This document shows positions 1 through 64,000 of a stretch of 64,000 nt of DNA, one piece after another. Positions within the stretch are counted from its first letter, which is position 1; the number at the start of each line of letters is the position of its first letter. The position numbers were made by a program, and so were the translations under genes. This stretch comes from Mauremys mutica (Eukaryota > Chordata > Testudines > Geoemydidae): NCBI RefSeq assembly GCF_020497125.1, contig NC_059075.1, forward strand, positions 34,880,003-34,944,002, written 5' to 3'. The notes below the pieces were generated by a model. The model made no database searches and was not told the origin of the DNA. It was given only the letters and a program-made list of their open reading frames with translations.

Positions 1-169
1 AAGTTAGGAAAACTTAACAGATAAAGAGGGACTGATCAAAGAACTAAAATATTAATGATAGCGTAGATATAAATGATCATGACTTGATCACATTTATAAT
101 GTGCAAACAGAAAAAAATCCAGAACAGTAATATTTATATTTGGTGCTTTAATGGGACCATTTCACAAAG

Positions 170-2191
170 CTGAAAACAATTATGAGCCAAATCATCTGGG
201 AGGAAGAATTTAATCAGAAAAATGTGAACAATAATTGGGAATCATTTAAGAACGCCTTACTAGATGCCTAAAAAGTCACAATCAAGGAAGAAGGCCATAC
301 TGGTTTTAAAAAAAACTTTGTTTAAAGGAGAAATGAAATTAAGGTAGCTATAAAAAATAAATAAAAAGTTATAACAAATACAAGAAAGGGAAAGTTAATG
401 GTAATATAAATCAAAAGTTAAGAATTGTAGAAAATTGATAAACAAAGCAAAGGGACATAAGGAGAAATCTATGGCCTGCAGAATTAAAGACAATATGGAG
501 CAGGGTTTAAAAAAAACAAACAAAAAAAAACAATTATTAGGATTAGTATTATCCATTACTAGATGAAAATGGTAGAACAAACAATAATAATGCAGAAAAG
601 GAAGAAAAAAATAACCCCAGATGATATATTCTGTACTCTGTACTCTTTTTTTTGTTCCCCTAGAGTATTTGGAGGATGTTATACACAAGCTACTAAAGTC
701 AGACATTTTAAAATCAGCAGGTCAAGATCATTTTCATTCAAGAATTTTAAAAGAGCTGGCTAAGGACTTCACAGGACCATTGGCATTGATTGTCAATAAG
801 TCTTGAAGCACTGGGAGAATTCCAGACTACTGGAAGAAAGCTAATGTGTCCGTTTTTTAAAAGGGAAATGGATGATCCAGGTAATTACAGCCCTGTAAGC
901 CTTGATCCCGAGCAAGATAATGACACATCTGATACAGGATTTGATTAATAAAGAATAAAACGAGGGTAATGTAATTAATGCAAATAAAGAGGGTTTATGG
1001 AAAATAGATCCTAGGAAACTAACTTCATTTGTTTAATGAGATTACAAGTTTGGTTGATTACAATAATAATGTTGATGTAATATACTTAGACTTCTGTCAA
1101 GTGTTTGACTTGGTACCACACATTTTGATTAAAAAACTAGAATATAAAATTAACATGAAACACACTAAATGGATTAAAAATGGTTAATTGATAGGTCTCA
1201 AAATGTAATTGCAAATGGGGAATTATCATCATGCAGGTGTGTTTCCAGTGAGATCCCAAAGGGATTGTTTCTTGGCCCTATTCTATTTTACATTTTTATC
1301 AATGACGTGGAAGAAAACAAAATTATCACCAACAAGTTTGCAGATGACAAAAACTTGTGGTAAATCTTGGCAAGGACAGGTCACAAATACAGAGCGCTCT
1401 GGATCTCTTTGTAAACTGGGCACAAGCAAATAATAAGTGTGATTTTTTTTTAATGCAGCTAACTTTAAAATATGCATTTAGGAACAAAGAATATAGGCCA
1501 TACACACAGGATTAGAGACTATCCTGGGAAGCGGTGACTCTGAAAAAGTTTTGCGGGTAATGGTGGATAATCAGCTGAACATGAGCTCCCAATGTGATAC
1601 CGTGGCCAAAAGAACTAATGCAATCCTTGGAATATCCAGTAGGAATACATAGATTATTTTATCTCTGTAGTTGGCACTGGTGCAATCACTGCTGGAAAAC
1701 TGTTCCGTTTTGGTGCCCACAATTGAAAAAGGATGTTGACAAATTGGAGAGGGTTCGGAGTAGAGCCAAACGAATCATTAAAGGATCAGAAAACATGCCT
1801 TATAGTGATGGACTCAAAAAACTCAATCTATTTAGTGTAACTTGATTATAATCCATAAATATTTACATGGAAAACAAATATTTAATAATGAGCTCTTCAA
1901 TCTGGCAGACAAAGATATTACATGATTCAATGACTGGAAGTTGAAACTAGAGAAATTCAGACTGGAAATATAGCATACATTTGACAGTAAGCATAATTAA
2001 CCATTGAAACAACTTACCAAGAATCATGGTGGACTCTCCATCACTGACAATTTTTAAATCAAGGTTGGATATTTTTCTAAAAGATATGCTCTAGGAATAA
2101 TTTTGGGGAAAGTTTTATTGCCTGTGTTATACAGGAGGTCAGACCATATAATCACAATTGTTTCTTCTGTCTTGGTAATCTATGAAATCTG
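170..2191 (+). mobile_element. Decayed CR1-group LINE, ORF2 remnant with 3' tail
   Basis: Translation in shifting frames recalls CR1 ORF2 from the linker before the reverse transcriptase to the C-terminus. Near 690-830 is the PDxLHPRIL/ASPL/DWR block, near 1080-1110 a YLDFxxxFD-like stretch, near 1345 an FADD-like stretch (FADDKNL), and at 1735-1840 the KKDVDKLERV...AKRIIKG block. The 3' end at about 2130-2190 has the typical CR1 ending, with GGAGGTCAGACC followed by a TCTATGA-like tail. Many stops and frameshifts make it a fossil. No endonuclease is seen, so the copy is 5'-truncated or begins before the window. A related L3-type family is possible, but the tail favours CR1. Confidence 0.8.
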
Positions 2192-2417
2192 ATAAGTAGG
2201 CAGGCTGAAGATGTGTTAGATAGTCTGACAGCTACAGAACCAGGGAAAACCAGAGGATCCTGTGTCCTGCAACTGTTTATTCCTTAGAGAAGAGACAGGA
2301 CTCAGTTGTACTGTACTGCAGTATTGCCGCCTTCTGACTGACACATGGAGTGTCCTTGAAGGGTTGTGGAGGGAGCAGCATTTCCAGTCTCTCTCACCTG
2401 ACAAGTAGGTTGCCACA

Positions 2418-2518
2418 GTGACCCTTGATGAAGATGTACTAAATAAGAGGAATGTTGGGGCATCCTGGAGTGACCCTTGATGAAGATGTACTAAATAAGA
2501 GGAATGTTGGGGCATCCT
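2418..2518. repeat. Two-copy tandem repeat, 52-bp period
   Basis: The unit starting TGACCCTTGATGAAG at 2419 recurs at 2471 and is identical over about 48 bases. It is a recent local duplication with no coding meaning seen. Confidence 0.9.
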
Positions 2519-2521
2519 TTC

Positions 2522-3463
2522 TCCAACTCAGAAAATGTATTTGGTGTCCTCGTCTAAGGCTACCTTTGGAGTTCATGATATATTTATATATGTATCTCAG
2601 GCTGACTTACAGGTAGGGAATGTAGGGTTTACTGAATATAACATCAGTGAGAAACTGCATGCCTTTATGAATGGTGATCTCTAGATTGCATAGCTTATTA
2701 TATAAACTGGGTTCCATGTGAAAAAAATCGTGCATGTTTATATTCTGTCAGAGAGAGGAAGGGATCCTGTCTCTCTGCCCCGCCCCCTCCCCCCCCAGAC
2801 CTTTCCATTTTGGCATTTTTCCTGGAGGAGCATAACCCTCTCCCCCACTCCCCACCCTCCACCACCACAAAAAGCATCCAGGAACTCACAAGCACTTGAC
2901 ACCACTTGAATCACAGTGTTACTTTTCCTAATCTAACTTCCAATACAATTATTGGCAAGTTAAACATTTAAAGGCAAACTCACTTACAGGAGCATGCCAA
3001 TGAGTCAGCTGAAATAAATTATCTGAACTTACCAGGAAAAAAATTCCAGGCATACTTTGTAACATAGCCATAAAATGACCAGTAGAGAATCAACCAAGAA
3101 TTTGTACAATTCACCATTTAATAATGTAGCTAGGTAATTTCTCAACTACTTAAATAAACATCTTAATTTTTGGGGGGATGTCAACTGGCACCATCCTCAT
3201 AAGTTATATTGGGCACATCTTTGGATCAAAGTCAGCTCATGTTTTCTGCCCTGTGTAGTGCCTGGTCCTGCCATGTTCCCCTTCTCCATAACCTCACCCC
3301 TGGCATATTCCCTTGCATTAGCCTTATCTCCAAAAATAGTGAATAAGAGACTTTGAAGATATTAGACAACTGTAATTACCAACAAACATCTGAACAGTCA
3401 AGCCTCACTAGTGCTTATGTAACCCAAACCTGCTTGGTGTGGCACTCTGCCCCCTCTAGTACC
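2522..3463. other. No recognised feature
   Basis: Unique-looking AT-rich sequence with a pyrimidine-rich stretch at 2780-2880. I see no gene or repeat here. Confidence 0.5.
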
Positions 3464-3471
3464 GGCTAGAG

Positions 3472-3804
3472 CAGGGTTTCTCAAACAGAGGTCACCGCTT
3501 GTGTAGGGAAAGCCCCTGGTGGGCCGGGCCGGTGTGTTTACCTGCCCCATCCGCAGGTCCAGCCGATCGCGGCTCCCACTGGCCGCGGATCACTGCTCCA
3601 GGCCAATGGGAGCTGCTGGAAGTGGCGCGGGCTGAGCGACTTACTGGCTGCTGCTTCCAGCAACTCCCATTGGCCCGGAGAAGCAATCCACGGCCAGTGG
3701 GAGCCGCGATCAGCCGGACCTGCGGATGGTGCAGGTAAACACACCAACCCGGCCCGCCAGGGGCTTTCCCTACACAAGCAGCGACCCTGGTTTGAGAAAC
3801 TCTG
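3472..3804. mobile_element. Fold-back hAT-type MITE with 8-bp target duplication
   Basis: The element starts CAGGGTTTCTCAAAC and ends GTTTGAGAAACTCTG. It is flanked on both sides by GGCTAGAG (3464-3471 and 3805-3812), an 8-bp duplication as made by hAT transposases. The whole element is a GC-rich palindrome: the left half (about 3484-3620) folds onto the right half (about 3650-3790). This explains the similar short open frames on both strands. It encodes nothing. Confidence 0.93.
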
Positions 3805-3814
3805 GGCTAGAGAT

Positions 3815-3945
3815 TGATGAGCCTGCTACAGCCTTGGTTAAGAGAGGCATTTTTAGCCCACACAGTAAAAGCTTATGTATTAAGCTCCAGAGGTCCCAGG
3901 TTCAATTCAGGTGTCTGACAACAGGGTCAGTTGGTGTTAAACTTA
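3815..3945 (+). repeat. Possible tRNA-derived SINE remnant
   Basis: A pol III B-box-like stretch (AGGTTCAATTC, near 3899) follows a partly tRNA-like head (GCCTTGGTTAAGAGAGGC). The similarity is weak. It could be a decayed SINE or chance. Confidence 0.3.
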
Positions 3946-3980
3946 TAAAGCAAAATGTGATTAATTTTGTCATGTATGAT

Positions 3981-4262
3981 AGAGCGGCAGTGTGGTTTAA
4001 TTAACATGGCTCTAGAGTAGGGCTCAGGAACCCTATATTATATTTGTGGCTCGGCCACAGACTAGCTCTGTGATTTGGGGCAAGTCATTTTACATGTCTG
4101 TGCCTCCATTTCCCTTCCCAGCCTGTTTAGACTGCAAGCTCTTCCAGACAGTCCTACTCTAACTTAGTCTCTTACTAAGATTACCTTTTCCTCTGTTGGC
4201 GCAGTGCCAAGCACCAAAGAGCCATGATTCCAATTGGGTCCTCTGGGAGCTAACTGTAATAC
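3981..4262 (+). repeat. MIR/CORE-SINE copy with LINE-like tail
   Basis: The core recalls MIR: CAGACTAGCTCTGTGAT, then GGGGCAAGTCATTTTAC and a CTGTGCCTCCATTTCCC-like end (4060-4120). It is followed by a tail of the GTGCCAAGCACC...CTCTGGGAGCTAACTGTAATACAA type shared with L2-like LINEs. It is old and diverged. Confidence 0.75.
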
Positions 4263-4265
4263 AAA

Positions 4266-5339
4266 TAACGAATGGCTGATAAGTACATGATTTAGAAAAA
4301 AACCCAAAAGCATAGCGGAGTGAGGAGGGAAGTGGATTTAGTCCTGGTTACTACATTTTTTACATTGAATCTTAGGGCTGTCTGCTCACAAAAGAGGTAT
4401 CACTTTAACCACAAAGCATGAAATAATTGGAAGTAAAGCCAAACAGTCAAGGCTGCTACAGAACTCACTATTTCTTAAAGTGCTTGCCAGAAAATCCTTC
4501 CTTTATATGGATTCTCTTTGTTCCTCTGTGTTACATACTATTGTTCAGTGCCAGTAAAGTAAAGGATCAACTTCTGACTTTTGGGATGATGAGGGAGGGG
4601 ATAGGCCTTTTACTTATAAATATACTTTTTTGGAGGTGAGCGGATAGAAGTGGCATTTGCAGCTTACAATAGGAAGGAAACTCCTTGGGAAGCACAGCAG
4701 AGGGACTAGGACAGTAACAATGACATCAGCAGGAGGTCCAATAAGCAGCAGGAGGCTTACTATGCACCAGAGCTCATACTGATAGCTAGCTGTTTAATGA
4801 GGCACTTGAGGATCACAATGGCAACTTTTTATAAGATGTAGAGTTTTGTATTTCTTAATTCTATGCCGTGTAGCTCTAAGGTGAGGAAGAGTTCTCAATG
4901 GATGAATTGAAGAGGGTGGGTAGCAGAAATGGAATCATAGAAAAATAATGTTATCTTGATTGCAAGTAGTATATGTCAGTTTTGATAGTTGTGAGCTAAG
5001 TGCCTTGGGGTTTCACAATTTTCTCAATCAGTAAAGGAGTGTGTGTGTGTGAGCATCAGTAAAATAACAAGTGGCAGAATATTAGAGGCAAGGCAGAACT
5101 TCTCCTACATTCACCGGATCTCTGACCTTTGTTGTATAACAGTCTCTATAGACAAGCAAAATTGTGGACTCTGCAGCAGAATGACAGAAATTGACACTTG
5201 TCACCTTCACCTGCACTTCTTTCTGGGACATGATAGCAATGATCTTTAATATAAACCTCTCCACCTCAGGATAAATAAACAAAAGATAGGGGGCATGTTT
5301 CAAAGTTCCTGAAGTACAAATCATTAAATATTATTTTCA
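4266..5339. other. No recognised feature
   Basis: AT-rich sequence with a short (TG)n run near 5040. No exon or repeat is recognised. Confidence 0.5.
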
Positions 5340-5342
5340 GGC

Positions 5343-6140
5343 ATGCAGCTAGTGAAGGAAAACTGGAGCAGGGACAGGTTTTCTGAGTTGAGAAATGAGG
5401 AAGGGGTACAGCAGGCAGTAACAGAAAATGGGAGAGCAAGGAAGACAAGTAGAAGAGCAGCTTGTCCTACAAGAAGAGGGGAAGTGTCAGTGGAGATAGC
5501 CAGAGCTCAAGCCCCAGGAGTACAGAGGATGACCCACAGAAGATTGCAAGGGAGAAAAAAAAGAAAAGATAACTTTCAGCCAGAAAGTATGTAAAGAGGA
5601 AGGCTGGAGAATCACACCAACACCAGGAAGAGGCAGCTCTACATGACTGGGAACTCCCTTCTAAGAAGAACAGACAAACTTGGTACCAGAGCTGATCCTA
5701 AGAGCAGAAGGGTGTGCTGTCTGCCAGGAGCTAAAATATGGGATGTGGGCCTGAGGCTAAAGAGGATCCTAATGGAAGCAGGAAAGAATCCACTGACTGT
5801 CCTTCACATGGGAACAAATGATAGTGCTAGATTCTCTCTGGAATGCATCAAGGGTGACTAAGCATCTTCCCCAGCCTGCTGTAAAGAAATGAAAGCTCAG
5901 GTGATCTTCTGTGGGATTCTACCTGTTCCTAGACGAGGCGAATGAAGGTGAGACAAGATTATGATAATCAACAGATGGCTCAGGCAGCGGTACTATAAGG
6001 AGGGCTTTGGGATACTCAATTACTGGGAGGCATTCATGGACAGTGTACTGTTCTCATGGGATGGACTCCACCTGATCAAAGAAGGAAATAGTCTTCTGGG
6101 ATGGAGATTGGCACAACTGATCAAAAGATCTTTAAACTAG
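5343..6140 (+). pseudogene. CR1 ORF1 remnant (SGNH-esterase type)
   Basis: Broken copy of CR1 ORF1. The first open part (5343-5591) matches the mid-protein region after the zinc finger and coiled coil, including ELRNEEGVQQAV. A second frame (5643-5861) carries the esterase domain: a degraded nucleophile block (GNSLLRR where the intact copy has GDSILRR), CCLPGAKI and the GTND block (MGTNDSARFSL). The C-terminal part continues in other frames to a LIKRSLN-like end with stop at 6138-6140. The intact homologue at 23.9-25.1 kb is 407 residues; here the N-terminal zinc-finger half is missing and there are at least two frame breaks, so it is non-functional. ORF2 follows immediately. Confidence 0.85.
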
Positions 6141-6146
6141 GGAGTT

Positions 6147-7720
6147 GTGTGTGTGTGGGGGGGGACTTGGGAGATACGCATGCCCTCTCCACACCTGATT
6201 GTAATTTTGAGCAGAAGGAAAAATCAAGTAAGAGAGGATACAACAATGGAAAAAGGAACAGAGGGTAGCAAAATAGACATCAGGAGACAACATAATGCCA
6301 GTAGCAATGACACTAACAGTCAGGTAGGTGATAATAGCAATAGAATGACTGTACCTAATCAGGTGAGGAATCTGGGTGAAGCCAAGCAGATGCAACTAAG
6401 ATGTCTGTGCACCAATGCAAGAAGACCCGTTAACAAAATGGAAGTGAAACCAGATATTATTGGGATAACAGAAATATGGTGGAAGAGTAGTCATGATAGG
6501 ACTACAGGTATTGAAGGGAATGTGCTATTCAGGAAAGACAGAAATAAAGGTAACGGTGGTGGAGTAGGTGGTGGAGTAGGTGGTGGAGTAGGATGTTCAG
6601 AAATTAGAAGTGATGGAGTGGATAAAACAGAATGTTTGGGTCAAAATCACTTTTGGGAGAAAGCTAATACAGGCTCCACTGGGACAGTGTTTGGGCTGTT
6701 CTACAGACCCCCCAGGATACAATTTGAATATGGATAGAGACCTCTAGTATTTTTAATGAAATAAATACTACTGGTAACTGTGCTTATAGGAGACTTTAAT
6801 TTCCCAGATATAGATTAGACGACAAATGCTACTAATAAGGGTAGGGCCGAGATATTTCTGGATCTGATAACTGATATATTTCTTCACCAAAATAATCACC
6901 AAACCAATAAGAGGTGACGCCATTTTAGACTTAGTATTGGTGGAGAATGAGGACCTCATAGAAAACTGGTTGTAGAGGACCACCTTGATTTTAGTGACCA
7001 TGAGCTAATTCAGTTTAAACTAAATGGAAGGATAAACAAATACAGGTCTGCAACTAGGATCCTTGATTTCAAGAGGGCAAACTTAAAAACATTAAAGGGA
7101 ATAAGTTAGGGAAATGGGCTGGACTGAAGAACTCAAGTATCTGAATGTGGAGGAGGCTTGAAACTACTTAAAGTCAAAGCTGCAGAAGCTATATCAAGCC
7201 TAGATTCCACGCAAGGGGAAACACTCATAGGCAAAAGTCGCAGACCAAACTGGATGAGCAGGCATCTCGAAACGGTTATTTAGAGAAAGCAGAGAAAGTC
7301 TTCAATGAATGGAATATGGGATGGATCAACAAGGAAAGCTACCTACTGGAGGTCAGAAGGTGTAAGGGAAATAACAGAGCTGCCATAACACAAGCAAAGA
7401 TGGACCGTGCAAAAGAAGTTAAAAAACTAATAGTAAAAAGTTCTATAGCTATATAAATAAAAAGAAAACAAGGAAAGAAGTGGGACCACTAAGAACTGAA
7501 GATGGAGTGGAGATTAGAGATAATCTAGGTATGTCCAAACACTTAAATTAATACTTTGCCTCAGTTTTTAGTATGGATAATGAGGAGTTAGTGTCGTGGC
7601 ACGGTAGCTAATGGAAAAGAAGACATGGAAGTAGAAATTACCACATCTGAGGTGGGAGTGAGACTCAAAACTACTTAATAGGACCAAATCAGGAGAACCA
7701 AATAATCTCCATCTAAGAAT
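6147..7720 (+). pseudogene. CR1 ORF2 remnant, endonuclease half
   Basis: Remnant of the endonuclease/reverse transcriptase of the outer CR1. Visible blocks are CTNARRPVNKM (metal-binding Asn block), GITEIWWKSSHD (Glu block), FYRPP, GDFNFPDID near 6790, and SDHELIQF near 6995 (catalytic His block). Stops and frameshifts interrupt it from 6737 on. A 12-bp unit is repeated three times at 6555-6592, adding GGGV residues where the intact copy has GGGVALY. The reverse-transcriptase half lies after the inserted CR1, at 10031-11342. Confidence 0.85.
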
Positions 7721-10026
7721 CTCTCTCCAGGAAGTTTTTGGAGAAAGTTGGAGGAACCAACTAGGGGCCATGCTCCTCTTGACCTGCTGCTTACAAACAG
7801 GGAAGAATTGGGAGAGGAAGTAGAAGTGGGTGGCAACCTAGGCAGCAGTGACCATGAGATGGTTGAGTTCAGGATCCTGAAAAAAGAAAGAAAGGAGAGT
7901 AGCAAAATATGGACCCTAGATTTCAGAAAAGCAGACTTAGACTCCCTTAGGGAACTGATGGGCATGATCCCCTGGGAGGCTAATATGAGGGGGTAAGGAG
8001 TCTAGGAGAGCAGGCTGTATTTTAAAGAAGCCTTATTGAGGGTGCAGGAACAAGCCATCCCAAAGTGCAGAAAGAATATCAAAGATGGCAGGCAACCAGC
8101 TTGTCTTAACAGAGAAATCTTCAGTGATCTTAAACTCAAAAAGGAAGCTTACAAGAAGTGGAAATTTGGACAGATGACTAGGGAGGAGTATAAAGATATT
8201 GCTAGAGCATGCAGGGAGGTAATCAGGAAAGCCAAGGCACAACTGGAGTTGCAGCTAGCATTGGATGTGAAGGGTAACAAGAAGGGTTTCTACAGGTATG
8301 TTAGCAACAAGAAATAGGTCAGGGAAAGTGTGGGACCCTTACTGAATGGGGGAGGCAACATAGTGACAGATGTGTAAAAAGCTGAAGTACTCAATGCTTT
8401 TTTTGCCTTGGTCTTCACAGATAAGGGCAGCTCCCAGACCACTGCACTGGACAACACAGCATGGGGAGTAGGTGAGCAGCCCTCAGTGGTGAAAGAACAG
8501 GTTAAGGACTATTTAGAAAAGCTGGACATGCCCAAGTCCATGGGTCCAGATCTAATGCATCCAAGGGTGCTGAGGGAGTTGACTGATGTGATTGTAGAAC
8601 CACTGGCCATTATCTTTGAAAATTCACGGTGATCAGGGGAGGTCCCAGATGACTGGAAAAAAGGCAAATATAGTGCCCATATTTAAAAAAGGGAAAAAAG
8701 AGACCCCAGGGAACTACAGACCAGTCAGCTTCACTTCAGTCCCTGGCAAAATCATGAAGCAGTGCCTCAAGGAATCCATTTTGAAGCAGTTGGAGGAGAG
8801 GAAGGTGATCAAGAACAGTCAACATGGATTCCCCAAGGGCAAGTCATGCCTGACCAACCTGATTGCCTTTTATGATGAGATAACTGGCTCTGTGGATATG
8901 GGGAAAGCGGTGGATGTGATATATCTTGACTTTAGCAAATCTTTTGATATGGTCTCCCACAGTATTCTTGCCAGCAAGTTAAAGAAGTATGGACTGGATG
9001 AAGGGACTATAACATGGATAGAAAGCCGGCTAGATTGTCAGGCTCAACGGGCAGTGATTAACGGCTCGATGTCCAGTTGGCAGCAGGTATCAACATTTTT
9101 ATTCATGATCTGGATAATGGGATTAATTATACCCTCAGCAAGTTCACAGATGACACTAAGCTTGGAGGAGAGGTAGATAAAATGGAGGGTAGGGATCAAG
9201 TCCAAAGTGACCTAGACAAATTAGACGATTGGGCCAAAAAATCTGATGAGGTTCAACAAGGACAAGTGCAGAGTTCTGCACTTAGGAAGGAAGAATCCCA
9301 TGCACCTCTAAAGGCTGGGGACCAACTGGCTAAGCAGCAGTTCTGCAGAAAAAGACCTAGGGCTTACAGTGGACAAGAAGCTGGATATGAGTCAGCAGTG
9401 TGCCCTTGTTGCCAAGAAGGCCAATGGCATATTGGGCTGTATTAGTAGGATCACTGCCAGCAGACTGAAGGAAGTGATTATTCCCTTCTATTCGGCATTG
9501 GTGAGACCACACCTGGAGTATTGCATCCAGTTTTGGTCCCCCCACTGCAGAAAGGATGTGGACAAATTGGAGAGCCCAGAGGAGGGCAACAAAAATGATT
9601 AGGTGGCTGGGCAACATGACTTATGAGGAGAAGCTGAGGGAACTGGGGTTATTTAGTCTGCAGAAGAGAAGAGTGAGGGGGAATTTGATAGCAGCCTTCA
9701 ACTAACCTGAAGGGGGATTCCAAAGAGGATGGAGCTAGGCTGTTCTTAGTGGTGGCAGATGACAGAACAAGAAGCAATGGACTCAAGTTGCAGTGGGGGA
9801 GGTCTAGGTTGGATATTAGGAAACACTGTTTCACTAGGAGGGGGGTGAAGCACTGGAATGGGTTACCTAGGGAGGTGGTAAAATCTCCATCCTTACAGGT
9901 TTTTAAGGCCAGCTTGACAAAGCTTTGGCTGGGATAATTTAGTTGGTGTTGGTCCTGCTTTGAGCAGGGGATTGGACTAGATGACCTCCTGAGGTCTCTT
10001 CCAATCCTAATATTCTATGATTCCAT
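7721..10026 (+). mobile_element. Inner CR1 LINE nested in the outer CR1
   Basis: A 5'-truncated CR1 of a different subfamily, inserted in the reverse-transcriptase region of the outer copy. It begins late in the endonuclease domain (EEPTRGHAPLDLLLTN, then GSSDHEMVEF) and runs to a standard CR1 3' end. That end reads GGGGATTGGACTAGATGACC, then CTCTTCCAATCC, then the terminal ATTCTATGATTCCATGA near 10012-10028. GAAT is shared at both junctions (7717-7720 and 10027-10030). Removing it rejoins the outer reading block PNNLHLRI|LEKELAQEIASPL. Confidence 0.93.
7733..9937 (+). pseudogene. CR1 ORF2 remnant (inner copy)
   Basis: Broken endonuclease/reverse-transcriptase gene of the nested CR1. Frames in order: end of endonuclease with the catalytic SDH (7748-7996); linker (8036-8317); start of reverse transcriptase with SMGPDLMHPRVLREL (8408-8632); core with NYRPVSFTSVPGKI, QHGFPKGKSCLTNL and YLDFSKSFD (8616-9176); the catalytic box changed to FTDD (9077-9445); C-terminal region (9369-9937), ending KLWLG and stop. 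At least five frameshifts are present, so no active enzyme could be made. Confidence 0.88.
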
Positions 10027-11795
10027 GAATATTAGAAAAGGAACTGGCACAAGAAATTGCAAGCCCACTAGCAGGGATTTTTAATAAATCTGTAAACTTG
10101 GGGGTTGTACCCTATGACTGGAGAATTGCTAACGTATTACCTATTTTTAAGAAAATGGGGGAAAAGGGATCCAGGAAACTACAGGCCTGTTAATTTGACC
10201 TTGATTGTATGCAAGGTTTTGGAACAAATTTTAAAAGAGAAAGTAGTTAAGGACATAGAGGTGAATGGTAATTGGGGTAAAATACAACATGGTTTTACAA
10301 AAGGCAGATTGTGCCAGACCAACATGATCTGACAATCTACCTGGATTTCAGTAAGGCATCTGATACATTTCTATACTGGAAATTATTAGTTAAATTAGGG
10401 AAGATGGGGATTAATGTGAGAATAGAAAGGTGTATAAGGAATAGGTTAAAGGGAAGGCTACAACCGGTCATACTGAAAGGTGATTACTAGTGGAGTTCCT
10501 CAGGGATCAATCCTGGGACCAATCTTATTTAACATTTTCTTTAATGACTTTGAACAAAAATGAGAGCGTGCTTATAAAATTGTTGGATGACACAAAGTTG
10601 GGAGGTATTCCCAATACAGAGGTGGAATAGAATATCACACAAAAAGATCTGGATGACTTTGAAAACTGGAGTAATTGAAATGGGATGAAATTTAATAGTG
10701 GAAGTGCAAGGTTATACACTTAGGGATTAACAAAATGATTTTTTACTATAAACGGGGGATGTATCAGTTGGAAGCGACAGAGGAGAAAGGATGAACATGA
10801 GCTGCCCATGTGATGTGACTGAAAAAAAGGCTAATGCAGTCCAAGGATACATCAGGCAAGGTATTTCCAGTAGAGACAGGGAAGTGTTAGTACCATTATA
10901 CAAGGCACTGGTGAGACCTCATCTGGAATACGGTATTCAGCTCTGGTATCCCATGTTTAAGAAAGATTAATTCAAACTGGAACTGGCACAGAAGGGCTAC
11001 TAGGATGATCAGAGGAATGGAAAACCTACCATTTGAGAGAAGACTCAAAGAGCTTGACTTATTTAGCCTAACCAAACAAAGACAGAGGAGATATGATTGC
11101 TCTCTATAAATACATTAGAAGGATACACAAGGGAGGGAGAGGAGTTAAAGTTAAGTGCCAATGATGGCGCAAGAACAAATGGATATAAACGGGCCATCAA
11201 CAAGTTTAGGGTTAAAATTAGATGAAGGTGTCTAATCAGAGGTGTGAAGTTCTGCAACAGTCTTCAAAGGGGTGCATTGGGGTCAAATAACCTTCCTGGC
11301 TTCAAGACTGAGCTTGATAAGATTATGGAGGGGATGGTATGATGGAACTGCTTACAATGATATGTGGCTCATCTGCGACTGCTAGTGCAAATATCCCAAT
11401 GGCCAGAGATGGGACACTAGAAGGAGAGAGCTCTGAGTTACTACAGAGAGCTTTTCCCACGTGTCTGGCTGCCTTGCTGACATGCTCAGGGTCCAACTTA
11501 TCACCATATTTGTGATTGGGAAGGAACTTTCCCCCAGGTCAGATTGGCAGAGGCCCTAGAGGTTTTCTGCCTTCCACTGCAGCATGGGACCTGGGTCACT
11601 TGCAGGTTTAAACTAGAATAAATGGTGGATTCTCTGTAAGTTCGCATCTTTAAATCATGATTTGATTACTTCAGTAACTCAGCCAGAGGTTATGGGTCAA
11701 TTATAGGAGTGGATGGGTGAGAGTCTGTGGCCTGAGATGTGCACGAGATCAGACCAGATCATCATGATCCCTTGTGGCCTTAAATTCTGAGTCTA
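10027..11795 (+). mobile_element. Outer CR1 LINE, 3' segment
   Basis: Continuation of the CR1 that was interrupted at 7720. It covers the rest of ORF2 (10031-11342) and a 3' UTR of about 450 bp. The UTR has the features seen at 20.6-20.9 kb: CCAGGTCAGATTGGCAGAGG-like text near 11535, then GAGATCAGACCAGATCATC and CTTGTGGCCTTAAATTCTGA near 11790. It is decayed throughout. Confidence 0.9.
10031..11342 (+). pseudogene. CR1 ORF2 remnant, reverse-transcriptase half
   Basis: Second half of the outer CR1 ORF2. Recognisable blocks are DWRIANVLPIF, then IQHGFTKGRLCQTN (10105-10332), a YLDFSKASD-like block near 10340, GVPQGSILGPILFN near 10490, and LLDDTKLGG near 10580 in place of FADDTKLGG. The C-terminal blocks [13 protein letters not shown] (10905-10945) and TRTNGYK-like follow. 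The stop at 11340-11342 matches the C-terminal EGMV of the intact copy. It is broken by several stops and frameshifts. Confidence 0.85.
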
Positions 11796-12193
11796 CTTTC
11801 CTGGAGCTCAATTCTCCCATCATAATTTATTGATTATTAAAGGGAGTTGCCCATATCCTGCAGTGCATCCACTTTACTTTAGGAGATCTTGCCCTGGATT
11901 TACTTTACCTCTTACTGCTTTTTAGAGAAAGAAAAATGGCATCACAGGAAGAGAATATGTTCAGTCTATAACAACAACATAAGTCTGACTATAATAAACT
12001 GATGTGTTCTATTTTTAGTTTACTGCTCTTCTACTGAGAGAGAACAAGGCCCAATGATATTAAGATTCTTAGCAGTTCTGGAGTTGGTATAAATCACTAG
12101 ACCTCCACTGAAGTCAATGAAGCTATGCTGATTTATACCTGCTGAGGATCTAACCCCTTATATTTAGCTAATTAGTTACGGATTACATTGTTA
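11796..12193. other. Unique sequence with one near-palindromic dispersed motif
   Basis: Mostly unrecognised. At 12084-12142 is a near-palindrome (GGTATAAATCA...GAAGTCAATGAAG...TGATTTATACC) of a kind also found near 47.7 and 51.3 kb. It is probably the remnant of a very old short element. Confidence 0.45.
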
Positions 12194-12201
12194 GAATATA
12201 G

Positions 12202-12513
12202 CAGGGATCGGCAAACTTTCAGAAGTCGTGTGCCGAGTCTTCATTTATTCATTCTAAGTTAAGGTTTCGCGTGCCAGTAATACATTTTAACCTTTTTTAG
12301 AAGGTCTCTTTCTAGAAGTCTATAATATATAACTAAACTATTGTTGTATGTAAAGTAAATAAGGTTTTTAAAATGTTTAAGAAGCTTAATTTAAAATGAA
12401 ATTAAAATGCAGAGCCCCCCGGACTGGTGGCCAGGACCCGGGCAGCGTGAGTGCCACTGAAAATCAGCTTGCGTGCCACCTTCGGCACACATGCCATAGG
12501 TTGCTTACCCCTG
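12202..12513. mobile_element. hAT-type MITE with 8-bp target duplication
   Basis: Starts CAGGGATCGGCAAAC and ends GTTGCTTACCCCTG, which are imperfect terminal inverted repeats. It is flanked by a perfect 8-bp duplication GAATATAG (12194-12201 and 12514-12521). The interior is AT-rich and non-coding. Confidence 0.93.
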
Positions 12514-12521
12514 GAATATAG

Positions 12522-13254
12522 CAAGGGTCCCAGGCAAATATAGTGAATATTGAATCATTCATAATCATTAACATTTTTAATCTTCCATCTCTCTTTGCTG
12601 CTTCCTGACTGTCTGTCTCTCATTTTAGTTTTTCCTTAACATTTTTTAGGTGTATTAATTATTAGCTTTTTCTTTCCCCACCACTACATGGTCTCCTCTG
12701 GAGCCAATATCTGACTGAGTCAGCAATTCTGAACATGTATGGAAAAAGGGAATGGTTTCCCTGGAAATAGGAACTACTGTAAACCTCAGAGGACACATGC
12801 TCACACATACACACATTTCCCATCAATTTAGTGGTTGGCATAAACTGTAGTTTCCCAGAAGGAATCAGAAATCTCTTTCTGCAGTGAATTGCTCAGACAA
12901 AATAAAACAGGGAGAGTAACTTTCTCTACTGGGCTCATAAATATGTAGACAATTTCACCATTATTATTTTGAGCTCTCTCAGCATCTCACTATTTCCCTG
13001 AAAGAGCTCATCTGAGTTTGAGTCTATAAATTGAAACAGATTGTGCCTAGACCATTGTTTTGATTCAAAGCACTTTCTACTAGGTGCTCAGTTTATGATC
13101 ACCAAGCCAATGCCACCTGTACTTTATTATAAACCTGAAGGAGTGGGGATTGAATGAAAGGATGATGCTAAACTACTATGGTGATAGGTGAGAGAGATTT
13201 GCCTTACCCCTCTGAGATCACCTCACAGATTCCTTTAACCAACAAAGGACTGTT
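12522..13254. other. No recognised feature
   Basis: AT-rich unique sequence. No exon, repeat or RNA gene is recognised. Confidence 0.5.
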
Positions 13255-13744
13255 CCCCTGTACGGGGCAGCGGCGCGGAGGAGGGGAGCGCCCTGCTGGG
13301 AGCGGGCTGCGTGCTCCATCTGCCCCAGCCGGTGCCAGGTCTGCAGCAAGCCCGGCAGCCCACGTCCTTCCCTCCCCACCGACTGACAACTTTCAATTCA
13401 CCTGCAGGCAGGAGCGGCGCAGAGCTCTCCCGGCAGGCGGGAAGGGCCGAGTGGTGAGCACCCCAGCTGAAGGAAGCCCTGGCCTCCCCCCTTCTCTCTC
13501 TCTCCCGCCCCCACTCCATTCTCCCCGCTAGCCGGGGCATGCACTCCACTGCCTGGGGCATGTCTGCAGCGCAGGGAGTCCCGCTAGCCAGAGTGCAGCC
13601 GCCGCTCATCCAGAGGCTCACCAGTGCAGCTGGGGGAGCAGCCACGAGCCGCCAAGTAAGTGGCACTGAAATTTTGCACCCTGGGTTTTTTGTTGTTTTT
13701 TTCTTTTTTTGCTTGGGGCAGCAAAAAAGCCAGAGCCGGCCCTG
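13255..13744 (-). mobile_element. Incomplete GC-rich hAT-type MITE (one end missing)
   Basis: Ends at 13744 in the terminal repeat AGAGCCGGCCCTG. The interior is the reverse complement of the element at 56636-57294: shared blocks include GAGGGGAGCGCCCTGC, CGTCCTTCCCTCCCC and the TTTTTTTGCTTGGGGCAGC border. The other terminal repeat is missing, and homology starts near CCCCTGTACGGGGCAGC. The CpG-rich interior produces chance open frames on both strands. Confidence 0.75.
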
Positions 13745-14016
13745 GGTAAGGGTCAAAAGTTGTCAAGGTTCAAACTTTGCATAATATTTTCTCTGAAATA
13801 GTAAAAGACTTGGGGTGAGAGAAACGCATTGTTTGAGTAATTTTGCATCAGTGTGGCTTTATCTGCGAGCACCTTCTAGCCAGGCAATCCAGCCCACACA
13901 GCAACTTATGTGGATACATACCTCCACTACCTTGAATCCTGTATTGTTAGAGGCACTGAATTTCAGGACCCTTGTCTGCTGGCATAGTGAACAAAGCATC
14001 TCCACACCACTCATGC

Positions 14017-14376
14017 CAGGGCTGCCCGGGGGGGCAAGTGGGGCAATCTGCCCCAGGCCCCGGGCCCCACAGGAGCCCTGCGAGGCATGGCCCGGTGGCG
14101 GTCCGGGTCTTCGGTGGCGGCAGGCGCTTCAGTGCTGCTGAAGATGCGGAGAGACTGAAGGGCCCCCCGACGCCGAAATGCCCCGCGAGCCAGCGGTCTG
14201 GGTCTTCGGCAGCATTTCGGTGGCGGGGGGCCCTTCAGTGCTGCCGAAGACGCGGCGCAACTGAAGGGCCCCCCGCTGCTGAAATGCCACCGAAGACCCG
14301 GACTGCCGATGGGTGAGTACAAGCACCGTAGCTGCCCGCTTTGCCTCAGGCCCCCTGAATCCTCTGGGTGGCCCTG
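14017..14376. mobile_element. GC-rich hAT-type MITE
   Basis: Terminal repeats CAGGGCTGCCCGG and CTCTGGGTGGCCCTG match those of the elements at 26132 and 48311. The interior has repeated CTTCGGTGGCGG / CTTCAGTGCTGC blocks in both orientations. The flanks CTCATGC and CTTGTGC resemble a decayed duplication but are not exact. It encodes nothing. Confidence 0.82.
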
Positions 14377-16575
14377 CTTGTGCCGAGTATTAGGAACACT
14401 TGATCCACATAGATGGCCACTCAGTGGAGGCAGAATACTCTACATTTACACTTGTGTAACCAAGAATATTCTTGACTTGGATTTTCCAGACAAATGTTAA
14501 TTTAACATAGATTTTTAGTGCTGTTAGATACTATTGTGATCTAACTGAAATTTCAATTCCCAGTGTTCTTTCAACATTAATGCAAGGTAAATTATCCACC
14601 TACTCCAAAGTAAAATGATTGGTGGAATATTCATGAAAACAGTAGGGCTAGGTGAACATTTGTAGGAAGTCCTTCCCTTTCCCAACATAAAACCAAGAAT
14701 CCCTACACCTTGATTTCATTCCCAGCTGAAACTTTTTGGAAGCACTGTAAAACTTCTGTTAATGTTGCCTCTACTTGTTGCTCAGCTTTACACACCTCTG
14801 CACTTTGGTTTCCAGCTAAGACCACAATAGCTTTTTTTCATGCTAATTCTGCCTCCCCCTGGCCCCATCTACATAAATCCTGGACATCTTGTAAAATAGT
14901 TTGTTTTTCTGAGATTTACACCCCACTTTGGTAGACATATAAGGTTCAAATCTTTCTGATAATCTTGGGTAAGCATCCAAACTTGTGTCCCTCTCCTTTA
15001 AATTGCTCCAGATAGGTGGAGCCACATGGAGCATTTTCAAGGATCAGGGACTTGGTTGCTTTTCTGAATTGCACCTCCACACTTAATATTTGCCCATAAC
15101 TATTCAATATATAGTTAACATTCATGGAAAAATCCTCCTCAAACTAATAAAATACCTAGTATGTAAATCAACAAAAAGCATTAACTTGGCTCAATATATG
15201 TTTTAGAATGTATAATATATGCACTTTGTTACATGTATTATTTATCAGAGCTCTTAAAGTATCTTTGAAGGAGCTGTTACAGTCACTTATCTAATGAGTG
15301 ATTACATATTTTGTTATGTGCCTTAATTTATGAAAAAAACATGCATTATAATTTATTTGCCCAGAGGGAAAAATAATCACAGTATCTGCTATAAATCTGA
15401 CACTTGAGAAATGATTCCCTCAGTAGGATTCAAGCAGGGTCGGGGTTCAGAAGATAGGGTTACACTAGAAAGAGTTCTCTCTGGTTATTTTATGTTGAGC
15501 CTTCAGAATATTGTACACCAGAGATTGGTTGCTTTAAAGGGCATGGAAATTCCTTACTTCCATAAACCATATTATACTTAAACAGTGCAACAGAATTTTG
15601 GAAATAGTTTTGTAAAATATTTTGTAAAAATAAGAAAACAGAGACAGGCCACATGATCCGAACCCTCAGACTCACTGGCCAAAAAAGACAGATGGTTATA
15701 CAATACTGTCTTTTGATTTTTCTTTGGCTACGCTTGAATCCAGACTTCAGTCCTAGACTGTTATAGGCATCATGGACTCCATGATTTTAATTAAAAAAAT
15801 ATCCATGGCTTTTCATCTTTTGGCATATTTGCATTCAGGAGTGGATGTGAGAGGAAGGTAATATAAAATATCACTTAGAACAGGGGGCCGGGAGTCAGAA
15901 GTTCTATCTCAGACTTCTGTTCAGAAACAAATTCCTAATATACTAAGGAGCATAATATCCCCAAGAGCTGATAAATAAGATGCAGGCTGCTCAACAGCAG
16001 AAATTATGCTTTGATTGCAAATCAAAAGTTGTGGGATGTCAGTATCACACCTAAAAGAGACTTATTTTGAATAATTAATTTATACCCCCCAACATCAGAA
16101 ATAAATAATTACAAATATCTCCTTGCCTTAATGTCCCAAAAATACTACTTTGGGGAGGAAAAAAAAATAAAAACAAAAATCTGCTTTTCGTAGCTTACAA
16201 AGATCAGTTTGCATTGTTTTGGGCTAAATTACGATTTTGCCACAAGCCCCAGGAGCCAGACTGAAACTCATTAGTCTCCCAGTTTCCTGTTGCTGCAGGG
16301 GCAGTAGCCATCCTGCATTAGGTCTGTGCCTGTTTGAAGTGGAGCCAAGGCTCTGACCATTCTCCCCACCTGCCACCTACTCTTATAGGCATGAGCAGGG
16401 AAGGGGGAAAGATGTACGATGTACGGATGCCATGAAGGCAACTTTTCTTCATACATAACTCCCCAAAACATCAATAGCCAGTGTATGGGGATAAGGGAAT
16501 ACCAGATGCTTCCTTATTGTCCTCCATGGCCACAAAAGCCAGGCCACAGTTTGGCCTTGTATAAGCTGTGAAAAT
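14377..16575. other. No recognised feature
   Basis: About 2.2 kb of mostly AT-rich unique sequence. No exon-like frame with splice signals and no recognised repeat was seen on either strand. Confidence 0.5.
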
Positions 16576-17600
16576 GTGACAGAGACCCATTGCTGTCAGC
16601 TAGCAAAGGGTTCACTACTCTGGTTCTACAAATCCTATCAGGCCTGACAAAATCAGTATACCCAATACACTGTTTTCATTGTATTTGTCCAAATGGTGTC
16701 TTGTAAAGTATTGAATAAAAGCTTATGTCATACAGATCTTCTTAAGTCGCTGTGAGAGGTATGCACCACTACCATGGAAAGAGGTATGTATACACTCTGG
16801 GAATATGTTCCCAATAAGTCTGTATTAAGGCAGAGCTGGCAAACAGGTTTCTTCCAGACAAGAGATAAGATGCGTCTCTCTCTGTGTCAAATGTAAAATT
16901 AACCCTCATAAGATAAATCTGCATATGGAATAAAAAGTGGCTGGGAAGTCATCGGAGACAAACCTACAGTGGGTTGTCCTGTCTCTGGGGTGCAAAGACA
17001 GTGAACTTTGGAGATGTAAGAGGAAGACAAGACAGACATTTTGTTATTCATTTATTGAGGAAATCCCTTATATGGTGGGAAATATTACTGAAAACCTGGA
17101 AGCTGGTTATGATTGAAAACCTGCAACACTGGCAAATATTGAATCTTTGAGAGGAACTCTACTCTATCAAATATAAAAAGTTAAACATTGATAACTTTAG
17201 ACCTAGGATTGCATTTTATGTTTTGTTTTATTTGTAACCTGTTGTTCCTATTGTTTCTGCTCTGCTGCTCACTCGCTCTTAAAATATTAACTTTATTAAT
17301 AAACCTATTTGTTTTCACTATAAGTGGATTCCAGTGCTGTGGTGTAATAAAAGACCTGATCTTGAGTTGTGCCAGTCAAACTATGTGTGCAGTCTCTTTG
17401 AAGACAATTCACCTAGTTATTTCTGTGAATGTTCAGTGGCAGGGGCTTGATACTACAGAGGAGGATACTGGCAAAGAGGTTGGGGGTTGGTGTGTGATTG
17501 TCATTAGCCTGCACAAGAGAAGGAGATGTCTGTGGAAGCCTGGAAGTCAGTACTTGTGGTGCCAGATGCTGTGGGTTTCAGGGAGCTGAATCACAGCAGG
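16576..17600 (+). repeat. Possible LTR-like segment
   Basis: Begins TGTGACAGAGACCC, contains AATAAA-type signals (e.g. TTAATAAACC near 17297) in a T-rich stretch, and ends near CTGAATCACA. This layout recalls a solo LTR. I found no matching target duplication, so it may be ordinary unique DNA. Confidence 0.3.
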
Positions 17601-18709
17601 CATAGACAAGACTCTTTTCATCCTAAGGGCAGGTAGCAGTAAGATACCTCACAATCCTGAATTTACCTAGGGAGCATCATGGTGGTATAGCTGGAAGGAT
17701 TTACACATTCTTTGTTGGTTAGGTAAGTATCCAAGTCCTCATCAAATGGATTCTGAGAGATTCACAAATAAGAAGGTTGGGACTAGACAAAGGTTACAGT
17801 TTTCATTTTCTGTTTGCTTATATAAGATGAATAAAGCCATGGAAAAGGCAAGTTGAGCAAAGAAACATATGCTAAGCTGACCAAGAAACAGTGAGAAGAG
17901 CTATTTGCACAGCAAGGTCTCTTAGCAGCTGGTCAGAAGAAACTGGAACTAGTGGCCCTGCTGCGCTCACATGCTGAGGCAGGATGGGCTATCTGCTCCA
18001 AACTGGGGAGAGAAAGGGTCTCTCTCTCCTACAGGGTATGCAGAAAACCAAACAGATGATTCTCTGGACAATCCAGCAGATGCAGCAGCAATAGCAAGAG
18101 ATCCAGAGCTGTAGAGACTGAAGTGGAACAGGCTGCTCATGAAGGAGAGATGGATGGAGCTGGTGGCCAGTGGCTGAGTGAGGAGGCAGACAAAACTCAC
18201 TGACCAAGATAAACACAAGCAGCTCAAACAGGAAAAGAGGGTCAAGTGACACCCATGGGATCCAGGAGGAAGGACATAAAGGTGTGCCTGATCAGGGACC
18301 AGCAGACAGACAGGTTTGGGTATGATGGAGTCCATCACTCTGCCTGTAGCCTGAGTCACTATGGACACTAAAGAGTGTTCTGGGATTCTGACTGTGGGAA
18401 TGTGGAAAGTTATTTTTCTTGATGTATTATTTTCTGTAATGTCATTGGGTTAAACCCCAGAGCTCAGGTACAAGCCCATCATGGCCAGACTCCATTGGTG
18501 AGGGACGAACTCGCCTGTCCACTCTCACCAAAATGAGTCAGTCAGTGCTGAGTATACATGTGGCACAGCTAGAAGCTGCTGTGGCTTGGAATCTGCCAGG
18601 ACCAGTGAGACCCTGGTACAGTTAGGAAATGCTGTGGGCCAAAATGCCACTGGCAGCAGGGAAACTAGGCATGGCCATAAGATGAGATGTGGCAGAGCTC
18701 CACTGGAAC
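17601..18709. other. No recognised feature
   Basis: No repeat or gene recognised. The 133-residue minus-strand frame at 17967-18368 has no motif I know and overlaps another frame of similar length. Confidence 0.45.
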
Positions 18710-18717
18710 ATGTGAGG

Positions 18718-18841
18718 TAGGGTGACCAGATGTCCCTATTTTATAAGGACAGTCCTAATATTTGGGGCTTTTTCTTTTATAGGCACCTATTACACCCCAC
18801 CCCCTGTCCTGATTTTTCACACTTGCTGTCTGGTCAACCTA
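18718..18841 (+). mobile_element. 124-bp MITE, 8-bp target duplication (copy 1)
   Basis: Terminal repeats TAGGGTGACCAGA / CTGGTCAACCTA enclose a short interior (CCCTATTTTATAAGGACAGT ... GATTTTTCACACTTGCTGTC). It is flanked by ATGTGAGG at 18710-18717 and 18842-18849. It belongs to the same family as 28085-28208, which is in reverse orientation. Confidence 0.93.
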
Positions 18842-18954
18842 ATGTGAGGCAAGAGGTCTGGTTTCAGGCATTCAGGATTACAAACCAGAAGGGAACAGTT
18901 TGAGTGCCTGGTAATTAAGAACTTGGGGAGGACATGGGAGAAAGGCTCCAGCAG

Positions 18955-19036
18955 CAGGACTGCACTGCTAAAAATAGTAGTGTAGATGTGGGAGGCACTG
19001 CGTGTGTGTGTGCTTATATATATATATATATATATA

Positions 19037-19115
<79 letters not shown>

Positions 19116-19265
19116 TGAGTAAGTTGTATACCCTGGGGGTCCAGGTGAGTAGGGTACTCTACTAACTTAAGCCATGTCTCACCATCTACATTGCTACTTA
19201 TACTTCTGCTCGCTGGGCATGCAGTCTCTGTACTCTACACGCCACCATAAGTGTAGATGTAGCCT
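18955..19265. mobile_element. MITE-like repeat containing a microsatellite
   Basis: The ends CTAAAAATAGTAGTGTAGATG and CATAAGTGTAGATGTAGCC resemble the borders of a turtle MITE that also appears at about 59770-59990 with CTAAAAATAGCAG. A long TA/GA microsatellite has grown inside it. No target duplication is clear. Confidence 0.5.
19001..19112. repeat. Compound microsatellite (GT)n-(TA)n-(GA)n
   Basis: A GT run, then about 34 bases of TA, then about 66 bases of uninterrupted GA. It is likely to vary between individuals. Confidence 0.98.
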
Positions 19266-20554
19266 AACAGCAGAGATAATTGTATTTCCTGTTACCAGAG
19301 ACAGCTCAGTTTTTGCCCCTTCTGGAGACCAAGCAAATTAGAAAAGGGTGAGTTATGCAGAGAAGCAGCAGCCATGGCCTCATCCCCCTCCACACCAACC
19401 TGTAGAGTAGGACTAGCACACTAGGGGGTGCAATCTACAACATCCCAAGTGATGGGTTAGAGTGAACATCCTCCGCATCCCAGGTGCACCTAAAGCTGGG
19501 GATTGTCTGTGCCTTCTAAAGCAGAATCTCTCCCAATGCTCCATTAAGGCAAAGCATCTGTGCACCCCCTTTGTGCAGGATTCTGTTCCAATATCACAAC
19601 TGAGTCTTCAGTTAATGCTTATATACCCCAAGGGGTGGTGAACGGTATTATGTCTTATCCATAGCTATCATATTTTTCTCACAGACTGGTCTATGTTCCC
19701 ATAATACCTTAGCAATAGGCAGACCTTAAAGAGTGTAAATTTCACATGCTGCTTTTTATCTGGATTGTCAAATTTTGAGTCTACAATATTTGAGTTGTAG
19801 ATCTCATGAGAAAAGGTTTACTTGTAGGAGGTACAACACATCCTGTTCCTGCTCTGGAACAGCCATTTTGTGTGTTTTACAGCACTTTTGCCTGGAGGTA
19901 TGCATAAACTAATACATCAAATAATGGGGGGGGGGAGGGAAGAGAAACCAAACTTTTCAGTTTTCAGAAGAGAATCAGTTAGTTCCATTTCTAGAACTGA
20001 ACCTAAGCTTGAGGACGTTTTTGTTTTCTCCAGAATCCCTTTGTTAATCCCTAATATGAATGACAACATTGAATGGGCATTAAAAAAAAATATTTAGGGA
20101 AACCATGCAAACAATTTGAATAATTTTTGTAAAGACACCAGCGTCTATGTTTCTCTCAGCTCAGAGAATGCTTTCAAACAACAGACTTGAGTACTGGAGG
20201 AATGCTGGGCCACAAGATGCTGTTTTGTTTTTTGAAGCTTTTTGCAAGTTGTGACCAAAGAGACTGTAAAGCTGTTTTGCAATGACATGCTCACAGATCT
20301 CTTTAGTCACTCCCTACTGATTACATGAAAGTGATTTTCTAAAAAACTCTTAATGTAGTTCACAAGTCCCTTATTGATTTTTCTTCCCTAGACCTCCTAA
20401 ACCGACCCCCTGCTGCATTGATTGCAGCAGCGTTGATCTCCCCATAGTGAAGACCAGCCCCTTGAGTGAGCATTTCTAAATGTGCCTCTCCTTTTGTTAC
20501 ACATGGACATTACCTGGGATTTGATGCCAATTGTCAACCTCTGCTGAGTGATTT
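19266..20554. other. No recognised feature
   Basis: Unique-looking sequence with a poly-G tract at about 19925-19935. No exon or repeat is recognised. Confidence 0.5.
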
Positions 20555-20905
20555 CATAGAATCATAGAATCATAGAATTCAAGATCAGAAGGGACCATTA
20601 TGATCATCTAGTCTGACCTCCTGCAAGATGCAGGCCACATAAGCCGATCTACCCACTCCTTTAGCAAGCGACCCCTGCCCCATGCTTCGGAGGAAGGCGA
20701 AAAACCTCCAGGGACACTGCCAATCTGCCCTGGAGGAAAATTCCTTCCCGACCCCAAATATGGCGGTCAGCTGAACCCCGAGCATGCGGGCAAGACTCTC
20801 CAGCCATACCCTCTGGAAAAAGGTTAAGAATATCATATCATTGACCCATTGTACTATTTACCAGTTTGGCACTTAATTGACCTATTGACTAAGCCCGTTA
20901 TCCTA

Positions 20906-23881
20906 TTATACCATCTCCTCCATAAACTTATCTAGCTTAATCTTAAAGTCATGGAGGTCCTTCGCCCCTACTGTTTCCCTCGGTAGGCTGTTCCAGTATT
21001 GCACTCCCCTGATGGTTAGAAACCTTCGTCTAATTTCAAGCCTAAATTTCCTGACTGACAATTTATATCCGTTTGTCCTCGTGTCCACATTAGCACTGAG
21101 CTGAAATAATTCCTCTCCTTCCCTGGTGTTTATCCCTCTGATATATTTAAAGAGTGCAATCATATCTCCCCTTATCCTTCTTTTGGTTAAGGAAAACAAA
21201 CCGAGCTCCTCAAGTCTCCTTTCATACGACAGGCCTTCCATTCCTCGGATCATTCTAGTGGCCCTTCTTTGTACCCGTTCCAGTTTTAACTCATCCTTCT
21301 TAAACATGGGAGACCAAAACTGCACACAATACTCCAAATGAGGTCTCACCAACACCTTATATAACGGGACTAGCACTTCCTTATCCCTACTAGAAATACC
21401 TCGCCTAATGCAACCCAAGACCGCATTAGCTTTTTTAACGGCCACATCACATTGCCTACTCATAGTCATCCTACGATCAACCAGGACTCCCAGGTCCTTC
21501 TCCTCCTCCGTTACTTCCAACTGGTGCGTCCCTAGCTTATAACTAAAATTCTTGTTAGTCATCCCTAAATGCATAACCTTACACTTCTCACAATTGAATT
21601 TCATCCTGTTACTAATACTCCAGTTTACAAGGTCATCCAAATCTCCCTGGAGGATATCCCGATCCTTCTCCGAATTGGCAATACCTCCCAACTTGGTGTC
21701 ATCCGCAAACTTTATCAGCCCACTCCTACTCTTGGTTCCCAGGTCAGCAATAAATAGATTGAATAAAATAGGACCCAAAACCGAACCTTGAGGAACTCCA
21801 CTGGTAACCCCCCTCCAACCCGACAGTTCCCCTTTCAGTACTACCCTCTGCAGTCTCCCCTTTAACCAGCTCCTTATCCACCTCTGGATTTTCATTTCGA
21901 TCCCCATCTTTTCCAATTTAACCAATAATTCCTCATGTGGTACCGTATCAAACGCCTTACTGAAATCCAGATATATTAGATCCACCGCATTTCCCTTGTC
22001 TAAAAAATCTGTTACTTTCTCAAAGAAGGAGATCAGATTGGTTTGGCACGATCTACCTTTCGTAAATCCATGCTGTAATCTATCCCAGTTGCCATCGGCC
22101 TCCTGCTCCGTAACCACTCTCTCTTTTAAAATTTTTTCCATTACTTTGCATACTACAGATGTTAAACTAACAGGCCTGTAGTTACCCGGGTCACTTTTTT
22201 TCCCCTTCTTGAATATAGGAACTACATTAGCTAATCTCCAGTCCAACGGTACAATCCCCGAATTTAGAGATTTATTAAAAATCATCGCTAACGGGCTAGC
22301 AATATCACTCGCCAATTCCCTTAATATTCTAGGATGAAGATTATCCGGGCCCCCCGATTTACTTCCGTTAAGCTGTTCAAGTTTGGCCTCCACCTCAGAT
22401 ACCGTAATGTCTACCCCCATATCTTCATTCCCATCGGTCCCTCTATCACTACTCCTTAGCCCTTCATTAGCCTCATTAAAGACCGAGGCAAAATATTCAT
22501 TCAGATATTGTGCCATTCCAAGATTATCCCTAATCTCCACTCCATTTAAAGTTTTAAGCGGTCCCACTTCTTCCTTCTTGGTTTTCTTCCTATTTATATG
22601 GCTAAAAAACCTTTTGCTATTGGTTTTAATCCCCTTCGCTAGGTCCATCTCCACCCGTCGCTTTGCCTTTCTCACTGCATCCCTACACCCTCTGACCTCA
22701 ATAAGGTAGGTTTCTTTGCTGATCCCTCCCATTTTCCACTCCTGGTACGCTTTCTGTTTTTTCTTAATGACCCCTCTAAGACGCTTGGTCATCCAGCTCG
22801 GTCTAAAACTGCTACCTACGAGCCGTTTTCCCTTTCTCGGGATACATGCCTCTGCCAACTCCTGCAATTTCAACCTGAAGTAACCCCAGGCGTCATCTGC
22901 CTTTAGATTCCTAAATATGTTGGTCCAGTCCACTTCCCTAACTAGTCGCCTTAATTTAGTAAAGTTAGCCCTTTTGAAATCGTAAACCCTAGTCTCAGAT
23001 GCAATATTGATTATCCTCTCATTAATTTTGAAATGAATTAGCTCATGATCACTCGAGCCAAGGTTGTCCCCTACAACTATTTCCTCAACAAGGTCCTCAT
23101 TACTCACCAAAATCAGATCTAAAATGGCATCCCCCCTCGTCGGTTCAGCAACTACTTGATGGAGGAATTCATCAGCTATTATGTCTAGGAAAAGCTGAGC
23201 CCTATTGTTATTACTAGCATTTGTTTCCCAATCTATATCTGGGAAGTTAAAGTCTCCCATGATCAAGCAGTTCCTATTAGTGTTTACCTCCTTAAAAACA
23301 TTAAAGAGCTCTCTATCCGTCTCCAAGCTAGATCCTGGCGGTCTATAGCACACCCCAATCACTATCCCGGGTGAGGCTCTGGTAGTTTTCTTCCCCAATG
23401 TGACCATTGCCCACACAGACTCCGTATTTACCATTGCATTGCTAGTTATTTCATTACATTTCACCTCATTATTGATATACAATGCTACTCCCCCACCTTT
23501 ACCTTTGCATCGGTCTTTTCTAAACAGCACATACCCTTCCATACCTGTACTCCAGTCATGGCTATCGTTCCACCATGTTTCGGTTATTCCTACGATATCC
23601 GGTTTCAATTCTCGGACCAGGAGCTCCAGTTCCTCCATTTTATTACCTAAGCTTCTCGCATTGGTGAACAAACATCCTAACTTTTGCTGTTGGGCTCCTC
23701 TCACTCTTTTCACCCCGCTCGGTAGGGATACAGTACTACCAGTATGACCTGTCGATCTAGTATCTGTCCCCCCCCTCTTCCTTACACCTAACCGTCCCCC
23801 TCTGGCTATATCTGTTGTTATCTTCTTGTTCTCACTCCCAATGTATAAATTTGGCGTGGAGAGCACCAGGACCTCTCCCAT
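20906..23881 (-). CDS. CR1 ORF2: endonuclease and reverse transcriptase, intact
   Basis: 991-residue polyprotein that would nick target DNA and copy the element's RNA into it. N-terminal APE-type endonuclease: FTNARS (Asn74), ITETWW (Glu101), CYRPP (179-182), GDFN (209-212) and GSSDHE (catalytic His279). After a basic linker (about 350-430) comes the reverse transcriptase: GPDNLHPRIL (about 512), NYRPVSLTS (about 567), QHGFTKGRSC (about 603), YLDFSKAFD (637-645, first catalytic Asp), SGVPQGSVLGP (about 694) and the FADD box (725-728). The C-terminal region typical of CR1 (RPHLEYCVQFWSP, about 846) ends at residue 991. All catalytic residues are present and no stop interrupts the frame, so activity is possible but not shown. 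The Met at 23881 is the first in frame after the ORF1 stop. Confidence 0.96.
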   Translation of the reverse strand: MGEVLVLSTPNLYIGSENKKITTDIARGGRLGVRKRGGTDTRSTGHTGSTVSLPSGVKRVRGAQQQKLGCLFTNARSLGNKMEELELLVRELKPDIVGITETWWNDSHDWSTGMEGYVLFRKDRCKGKGGGVALYINNEVKCNEITSNAMVNTESVWAMVTLGKKTTRASPGIVIGVCYRPPGSSLETDRELFNVFKEVNTNRNCLIMGDFNFPDIDWETNASNNNRAQLFLDIIADEFLHQVVAEPTRGDAILDLILVSNEDLVEEIVVGDNLGSSDHELIHFKINERIINIASETRVYDFKRANFTKLRRLVREVDWTNIFRNLKADDAWGYFRLKLQELAEACIPRKGKRLVGSSFRPSWMTKRLRGVIKKKQKAYQEWKMGGISKETYLIEVRGCRDAVRKAKRRVEMDLAKGIKTNSKRFFSHINRKKTKKEEVGPLKTLNGVEIRDNLGMAQYLNEYFASVFNEANEGLRSSDRGTDGNEDMGVDITVSEVEAKLEQLNGSKSGGPDNLHPRILRELASDIASPLAMIFNKSLNSGIVPLDWRLANVVPIFKKGKKSDPGNYRPVSLTSVVCKVMEKILKERVVTEQEADGNWDRLQHGFTKGRSCQTNLISFFEKVTDFLDKGNAVDLIYLDFSKAFDTVPHEELLVKLEKMGIEMKIQRWIRSWLKGRLQRVVLKGELSGWRGVTSGVPQGSVLGPILFNLFIADLGTKSRSGLIKFADDTKLGGIANSEKDRDILQGDLDDLVNWSISNRMKFNCEKCKVMHLGMTNKNFSYKLGTHQLEVTEEEKDLGVLVDRRMTMSRQCDVAVKKANAVLGCIRRGISSRDKEVLVPLYKVLVRPHLEYCVQFWSPMFKKDELKLERVQRRATRMIRGMEGLSYERRLEELGLFSLTKRRIRGDMIALFKYIRGINTREGEELFQLSANVDTRTNGYKLSVRKFRLEIRRRFLTIRGVQYWNSLPRETVGAKDLHDFKIKLDKFMEEMV

Positions 23882-23898
23882 CCGTCTCCCCCCAGTGT

Positions 23899-25122
23899 CT
23901 AGTTTAAAGCTCTTTTAATCAGATGAGCCAGCCTTCCTCCTAGAAGTCTACTTCCTTCCCTACTTAGGTGGAGCCCATCCCGTGAGAACAGTTGTCTGTC
24001 CCCAAAAGCCTCCCAGTGCCCATACATCCCAAAGCCCTCCTTGTAACACCACTCTCTCAGCCAACTATTAATCGTCAGGATTCTCTCACCCCTTTGGCGC
24101 CCTTCCCTAGGGACAGGTAGGATCCCACTGAAGATCACCTGAGCCTCAATTTCCTTAAGCGTCTTACCCAACCTGGCATAGTCTCCCTTGATCCTGTCTA
24201 GCGAGAATCTAGCAGTGTCATTCGTTCCCACATGAAGGATGACCAAAGGGTTCTTACCTGCTCCTCTTAGGATCCTTTTCAACCTCAGGTCCACATCCCG
24301 TATTTTAGCGCCCGGTAGACAGCACACCCTTCTGTTCTCCGGATCGGCCCTGGTCACAGGCCTGTCCAACCTTCTCAGTATGGAGTCCCCAATCACGTAG
24401 ACCTGCCTTTGCCTGGGGACAGTGCGGTCCTCTAACCTATCCCCCGTTCCCCCTGGTTGCAAGCTCCTTCCATTCCTACCATCCCTTGTGGTTCCCCTTA
24501 AGCCATCCTGTAACCTCCCTGGGCCCAAACTTGGTGTTGCCTCCATAGACTCCTCCCCTCTATCTATGGGACTGGCCGCTCGTCTCTTTTTCCTTGGCCT
24601 CCCACCGTCAGCTACCACCTGCTGTACCCCTTCCTCATTCTCCAAACCTTCAAACCTGTTCCTTAGCTCTATTTCCCCCTCACTAGCTCTCCTTTTCCTT
24701 AGCCTGCTTCTCACAGTCACATGCTTCCACCGCCCATCTTCCTCGTCTGGTGGTCCCCCCTCACTGGCCTTAGCCCCTGCTCCCACCTGTGCCCCTGAGC
24801 GTTCCCCTTCGGTTACTGCCTGCCATTGCTCCATCAGCTGCTCGAACCCCCTTCTATTCTCTATCAGGGTTTCTACCTGCAGCTCTAGGCCCTGGATCTT
24901 TTCCTCCAGCAGCTCTATTAGGCGACACTTCATGCATACATAGTACTGCTCTGGGTCCCCTGCTAGAACCAGGTACATACCGCAGCTGCTGCATGCTCTC
25001 ATCCTTGGTGTGTCCTCTGCTGCTTGGCTCATGGCTGCTGCTGTCTCGGCCTCGCTCGGTGCTTGTACCGTTCCATTTCTGCCCATACTGCTGTGGTTGC
25101 TTTTGCCAGTAATGAAGCACAA
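23899..25122 (-). CDS. CR1 ORF1: zinc-finger/coiled-coil/esterase protein, intact
   Basis: 407-residue protein, the nucleic-acid-binding partner of CR1 ORF2. It has a Cys4 zinc-finger-like pair (CSSC 44-47 and CMKC 63-66), a predicted coiled coil (about 67-100, rich in Leu and Glu), and a basic low-complexity middle (RLRKRR, RPRKKRRAAS). An SGNH-type esterase domain follows: GDSI (245-248, nucleophile Ser247), GTND (299-302) and DGLH (382-385, Asp-His pair). The esterase domain is known from CR1 and related LINEs, but its exact role in transposition is uncertain. Translation could start at residue 1 or at the internal Met13 (MGRNGTVQ); I keep the longer frame. ORF2 begins 17 bases after the stop. 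Confidence 0.93.
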   Translation of the reverse strand: MCFITGKSNHSSMGRNGTVQAPSEAETAAAMSQAAEDTPRMRACSSCGMYLVLAGDPEQYYVCMKCRLIELLEEKIQGLELQVETLIENRRGFEQLMEQWQAVTEGERSGAQVGAGAKASEGGPPDEEDGRWKHVTVRSRLRKRRASEGEIELRNRFEGLENEEGVQQVVADGGRPRKKRRAASPIDRGEESMEATPSLGPGRLQDGLRGTTRDGRNGRSLQPGGTGDRLEDRTVPRQRQVYVIGDSILRRLDRPVTRADPENRRVCCLPGAKIRDVDLRLKRILRGAGKNPLVILHVGTNDTARFSLDRIKGDYARLGKTLKEIEAQVIFSGILPVPREGRQRGERILTINSWLREWCYKEGFGMYGHWEAFGDRQLFSRDGLHLSREGSRLLGGRLAHLIKRALN

Positions 25123-25348
25123 GTCCTTGGCTTTTCACTGTGGTCATCCAAAGCCAATTCTCCTCCTATTCACAGTCTGTAGGCATGCTCTACTCGCTTT
25201 CTCAATTATATAGTGATTTCTCTAACACCAGCTGCTCACAGCACTGCTGCTGAGAGAGCACAAACAATTCTTTCCCTGGGTAAGGATGAGGAAGAGCAAA
25301 CCACACTGTGGTAGGCCAGCTGCCCCACTCCCATGTTCAAGCATTATT

Positions 25349-25524
25349 CAAGTATCAGAGGGGTAGCCGTGTTAGTCTGGTTCTGTAGAAGCAGCAAAGA
25401 ATCCTGTGGCACCTTATAGACTAACAGACATTTTGCAGCATGAGCTTTCGTGGGTGAATACCCACTTCTTCGGATGCAAGTGCATCCGAAGAAGTGGGTA
25501 TTCACCCACGAAAGCTCATGCATC
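25349..25524 (+). mobile_element. Penelope-like element end with inverted tail and target duplication
   Basis: Starts GTATCAGAGGGGTAGCCGTG-like, the same terminus as the Penelope fragment at 28895, runs to CCCACTTCTTCGGATGCA and then turns back on itself. Arms 25438-25478 and 25481-25521 are perfect 41-bp reverse complements separated by AG. The insertion is flanked by AGCATTATT (25340-25348 and 25525-25533). An inverted terminal copy at one side is a known habit of Penelope-like insertions. Confidence 0.88.
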
Positions 25525-25533
25525 AGCATTATT

Positions 25534-26123
25534 GTAATTCCTGGAATAATGATTATCAGCAGGCCGGGGTGCTGGACCAATTTTTGTATAGGGAAGGGAT
25601 TGCTGAAAGCCATTGAACCAAACTAAGCCCTGCAGCACCCCTAGTTATAGCACCTGTCAGCAGGTATAGCTTCTGTGATAGGAAACAAAATGAGGTTTTA
25701 AAGGGCCTAATGCAGATGACTCCATTTGAAGAGCAAGTTGAGGGAGGCTAGGCTACATTGGTATGGGCATATCCAGCAGGGACTGGAGAGCTATATCAGT
25801 GGGATGGCTCTCACCCTGATTATTAACAGAAGGAGACCAATGATTCAGTACATGGACCAGACCTCAGGGAGACCAATCTGCATAGCAGCCTGGCATATGA
25901 TCATGAGATTTGAAAGTTGCCAACCCGTAAAAAGGAAGTGGCAAGAAGACGATCAGGTATAATTTTACTGTAATTTGTGGGATTTAGCTTTATAGCACCC
26001 ACAGGGTCTTGTTGGTTAATTCCAACATACCATATTGAAATTAATGAAATCCTCACATACCACAGCAAAAAACCTGCTCTATAAAATCTGAGAATTTAAA
26101 TGGTTTATTTAAAAGAAAGATCA
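25534..26123. other. No recognised feature
   Basis: Unique-looking sequence between two insertions. The 78-residue frame at 25726-25962 has no motif I recognise. Confidence 0.45.
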
Positions 26124-26131
26124 CTTACAGC

Positions 26132-26461
26132 CAGGGCCGCCCAGAGGAGGGGGCAATTTGCTCCAGGGGCCCCCACGAGAATTTTTTCGGGGCCCCTGGA
26201 GCAGGGTCCTTTACTCGCTCTGGGGGCCCTGGAAAACTCTCACGGGGCCCGGGCCCCCAGAGCTTCTTCCGCTCCGGGTCTTCAGCTGCAGGGGGTCCTT
26301 CCGCTTTGGGACCCGCCGCCGAACTGCCCCGAAGACCCGCGGCGGGGGGGTCCTTCTGCTCCAGGACCCGCCGCCAAAGTGCCGGGTCTTCAGCGGCAAT
26401 TCGGCAGGGGAGGGCCCACTGCCGAAGACCCCAGACCCCCTAAATCCTCTGGGTGGCCCTG
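26132..26461. mobile_element. GC-rich hAT-type MITE with 8-bp target duplication
   Basis: Ends CAGGGCCGCCCAGAGG and CCTCTGGGTGGCCCTG. Perfect duplication CTTACAGC at 26124-26131 and 26462-26469. The interior alternates GGGTCTTC, GGGACCCGCCGCC and their complements, giving chance frames on both strands. Confidence 0.95.
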
Positions 26462-26469
26462 CTTACAGC

Positions 26470-28076
26470 TCTTTCCCCTCTGTCAGTTAGCTGAGTGCAG
26501 CACAGTGAGTAGCCAGTTTTAAACAAAAGACACAAATTAAAACAAATTGGTATTTAGTCAATGTGACAGACATGGCAATTTCCTGTGGTATCATTGGAAA
26601 ACCTTATTGAATCAAGTTTAAGTACCATTGTATTAAATGCAAAGATTATGCATTATTGTGGGCCTGAAATATCAAAGGACTATAACCATGTGGCAGACTT
26701 GGAGCAATGTATATGAAGTGGATTTCTTTGGAGATATCTAGGGGGGAGGTGAACGCAAATTCTTTCCACTCCCCAGTTACACAAAAACTCAGCCTTTTGA
26801 AGCTACGTCCTGAAGTGGGTGAGCGTCTGAGTGCACATGCGTAAGGTACATATGTGGGCCTATTTAGACAGTCTGGTTTGCTGGGAGTAAGAGTGTAGGT
26901 AGGGAACGGGAAAAGCCCACATCAGGAGGGAAGAGATGTAGGTCTTCACTCAAGAGAGGTGACATCTGGGAACTGGAATCCTAAAAATAGGTGCCCTTGC
27001 TAGACCATAGAGGGGGAATACAGGTGCAGTGGCCCTGAACTGTGACAGTCATCTTAAAAAGATATTCAGTGAATTTGGGGGGCCTGCTTTTTAACTGATG
27101 CAAAACAAGTGGGATGCAGAAACAAAGAAAAATGGCCACACAACCATAGCAAGCATCATCATTTCTCAAAGAAGACATATGCCTTATTTACAAAAGAAAG
27201 TATTGTGGACACTCCAGGATGGTTGAAGCAGCACAGAAATTTTCATGCCTCTCCCCTACTGTGTTTTGTTTCCACTTCTGGATTGTGACAGGAAGCACCA
27301 GCAATATGGTGAGATAGCGATTTCATGACCGAGCCTTTCAGAGTGTGAGGACCAAAGCGATTCAGACAGAATCTTGTTCTAACCATGTCTGAACTCAGAA
27401 CCTTCTAGCATTATTTCACTGGGATCTTCTGTCTTAGTACCAGAACCACATACAGTATTTTCCTTAATATGTAAAAATAGGACATCCCCCCAAAAATAAT
27501 AATACAAACCTTGTTCAATCAGATACTGGCCATCACAGCTCTGAGAAGAGAGTGCTTTTCATTTCTTTTGCTCTAATACTTTGAGTGTAACATGGCTGTA
27601 AACCAGCAGGCAGCCATAAACACTAATAGAAAGAGTTTAAATCAATATAAAAAAGGACAAGGCTCCAACTGCAGGATTTGTAAGCTTTAAAAAAATATTG
27701 CTAATGGGGAGAAGAAACCTGTTGTGTTCTCCACACAATTTTATTGGTGTCACAGAAGTTAAGAGTCTCCTGGCCACTCCACTGGGTAAATCCTCTTATG
27801 TTTGTGCCAAAACATGCAGTGCCACAGAAGTAACAGACAGTAACTTACAATGAGTGATCTAGGCAGGATCACCACTTATCAGAAATCATTTCCATTGTTT
27901 GGACTCTGCATCTGCAGCACATTTTCCCTCTTTTCCATTTAAATGGCAGAATTGACTATGTGAATGTTTATGATGTGCATACCAGGAGCTAGGCTTAGGC
28001 TACTCAGATAACATTTCCAACCGTGGCTTTCTTAAGGACTCCTGCCGTCCTCCTCCCATTCCCACTTCCACCCCCA
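26470..28076. other. Unassigned sequence, possible old LTR at its start
   Basis: From 26565 (TGTGACAGACATGG...) for several hundred bases the text resembles the start of the LTR-like segment at 16576 in style only. Nothing firm; no gene seen. Confidence 0.3.
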
Positions 28077-28084
28077 CCCGTTAG

Positions 28085-28208
28085 TAGGGTGACCAGACAG
28101 CAAATGTGAAAAATCAGGACACGGGGTGGGGGGTAATAGAAGCCCATATATAAAAAAGCCCCAAATATCGGGACTGTCCCTGTAAAATCAGGACATCTGG
28201 TCACCCTA
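28085..28208 (-). mobile_element. 124-bp MITE, 8-bp target duplication (copy 2)
   Basis: Terminal repeats TAGGGTGACCAGA / CTGGTCACCCTA. Flanked by CCCGTTAG (28077-28084 and 28209-28216). It has exactly the same length as 18718-18841 and is the same family in the opposite orientation. Confidence 0.95.
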
Positions 28209-28216
28209 CCCGTTAG

Positions 28217-28894
28217 TCACTTCAGAATATGAACCCTGGGCCTCAGAAGGTAAAGTCATGTTATCTAACTTCCAATGAACCCGTGATCTTGCAGCTGTCT
28301 GGCAAATAGGCTGCAGCTAACCTCACAATCATCATGTCAGGAGAGCTCAGGCTGTATTCTCATTCTTCCCACCTTAAATCTTCCAAGATTTCTGATCAAA
28401 AACCAGTCAGCTGAGCTGCATTATTTTAGGGAAAATATGTTCTCATTCTAGTAACAGTGGGGGTTGTTCTGCTGTCAGTGCACATTTTTGATGTTGGGGT
28501 GGTGGGGGAGGTTCAGGACCTCAGTTCTGAGGATTCCATGCAATTATTATATGCCTTTAAAATAAAAAGATTTCAGTGCTTGTTTAACAAAAATATTGTC
28601 AGCAAATCATCTCCTTTCTACAACCCTGTAATAAATTAGTGGACGACTCATATCTCCAGGAAAACAAAAGTGATACAACTTTCTCACTAGCAGTGCTTTG
28701 CATTTGGAAGTCTTGTCCTTAGCGGTAAACAGATGCTGATTTTAAAAACATGTTGGGAAGGACAAGTTGGTTATTGGTTATGCTTGTAGTTAATTTTTCC
28801 CCATTACTTAACTCACCGGTGAAATGCTCCATCTCTGGGGTGGATCACAGCAGCTGTTTAAAATACACAGCCACACTACCCAACAGTTCTAGCA
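28217..28894. other. No recognised feature
   Basis: Unique-looking sequence; nothing recognised. Confidence 0.45.
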
Positions 28895-29505
28895 CAAGTA
28901 TCAGAGGGGTAGCCGTGTTAGTCTGGTCTGTAGAAGCAGCAAAGAATCCTGTGGCACCTTATAGACTAACAGACGTTTTGCAGCATGAGCTTTCGTGGGT
29001 GAATACCCACTTCTTCGGATGCAAGTAGTGGAAATTTCCAGGGGCAGGTTTATATAGGCAAGCAAGAAGCAAGCTAGAGATAATGAGGTTAGTTCAATCA
29101 GGGAGAATAGGCCCTATTCTAGCAGTTGCGTGAAAACCAAGGGAGGAGAAACTGGTTCTGTAGTTGGCAAGCCATTCACAGTCTTTGTTTAATCCTGAGC
29201 TGATGGTGTCAAATTTGCAGATGAACTGGAGCTCAGCTGTTTCTCTTTGAAGTCTGGTCCTGAAGTTTTTTTGCTGCAGGATGGCCACCTTAAGATCTGC
29301 TATAGTGTGTCCAGGGAGACTGAAGTGTTCTCCTACAGGTTTTTTTATATTGCCATTCCTAATATCTGATTTGTGTCCATTTATCCTTTTCCTTAGAGAC
29401 TGTCCAGTTTGGCCGATGTACATAGCAGAGGGGCATTGCTGGCATATATTACATTGGTGGACGTGCACAGGAAGCGAAGAGGATAATAGTACCAAAACTG
29501 CAACT
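28895..29505 (-). mobile_element. Penelope-like element, 3' fragment
   Basis: On the minus strand: the C-terminal endonuclease part of a Penelope-like protein (29495-29094), then about 200 bp of 3' UTR that ends in the same terminus as 25349 (plus-strand start GTATCAGAGGGGTAGCCGTG at 28898). The shared block with CCCACTTCTTCGGATGCAAG confirms the family. The reverse transcriptase is absent, so the copy is 5'-truncated. Confidence 0.85.
29094..29495 (-). pseudogene. Penelope-like GIY-YIG endonuclease domain fragment
   Basis: 133 open residues from the C-terminus of a Penelope-like protein. A Cys-rich lead (CNICQQC, 15-21) is followed by MYIGQTGQSLRKRINGHK (25-42), the GIY-YIG-type nuclease core with the conserved Tyr, Gly and Arg. 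After it come SDIRNGNIKKPVGEHF (about 43-58, with the expected Glu) and the family C-terminus (LQRETAELQFICKFDTIS, GLNKDCEWL). The frame is clean to its stop, but the upstream reverse transcriptase is gone. The domain would nick target DNA in a full element. The first Met is arbitrary because the copy is truncated. Confidence 0.82.
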
Positions 29506-32202
29506 GCAAGAAGAATTTTAGGAAGACAAGCATGTACTTATTCAAAGTGAAACTTGAGTGCAGTACCCCTACTGTTGTAAAAAGTATTATGCAATATATG
29601 ATTATTAGGAAAGGTCATGACCCAAGTTTTACATCTCATTCAAAAAGTGTCATGTCAGGCAGCACAGTGCCTCCCAAACCTGTACTTGGAGAGTGGCTCA
29701 CATGACTTTACCTTCCTTCAGCTCTAAGGCTTTCCTTTGGAGTCTCCCCTCCAAGTATTGAGAGGTGACAGCCGTGCTGTTGTTGAGATTTGACAAGTGG
29801 TACCATGTACCTGTACCTGGATTAGCAGTAGCTAATGTTTTGTTTTGAAAAGTGAAAACTTTGTTTCTAGTTTTCAATTAGAAATTGTATTTTGATTGGA
29901 CATTTTACATATTAAAAGGGGGGGGTTCAAAGTGGCCCTTCAAAACAAAATTTAAAAAAAAAAGTTTTGAATTAACTAAAAATTAAACAAAAACCTGAAA
30001 ATGTTCAGGTCAACTCAAGTTACCGTCCGTCCTTGCCCCCCCGCAAGTTTTCATTTTTAAGGTTTTAAGTTTGCTCCGAACTGGATTTTTGGCTCATTCC
30101 TCCCACCCAAACCGAAAAATCCACTTTTCACTCAGTCCTAATGACCAAAGTGCTAAGAATTTGCAAGGGATTTGGAAGATTACCATAAGTGTTGAGGTGC
30201 TTTGGGGAGGTTGGATACAACTTGGATGACATGTGGGATAAATGCTGGTGTTAACAATGGGAAGAGCATGGAAAGAGGAGCATCAGAAAGAAGGAGAATG
30301 AAAATACTAGGATGAGAGAGGAGAGTAGCCAGAGTGTTATCTGTACTTGGAGGCAAAGAATCAAGTCAGAGGAGTTGGGTAAAGGATGAAATGGGCTCAG
30401 AAAGGGAAATGGTTTTGACTGTACTGGAATGAGAGGAAAGGCAGATCTGAAGAAAGATGCGGGGAGGGACAGAAGAATTAAGAAAATGTCAAAGAGCTTC
30501 AAAAACATCCAAAAGAGGAAGAAACGGTTCTAAGCCTTTGAAATTGAAGATAAGCCACTGAAACAATACTACAGGCCCCATAACTCTTTTTGAAGAGTGA
30601 CAAGCAACTACTACATATTTTCATGGCAGCTATAATGTTGTACCATAATCATAATAAAGGAAATATGAAGTATTTGAAATGACAACTCCCCATTTAAATG
30701 AATAAGACCCAGAGCAGTCAAGACTTAGGCAGAGAAAAACATCATATTCAAAAATAAATGATCAGGCTGTTAAGTAAAATCCCTCACCATATCCATTTTT
30801 AACACCTGAAAGATTATTCTATAATGTTGTGCTGATGCTGACTAGATAGGGTGTAACTTGTTAACATTAGTCAAGCTTCACTGTAAAGTAAATGTCTGGG
30901 GTTCCCCACCCCACCAAGAATACACAGTAAATATATTGATTTATACAAAGGGAACCAGGCTGGTGCTCACGCTGGTTCAGTGTAAAAAAGATAACCCCCT
31001 TTGAATAGAAAGAGCTGTGAGACATTTTAATTTGCAAAAACAATTATTTGGAAGTAATGTTGCTTGAGCTAACTGATATTTACAAAGCTTCACAGATACT
31101 ATATATCGTACCAATACCATAGTTATTTAGAGTGTATTAAGCTTGTCCCATTATATCATTTTCTTTGTTAAATGAAGATTTAGCTATCGGTTAAGAAATA
31201 CTATAATATTTCTACATAGTATCTACCTTAAGGAGATGCTTATTGCTACCATATTATTTACTAGCAACATTAAAGATAAGCTGTTGATTTATTTGTTCTT
31301 ATGGCATATCTGACTATATTAAACCTACGTGTTACTTAATAATCATTCAAGAACCTCTGCTGATGTCTGCAGATCTATATGCTATTCATAAGTATTTGCT
31401 AAATATTTGGACAAACAATTTTCAACTTGTAAGCTGTTCACTTTGAGTACTTGTTATTCATTGTTTATGGTATGTGTGTGCCTGTGCATGTATGTTTATA
31501 GATCAGCCAAGTTATAATTTCTGCTCCTTGGTAGGATGATTGAAACTTTTTAAACAGGAGTAAAACAAAAATAAGATACATCACCTGTAATTTTTATTTC
31601 TCATTATAAACAGCCTCCACCGCTCTGGACAGAAATTTACCAAGATTGTGACTGAAAATTTCAAGGCAAAAAGAGCAAACAACTCCCTAGCATGTGAAAT
31701 TTTTGCATGCAAAAAGGTGTTCATTTAATCAAGCATTATGTGAAAAATGCTTCTACTTAATTAGCTTACACCAATGAATTTTCAAAAGGGATTTTTAAAT
31801 GCTATAGTTTCCATGAAATGAAACTGGAAAATGCAATTGCATTCTAGACCAGAGGACTCACAATAAATGATATAAAGAGTTTGTATCGTTAATTCAGTTG
31901 AGCTGAATTTAAGTGCAAACTCAACATTTTTCACTTATGATTTCTTATCTGTGATGAATGAACCTCAAAGTGCACGGAGGTTTGGTTCTGTAAGCACTAC
32001 AAAGTGCAAATACTTATTTAATCTTATTTGGGTCACTTTTGTGGAGCTACTCAAAAAACCTGAACACTTTCTGCTTCCTGTTAGACTAGAAATAGCATTA
32101 AGGCAGCTTTTTTCATGGGCCTGAGCCAAAGTTTAATGAAGTCAACAGAAAGACTTCAGTGGGCTTTGGATCAGGACTCTTATCAGTTTGTCACCTTCAG
32201 AA
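29506..32202. other. No recognised feature
   Basis: About 2.7 kb of AT-rich sequence with a purine-rich part at 30240-30530 and homopolymer tracts near 29915-29965. No exon, RNA gene or named repeat is recognised. Confidence 0.5.
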
Positions 32203-32395
32203 AGCAGTGGGGCCTAGTAGAAAAGGTACTGGTTTACCACTCTGGAGACTTGAGCTGAATTCCTAGCTCTGGCCTGCCGGGTACCTTGTGCAAGTTACTT
32301 CCTTCCCCATGCCTCAGTTTCACCATCTATAAAATGAGAATAACTATACTGACCTTCTTTGTAAAAGTGCTTGAAGATCAATGGAATAAAAGCCA
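32203..32395 (+). repeat. MIR/CORE-SINE copy
   Basis: Good MIR core: TGTGCAAGTTACTTCCTTCC, then ATGCCTCAGTTTCACC and ATCTATAAAATGAGAATAA, preceded by CTGGAGACTTGAGCTGAATTC-type sequence and followed by a GTGCTTGAAGATCAATGG tail. Confidence 0.88.
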
Positions 32396-33246
32396 TGAAA
32401 AGAAATTGGTTATGCTATTATATTAATTATTATTATATTTAACTTCAGATCCTGACAAGAAGTTGGTGAACAATTTTTAATATGAAAAAACTTCCAGATT
32501 CTGTTAAAGTTAGGGTCAAATTTCAGGCCATTTTAACTCCAGCTGAACTTGTCTGCCCAGCTCTAATTACAGTTAATACTGCCGCTGCAGATATTTCCTA
32601 TTCCTTTTGCTTTGGCTGTGTCAGTAGCACATCACACTTGAATAATTCATACTTTATGTATACTCCACATAAAACACGTTGGTACTGTACTGCTGAAAAG
32701 TGCCATCTAAATGAATAAATGATCATTTTAAAACATAATGATTTAAAGATGTAATGGAAATGTAATTGCTGTGAAGAGAAATGGTCACATTTACTATTTT
32801 TAGTCTTGTAAACTTGTGGTATTTAAACTTAATATACAACCCTTCTAAGCTGGATTGAATTTTAAATTCACACTGCACTGTTCTTTGAAAAGAATTTGCA
32901 AAGCTCTCAATTATTGAAATAATCAAGACCATATCTGGTCTTCAGTTGCCAACATGATTCAGAAATTTCCTGTGTAGAATACGTGAAAGAACAACAAGCA
33001 AACACTAATTATAAATCTCTTTGAACACATCCCCAGCTCTCCCTTTAATATGATGGATTCAGATCTCTGCTGGTATAACACATCACAGGCATCTATTCCT
33101 GCATTGCAGTGATGTAAGATCACTACAGCTGGGGACACACACAATGTAAACCCAGGGTTTGAATTCACACACTTGTCTAACACTGTTTTGTCAACACAGA
33201 TCTTTCTAACCAGGGCTCAGGCCACAGCAGAGCAAACAGCAGAAGG
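32396..33246. other. No recognised feature
   Basis: AT-rich unique sequence; short frames only. Confidence 0.5.
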
Positions 33247-34426
33247 GCTGGCCCTCGACCAAACGGTGCCCCCCTACCATTGGTTAAGCTTTGGAATACC
33301 TTATTTTTAAATGCATTTGTAGCCCCCATTTCACAACTTTGATGCACAATTTCTCTCTCTCAAATAAAATCGATTTGCATGCTAGGATCTGTAAAATTGT
33401 ATTTATTCATGCCCTATAAGCAAATAAAAAATTGTTTCCTCTAAGCTTATAGAAACTTTAATTTGAAATGCACAACAAGAAATTGAACTGTGCACCAACA
33501 CAGAATGGACCAGTATTAAATAGTATTACAGTAGATGACCCCACGTAGAATGGTAAACGCGACCTTTTGAAGTAAAGGACTAGGGTTTTCGCCTTTGCCC
33601 TCACAAACTGAAGCACAGAGTCGAACAGTTCTAAAGTCTGGGCAATGGCCTTTTCAAGCCATAAAATAGCAAGTACTGTCAGTCTCTCATCAATAGGAGA
33701 TGTATTTCCATGAGCCCAAGCTTCCAAAAGCTGCGCTCACCACTCATGATGGTGACCAGCTGCATGAGCAGAATCCTCAAAACTATCCACATACTCGGAA
33801 AAGTGTCCTTCAGCTCTGCATCATGAATGGATTGGAAAACTCGGAGTGGTAAGTGCTTCTTGTGTTGCAAAATGTGATGGATGTTGTCCAGTTTGACAGA
33901 GGTCTTCATCATTGATGTCCGTTTAGCCTTTGCAGTACTCTGAAGAGAGAGATACTGCATCTAAAGATACTGCATCTGATACAACCGGGTTGAGAGAGCC
34001 ACAAGGCACAAAGAAAGCTCTTTGATTCAGTGCAAGGTTCCTTACCTGGACGCCACTGTTTCCTACCTTCATATTTCTGTTGTTGTCATAGCCTTGGCCA
34101 CAGCAGTCCTGAAGCTTTATTTTATTCTCATTCAGAATGTTCATAAACACTTCTGTTAGGCCTTTTCCAGTAGAGTCATCCATGGACTGGAAACAGAGAA
34201 AGTTTTCCTTTACTTGGATACAGCCATACTCAGTCAACAAATCTTACTGTAAGTGACATCTTTTCACTGTGACTAATGTCAGGAGGGCAGTCCATTATTA
34301 CAGCATAGTACCTAATGTTCCATGTTCTCTTTTGTTGCTAACAGAAACAGCATCCTGAGCCTGCAGCACCCTAAGTCCAGCACCCTAGGCAGTCACCTGA
34401 GTTGCTTGCCCCTAAATCTGGCCCTA
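33247..34426 (-). mobile_element. hAT transposon remnant with large internal deletion
   Basis: On the minus strand the 5' end (about 34426 downwards: AGGGCCAGATTTAGGGGC) is followed within about 190 bp by the middle of a transposase (34240) and then the C-terminal dimerisation region, ending in a terminus near 33247 (plus-strand AAGGGCTGGCCCTCG). The N-terminal half of the gene is missing. Terminal flanks AACAGCAG and AGTGGCAG are only a weak match, so target duplication is not claimed. Confidence 0.75.
33458..34240 (-). pseudogene. hAT transposase remnant, central and C-terminal parts
   Basis: Frame one (34240-33923) matches the RNase H-like centre of TTF/ZMYM-type hAT transposases: DDSTGKGLTEVFMN, then CCGQGYDNNRNMKVGNSGVQ and RAFFVPCGS. 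Frame two (33960-33679) jumps to PLRVFQSIHDAELKDTFPS and the C-terminal hAT signature (TIMSGERSFWKL), and frame three (33727-33458) gives the end (ERLTVLAILWLEKAIAQTLEL). Text expected between the centre and the end is lost. Frameshifts and missing blocks make it dead. It is related to, but diverged from, the split hAT at 35.2-44.05 kb. Confidence 0.8.
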
Positions 34427-34689
34427 AGTGGCAGCTCAGGCTCACCACCTAAGTACATACAAGGATGTCCAATGAACTTGTACTCAGAGTGGCCAACCCT
34501 GACCACTGCTTGCACTGCTGCGGCTTCACTGGTATTTTTAGGCACTTGCTCAGTCAGAACTAGTGCAGGTATTTCTACATGAGCTGGAAATCATATCATC
34601 CAGCTCCAGTGCAGATAGACCTTAAGATTGTACAAATTTCACAACAATCTCTGTTTGCAGGTTGTCAGGAAAAACTTTGAGAATCCTAC

Positions 34690-35169
34690 TTACTGATAAA
34701 AACAATGAGGATCCTTGTGGCACCTTAGAGACTAAGGAAGGTAATAAAGCTTTGGGCATAAGCTTTCATGGGCTAGAGCGCACTTCATCAGATGCACAAA
34801 GTGAAAAGTACAGGAGCAGGTATAAATACATGAAAGAATGGGGGTTGCTTTACCAAGTGTGAGGTCAGTCTAACGAGAGAAATCAATTAACAGCAGGATA
34901 CCAAGGGAGGAAAAATAACTTTTGAAGTGGTAAGAAAGTGGCCCATCAGAGACAGTGGATAAGAAGGTGTGAGTAGGGAGAAATCAGTATTGGGGAAAGA
35001 TAATTGATTTATCTCATTAGACTGACCTCACACTTGGTAAAGCAACCCCCATCCTTTCACGTATTTATACCTGCTCCTGTATTTTTCACTTCATGCATCT
35101 GATGAAGTGGGTGCTAGCCCACGAAAGCTTACACCCAAATTAAATTTTAGTCTCTAACAGACTAACACA
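34690..35169 (-). mobile_element. Penelope-like repeat with long inverted arms, cut by a hAT element
   Basis: Left arm (about 34752-34893) and right arm (about 34999-35133) are imperfect reverse complements of about 140 bp. They share blocks such as TTTACCAAGTGTGAGGTCAG and AAGCTTTC...GGGCTAG. The right side runs towards a Penelope-like terminus, CAGACTAACAC, where a hAT element begins at 35170. The missing last 24 bp of the terminus lies at 42134-42157 on the other side of the hAT, now inverted. Confidence 0.75.
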
Positions 35170-36750
35170 CAGGGCTGGCCTTACCAGGAGGTGAACTGAG
35201 GCGGCCGCCTCAAGTGACAGACTGTCGGCGGGAGGGGGATGCCAGTAGGACCCAGTGTAGAAAATTGCGTCTGCTGCTGGTGCATATTTATGCTCTCTGT
35301 TCTAGATGCACAGAGATGGTGGAGTGCTGTGCTGGAGGAAGGAGGGCACAAGAGACATAACAGGCAGGCAGGAGAAAAGATGAGAGGGAACAACAGAAAG
35401 CAGGAGCTGCAGGGAGAGAGAGAGGAGGAGCCACCTCTTATGCATCCTGTGGAGCTTGGACTGATTAACACCAGCTTCTCAGGGAGCTTGCTGCTGCTTC
35501 CATGAACCCACTTGAGGAGAACAGGCAGTCAACTGAAGTAGGAGCCAGTTAGGCCCTTAAGATGCTAGTATCTTCCCTCACTCAGGCACTGCTTCCCCTC
35601 ACTCAGGCCTGCTTATTTGTCCCTCCAATTGGGGGGCTACTATCGCTGGCACAGAACAGCAGTCATGAGTGAAAGAAGAAAATGCCCATCTGGGGCAGCA
35701 TTCAGAAAAAGAAAGAAAGCAAAGGAAGCTTTTCTATCTAAGCAGGAAGGAGCTCTGAGATGCATAGACACAAATGTTCATGGTGAGCCTTCCAACTCCG
35801 GTGAGGATGAGAGTGGTGAGAAGATGCCTGATCTTCCAGTTAGTCAGAGTGCAGGTGACCTGGCAGCTACTGCAGCATCCATATCTCCATCTCAAATGGA
35901 TGTAACCAGGCACATTCCTGAAGAAAAATGTAGATCAGAGAAGAGTGTGGTGGAGGCGCAAGAAACAGCTGCTGCTGAGTTTAGTTCTTTAAGACTAGAT
36001 AATCCAGGACTGTGGACCCACTTGAGCAGTAGCCTGGGGGACTTCCTTATACTGCATGGGCCACAGCAAGTGGAAAATTCATGTTCCCCAAAGACAATGA
36101 AAATAGACGTTTCCATCCAACACATTACTGGCATGAAATCCCCAATGGTGACAAAGTGGAGAGGCCATGGCTTATGTACTCAAATACCCAGAATGCTGCA
36201 TACTGTTTTTGTTGCAAACTCTTCCAGGCTAATGTTCCAGCCACATTGGGTTCTACAGGAACAAAGGACTGGAAAAATCTGGCTAGAAATCTGGCATGCC
36301 ATGAGAAGGCAGCAAATCACCAGAGAGCATTCCATAGGTGGAAAGAGCTTGAGATGAGACTAAGGTTAAAGGCCACCATAGATCAGCATCACGAGAAGAT
36401 TGCATCAGAGTTTCTTTGCTGGCAAAATGTTCTGAAAAGGCTCATTGCCATTGTGAGAATGCTTGCTACCCAAAACCTAGCACTGTGTGGCACTTCAGAT
36501 CAGCTGTACATGCCAAACAATGGAAACTTCCTTAAAATTGTGGAGCTGATGGCTGAGTTTGATGCTGTACTCCAGGAGCATCTAAGAAGAGTCATCACTC
36601 AAGAAGTGTACACACACCACTACCTTGGAAAAACCATTCAAAATGAGATCATACAGTTACTGGCAACAAAAGTCAAACAGAAGATTGTGGCAGATCTGAA
36701 GTCAGCAAGGTATTACTCTGTTATCCTGGACTGCACACTTGACATCAGCC
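35170..36750 (+). mobile_element. hAT transposon, 5' half (split by inversion)
   Basis: Starts CAGGGCTGGCCTTACC at 35170, preceded by CTAACACA (35162-35169). It carries about 450 bp of leader and the N-terminal half of the transposase, stopping abruptly after codons for DCTLDIS at about 36750. The missing remainder is on the opposite strand at 44052-42158. The 8 bp beyond that far end read CTAACATG on the same sense, a partner for CTAACACA. Confidence 0.85.
35617..36750 (+). pseudogene. hAT transposase remnant, N-terminal half (TTF zinc finger)
   Basis: N-terminal half of a TTF-type hAT transposase (ZMYM1-like group). Frame one (35617-36080) holds a leader with basic RKRKKAKEAF and an acidic/serine-rich stretch. 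A one-base loss near 36079 shifts the frame. Frame two (36081-36750) begins MFPKDNENRRFHPTHYW and carries the zinc-finger block PWLMYSNTQNAAYCFCCKLF. The DUF4371-like region follows (HEKAANHQRAFHRWKE, LATQNLALCGTSDQLY, YYSVILDCTLDIS). After 36750 the sequence is that of a different element. The zinc finger would bind transposon DNA. Dead because of the frameshift and split. Confidence 0.86.
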
Positions 36751-36813
36751 GGCCCTCCCTACAATTTTGGAAACCCGATGTGGCCCTCAGGCCAAAAAGT
36801 TTGCCTGCCCCTG
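36750..36813 (-). mobile_element. MITE terminal fragment (partner of 44053-44686)
   Basis: On the minus strand it starts CAGGGGCAGGCAAAC, then TTTTTGGCCTGAGGGCC and ACATCGGG, to GGGAGGGCCGG. This is the 5' end of a turtle hAT-type MITE whose body and other end are at 44053-44686. The adjacent 8 bp ACCTAGAA (36814-36821) are the exact reverse complement of TTCTAGGT (44687-44694). Confidence 0.85.
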
Positions 36814-36821
36814 ACCTAGAA

Positions 36822-38096
36822 TGTGCACCAATTAAATAGGGAGAAGTGTATAAATCTTTTCAAAAGGATTCATTTCAAATTCAGGGTGGGGGAGTGAGTT
36901 GGTTCTTGTTTGATCTGAATTAGTTTATCCAGACCCTGGCTAAAGTTGGAGCAATGCAGAACCACATTGCCCTAAAATGTTTCCTGACTTGGCTCCTGAA
37001 GAGTACAGCAGCTGTACCACTTATTAAGAAGGGGCACTTTGTATTCACACACCTCTGTGGCTGGCCAGTTCCACAGCTTTCTTGGAGGAGACCGAGCAAA
37101 CTGACTGTAATTATGACTTGCCCTCAAATGAGGAGTGAAGGTTTTCTGTCATCTTTTTTTCTATTAAGACAGATCTAGGTAGAAACTTTTCACGAAACCC
37201 TCTAACTATGTATTAACAACTACCAAAGTCTCTGAGGATGAAAAGTTTAGGAACAAAAAGGTTTAGCATTTGCACAATTTCAGCAATGGTCAATAGACTT
37301 GATTCCTGCATTTGACATTTTTAATGGAGTCTGAGTCCTGGAAAATAACTTTTGAGTCAATTTAATCTCAATTGGTGGTAGATTTTTATCATGTTCCTAT
37401 TAATTTTATTCTGTAATTTGTCATCTAAATGATAATTTATATCTTTGCTTCATGCCTCTTTAGTTTTAAATAATCATTTAGTGTTTGAGAGCCGTGTGTT
37501 ATAGAGAGAGGCAGATGAACTTTGTTGCTAACCTTGTCCTGTAGCCAGCAGCACATTGTTTTAAAAGACTCAATAGGGTTAAATTTGTCCCTGATGTAAC
37601 TCAGCTTAATGTGTCCCATTGAAGCTAGAGATTTAAGAGACCTATTATTTTCTACCATTTCCTTGCCAATGCAAGATTGTTTCCCACAAAATATTCCCAG
37701 GTGCTTCGACAATCTAGTTTTATATAGATCCCCATGGGTTCATAATGACACTTGACACTATGCAAAAGTCACCTGGTGCTGACTACTTATAAAAAAGTGG
37801 AAATTTCATCAAACCTCACTGAAAGTTTAATTGATGTCTGCAACCATTTTAGTGAGCTTCGGCTCAGTTTTAAATGAATCTGAGCTGAGTTTCAAGTGAA
37901 CCTGCATTGAATTTTGGGAGATGGGGAGAGATTTATGGGTTTGGGTGGAAAATTGTGTGTGGTGGAGTTGTTTTTTTTTTTGCAAGATTCCAGTCACAAT
38001 TTTGCAGTTCCAATAAATCAGGATAAACATCCATTCCTTTGAAACTGAACCTGAACTCCAAAACTTTTTAGGATTCCTCCATCGGCACTCAAGACA
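36822..38096. other. No recognised feature
   Basis: AT-rich unique sequence inside the proposed inverted segment. Short frames only. Confidence 0.5.
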
Positions 38097-38142
38097 CAAT
38101 AATAATAATAATAAAAAATAATAATAATAAATAATAATAATA
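38097..38142. repeat. (AAT)n microsatellite
   Basis: Interrupted AAT repeat of about 46 bases. Confidence 0.97.
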
Positions 38143-38145
38143 CCT

Positions 38146-38255
38146 AGCTGTTATATAGCACTTTTAATTAATAGATTTCAAAATGCTTTATAAAGGTGGT
38201 CAGTACCATTGTCTCTGTTTTTATAGGTGGGGAAACTGAGGCACTGAGGCACAGG
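38146..38255 (-). repeat. MIR/CORE-SINE fragment
   Basis: Plus-strand text TATATAGCACTTTT, CAAAATGCTTTATAAAGG, then TTTTTATAGGTGGGGAAAC and TGAGGCACTGAGGCAC is the reverse complement of a MIR-type core and tail. Confidence 0.75.
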
Positions 38256-38720
38256 CCTGACTCCCCAAAGGTACTTAGGTGCATAACCCCCAGCCTTAGG
38301 TGCCTAAATTCCATTTTAGGCATCACTCTAATCCACAAAAAACTCTCTCAGCTGCAGTCTGAACCCTGTAGGTGCCTAAACTCATTCAGTTTTTTTGCAG
38401 TAAAAGTTAACTAAGTGCCAGTGTTTCTGCCTGTGAGTATATGCACAGCTCTCTCTCACACTCTCATCTAAGGCCCAGAGCAATCCACAAGATAGAATAA
38501 GGTAGGTGCTTCTCCACCAAAGTTGCCTCTGGGGCCCAATCCAGTAGGCATGCTCAGAGGCCACCTAACTCCACACACAACAGCTAGGGAAGGGAGGCAG
38601 CTTTCCCTTTTAACCATTAGTTCAGTGGCTACTGCACTCACCCAGGATGTGTGAGGTGGCCTGTGGTCCCTAGTTTCAAATCTGCCCTCTGACTGATGAA
38701 GAGAAGGGATCTGAACTAAG
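38256..38720. repeat. Dispersed GGTGCCTAAA-type repeat and tRNA-like patch
   Basis: Repeated TTAGGTGCCTAAATTCC-like phrases (38270-38390) resemble a dispersed turtle repeat also seen at 47575-47665. At 38618-38690 GTTCAGTGGCTACTGCACTC and AGTTTCAAATC resemble pol III A and B boxes, so a decayed tRNA-derived SINE is possible. Confidence 0.35.
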
Positions 38721-39406
38721 ATCTGCCAACTCTCAGGTGAGTGCCCAAGTTAGGGTATGGAATATTCTGATTTGGGGCTATCCTATTAAAGTTGTCCCAC
38801 TTTAATTAAATAATTGACTCTTAAGTGGGCCAGAGAGAGAATAAGAATTACTTTATAGCTTCAGCCAGCATGCTGGCTTTGTGACTAGCAGTCTAATGTG
38901 CCTGTCTCTTGTAGCCTGATTTAGGGTGTTGCGATAATATTAATTTGGATAATATGATTTAAGTAACAATATTAATAATACTTAATATTAATAGTATGGG
39001 TTTTAGGCTCTCCAATCTATTTGATCAGAAGATAAAAGTTCTTATCCCGAATCAGGCTCCACAGCATTTACAAAGGACCCTCAGGGCTATGACAGGAAGC
39101 TCACACTGAGACAGATATAGCCGTAAAGTCTTTTTATTAAAATCAATAATAGTAAGTAAATGGTAAAATAACCAGAGTTACAAAGTTACAATTGCATTAC
39201 TGCTATTCAAAAGATGCATATGATAATATAGTATTATATGCAACAAAGCTTTGGTTAATATACTCACACCCTTCCTTGATAACCTGGTGGTAAGACTCAG
39301 GAGCAGCCTTGTGGTTCATGTTTCTCAAGAACTGAGTGAGGGATGCAGTGCTTAGAAGAAACTAATGCTACAAGCTATTAAAGTGAACTTGGGTTTAAGT
39401 TAGTCA
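38721..39406. other. No recognised feature
   Basis: AT-rich unique sequence. Confidence 0.5.
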
Positions 39407-39414
39407 AGTAAACC

Positions 39415-39911
39415 CAGAGGTGAAAGTAAGCCAGTAAGGTTCGGTACAGCCTACCGACAAGAGCCAGTACGCCGTGCTGGACCGCACCGGCTTCCGCAGC
39501 TGGAATTAAAAGGGCTCTGGGTTCCCCACAGCAGCGGAGAGCTCCGAGCCTTTTAAATCCCGCCCACAGCTTCGGTGGCAGGCTGGAGCTGGGATTTAAA
39601 GGGCTCAAAGCTCCTTGCCACTGTGGGGAGCCCAGAGCCCTTTAAATCCCAGCTGGAGCTGCGGTGGGGATTTAAAGGGTCCGGAGCTCCGCAGCAGCTG
39701 GAGCCCCGGGTCCTTTAATTTGCCTGTGAGCCCCAGGGGCTCCCAGCCACCTCTGCAGCTGGAGCCCCGGGTTGATTTAAAGGCCCTGGGGCTCCCAGCC
39801 ACAGCCAGTGCCCCAGGGCCTTTAAATCTTAAGAGGCCACGCCTCTTCTGGTTGAGGCCACCCCAGGACTCTGGCAGTACTGGTAAGTCCTGTAACTTAC
39901 TTTCACCCCTG
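39415..39911. mobile_element. hAT-type MITE with internal sub-repeats
   Basis: Ends CAGAGGTGAAAGTAAG and CTTACTTTCACCCCTG. Perfect 8-bp duplication AGTAAACC at 39407-39414 and 39912-39919. The interior repeats modules such as GGATTTAAAGGG, GGAGCCCCGGG and GGGCTCCCAGCCAC in both orientations, about 90 bp apart. Confidence 0.95.
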
Positions 39912-39919
39912 AGTAAACC

Positions 39920-40617
39920 CTAATAAACAAAGAATAAAACTTAGGGAAGCCAAGCTTAGCCTAGTTCCTTTGAAACTTAAAGTATAAGAACAAGTATAGC
40001 CTACTAATAGTAGCAGTCATCGTAGATAGAATAGCGTTAGGGTACACTTACCCCATAGGCTAGTATGTATGTGCATATTGTTGGCAGGTATGTACGCACA
40101 TCAGTCTTTTGTGGTGTACTTGTTAAGTCTGTGGGTACAACATTGAACTCCCCCACCCCCTGCTGCTATTCTCCATTGTCTGTTGGTCTAAATAAAAGAT
40201 CATAGACATAGGCATAGGTGCTTTATCTAGTTGGTTATAGGATAAACAAGATAAAGGTCCACTTTGCTTTCTGAGTAAAAGGTCTTAATATAGATATGCT
40301 AACTTTGCTTTAGCTTACCAAACAGGATATGGCCTGTAGGTCTCTTGCATTACAGCCAAACTTGGTTTATAAATGTATATTAAAAATTATTTCAATAAAC
40401 CAAATACTTTATAAGAAAAGATAACTATATCTATATATACACACACTCAAGCAAGCAGGTTAGTCCTATAGGCTACACTCTCCTCATTCATTGTATAAGC
40501 GCTTAAGCATTTAACTCAGGCTTTGTGGAGCTCTGGGGTTTTTTTTGTTTGTTTGTTTGGGTTTGTTTTTTCCCCCTAGGCACCATGATGCTATGTCTAC
40601 GTCCCTTTTATGGATCT
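39920..40617. other. No recognised feature
   Basis: AT-rich sequence with a (GTTT)n stretch near 40540-40570. Confidence 0.5.
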
Positions 40618-40712
40618 GAGCTAAAGTGACTTGTCCAAGGTCACCCAGGAGCAGAGCCCAAATCTCCTGAGTGCCACTCAGAACTCCACTAGGACACACT
40701 GAAATGATTTTG
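40618..40712 (-). repeat. MIR/CORE-SINE fragment
   Basis: Plus-strand text AAAGTGACTTGTCCAAGGTC, ACCCAGGAGCAGAGCC and CAAATCTCCTGAGTGCC is the reverse complement of the MIR core. Confidence 0.78.
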
Positions 40713-41784
40713 AGCTAGTCCATCCCCACCAGTTCTTTCTTCTTTATCATGTATTGGGCTTGATCTTGTAGCTCTTACTCACAAAAGTGCTGGAATAGGG
40801 GTGCTGGGAGGTGCTGCCATACCCCTTGGCTTGAAGTGGTTTCCATTATATACAGGGATTACAGTTTGGTTCAATGGCTTTCAGCACCCCCACTGTACAA
40901 ACTGCTCCAGAACCCATGCATGGGTAGTCCCAAGAAAGGGACTAGATGCAAAGCAGTCAGTAGCATCTTCATCTTCAGAGGTAGTAAGTGACCATCAAAA
41001 TCAAAGTGAGCAGGTGCTCAGCAGCGCCATTGAAAAACAGGACATGAACTTTTTGAATAGTCAAGAGCCTGTGTTTAACTGTCAATCTGATTCAGACATT
41101 TCCTATTGAGAATGAAAGAAAATATGGAAAAATATTCATTGTAAATCTGTTAACTCTTCCCCTGTGCCTCTTACACCAGCTGCATATGCCAAGATTCAAG
41201 CTCATTTTATGCAGTGAGGGCTGCTGGATCTGGCCCGTTGTTTCCAAAGTATGTTTGTATTTTTAAGTGCCTTGTAATGTTAATCGTGAATTCATTCCCA
41301 CCTCCCAGCCAAAGGCTTTCAGTCTCTGCAGTTTATCTTTCTAAAACAAATTGACAATCAAATTAAACAAATTGAATTTTAACCACTATAAATAATCCTG
41401 AGCAAGATGCTCTAAATCTAAGCTCTTCTGTCTGTGGATGGGATTTCTTAGAGGTCTAAGCCTTTGGTTCCACAGAGGCTCCATGCTTCAAACCTAAGGT
41501 ACAAATCTCATCTATTTCAACTTGATCTTTCCAAAGGAAATAAACTGTTACATCAGAAGGAGATGGAAACCAAAGCCTAGATGATTCAAACATCTTCCAA
41601 ATGTTGAGAAGATTTGGAACCAAATTTGAACCTTGTAGGATGGCCTCTTTTCCAAGTTCCATGCAGTTTTGTGTATGAATCTTTCATACTTGACCTAAAA
41701 GCCAGGGCCCTGTTTACTTTACATGGACATCAAAGATTCCCTGACACATTTTATAAAAAATTTGTCCCTGCCAAAATTTCACGT
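40713..41784. other. No recognised feature
   Basis: Unique-looking sequence. The 102-residue frame at 40801-41109 has no motif I recognise and no flanking splice context that convinces me. Confidence 0.45.
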
Positions 41785-41792
41785 CTCCCTAA

Positions 41793-41986
41793 CAGGGCCG
41801 GCTCCAGGGTTTTTGCCACCCCAAGCAGAGGGGAGAGGGAAGCCGCGATCAGCGGCAATTCGCCGCTTTCTTCTTTGGCGGCATTTCGGCGGCAGGTCCT
41901 TCCCTCCGAGAGGGACCTGCCGCCGAAGAGCCTGACCTGCAGCCCCAAGCACCTGCTTGCTGAGCTGGTGCCTGGAGCCGGCCCTG
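41793..41986. mobile_element. Short GC-rich hAT-type MITE with 8-bp target duplication
   Basis: Ends CAGGGCCGGCTCCAGG and CCTGGAGCCGGCCCTG, near-perfect inverted repeats. Duplication CTCCCTAA at 41785-41792 and 41987-41994. Sub-terminal CCCCAAGC motifs are shared with the elements at 42708, 56636 and 58580. Confidence 0.96.
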
Positions 41987-42133
41987 CTCCCTAATACTCT
42001 ACCATTTGTCTATTACCCAAAAGAGAAACAGGGGAGGCAATTGTTCTGGAACATTTTCCAACAACACATAGTTGAGATAAATGACTAAGCTGGGATCATA
42101 TGGGCCCATATTGTAAGACAGTTATCAGTAAGT

Positions 42134-42157
42134 AGGTTTCAGAGGTAGCCATGTTAG
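42134..42157 (-). mobile_element. Displaced Penelope-like terminus
   Basis: AGGTTTCAGAGGTAGCCATG-like text is the missing end of the Penelope-like repeat at 34690-35169, found beyond the far end of the hAT that split it. It lies on the opposite strand because of the proposed inversion. Confidence 0.7.
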
Positions 42158-42414
42158 CAGGGCTGGCCCACAACATTTTGGCACCTGAGGCGGGGAGCTA
42201 GCTTGGGCCAAAACTTTGAAAGGTCTCAATTCTTATTCTTCTTCTGCTTCTCTCATGGTACTGCTCTGCTACCTACCCCAATAAAGGAGAACTAACAACT
42301 TAAAATGCCTTGTTCAAAAATTTTAAGTAACACTTAACTTTCAAACACCTGAACAGCAAATGTAACTTTTCTTGTCTGCATAGTAAACATTGGCATTTTT
42401 ATCTGTTTGAATAA

Positions 42415-44052
42415 TCAAAGTGGTGCTTTCCCTGCCTTCTTGGTTTCAAAGATTTGAACTGTTTCCTGAAGGTCCACAGTCTGGGCCAGCTCATGCTTTA
42501 TTGATATGGTTGCAAGGCTGACAAGCATCTCCTGTGTCATTGTGGAGCGTAGATGTGTTTTTATTAACGTCAGCTTGGAGAAGCTGCGTTCTCCACTGGC
42601 AACTGTTACAGGAAGTGTTAGAAGTATGCAGAGAGCAACAAAAGCATTTGGAAAGAGGGTGGTCATCTTATTTGTGCACATATATTCCAGAACAGCCTTT
42701 AGAGTTGCAGGGGCGGTTTTAGCTTTTTTGCCACCCCAAGCACGAATTGCTGCCGAATCCACGGGATCGGCAGAGCTCCTGCAGGAACGCCCCCAAAGGC
42801 TGCCTGACTGATGCCCTCGCAGGGACCGGCAGGGTGCCCCCCGTGGCTTGCCACCCCAGGCACGTGCTTGGAGTGCTGGTGCCTGGAGCCGCCACTGTAG
42901 AGTTGATCCTGCTGAAATGTATCTTGAAAGGGCTTTCAGTTCATCACCTAAATCACTCGCATCAATATCGCGCATGTCATCATGTTTCAACACTGTCTTT
43001 AGTGCCCTGCATTGCTGGTGTAGGTCGTCTTCAGGTATAGTGAGGTGTTTTGGAATATCATACAACATCCCAAATATACTGCTGTGTTCCTTGAGCTGCA
43101 TGAAACGTTCAGCTGACTGTATTGCACAATCTAGCACCTGGTTAAAGAATTCAACTTTGAATTGTTGTTTTGGGTCTCTTATGGGATTCTGCCATGCCTC
43201 GTAATTAATATGTTGTCTTCTTCAGTGACTTGTATTCTTGAATGGATGGGAAAATAGCTTCAGTGTGAAGTCCCTCTGCCAATTTCTGTGCACTCTTCAG
43301 AACATTTTGAAATCCCTCATCTGACCAGTAAGACAGTTGTTCCATTGCTCCAGATATATCAAGGTCAACACCTTTGGAGTCTCTTGCTTACAACATTTAT
43401 TTCAAATGGTATGTCATGCCACAACACTAAGCCACACAGAAATTTGAAGTTATGTATGTTTCTGGTGATTCCATTTCCCTCTGCCACTGTTCTCCCATGA
43501 ACAGTTCCTGTCATAGCATTATCCTCCATAATGGCAACTATGGCATTTATCTTCCCAATTTGGTGTGTGTTAGGCTTTATTGCCTCCACTCGACTTTCCC
43601 ATCTTATGGCACTCGGTGGTTTCAGTGTCAGAGAGGATATTCCCAGATTTTGCTTCAAAATTTGCCATTGATGATTTGATGCAGAGAAAAATGCACAGAT
43701 GCTTTAAAATAATTTAGAAAATTCAATAGCCTCACTAGAAGCTGATGCTGCATCACTGACCACCAAGTTAAATGAATGAGAACTGCATGCAACAAAAAAG
43801 CTCCAGCATTTAATTCTCGGATCTGTGTCTGCACTCCTCTGTTCTTTCCTCTCACCTTGGCACCATTATCGTAGCCCTGACCTCTCATGTCAGCTATTGC
43901 AATTCCCGTATCTTCCCGCTTTTTAAGAAGCACATTTGTCATACCAGCTCCTGTAGTATCAATGTCAATAAATTCTAGAAAATGCTCTGACAGTCACCAT
44001 TGCAGGGACACTTTTACTAGGTTCTGTTGTGGTTGCAAAACTCACCGTTAAA
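42415..44052 (-). pseudogene. hAT transposase remnant, RNase H-like core and dimerisation domain
   Basis: C-terminal half of the TTF-type hAT transposase. Blocks in order: EHFLEFIDIDTTGAGMTN and MRGQGYDNGAKVRG (43995-43850), GISSLTLKPPSAIRWESRVE with IHNFKFLCGLVLWHDIPFEI (43658-43365), and KQQFKVEFFNQVLDCAIQSA (near 43160). The last open stretch (43137-42415) includes the C-terminal hAT dimerisation signature VASGERSFSKL. Frameshifts lie between these blocks. A 190-bp MITE plus its 8-bp duplication sits in this last frame and adds exactly 66 codons without a stop. The N-terminal half is at 35.6-36.75 kb on the other strand. Confidence 0.88.
42708..42897. mobile_element. MITE nested in the hAT transposase gene
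   Basis: Ends CAGGGGCGGTTTTAGC and GGTGCCTGGAGCCGCCACTG. Duplication TAGAGTTG at 42700-42707 and 42898-42905. It shares the GCCACCCCAAGCACG sub-terminal motif with 41793. It interrupts the host gene between codons for ISAGSTL and KAVLEYM. Confidence 0.95.
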
Positions 44053-44686
44053 GTCCCCTGCTTCTTGCCCCCTGATGGCCCCCCGGGACTCCTGCCCCAT
44101 CCACACCCCTCTACTCCCTGTCCCCTGACTGCCCCTAACCCCCCCGTCCCTTCCAACCCCTCCTCTCATTCCTGACTGCCCCATCCAACCACCCCATCTC
44201 CCTGACAGCTCCCAGAACCCCTGCCCCGACCCCACTACCCCATCCAACCCACCCTCCTTCCTGACTGCCCACTCCCCGGAACCCCTGCCCCCATGTTCTC
44301 CTCCCTGGCCCCGCTATCCACACCCCTACCTCCTGACCACCACCTGAACTCCCCTGCCCTCTATCCAACCCCACCTGCTCCCTGCCCCCTTACTGCGCTG
44401 CCTGGAGCACCGGTGGCTGGCAGTGCTACAGCCACGCCGCTCAGAGCACAGAACAGGCAGCCGCGCCACCACACAGCTCAGAGCACCGGGTCAGGCAGCA
44501 GCTCTGCAGCTGCGCTGCGTGGCCGCCCAGAGCATTGTGCCGATGGTGCAGTGAGCTAAGGCTGTGGGGGAGGGAGAACTGCAGGGGAGGGGCCAGGGGC
44601 TAGCCTCCCAGGCCAGGAGCTAAGGGGCCAGGCAGGAGGTCCCATAGGGCGGATCTGGCCTGCGGGCCATAGTTTGCCCACCTCTG
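44053..44686 (+). mobile_element. GC-rich MITE body and 3' end with C-rich minisatellite
   Basis: A C-rich array of diverged units (CCCCTGACTGCCCC..., CCATCCAACC, about 40-60 bp spacing) occupies 44053-44400. It is followed by a GC-rich unique part and the end GCGGGCCATAGTTTGCCCAC CTCTG. The 5' terminal repeat is missing here and is found, inverted, at 36750-36813. Beyond the end is TTCTAGGT, the reverse complement of the 8 bp beside that fragment. Confidence 0.85.
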
Positions 44687-44917
44687 TTCTAGGTCCAACC
44701 TAGGGACATTGTGGGATTTTCACCTCTCTGTAGCATGGGGCATGGATTGTCTGTTGGGGTCATTTGGGTATATCCCAACTAATCTATTCCTTGCCATTGG
44801 AGGGGCCTCGGGCATTGGTAGCACCATGGTCTCTTCTGTTCTTTGTGTCCCACAACAATTTAAGCCTACTGAGGACTCAAATGCTTTTGTCTAACTCAAA
44901 CCTTTGGGTTCAGTATA

Positions 44918-45002
44918 GGAGTAACTGGCTGAAATTTAATGATCTTGTGCTATACAGCTCAGTCTAGATGAGCTAATGGCCCCGTCTGGCCTTAAACTCT
45001 AT
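44918..45002 (+). mobile_element. CR1 3'-end fragment
   Basis: TCAGTCTAGATGAGCTAATG then GCCCCGTCTGGCCTTAAACT matches the CR1 3' tail. It is a very short 5'-truncated insertion. Confidence 0.8.
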
Positions 45003-45133
45003 GCTACCTGGACTAGGAATAGGAAAAATTGACATACTAGTACACTATCTGGGGTGTTGATATTTCTGGCCTGTTGAGAAGCAGGAAATACTGAAGTCTC
45101 ACCAGAAAATCTGTTCCCCATTTTGGAGACTCA

Positions 45134-47236
45134 GGCCTGGTCTACACTAGGCGTTTAAACCGGTTTTAGGAGCGTAAAACCGATTTAACGCCACACCCGT
45201 CCACACTAAGAGGCCCTTTATATCGGTATAAAGGGCTCTTTAAACCGGTTTCTGTACTCCTCCCTAACGAGAGGAGTAGCGCTAATATCGGTATTACCAT
45301 ATCGGATTAGGGTTAGTGTGGCCGCAGATCAACGGTATTGGCCTCCGGGCAGTATCCCACAGTGCACCACTGACCGCTCTGGACAGCAATCTGAACTCGG
45401 ATGCAGTGGCCAGGTAGACAGGAAAAGCCCCGCGAACTTTTGAATATTTCCTGTTTGCCCAGCGTGGAGCTCCGATCAGCACGTGTGGTGATGCAGTTAA
45501 AAATCAAAATAAAGAAAGAGCTCCCGCATGGACGATGCGGACGTGATCGCTGTAAGGGCAGGCAAATCTGTTCTATCAGCGCTCCGTTACAGAAGACGAA
45601 ATTCAAAATCATTTAAAAAAAATCTCCAGACAGATGCCATAGCAGGGACTCAGCGCACTGCTGCGTGACAAGCGTAACGGAAAGCCAAAGAATCAAATGG
45701 ACGCTCATGGACTGGAGGACTCAAGCTATCCCACAGTTCCTGCAGTCTCTGAAAAGCATTTGCATTCTTGGCTGAGCTCCAAATGCTTCTAGGGTCAAAA
45801 ACAGTGTCCGCGGTGGGTCAGGGCATAGCTCGGCAATTTACGCACCCCCCCACCCACCCCCAGAAGTGAAAGGGAAAACAATCCTCTCTTGACTCTTTTA
45901 CATGTCACCCTATCTTTACTGAATGCTGCAGATAGACACGATGCTGCAGCACTCAACACCAACATCCTTGCTCCCCCCCTGCCATGGGTGGCTGATGGTA
46001 CAATAAGATTGATATCCATTGTCATCATCAGCCTATTGGCACATGGGGTAGTGCAAAAGGACTGGTAACCATGCAAACTAGCATCCGTTAGGTCGATCAA
46101 GGGTGCCTGCTCCTAATTTTTCCTGGTAGATGGTGCAATATGGCTGGTTACCATCCTCATCATAGCAACAGGGGGCTGAGCTCCATCAGCCCCCACCCTT
46201 CATGTGTAAAGAAAAGATTCATTTGCCCCTGGACTAGGAGTGGGATGCTGGGCTCCTCTCCTACACACTGCTTAATGTCCTGTCTGGACTATCATAGCAG
46301 CTGGAGGCTGCCTTCCACTCATTTCTCACTAACAAGTCACTGTGTCATCACACAAGTGGGGGGAAAATGCTATGGTAGCCCAGGAAGGCGGGGGGAAGAA
46401 CAGAATGAACAGGTGGGGTTGTTGCAGGAGCACCCCCTGTGAATAGCATACAGCTCATAATTTCTGCAGGATCTGACACAGAGCAGCTGTGCTCTCTGGT
46501 TATGATATACAGTGGTTCTCTAGTACACTTGCCCATATTCTAGGCAGGACTGATTCTATTTTTAGATACCAAAAGGGAGGGATTGACTCAGGGAGTCATT
46601 CCCAATTTTGGATTTTGCGCCCCTGGCTAAGAGCAGCCAGGGGCACAACAGATGGTGCAGTGCAAAAGGACTGGTAAAAAGATGATCATCGCTACCAATT
46701 TATGGATTGGTAGATGGTGCAATATGGCTGGTAACCATCTCTGCTGTCATGCAAAAGCAAAAGCATGCTGCTGTGTAGCGCTGCTGAATCGCCTCTGTCA
46801 GCGGCATCTAGTACACATACGGTGACAGTCAGTCACAAAAGGCAAAACAGGCTCCATGATTGCCATGCTATGGCATCTGCCAGGGCAATCCAGGGAAAAA
46901 AGGCGCGAAATGCTTGTCTGCCGTTGCTTTCCCAGCGGAAGGAGTGACTGACGACATTTACCCAGAACCACCCGCGACAATGATTTTTGCCCCATCAGGC
47001 ACTGGGATCTCAACCTGGAAATTCCAAGGGGTGGGGGAGGCTGCGGGAACTATGGGATAGCTACGGAATAGCTACCCACAGTGCAACGCTCCAGAAGTCG
47101 ATGCTAGCCTCGGACCGTGGACGCACACCACCGATTTAATGTGTTTAGTGTGGCCGCGCGCACTCGATTTTATACAATCTGTTTTACAAAACCGGTTTAT
47201 GCAAATTCAGAATAGTCCCGTAGTGTAGACGTACCC
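45134..47236. mobile_element. 2.1-kb non-autonomous PIF/Harbinger-like element
   Basis: Terminal repeats GGCCTGGTCTACACTA and TAGTGTAGACGTACCC (its complement reads GGGTACGTCTACACTA). The flanks are TCA and TAA, a decayed 3-bp TWA-type duplication. Sub-terminal AAACCGGTTT motifs occur near both ends. The interior contains internal repeats (TGGTAGATGGTGCAATATGG at 46127 and 46706; GTGCAAAAGGACTGGTAA at 46051 and 46660). No transposase or SANT-like frame was seen, so it depends on another source of enzyme. The superfamily call rests on termini only. Confidence 0.75.
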
Positions 47237-48302
47237 TAAGAGTCTGCTAGTGTGGACATGGTTCAATTAAACACTAGTGTATCAATTTAAATTAATGCCC
47301 AATACTTTATTCCTCTTCCTAAGAACAAACTCTATTATAGGTTTCCCCGTCTGAAGAAAAAGCAGTTACACAAGTCCCAAACTGGCATTTTCCCCAGTCC
47401 TATTGTATGGCGAATGCCATGAATCACTTGGCATTTGCTACTCTTTAGTGACTGCACTGCCATCATCATCATTCAGAATCTTCTAGTAATTACAGGGTGA
47501 CTCCATAGTTATTGGAGCTACCTGGGGCAATGGATTTTGAGTTTACAATGGTGAACACTGTGGAACAGGACTGGTATTGAGAGCTTTAGGTGCCCAAATC
47601 CCACTGCCTTTTCCTGGGAGTTGTGCTCCTAACTCCTTTACTATGCTTTGAAAATCTCAGTCCAGTTTCTTAGCTGGTATAAACTGGCATCCATTGAAGT
47701 AAATAAAACTACACTGATTTACATTAGCTGACAGTCTGGTCCTATATGTTTTTAGGATTAAACATATAGTGTTCTGTTAGAAGCCCTGAAAAGGATTTTT
47801 TTTTTTTTGGTCAACCCAAGCAACTGTCCAGGTGCTCCCTATAGTAAATAATTGTATATGAATAACTGGAATTTTACTTCCTGTATCAAGGAGTTTGAAT
47901 CTGACTGGTTTTTCATGTATGCTGACCAGCAGCTTGACTATAATAAAAAGTAGTAAAACATGCGGTAAACTGTCTGCTTCATCTTAATCCAGGTCACAGA
48001 ATACAGCACTTCCCAAGACTCTCATTAACTGTGGTAGTCTAACAGAGTGGAAATGCAACTAGCAATGTGAATGAAGGATGGAGCTGCAAAGGTTTGGCCT
48101 GTGTCTCGAAGTACATATTTAGGTTTAGATTTTCAAAACTGAGCAGGGGGATGTTTAACTCCCATTAAAATTCTCAACCTCAGAGTGCACTTTGTCAGTT
48201 TGTTCTTATAATATATGGCCAAATCCTCAATCAAAATTTAGTCTGGCTCCCAATCGACTTTTGCCTAACTAAGAATGGCAAAATTTCCCCTTCTAGTTAT
48301 GG
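47237..48302. other. Mostly unassigned, with two short dispersed motifs
   Basis: 47575-47665 (GGTGCCCAAATCCC ... CTTTGAAAATCTCAGTCC) resembles a dispersed turtle repeat. 47670-47742 is a copy of the near-palindromic motif of 12084. The rest is not recognised. Confidence 0.4.
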
Positions 48303-48310
48303 GCTATAAC

Positions 48311-49024
48311 CAGGGCCGCCCAGAGGATTCCGGGGGCCCGGGGTCTTCGGCGGCGGGGGGGCCCTTCCGTTCCGGGACCCGCCGCCAAAGTGCCCCGAAG
48401 ACCCACGGCGGGAGCTCCCCGCCGCCGAATTACCGCCGAAGCAGGACCGCCGCCGAAGCGCAGCCCGGTCTTCGGCGGTAATTCGGGGGGGGGGGGGTCC
48501 CCGGCGCGGGCCTTCCGGGCCCTTAGGCGGCGGGTCCCGGAACAGAAGGGGCCCCCCGCCACCGAAGACCGGGCTGCGCTTCGGCGGCAGCGGCGGCGGG
48601 TCCCGCCCCTCCCCCGCCTCTTACCGAGCACGTCTCCGGCGGGGCCTGAGCTCCGTCCCGCTCAGAGCCGCGTGGTGAGGGGGCGGGGCTGTGAGCTCCA
48701 CGCCGAGCGGAGGCAGCTGCCCCGCCCCCTCCCCACGCCGCTCTGAGCGGGGCGGGGCTCAGGCCCCGTTGGAGCTCCCAGCCCCGCCCCCTCCCCACGC
48801 GGCTCGGATCAGGATGGAGCTCAGGCCCCGCCGGAGACATGCTCGGTAAGAGGCTGGGACCGGGACCGTCTCTGAGCGGGGCGGGGCTCAGGGGCCCCGC
48901 CGGAGATGCTGAGGCTCCAGGAGAGGGGTGGAGGCGGGATCCTCCGCTCTTCTCTTGGGGGCCCCTGCGGAGCCCGGGGCCCGGGGCAAATTGCCCCCTT
49001 TGCCCCCCCCTCTGGGCGGCCCTG
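48311..49024. mobile_element. Very GC-rich hAT-type MITE with internal fold-back
   Basis: Ends CAGGGCCGCCCAGAGG and CCTCTGGGCGGCCCTG-type. Perfect duplication GCTATAAC at 48303-48310 and 49025-49032. Inside, 48621-48701 and 48771-48850 are inverted copies (ACCGAGCA...CTCCGGCGGGGCCTGAGCTCC). Dense CpG makes it look like a promoter island and gives long chance frames on both strands. Confidence 0.95.
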
Positions 49025-49032
49025 GCTATAAC

Positions 49033-50424
49033 TACTAAATCTAAATTATGGTGCATTCTCTTGTATATTTTATTTTTGTTTGAGACTAGATGGGTCTGAT
49101 CATAAGTGGCTTTTTTAGATCAATTTCTCCATTCCTGAGCAGAAGAAAATGGGGGAAACTGTGAAAAGGAAACATGCATATCTTTTTATCAATTAGTAGC
49201 AGCAATTAGAGGGAAAAACATTACCTGTCTCCAGCATTTGCCACTAATTCAGGCTAAACCCTGCTCTGGACCACCCACTCATGTCACAAACAGGCATTCA
49301 TTACTCTAAATACCTTCTCAGTCTTTGGTTCAGCTGCAGTAATGCAGTTTATCACCAAAGTGAGAATGAAAAGCACAGACAAAATAGGTTAATCAATACC
49401 ACAGCAGTCTGGTTGGCATTCAATTCAGCAAAAGTTCAGCATGTCATTCCTGACTACAGGCCATGATATGCTGCCCTAGGTCTGTGTGTGAAACTGCCAT
49501 TGACATGGATGCGGGTTCTTCACGCAAATCTAGGGTAGAATATAGCCTTGAGCTTGGACTAATCATGTATCCCCAACAGTGACTTAGTGACTGCTGCTAA
49601 AATATGTACATCACTGCCTGAAAAACTTAGAAAGCTTGTTTCTATTGTTAGGCACAGGTAAAGCAGTTTAGATAAATTGCATCAATGTTTTGATCCAAAC
49701 CTTCTATTAAAAAACCATGAACCAACCCCCCTGCCCCCAAACAAACAAAACAAACAAAAACAGCATTTTGTCTCCACTCTGCATCTTCTCGTTTTAACAG
49801 AAGAGGAAGTGGCAAACTATAGCCCCAAGAGTCTTGCTGGTTATCTCCACAGGAGGGTAGCTTAGTGGTCTGAGCCTCAGACATACTCACAATATGTAGA
49901 ATTTGCAGATGTAAGAGATTCTTAGTTGAGGGAGCCCTGGCTGGAAAAATCCCTTGACTCCCTGAAGTCAGTTTCAAAATCACAGCAGAGATGAATTAGT
50001 CCTTCAGCTTTCTGAAGTGAATTCCACATATTATAATGTGTGGGTGTTGATTTTTTTTTAAATGAAGTCCTAGCTCTTCTAGGTTGCAATTAAAGATCCC
50101 AAGACTTTGTTAGAATGGGGGTTGCTCCTATGTCTTCAGCTCCAAACCTCCCTCCACCCCTCATCTCAGTCCTTTGTGAAGTCCTGGAAAGCACTGTTCT
50201 CTTTTTTTTTTTTAAACTCTATATATTAAAAGTTGTAGGAATGGGTTTGGAGATTGACCTGAGCAAGAGCTGCAGCAATGTAGGTATTGACATTACACAA
50301 AGAATCACTGTAATTTAGTATTTTGTAATGTTTACATCCAACAGAATGTGGTTAGTAGAGCTGTGCTAACTGATTTTTCAGTTCAGAGACTTGATCGAAA
50401 AAATAGTTTCAGGTTGAATGAAAC
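49033..50424. other. No recognised feature, older repeat at right edge
   Basis: Unique-looking AT-rich DNA. From about 50350 an A/T-rich repeat with TTTCAG/GAAAC phrases begins, and it is cut by the CR1 at 50425. Confidence 0.45.
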
Positions 50425-50835
50425 AGTTCATAGAAACTTAGGGCTAGAAGGGGCCTTGAGAGGTCACGTACTCCAGCCCTCAGTCCGAGGCAGGACCAAG
50501 TATAGCTAGCCCATCCCAAACAGGTGTTTCTCTAACCTGTTATTAAACTACTCCAATGATGAGGATTCCACAACCTCCTTTGGAAGACCATTCTAGTGCT
50601 TAACTATTCTTATAGTTAGAAAGTTTTTCCTAATATCTAATTAAGATCTCCTTGCTGCAAATGTAGACCATTACTTCTTGTCCTACCTTCAGTGGACATG
50701 GATCACTATTCTCTTTATAACAGCCCCTTTTAGCATATTTGAAGACTTAGGTCCCCCCTCATGCTTCTTTTCTCAAGATTAAACATGCCATTTTTTAAAC
50801 CTTTCCTCATAGGTCAGATTTTCTATACTGCTCAA
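50425..50835 (-). mobile_element. CR1 3' fragment
   Basis: Plus strand TAGGGCTAGAAGGGGCCTTG, AGAGGTCACGTACTCCAG is the reverse complement of the CR1 3' end. The rest encodes, on the minus strand, the C-terminal ORF2 region in broken frames (FLTI.., HxNGLPKE-like text). Flanking A/T-rich repeat sequence resumes at 50836. Confidence 0.85.
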
Positions 50836-52544
50836 AAATTAAATGTTTCATTTCAGTTTTGATAGGTGTTTTTAAAATGTATTTATTTTAAATAAACTGA
50901 GGTAAAAATTGAAAAAACCTTCTCACCAAAAAGTTTAAATGTTTTGTTCTGAAACTCTTGAAACAAAACGTTTCAATTCTTAAAAATATATTTTCAACTG
51001 AAACACTTCAGCAAACTGACAAGTTCATGAAATGTTTTGGTCTACTTCCTTCCCCTCCCCCTTTTTTGAGTAAAAAAGTTTCAGCCAAAAATATGCCATC
51101 CAGCTGTAATGATTAAAGCTAATTCAACAAGTATTGCATAACTTCAATAAGGGATTTTTTGATAGGTACAGCACATAAAATTAGTAGTCATAGGTTAAGT
51201 TAAAAAACACAGATGAAAATAAAACAAATGGACAGTAATCTGGACTCCAGATCCTCAGATGATATAAACAGGTGTAACCCCATTGAAGTCAATGGAGGTA
51301 TGCAAATTTACACCAAGTATAGATGTTTATCCACAGTTTACCTAAACCTCTCATCTAGAAAAAGAATTGGGAATCTCATTAAGTTAGGTTTTCCTACAAG
51401 ATTTCTGATATGTCTCAGTTGGATTTTTACTAAGGCAAGACTGCAGAATTAGCCCCAGTATAAAAAAAAAGGGTGGGGAAAAAACAAACTATAAATTGGA
51501 GAAAACTCATCTACTGGAAATAGTAAGAATATTTAACAGAGTAATTAATACTGGAGAACAAATGAAGTATGTATATCAGATTATTGGTGGGGGGAGTGTT
51601 AAACTGAAGATGGAGTTTTGAAGTTCCATCAAAATAAAAGTTAATTTATTTTCCTTCTATTATTCATAGCTTTCCTACTAAAAAATTCCTCCTTTAGATT
51701 AAAAGATTTTAAGGTCAGAAGGTACCATTATGATTACAGGCCAGAGAAGTTATGTTTTGAGGCAAATTAGTTAAATATTCATTTATTGCATAATCTGGAT
51801 TGCTTTTGCTGTTCATTTCCTAATGATTATGAGTCCACTGAAAAGGTTGAGAGTAAAATCCTAGCCCCAAAGAAGCGAATGAGTATTTTTGCCATTGACT
51901 ACAAGGGGGTTAAGATTTCACCCTCTGGTCTAAACTGGCAGTGATTCAGGTCCTAAACATCCTGCAACGCTTACACACAAAATTTCCATTCAACTCCATG
52001 GGAGTGCTGATTTCAGAGGGGTTGCGGGACTGGACAATCATGTGGTGCTTTAATCTTAAATTTCAAGTAACCATTCTGGTCGCAATCCTGAACACACTTA
52101 CACAGGAGTAACTTCAGTCACAAATGGAAGCATTTGTAACATTGGGGCCTCAGCTTAGAACTGCTTCTTTTGTTTCAGTATTTTGAATTATTTAACTACA
52201 TTTTTGTTGTCTCTTTGTATTTTAAGGTATCAGTTGCCATGTTTATTTCTAATATATATAAGAAGAAAAGTCGGCCTATTTTCTTTAACATTTTCCTTCC
52301 TGCTGGCTGTTTCTATATGGAGAGAGAGGGTGAGCATGTGGAAGAGAAGAGATGGAGACAGAATCCCAAACTGAAGAATCCTGTATATATATTAGTCAAT
52401 GCATTGCCTACTTAGCAAGACATCACTGTCAACTTGGCAATATAATAGATACAAACACAGCCAGAATTTAGAATATCCTGTTCAAATTAAGGGCACAATA
52501 GGCTCATTGCTGAAGAGCAAAGTCTACAGATTCAAGAAGGCATC
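50836..52544. other. Second half of an A/T-rich repeat, then unassigned sequence
   Basis: 50836-51110 repeats phrases such as TTGAAACAAAACGTTTC and AAAAGTTTCAGCC and seems to continue the repeat before the CR1. 51249-51318 is a third copy of the near-palindromic motif (CCATTGAAGTCAATGG). The rest is not recognised. Confidence 0.4.
51700..51745 (-). mobile_element. Tiny CR1 3'-tail remnant
   Basis: TTTTAAGGTCAGAAGGTACC then ATTATGATTACAGG matches the reverse complement of the last bases of CR1. Confidence 0.6.
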
Positions 52545-52547
52545 TAA

Positions 52548-52806
52548 GCATAAGTCTACACAAGTGCTACCGTGGCACAGCTTTAGAGTAAACAACTGCA
52601 ATGGAAGGGTTTCCCCTCCCCCCGATCACTGTAGTCAATCCACCCCACCCCCGACAGGTGGTAGCTAGCAGATTTGATCTGTCAGCCTAGCTGCCTGTAC
52701 AGTGGGGGGGTTAGGTCAATCTAAGTATGTCACACAGGGCATGAAATTTTCCATAGCCCTGAGGAATGTAGCTAGGTTGACATAAATTTTAGGTATAGTC
52801 CAGGCC
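52548..52806. mobile_element. PIF/Harbinger-like MITE with TAA duplication
   Basis: Starts GCATAAGTCTACACAAG and ends GGTATAGTCCAGGCC, flanked by TAA on both sides (52545-52547 and 52807-52809). The terminal type is shared with the 45134 element. Non-coding. Confidence 0.75.
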
Positions 52807-52809
52807 TAA

Positions 52810-53959
52810 CTGTGCTTCTCGTTGAAATCATCTAAAAGAATTAGACACACTAAGCCAGTAGGAGTCAAAGAGGACAATAAAATAAAGAAGGTGACAATAA
52901 AAAGCATCTTGGACCACCTGATTATTCACCCCAAATGTTGGCAGGCTCGGGGTGGATGCTTATAGACAGACTCTGAGTGCTTTATTGTGACAGATAATAA
53001 ATCCACTGGGTATTTTAGCAGTCCTGATGTTCCCTGGATAAGGGCCAATGGGAAAAGCATTTAGCTGCCATATGCATCTACTTAAAAGCTGGAACAAAAT
53101 CTTCATTTTTATTAAATAAGCCACTCATGGTCTTCAGTTTTGCATGGCAAGTGTAAATGAATTTCTGGAGCATTCATGTTGCAATTATGTTCTTTTTAGG
53201 CAGATGTACTTTAGGAAGCAGGCACTGTATTATCATAGATTAAAACACTGACCACTTGGAATCCAAAACTGTGGAACATATTTTGGGATTGTGCTGAAAG
53301 CTACCTGTTTTATGGTATGTGTCTCTGTCTCACTTTTCCTTCACTCTGTGTCTCACCCACATTCATTAGTATGAGTTATACAGTGCCATGTGATGTGAAG
53401 AGCTAGCCAAGGGGAATGATCATCCTCATGAATTGTGAAGTATCAAGCCTGAAAAAATTAAGAAGGAGACCAATCGCTAAAAATCAGGAAAGTTTTCCAT
53501 ATTAATAATTATTTTCCTGAGTTTTCTGATGATTTATCATCTGGGAGAGCCAGCGATTTAGTATCCATTATACAATTCACAAATACAAAGTACTGTTCCA
53601 TTATCAGGCATCACGAGATGGGGGAAATAGCACTCTGAAACTAAAGATTTTTGGAACACAACGTTGGATCTACTGAAAAGTTGTTACATCACTCCAAGCT
53701 GTCTTGGAACGCTGGTATTAAGTTGATATTGATCAGTGAGACTTGGCATTTTTGATTTGCAGGGGTTCATATAAGCCTGTCATTCAGCTTCATTTCACAC
53801 TGTAAAGGATATGGAGTTGCTCTGAAATAATTTATCAGTACTGTGCATGACATGTTATTGGATTGTTTATGGTATTAATAAAGATGATTTAGTTCAATTG
53901 TAGGCTGTTGGAAAAACAAGTAGGAAGGCAAAACAATAGCTTCAGATCACCTCCACTTA
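52810..53959. other. No recognised feature
   Basis: AT-rich unique sequence; no repeat or exon recognised. Confidence 0.5.
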
Positions 53960-54115
53960 ACCCATCTATCTGTTGTCTCTTGCCTTACACTTAAACTGTA
54001 AACTCTTTAGGGCAGAGACTGCCTTTTTGCTCTGTGTCTGTACATCACCTAGCACAATGGGGTTCTGGCCCATGACTGGGGCTCCTAGGCACTACAATAC
54101 AAACAGTAAATACTT
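53960..54115 (+). repeat. L2/MIR-type LINE tail
   Basis: TAAACTCTTTAGGGCAGAGAC, then CATCACCTAGCACAATGGGG and TAGGCACTACAATACAAAC match the tail also seen at 4150-4262. Confidence 0.75.
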
Positions 54116-54384
54116 GAGGAGGGGATTAAAAGAATGCCTGAGCTATTAATCTGGAAAAATCCTAATTTCTTGGACCCAGCCAAGTTACAAAGCATGTCAT
54201 GGCAATGCTGGAATGAACAGCTCTGAAGGACTATAAGGACCCTCTGGCAAGATACAAGAAATCCTTTTGTCCTATGTTATACTGTGTTCCTACTATTAAT
54301 ATTCAATAATCATTTGTCTGAAAAGGTTTCATTGGATCATTGTATTTACACTAGTCACAAGCCCCTGCAGGGAAGATCTGAGAC

Positions 54385-55012
54385 TCAGACTTTAAGGTCA
54401 GAAGGGACCATTATGATCATCTAGTCTGAGTTCCTGCACAATGCAGGCCACAGAATCTCACCTGTAACAAACCCCTAACCTATGTCTGAGTTATTGAAGT
54501 CCTCAAATTGTGGTTTGAAGACTTCAAGCTGCAGAGAATCCTCCAGCAAGTGATCCATGCCCCATGCTGCAGAAGAAGGCGAAAAACCTCCAGGGCCTCT
54601 GCCAATCTGCCCTGGAGGAAAATTCCTTCCTGACCCCAAATATGGTGATCAGTTAAACCCTGAACATGGGGGCAAGATTCACCAGCCAGCACCCAGGAAA
54701 GAATTCTCTGTAGTAACTCAGATCCCACCCCATCTAACATCCTATCACAGACCACTGGGCATACTTACTTGCTGATAATCAAAGATCAATTGCCAAATTA
54801 ATTGCCAAAATTAGTATATCCCATCATATCATCCCCTCCATAAACTTATCAAGCTTAGTCTTGAAGCCAGATATGTCTTTTGCCCCCACTACTCCCCTTG
54901 GAAGGCTGGTCCAGAACTTCACTCCTCTAATGGTTAGAAACCTTTGTCTAATTTCAAGTCTAAACTTCCTAGTGTCCAGTTTATATCCATTTGTTCTTGT
55001 GTCCACATTGGG
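54385..55012 (-). mobile_element. CR1 3' fragment with ORF2 C-terminus
   Basis: Homologous to 20575-21090 of the intact CR1 in the same orientation. It covers the 3' tail (AAGGTCAGAAGGGACCATTA), the 3' UTR with CCCTGGAGGAAAATTCCTTC, and ORF2 codons for VDTRTNGYKLDTRKFRLEI to the stop at 54824. It joins unrelated DNA abruptly at about 55013, so it is a 5'-truncated insertion. The 3' UTR is diverged from the intact copy. Confidence 0.92.
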
Positions 55013-55984
55013 ACCCAAACAGGTTGAGATAGAGCATGGTGGATCAGCAGGGTATTGTAACTCAAGACTTGGCAGAAACATGGGGATTTTACTCCAGAAA
55101 GGTAAAAGCTTGGTGCTCAAGACCAATGGGGTGCACTGAGAGACCAGAGAAGGGTTGAGAGGTGTGGCTAGCCTTGTCATCATAACAGACATAGCCAGCT
55201 GTCAAAGAAACTCATTGGTGTTTGATCTATTGCTGCTGGTGTCACAATTGTAGCACCTCTCCCAACCTTCCCTTTGGTGTCACCCCATTTGTTACACCTT
55301 TTGCTTCTACCTTTGCAACTGCCCCATGGGCAGCACTTTTCTCAGCCATCATTGCTATTTCCTCACTAGCAGCATGTTTTCCAGCCTCTCCTTCTGCCCC
55401 ATTAGGGCATCTAACACAGCATCTACCTCTGCTGTTTCCTGCCTCTGTGACTACCAAAAGCACATTAGCAAACAGATTTTTCACTAAACCCACAGACAGC
55501 CTACATTTGCAGATGGGTCTTTGCCTGTAATCGTTTTCTCATTGTTCAAACAGCTGTAATGTTTTTAAATGACTGTAATTACTCTATTTATATTACTGTA
55601 GTAATTGCTGCTGTAATAATTAGGTGACAAAAATTAGCAGGCAATGCCTGAGCCATTATCAATAATCAGGTTATCTAGTGTGTCACAGAGATAATAGAGC
55701 ATCATTTAACAAGAAATATAAGCATCCAAGAGAATAAGTATAAGTGCTATAGAAAAATATTCTTTCCTGTTTCAGACTTGATCCTGTTAAGGACCCAAAC
55801 CTTCTGTGAAATGCTGAGTATCTGCAACTCCCACACAAGACAATTGGAATTGTGGGTATACAGCATCCTGCAGGAGTTCTCAGGATCAGGCCAATCATGA
55901 TATAACTTAATGAATACATACTGGAGTTTACGCCATGTCTGAATAAAATTTCCCCTTCTACAAGTAAATATTTAAGCCCAGGAA
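55013..55984. other. No recognised feature
   Basis: Unique-looking sequence. A 102-residue frame at 55222-55530 shows no known motif. Confidence 0.45.
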
Positions 55985-56110
55985 AGAGGCTTAAGAACGG
56001 CCATACTGGGTCAGACCAGTGGTCAATCTAGCCCAGTATCCAGTCTTCCAACAGTGGCTAATCCCAGGCACTTCTGCCATTAAACAATCCAACTCACCAA
56101 GGGATGTAGC
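55985..56110 (-). mobile_element. Old CR1/L3-type 3' fragment
   Basis: AAGAACGGCCATACTGGGTC, AGACCAGTGGTCAATCTAGC and CCAGTATCCAGTCTTCC is the reverse complement of a widespread CR1/L3-like 3' end. Confidence 0.78.
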
Positions 56111-56627
56111 AGGACAGAATGTTTACAATGCTTCATGCTTCATTTGCTCTCAGCTGTTTTGTACTCTGAATACTTAATATCTATTGATAGAGAGTTGCCA
56201 TGAGAGCAGCGCCCATTGTGACTTTCACAACTGCTCGGTAGACTAGTAACAGGCAGCTTCCACAGGACCACTGCCATTCTCTTTTACACTGAGAAAAGCT
56301 CTTAGCCTGAGGTTCTGACACTGCATTGTTGGGGATAAGATTTTTCTTATTCTGAACATTTGCTTCCACTGTTGCTCACTGCAGGTTCTGAGAATAATGA
56401 GGCCCCACCAGTCATCTGAGCCAAAAAGCGGTACATTATCTAGTGAACATTATCTCCAGTTACAGTAAGGATCTGGGTTTTCAAGGGTAAGAGGAAGAGA
56501 GGGCGTGCATGTGTGTACACAGTCCTGTGTAATGGCTGATCTTGGTCTCCGGCTCTCCACAGGTACTGGCAGAATTCTCTCCACCACCTTGCCATTGCAG
56601 CCCTGGGTGCTTTCAAAAGCTCTAGCA
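56111..56627. other. No recognised feature
   Basis: Unique-looking sequence. Confidence 0.45.
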
Positions 56628-56635
56628 GATACACC

Positions 56636-57294
56636 CAAGGCCGGCTCTGGCTCATTTGCTGCCCCAAGCAAAAAAAAACAAAAACAAAAAAAAGGGGGGG
56701 GGCACAGCCGGAGCAGCAAAGCAGGGGGAAAAAAACCAAAACCAAAAACATGGCGCGGCTGGAGAGGCAAAGCTAGCGGGGGGAGAACATGGCGCGGCTG
56801 GAGCGGCAAAGCCGGGGCGGGGGAGGGGGGAGGAACAGAACAAAAACAGCGCGGCCGGCAAAGCAGGGGGAAAAAAACAAAAAACCTTCAGGGTGGCCAG
56901 AGCCAGGGTGCAGGGGGACTCCCTGTGCTGCAGAGTGCGCGCCTGGTCTAGTGGAGGGGAGAGGGAGGGAGTGGGGGAGGGGGAGAGAGAAGGGGGGCAG
57001 CCAGCGCTTCAGCAGGGCGCTCACCATGCGGCCCCGACCACCATACCGCCTGCCAGGAGGGCTCCGTGCCGCTCCGGTCGGCGGGGAGGGAAGGACGCAG
57101 GCTGCCCTGCCAAGTTTGCTGCAGGGCGCTCCCCTCCTCTGTGGTGCCGCCCCCTACAGGGCGGCCGGAGCAGCGAACAAAAAAAAGAAAAAGAAAAAGC
57201 GGCCTTGCCGCCCTAAGTTTGGGCAGAGTGCCGTCCCGTAGAATATGCCGTCCCAAGCACAAGCTTGCTCGGCTGGTGCCTGGATCCGGCCCTG
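56636..57294 (+). mobile_element. 659-bp GC-rich hAT-type MITE with 8-bp target duplication
   Basis: Ends CAAGGCCGGCTCTGG and GGTGCCTGGATCCGGCCCTG. Perfect duplication GATACACC at 56628-56635 and 57295-57302. Interior with A-rich borders, CCCCAAGC motifs and a G-rich core homologous to 13255-13744. It landed inside the left terminal repeat of another MITE (57299-57455). The 100- to 190-residue frames are chance products of CpG richness. Confidence 0.95.
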
Positions 57295-57298
57295 GATA

Positions 57299-57455
57299 CA
57301 CCTCTATCCTGATATAACGCGGTAAAGAAGTGCTGTGGGGGAGGCAGGGCTGCGCACTCTGGTGGATCAAAGCAAGTTCGATAAATGCAGTTTCACTTAT
57401 AATGTGGTAAGATTTTTTGGCTCCCAAGAACAGCATTATATCGAGATAGAGGTGT
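57299..57455. mobile_element. Mariner-like MITE with TA flanks
   Basis: Terminal repeats CACCTCTATCCTGATATAA and TATATCGAGATAGAGGTG are flanked by TA on each side. Sub-terminal blocks ACGCGGTAAAGA and TAATGTGGTAAGA are typical of a turtle MITE family. The left end also supplied the GATACACC target of the element to its left. Confidence 0.8.
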
Positions 57456-58579
57456 ACATTCTTGCTGAGTGAGTGCTGTGCATTCATCCAGAATTTCATT
57501 CTGAAAAAGAGGGCTTGAGATGTATCAATTGCTGGAGACTTAGGGGTGTTTGACCTCTTCTCCCTGAAGGACTTTTGAAATTTCTCATGAGCTATTGTTT
57601 TAGGAAGCTGTGCTGGGAAATGTGGGGTTGGTACCCAGGGGGCAGTGCAACTTCAGTGGTGTAGTACAGCACAGACATGGATATGGAGATGCTGCACCGT
57701 AATTACAACAGTGCAATATCACTGGTTCATTTACCAACAGCTCAATTCTCACAGCCTATGCAACATATAGCATGGTCTATATCCCAGAAGTAATTACAGA
57801 TATGATAGCTCTATCAATTACATACATATATACACACACCCTATGTGGTATACCATAGTCATATATCACAGATGTCTAACATGCCATATACTACAAAGAA
57901 CAGCTGTGATTAAATGAGGATTTTTAAATCACTGTTTAAGAAAGTTTTAAGTGTAATATATACATACATATATTTATACAGTACTTAAAACTCTTCATTT
58001 GATAGCAGCTGTTCCATTTGGTTGCGTATATATTTGCATTTTAATCTGCAAAACTACAAGCCTGTGGAGATCTTGACTGGTGTAAATATAAAGCAACTTT
58101 TCAAGATATTGTTCTCCTTTTGCTCAAGAATTACTGAGAACTTAGATGTGAAACTAGAGAATGTTCCATTTCATTATATAACCAAGTGGAAACGTGTGTC
58201 CTTCTGGCCCTCTTCAGAAGTGCAAATGCTGACAGAATAAAATGCCTGTAAAGAGAATGGCTCATAATTAAAACTAACTTATTCCAAATACCCATGGTAC
58301 AGCTCAAATGGAGGCAGCCTAATATTTAAGAGGATGTAGTTAAGACAGCAGTCTTTGTTTAACATTTCTTTGTTAAGCAATTTTCATTCTTTATACTTAG
58401 GCCAGCATCTGTACAAAACTTGACATACAAATCTGGCATTGTCTGCAGCACTGATTGTTCAATGTGACTGTTTATTACAACCGAATAGTCTACAATAACC
58501 TCATTAGTGCTACTGTAAAGAGAGCTCCTCAGACCAACACAGTGCAATGATTCACTCTTTTTACCCAGGTATGAATTAC
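57456..58579. other. No recognised feature
   Basis: AT-rich unique sequence with short TATACA-type runs near 57830 and 57960. Confidence 0.5.
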
Positions 58580-58884
58580 TACACCGCTGGCTGTACCATT
58601 TTTGCTGCCCCAAGCACAACCCTCCCCCGCACTCCCCCACACACACACCACCGCTCGGACTGCCGCCGCTTGAACTGCCGAAGCAGGAAAAAACCTGCTT
58701 GGCCTGCCACTGCCCGAACTGCCAAAGTGCCAAAAAAAAAAAAAAAAACCCCAAAAAAAAAACCCAAAAAAAAAAACCCAGCGCCACCCAGACTCTGCCG
58801 CCCCAAGAATAGACGGAATGCCACCCCATAACATGTGGTGACCCAGGCATGTGCTTGCTCCGCTGGTACCTGGAGCTGGCCCTG
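58580..58884. mobile_element. hAT-type MITE of the CCCCAAGC group
   Basis: Right end GGTACCTGGAGCTGGCCCTG matches the family; the left end (ACCGCTGGCTGTACCATTTT) is decayed. The interior has TGCTGCCCCAAGCAC, A-rich runs with CCC interruptions (58730-58780) and CCGCCCCAAGAATAG. No exact 8-bp duplication is visible. Confidence 0.8.
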
Positions 58885-58907
58885 ACCACACAAACCATTA
58901 AGGCCTC

Positions 58908-59135
58908 ATCTCTACTTAAACCTTAGGTCGATAAAGGGTGTTTACAGCACTCAAGGGTGTGAAAGATCCACACCTATTATAGTAGCTATGCCAAGCTAAC
59001 CCCCAGAGCAGACAGAGCTAGGTTGATGGAAGCATGCTTCCGCTAACCTAGCTACCATCACTCAGGGAGATAGAATAACCCGTTCTTCCACTGTAGGCTG
59101 AGCCTACACTACAGGGTTATAACACAGCTACAGCA
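58908..59135. mobile_element. Harbinger-like MITE fragment
   Basis: Starts after TTA with AGGCCTCATCTCTACTTAAA, contains the inner palindrome CTAGGTTGATGGAAGCATGC / GCTTCCGCTAACCTAGC, and loses its right terminus near CCTACACTACAGGG. Confidence 0.6.
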
Positions 59136-59145
59136 CCATAGAAAG

Positions 59146-59475
59146 AAAGATTACTTACCTTAGAGGAACTGTCTTTCTTTGAGATGTTGGAATCAGCATG
59201 GATACCATGACTCATCCCCACCCCTCCATTCCTGCTTTCAGAATCCTTAACTAACGCAGGCTTTGAGTTGTGAGGAACTGAAGGAAGTTTAGTGCGGTTT
59301 TTCCCTTTATGCCCTCATACAGAAGAATCAGGAGGACCAGGGCACATGCCCTACCAGGCATTGCTAGACAAAATAATCCCATGAGGTGTATACATACCTG
59401 CAGCGGATGCACACTGACCACAACAATATCTTGAAGAACCACAGTTACTGTAGGCCAAGCAACCATTCTTTTTTT
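59146..59475. mobile_element. MITE with long imperfect terminal repeats
   Basis: Left AAAGATTACTTACCTTAGAG..TTTGAGATG and right ATATCTTGAAGAACCACAGT..GGCCAAGCAACCATTCTTT pair as inverted repeats of about 45 bp. They recall a common turtle MITE with TTCTTCGAGATGT ends. It is decayed. Confidence 0.55.
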
Positions 59476-59769
59476 CCCCCAAACATCTGCAATTCCTGAT
59501 GCCAGACAGAGGTGGCAACACCAAACTATTTGAGAAGTTTTCACTCTGATTTTCCTGCCCTGATAGGTAATTTGCCAAGCGACCATAAGATTTTGAATGA
59601 AAACCATTTATATGAATGTTTCAAGAGGTACAGAAAAATTGGGATAAGTTTCATATTACTTACCTTGCAGTGTGTTGAGAGATACAAATTTACATCAACA
59701 CTGCCACTGGGAACAGGATTCCTGGCACTGGTAGACAGAAACATTCTAGCCCTACTTCAGCTAATGTGC
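59476..59769. other. No recognised feature
   Basis: Short unique stretch. Confidence 0.4.
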
Positions 59770-59990
59770 TAAAAATAGCAGTCCACAGAGGTTAGCCAGG
59801 GTCCACAGAGGTGGAAGCTCTGGCTAACTGCTGGAGTACACACCTGCCTGGACCCCCTGGATACACATTGGGCAGCTAGCCTGAGCTGCTGCATATTCTA
59901 CTCCCAAGCTCACTGCTATTTTTAGGGTGTTAGCTCAAACAGATCTAGTGCATATCTACCCACCCAATCTGGGATGCACACTCCCATCTG
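59770..59990. mobile_element. MITE with CTAAAAATAGCAGT ends and inner duplication
   Basis: CTAAAAATAGCAGT at 59771 and CACTGCTATTTTTAG near 59925 are inverted repeats. GTCCACAGAGGT is repeated near 59782 and 59800. Same family as 18955-19265. Confidence 0.55.
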
Positions 59991-60009
59991 CAATGTTATA
60001 ATAATTGGA

Positions 60010-60184
60010 GATATACCAATCTCCTAGAGCTAGAAGGGACCTTGAAAGGTCATCGAGTCCAGCCCCCTCCCTTCACTAGCAGGACCAATTTTTGCCCCAG
60101 ATCCCTAAGTAGCCCCCTCAAAAATTGAACTCACAACCCTGGGTGTAGCAGGCCAGTGCTCAAACCACTGAGCTATCCCTTCCC
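60010..60184 (-). mobile_element. Cry I-type SINE (tRNA-derived, turtle)
   Basis: On the minus strand it starts GGGAAGGGATAGCTCAGTGG, a tRNA(Lys)-like pol III A box. It continues GAGCACTGGCCTGCTACACC and GGGTTGTGAGTTCAATTTTT (B box region), then a tail with GGGGGCTGGACTCGATGACC, TTTCAAGGTCCCTTCTAGCT that copies a CR1-type LINE 3' end. This SINE type is known from cryptodiran turtles and is the strongest clue to the organism. Confidence 0.93.
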
Positions 60185-61825
60185 ACTTCATGATGTACCC
60201 TTAATTAATAATCATAAAAGCACTTTGAAGTTCCAGAGTGAAGTCACAAATATGTGAAAAATATAATTTTAAATTATTATCTAAACTGAAACTCTGCCTA
60301 TCACTAATTTGAATCTAGTCTGTGGGGCATTGTCCTCAATATCACAAACTCTTATCGCAGCTCATAATTTCATTTAACATGCATAAATCAAAAGAAGCAG
60401 ATCTGCCTTAGAATAAACTATAAATACCTCATCTTTTGCATTACAACTAAAGGTGAGCAAAGGGGCAGCGTTTCATTAAACACAGTATTTTGTGCAATCT
60501 TCTCATTTCTCTTGTTCATCACTTGTCTGAATTTCACCAGCTCAAGTTTTTCCCATCACATCCAAATTCATTATCTAAAAGTCAGCTCAGGTCTAATTGC
60601 AACAAATGGTATGCTGCTGCGAACCAAGGCAGAATATGCAATGCAGCAGGATATCAGACAAAACCCATCAAAGCAAACAGATAGGCTTTGAGCAGACTGT
60701 GTCCAGTGACAGCAATGACAGACATTTCTTTGCTGAATTTTACTAAGCAAAATAATATAAATACACACATGAAATACTCAAAGAGATTTGCATTCCCCCC
60801 CCCCCCACCATAGCAGGCTTTGCCCAGGGCCTAGCAGGCCTACTGGCTCACACTCCAGCTAAGTCACAGAGTCTAAAACAGATGAACTCCTTCCAGGACA
60901 ACAAAGGTCCAACCAGGACTATATCTGTGCCCTGGTTGGTATCTGCAGCCCTGCCTCTGGGCTCATTTCTCAGCCTCTTCTGTGCTAGCTTTGTGTCTGT
61001 CCCTGCCCTGTTATAGGCAGCGCCCCCAGGGCTTTCTTCCTGATGACTCTTTGCCTTTAGCAGTTCTGTTGTGTCATTCAGTCCCCTTCAAGGGTAACAA
61101 AGTCCAACTAATGGTTGGCCATCTCCAGGGTCTTCAGTCCCATCTCTGGGCCTGTTTAAATTCCAGCCCTTTGCAAAAAACAACAACAACCTTTTCCCCT
61201 TCTTAGGGCTTTAGCCACTTCACTAGTGGGGGAACCCAGGCCCACCCACTACTCCAGATCCCAACTCAGAGACCCTACAAATAACACCCATATGCTGCCT
61301 TTTTTAACAGCTGCTACTGCATTCCCTGGCTGCTTCCCACTCTGTTTCATCACCTGCACCCATTACCATAGGGTTACAGTCCTTGGGTTCTGTGTCTGTT
61401 CCCTGTTTGCGCAGGATCTCTCCCAGGCCACCTTACCTGTCTTAACCCTTCTGATTCCAGCCAAGAACTGAGCTACTCAGCCCCAGTGGCTCATTTTAAT
61501 TGAGACTGCTGTGTTCTGATTGGTGGTGTCTCCACAGCCTTTCTAGGCAAGCCTGGAGGACCCACCTTTACTGCTCCTTTTCCTGGGGTGGGGTGTGGTA
61601 GGACCATGCGTCTTCCACCAGGGGGCTTGGTACACCCCATCACAGTTAGCTATGACACATAGTATTGTGTCTGTTTCCACACTGGATTACTTAAACTTTA
61701 TTAAATGTAATTTCATCTGAGACCCCAAATTATTTTTGTTTACTCATAAACCAAATTTAGTTTTGTGATTTAAAGAAAACCCTCAGCTACCAGCTTAAAA
61801 TTTACTTTTCTTAGCCATGTGAATA
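60185..61825. other. Mostly unassigned; GC-richer repeat-like part
   Basis: 60185-60790 is AT-rich and unrecognised. 60797-60808 is a poly-C run. 60830-61660 is GC-richer, with phrases such as GGGGGAACCCAGGCCCACCC, and looks like a dispersed turtle repeat or an old LTR, but I cannot prove termini. Confidence 0.3.
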
Positions 61826-62845
61826 TGTAGGGATATTAAAGAAGGTTTATATTAAACATGGTTTATATGAGAAATGATTTATTGATTTATTGTTAATTAA
61901 TACTTTATAACTTAAGATTTATGTTAGAAGTAAATTTGTGATTCCCAACATTTAGCCTCTAACTTGCAAGCCACCAGCTGTGTCTGTGTGAACCCTGCTC
62001 AAAGAGATACTTGGTATAAAACTTGTTAAGCTCAAAGAAATACTTTGTATAAAACTTGTTAAACATTAATTAACTCTAAGTAAGCCAAAACAGTAGCTGT
62101 TATAGTGTATAGATAGAGACCCCCACCCTCTGTAAGTTTTCATCTCACTTTATCTTTGCTTGTTAAAAGACAGGGAGTCTCACATAAATTGGTAACACCC
62201 CAAAAAGTAAAGAGACAGTGAAATAGATGTGATTAAGATAGAGAATGTATGTGAATGAATGGTTAGGGAGTCACCAGCCTGAAGAATTCAGTGTCGGCTG
62301 AAGAAGGTGTCAAGTGGGATCAACCAGATGACCCCCCCCCCCAAGGGTAAACTGGAATCCACCCACCACACCTCAAAGGAAGGAAAAACAAAGCATCTGA
62401 CAGCATGGAGCCAGCCACCTGCTGATTGATTTAGCAACAGCAAAATGAAGCAACTCTCATGAACTGACATAGGAATAAATTCCTATAAAACTGGACTCAA
62501 AAGACTGAGGACTTTGAGTCTATGGTTCTGCTGCCAGCCTCCAGGAGCATCAGATGCATCTGACACAGACTCGGCTCCATCCTCATGACCAAGATACCTG
62601 CCCAGTAACTTGGCATGAGCAACATCTAGGCTGGTAACTATAACATCTATACAGAACCTGAATGAATGATTGTGTGGATGAATATATGTGTGTGTGTGTG
62701 TGTGTTTGTATAAGGAATAAGTAGTAACAGAAACAATTAGGAAAACATTGTCTTTTGTTTTGTTATGGTATTTACAATAAATGTGGCACCTTTGCCTTAT
62801 CCCTCTTAATAAGATCCTGCTGGTTTTTATTATATTGGTATAACA
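61826..62845 (+). repeat. Candidate solo LTR of an old endogenous retroelement
   Basis: About 1,020 bp from TGTAGGGATATT to GGTATAACA with TG...CA ends. A promoter-like CCTATAAAACTGG sits near 62482, and ACAATAAATGTGG (poly-A signal) at about 62772 lies 70 bp before the end. Flanking AATA occurs on both sides (61822-61825 and 62846-62849), a weak 4-bp duplication. No internal genes are attached. A 34-bp unit (GCTCAAAGAGATACTTGG...) is repeated at 61998 and 62031. Confidence 0.5.
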
Positions 62846-62850
62846 AATAT

Positions 62851-63654
62851 ACAAAATATTGTTCCCATGAATATTTGTGAAAAGCAAATAAAAAGTGATG
62901 CAAACACAAGCAAGGTGAAATTCTATTTAGAAGTCACTGAAATGTTTGCAAAAAATTTTTAACTCACTATTGGCCAGTTTCACACAATATTCTCCATATT
63001 TGCAGAGTATCTGTAGTCCCTTCTGTGTTTCAGATCGCCCATCTATCAATCAATCAATCAATCAATTGGAGGTACTTATATGGCTCCCACCATTGTAGTA
63101 ACTGAGTGACTTGGAATATTTAATATATTAATCCTTAAAACATCCCTCTGAGGTGTGGATATAGTGTGATAGGGCAATGAAACTTCATAAAGATATAGAA
63201 CAGAGGAACAGAAAATGTGTGGACCACACTGCTGGAACTGTAGAATATAATGTGAATAAATAATACTTTTCCTCATTGTGGCTAGGTAGTGCAGGTAATG
63301 TGAGGGTGCTATACTAGATAAGCACCCTTATTATAGCTACTGAGATTAAAGAGTGATTAGAAATCAGAAATATGGGCCCAGGATTCAAATAGGCCTTTAA
63401 AGGGCTGGATGGACTTTTATTAGTACTTCAGTAAAGTTCATGTTGGAAAGGCTAGTAGCATCAGACTTATTCCCAGACCCAAATTTCCCAAAACAATCCC
63501 TGACTATATTCATCAACATTATTTGTTCTAATGTACATATAAGAGAAGATAGGTAAAACAACTTTCCAGAGTCAATGGAGCACGCTATTGAATGACATAT
63601 GAAATTAAACGCACAAAGCACTGGTAATAGTTATATGTAGCTCTTATATAGCTC
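62851..63654. other. No recognised feature
   Basis: AT-rich sequence with an (ATCA)n microsatellite at 63043-63065. Confidence 0.5.
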
Positions 63655-63835
63655 TTTTCTTCAACAGATCTCCAGGCACTTTGCAAAAGTGATCAGTATT
63701 ATTAAGCCTATTTTACAGATGGGAAAACTGAGACCCAGAGAGACCTACACAAGTTCACCCACCAAAGCAGTGGGAAGCTATGACTAGAACACAGGTCTCT
63801 TGATTCCCAGTCCAATGTCCTATCTACTAGTTCTC
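63655..63835 (-). repeat. MIR/CORE-SINE copy
   Basis: Plus strand CCTATTTTACAGATGGGAAA, ACTGAGACCCAGAGAGACC, then CAGTGGGAAGCTATGACTAG and GGTCTCTTGATTCCCAGTCC is the reverse complement of MIR. Confidence 0.88.
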
Positions 63836-64000
63836 ACCAATATGAAATTGCTAGGTTATGCTGTCTGGTGTGAGTAGATGAAATTTTAGATAGCTATAAA
63901 AATAAACTCTTGGGGAGTGGGGTATTGTGGTCCTTAAATAGGCACATGAATGTGCACACACACAGCACCCCTTTCTCTTTCTCAGGCAGTGTTGCTGAAA

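Follow-up and report, generated by a model that had tools for sequence, protein, structure and literature searches.

In maize, alternative transposition of Ac/Ds elements, which belong to the hAT superfamily, reportedly generates inversions whose breaks arise from the transposition of the element ends. Other inversions associated with mobile elements have been attributed to recombination. In the available text of PMC2775673, the Galileo inversions of Drosophila buzzatii are explained by ectopic recombination between two copies of the same transposon, which leaves chimeric copies behind. The available part of a human-chimpanzee survey (PMC2603318) lists end joining among the repair routes and finds deletions in 12 of 49 recombination-mediated inversions.

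Here we describe a 7.3-kb piece of chromosome that, judging from its sequence, was very probably flipped end to end once, as a single simple inversion. As in maize, hAT-superfamily elements occur at the inversion, but their ends are untouched. As with Galileo (PMC2775673, available text), target duplications that are reverse complements of each other across the inverted segment reveal the event, whereas the breaks at this locus lie inside two different elements and involve no homology. The locus shares with the class of PMC2603318 an inverted segment, minor losses at its breakpoints and the position of the junctions within repeats; however, the 49 cases in the available part of that survey recombine inverted pairs of L1 or Alu, and no such pair was found here. 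The event is an ordinary break-and-rejoin inversion with no new mechanism, and is unusually well documented. A literature search of titles and beginnings of abstracts, of incomplete coverage, found no description of this locus. With mobile elements and their target duplications as internal rulers, a single genome is enough to recognize the inversion, to place its breakpoints to 1-3 bp and to estimate the losses; the value of the case is that of a clean worked example. Genome-wide, split elements with reverse-complement duplications could be used to count end-joining inversions without an outgroup.

The window, by which we mean the whole stretch of 64,000 nucleotides that was analyzed, corresponds to forward-strand positions 34880003-34944002 of a 2.48-Gb genome. 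In the genome searches, the best 40 or so candidates were scored and listed for each query. Flipping approximately 36751-44054 makes three elements whole together, namely a hAT transposon, a GC-rich hAT-type MITE and the tail of an element that we take to be Penelope-like (PLE). The inversion cuts the first two, which are DNA transposons, and parts the ends of the third. Its limits are as follows:

36751..44054, no strand: inverted segment, right edge uncertain by 1-2 bp
36749..36751, no strand: junction A, hAT joined to the MITE end, with up to 2 bp of microhomology (CC)
44053..44056, no strand: junction B, hAT joined to the MITE body, with 0-1 bp of microhomology

We counted junction matches among the best 40 scored matches of each search, window included, which leaves 39 others. 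At junction A (36750|36751), all 39 other matches listed for a hAT query ending at 36760 stop at 36748-36750, in agreement with an earlier note on this DNA, in which the N-terminal half of the hAT element meets the MITE end at 36750. When the query spans junction A, the other listed matches (39/39) start at 36746-36753 and extend no more than 5 bases into the hAT element. With the query spanning junction B, 39 of the 39 others listed end at 44054-44057, and for this reason we put the junction at about 44054/44055. The break that the earlier note had seen at 44053 is therefore there, only 1-2 bases further right. Among the best 40 scored matches listed for each junction-spanning query, the window alone matches across either join.

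The hAT transposon is split into the following parts:

35162..35169, plus strand: left copy of the hAT target duplication, CTAACACA, 6/8 against the flipped right copy
35170..36750, plus strand: hAT 5' part with the N-terminal half of the transposase, where listed matches stop at 36748-36750; 5.0% from the consensus
42150-42157, minus strand: right copy of the hAT target duplication, CTAACATG when flipped, within the PLE terminus
42158..44055, minus strand: hAT 3' part with the C-terminal half of the transposase (Dimer_Tnp_hAT), right edge uncertain by 1-2 bp; 5.4% from the consensus

In all 29 genomic copies that were fetched, the match to the N-terminal half is followed by the match to the C-terminal half on the same strand. 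The gap between the BLAST edges of the two window halves is exactly 15 bp in 28 of these copies, and the remaining one (L030) also holds those bases, with a separate deletion nearby. Because up to 2 extra bases at junction B fit the hAT element and up to 2 at junction A fit the MITE, the loss at the break amounts to 13-16 bp compared with the genomic copies; the earlier note had given it as only a few codons. We built a consensus from 25 of the 29 copies, omitting L030, L031, L032 and L037, whose C-half matches are split or short, and retaining one badly aligned copy (L021). The N-terminal half differs from this consensus at 78 of 1,560 sites (5.0%). For the C-terminal half, the count is 62 of 1,151 (5.4%) as far as a nested element, and the 3' part beyond it differs at 12 of 300 comparable sites (4.0%). 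The two halves are equally diverged (78/1,560 versus 62/1,151, P-value = 0.66, Fisher test), which fits one element. Separate origins of the halves had been considered on account of BLAST identities with gaps counted, which are mostly 86-90% for the C-terminal half and about 95-96% for the N-terminal half in copies chosen by their N-half match; the difference disappears with substitution-only scoring, and the idea was rejected.

The C-terminal half matches Pfam Dimer_Tnp_hAT above the Pfam cut-off (E 1.3e-9), while the N-terminal half has only a weak match to DUF4371, below the cut-off. Target duplications were sought in eight copies by a simple pattern, which recognized both ends in one of them (L016/L082), flanked by the 8/8 duplication CTAAGAGT. 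The split transposon thus shows both the dimerisation domain and the 8-bp duplication (8/8, in one copy) of the hAT superfamily. Copies are abundant, with 1,251 candidates at first look.

The second broken element is the MITE:

36751..36813, minus strand: MITE terminal piece of 63 bp, 93-97% identical to the ends of copies L002-L008
36814..36821, minus strand: MITE target duplication inside the inverted segment, ACCTAGAA, exact reverse complement of 44687-44694
44055..44686, plus strand: MITE body and other terminus, with at least 45 matches besides the window's own
44687..44694, plus strand: MITE target duplication outside the inverted segment, TTCTAGGT, paired with 36814-36821

Of the 36 copies fetched, 33 have the end piece followed collinearly by the body on one strand; in the other three (L049, L058 and L065) the end piece was unmatched in the first search and was found by a more sensitive one. 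The flip therefore rejoins the MITE as the earlier note held, except that roughly 36-68 bp are missing at the break. This figure derives from the nine of 36 copies with a measurable gap and varies with the copy used as reference; the printed values of 39-68 were one below the true gap, and 1-4 bases that the window retains were deducted manually. The two 8-bp strings beside the MITE ends are exact reverse complements, as already reported, and match at 8/8 as direct repeats after the flip. We scored duplications in 30 of the 36 copies, the other six having no match for one end, and tolerated an offset of at most 2 bases per end. Direct duplications are perfect (8/8) in 20 of the 30 copies and reach at least 7/8 in 27. 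Since the targets resemble one another, we used as a null the flanks of different copies, in which only 4 of 870 mismatched pairings reached 8/8. All four involve copies that look like duplicates of each other, in two pairs (L042/L043 and L049/L058). MITE candidates are numerous in this genome (5,538 at first look).

The third element is the PLE tail, in which the hAT transposon sits:

34687..34699, plus strand: left copy of the PLE target duplication, TACTTACTGATAA, 13 bp, 13/13 against the reverse complement of 42122-42134
34700..35169, plus strand: left part of the PLE tail, host of the hAT element, with its left edge deduced from the duplication
42122..42134, minus strand: right copy of the PLE target duplication, inverted, 13/13 with the left copy
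42135..42157, minus strand: PLE terminus, CTAACATGGCTACCTCTGAAACC in the minus-strand reading, including the hAT duplication at 42150-42157

The stretch 34990-35161 matches other places of the genome at 93-96%, and the hAT insertion site consists of the last bases of the PLE tail. After the flip, the tail ends in CTAACATGGCTACCTCTGAAACC followed by TACTTACTGATAA, which also directly precedes the element at 34687-34699. The restored terminus that the earlier note had described is borne out by this ending and by the comparison with other tails, while the 13/13 direct duplication had escaped it. Twelve PLE tails were fetched from elsewhere; six reach the hAT target site and three of these six read CTAACACG. 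Two further tails in the window also read CTAACACG, but the search pattern already contained this sequence. The hAT flanks CTAACACA and CTAACATG may be two single-transition decay products of the CpG in CTAACACG, and opposite decay of this kind would account for a match of only 6/8.

When the segment is flipped, direct matches of the flank pairs are 13/13 for the PLE, 8/8 for the MITE and 6/8 for the hAT element, compared to 6/13, 4/8 and 1/8, respectively, in the sequence as assembled. Among random pairs drawn from the window, 2,000,000 for each comparison, 42 reached 13/13, 93 reached 8/8 and 11,237 reached at least 6/8. The claim of a 7.3-kb inversion made in the earlier note is confirmed and is stronger than first stated. 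All the flank and junction strings quoted there were found where it placed them; that the flip turns both 8-bp pairs into direct repeats stands for the MITE (8/8) and only in part for the hAT element (6/8). The earlier note had also proposed a check against consensus sequences, and both the hAT and the MITE pieces are collinear with genomic copies after the flip. Three MITE-like elements lie wholly within the inverted segment and served as controls:

39415..39911, no strand: MITE-like element with the direct 8-bp duplication AGTAAACC, ends chosen by eye
41793..41986, no strand: MITE-like element with the direct 8-bp duplication CTCCCTAA, ends chosen by eye
42708..42897, no strand: MITE-like element in the hAT C-terminal half with the direct 8-bp duplication TAGAGTTG, ends chosen by eye

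All three kept 8/8 direct duplications, as expected if a simple inversion disturbs only those elements that are cut by a breakpoint or span one.

These arrangements would be explained by the following course of events. At an earlier stage, the PLE tail would have inserted with a 13-bp duplication, followed by the hAT element, which inserted into the PLE terminus with an 8-bp duplication; the MITE would have inserted about 5.3 kb away, also with an 8-bp duplication. Two double-strand breaks would have occurred later, one within the hAT transposase gene and one within the MITE, and the released 7.3-kb piece would have been rejoined backwards by non-homologous end joining, with the loss of 13-16 bp of the hAT element and roughly 36-68 bp of the MITE. 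What we infer are the order of the events, the common origin of the two breaks in a single event and the pathway of repair. Regarding the breakpoints, we compared one copy of each element (L013 and L053) and found a longest shared word of 8 on either strand, which is not above shuffles (200 single-base shuffles, longest word 7.6 on average and 12 at maximum). This agrees with the previous statement that the breakpoints hold no long inverted homology. End joining is favored over recombination because the breakpoints share no homology above shuffles, again as the earlier note had proposed. Recombination between inverted transposon copies was rejected also in view of the different elements at the two breakpoints. 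Junction microhomology is 0-2 bp overall and the losses are small at both breakpoints. Losses at both sites, with no duplication seen and no homology above shuffles, make two double-strand breaks followed by end joining the best mechanism.

The 0-2 bp of microhomology would also be compatible with replication template switching (MMBIR or FoSTeS), which would produce the same inversion in place of two breaks and end joining. In the available text of PMC8755829, microhomology-mediated break-induced replication is put forward as the origin of human-chimpanzee microinversions of 17-33 nt; those microinversions, as described there, are however far shorter and flanked by inverted repeats. Moreover, 0-2 bp is the chance level for blunt joining, and both breakpoints show loss, with no duplication or templated insertion seen. 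We therefore consider template switching unlikely.

An assembly error, with the segment placed backwards, might be suspected because both junctions lie within high-copy repeats. However, a segment is normally misoriented only where inverted repeats lie at its edges, and none above shuffles were found; nor would misorientation remove 13-16 bp and tens of bp precisely at the two joins. There are no Ns in 30001-50000, and a search of the assembly with the inner 971 bp (36830-37800) returned no second full copy; apart from the query itself, there were just two matches, each about 70 bases long. Such an error is very improbable. It is harder still to believe that four unrelated truncated fragments merely resemble halves: copies of both elements are abundant, but the pieces are complementary without overlap, the hAT halves are equally diverged and one flip restores three flank pairs. 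Transposase action, such as alternative transposition of the Ac/Ds type, is just as hard to credit despite the two hAT-type elements at the breakpoints, because it requires terminal breakpoints, whereas the breaks are internal and both elements retain their termini and flanking duplications.

In a minority of copies, the DNA lost from the MITE contains a short GC-rich hairpin, with the stem present in nine of 36 loci by a simple motif count. In one copy (L053), the stretch carries a stem of 8 bp and has a folding energy of -28.1 kcal/mol with RNA parameters and without a shuffle control; the corresponding stretch of L002 is only a little more stable than its shuffles (z -1.68, with 10 of 200 shuffles as good). 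A GC-rich hairpin as the cause of MITE breakage is not supported. That the MITE breakpoint was non-random, and this family a recurrent break site seeding small inversions in the lineage, is quite doubtful.

The inversion postdates the insertion of the hAT element and of the MITE. From the 5% divergence of the hAT element, only a loose upper bound on the age of the inversion follows, in the range of tens of millions of years or beyond. At a neutral rate of 1e-9, this divergence corresponds to about 50 My. With the crocodilian neutral rate of 3.9e-10 given in the available text of PMC4299795, it becomes about 130 My. Neither figure is firm because the hAT copies were chosen for similarity. The available part of PMC4054807 puts the evolutionary rate of turtles at about one third of the human rate.

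The tail of the Penelope-like element (PLE) that hosts the hAT insertion contains a 139-bp inverted repeat, whose arms (34751-34889 and 35001-35139) are 91% complementary. Elsewhere in the window, a PLE tail is found as two 100-bp copies (25382-25481 and 28927-29026), which lie in direct orientation at a spacing of 3,545 bp and share 99% identity, and an inverted arm adjoins the first of them. The direct pair together with this arm looks like the pseudo-LTR structure of a PLE. On the minus strand, an open frame of 147 codons (29094-29537) contains a YIGQTGQSLRKRINGHKSD stretch that resembles a GIY-YIG endonuclease of PLEs.

The MITE-like element at 39415-39911, whose ends were chosen by eye, has internal inverted repeats of the GGGATTTAAAGGG type and is flanked by a duplication, AGTAAACC, that matches at 8 of 8 positions. 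Among the fetched genomic copies of the split GC-rich MITE family, L042/L043 and L049/L058 form pairs with identical target duplications and equal or almost equal lengths. The members of each pair lie on different contigs, and this agreement suggests duplicated segments in the assembly.
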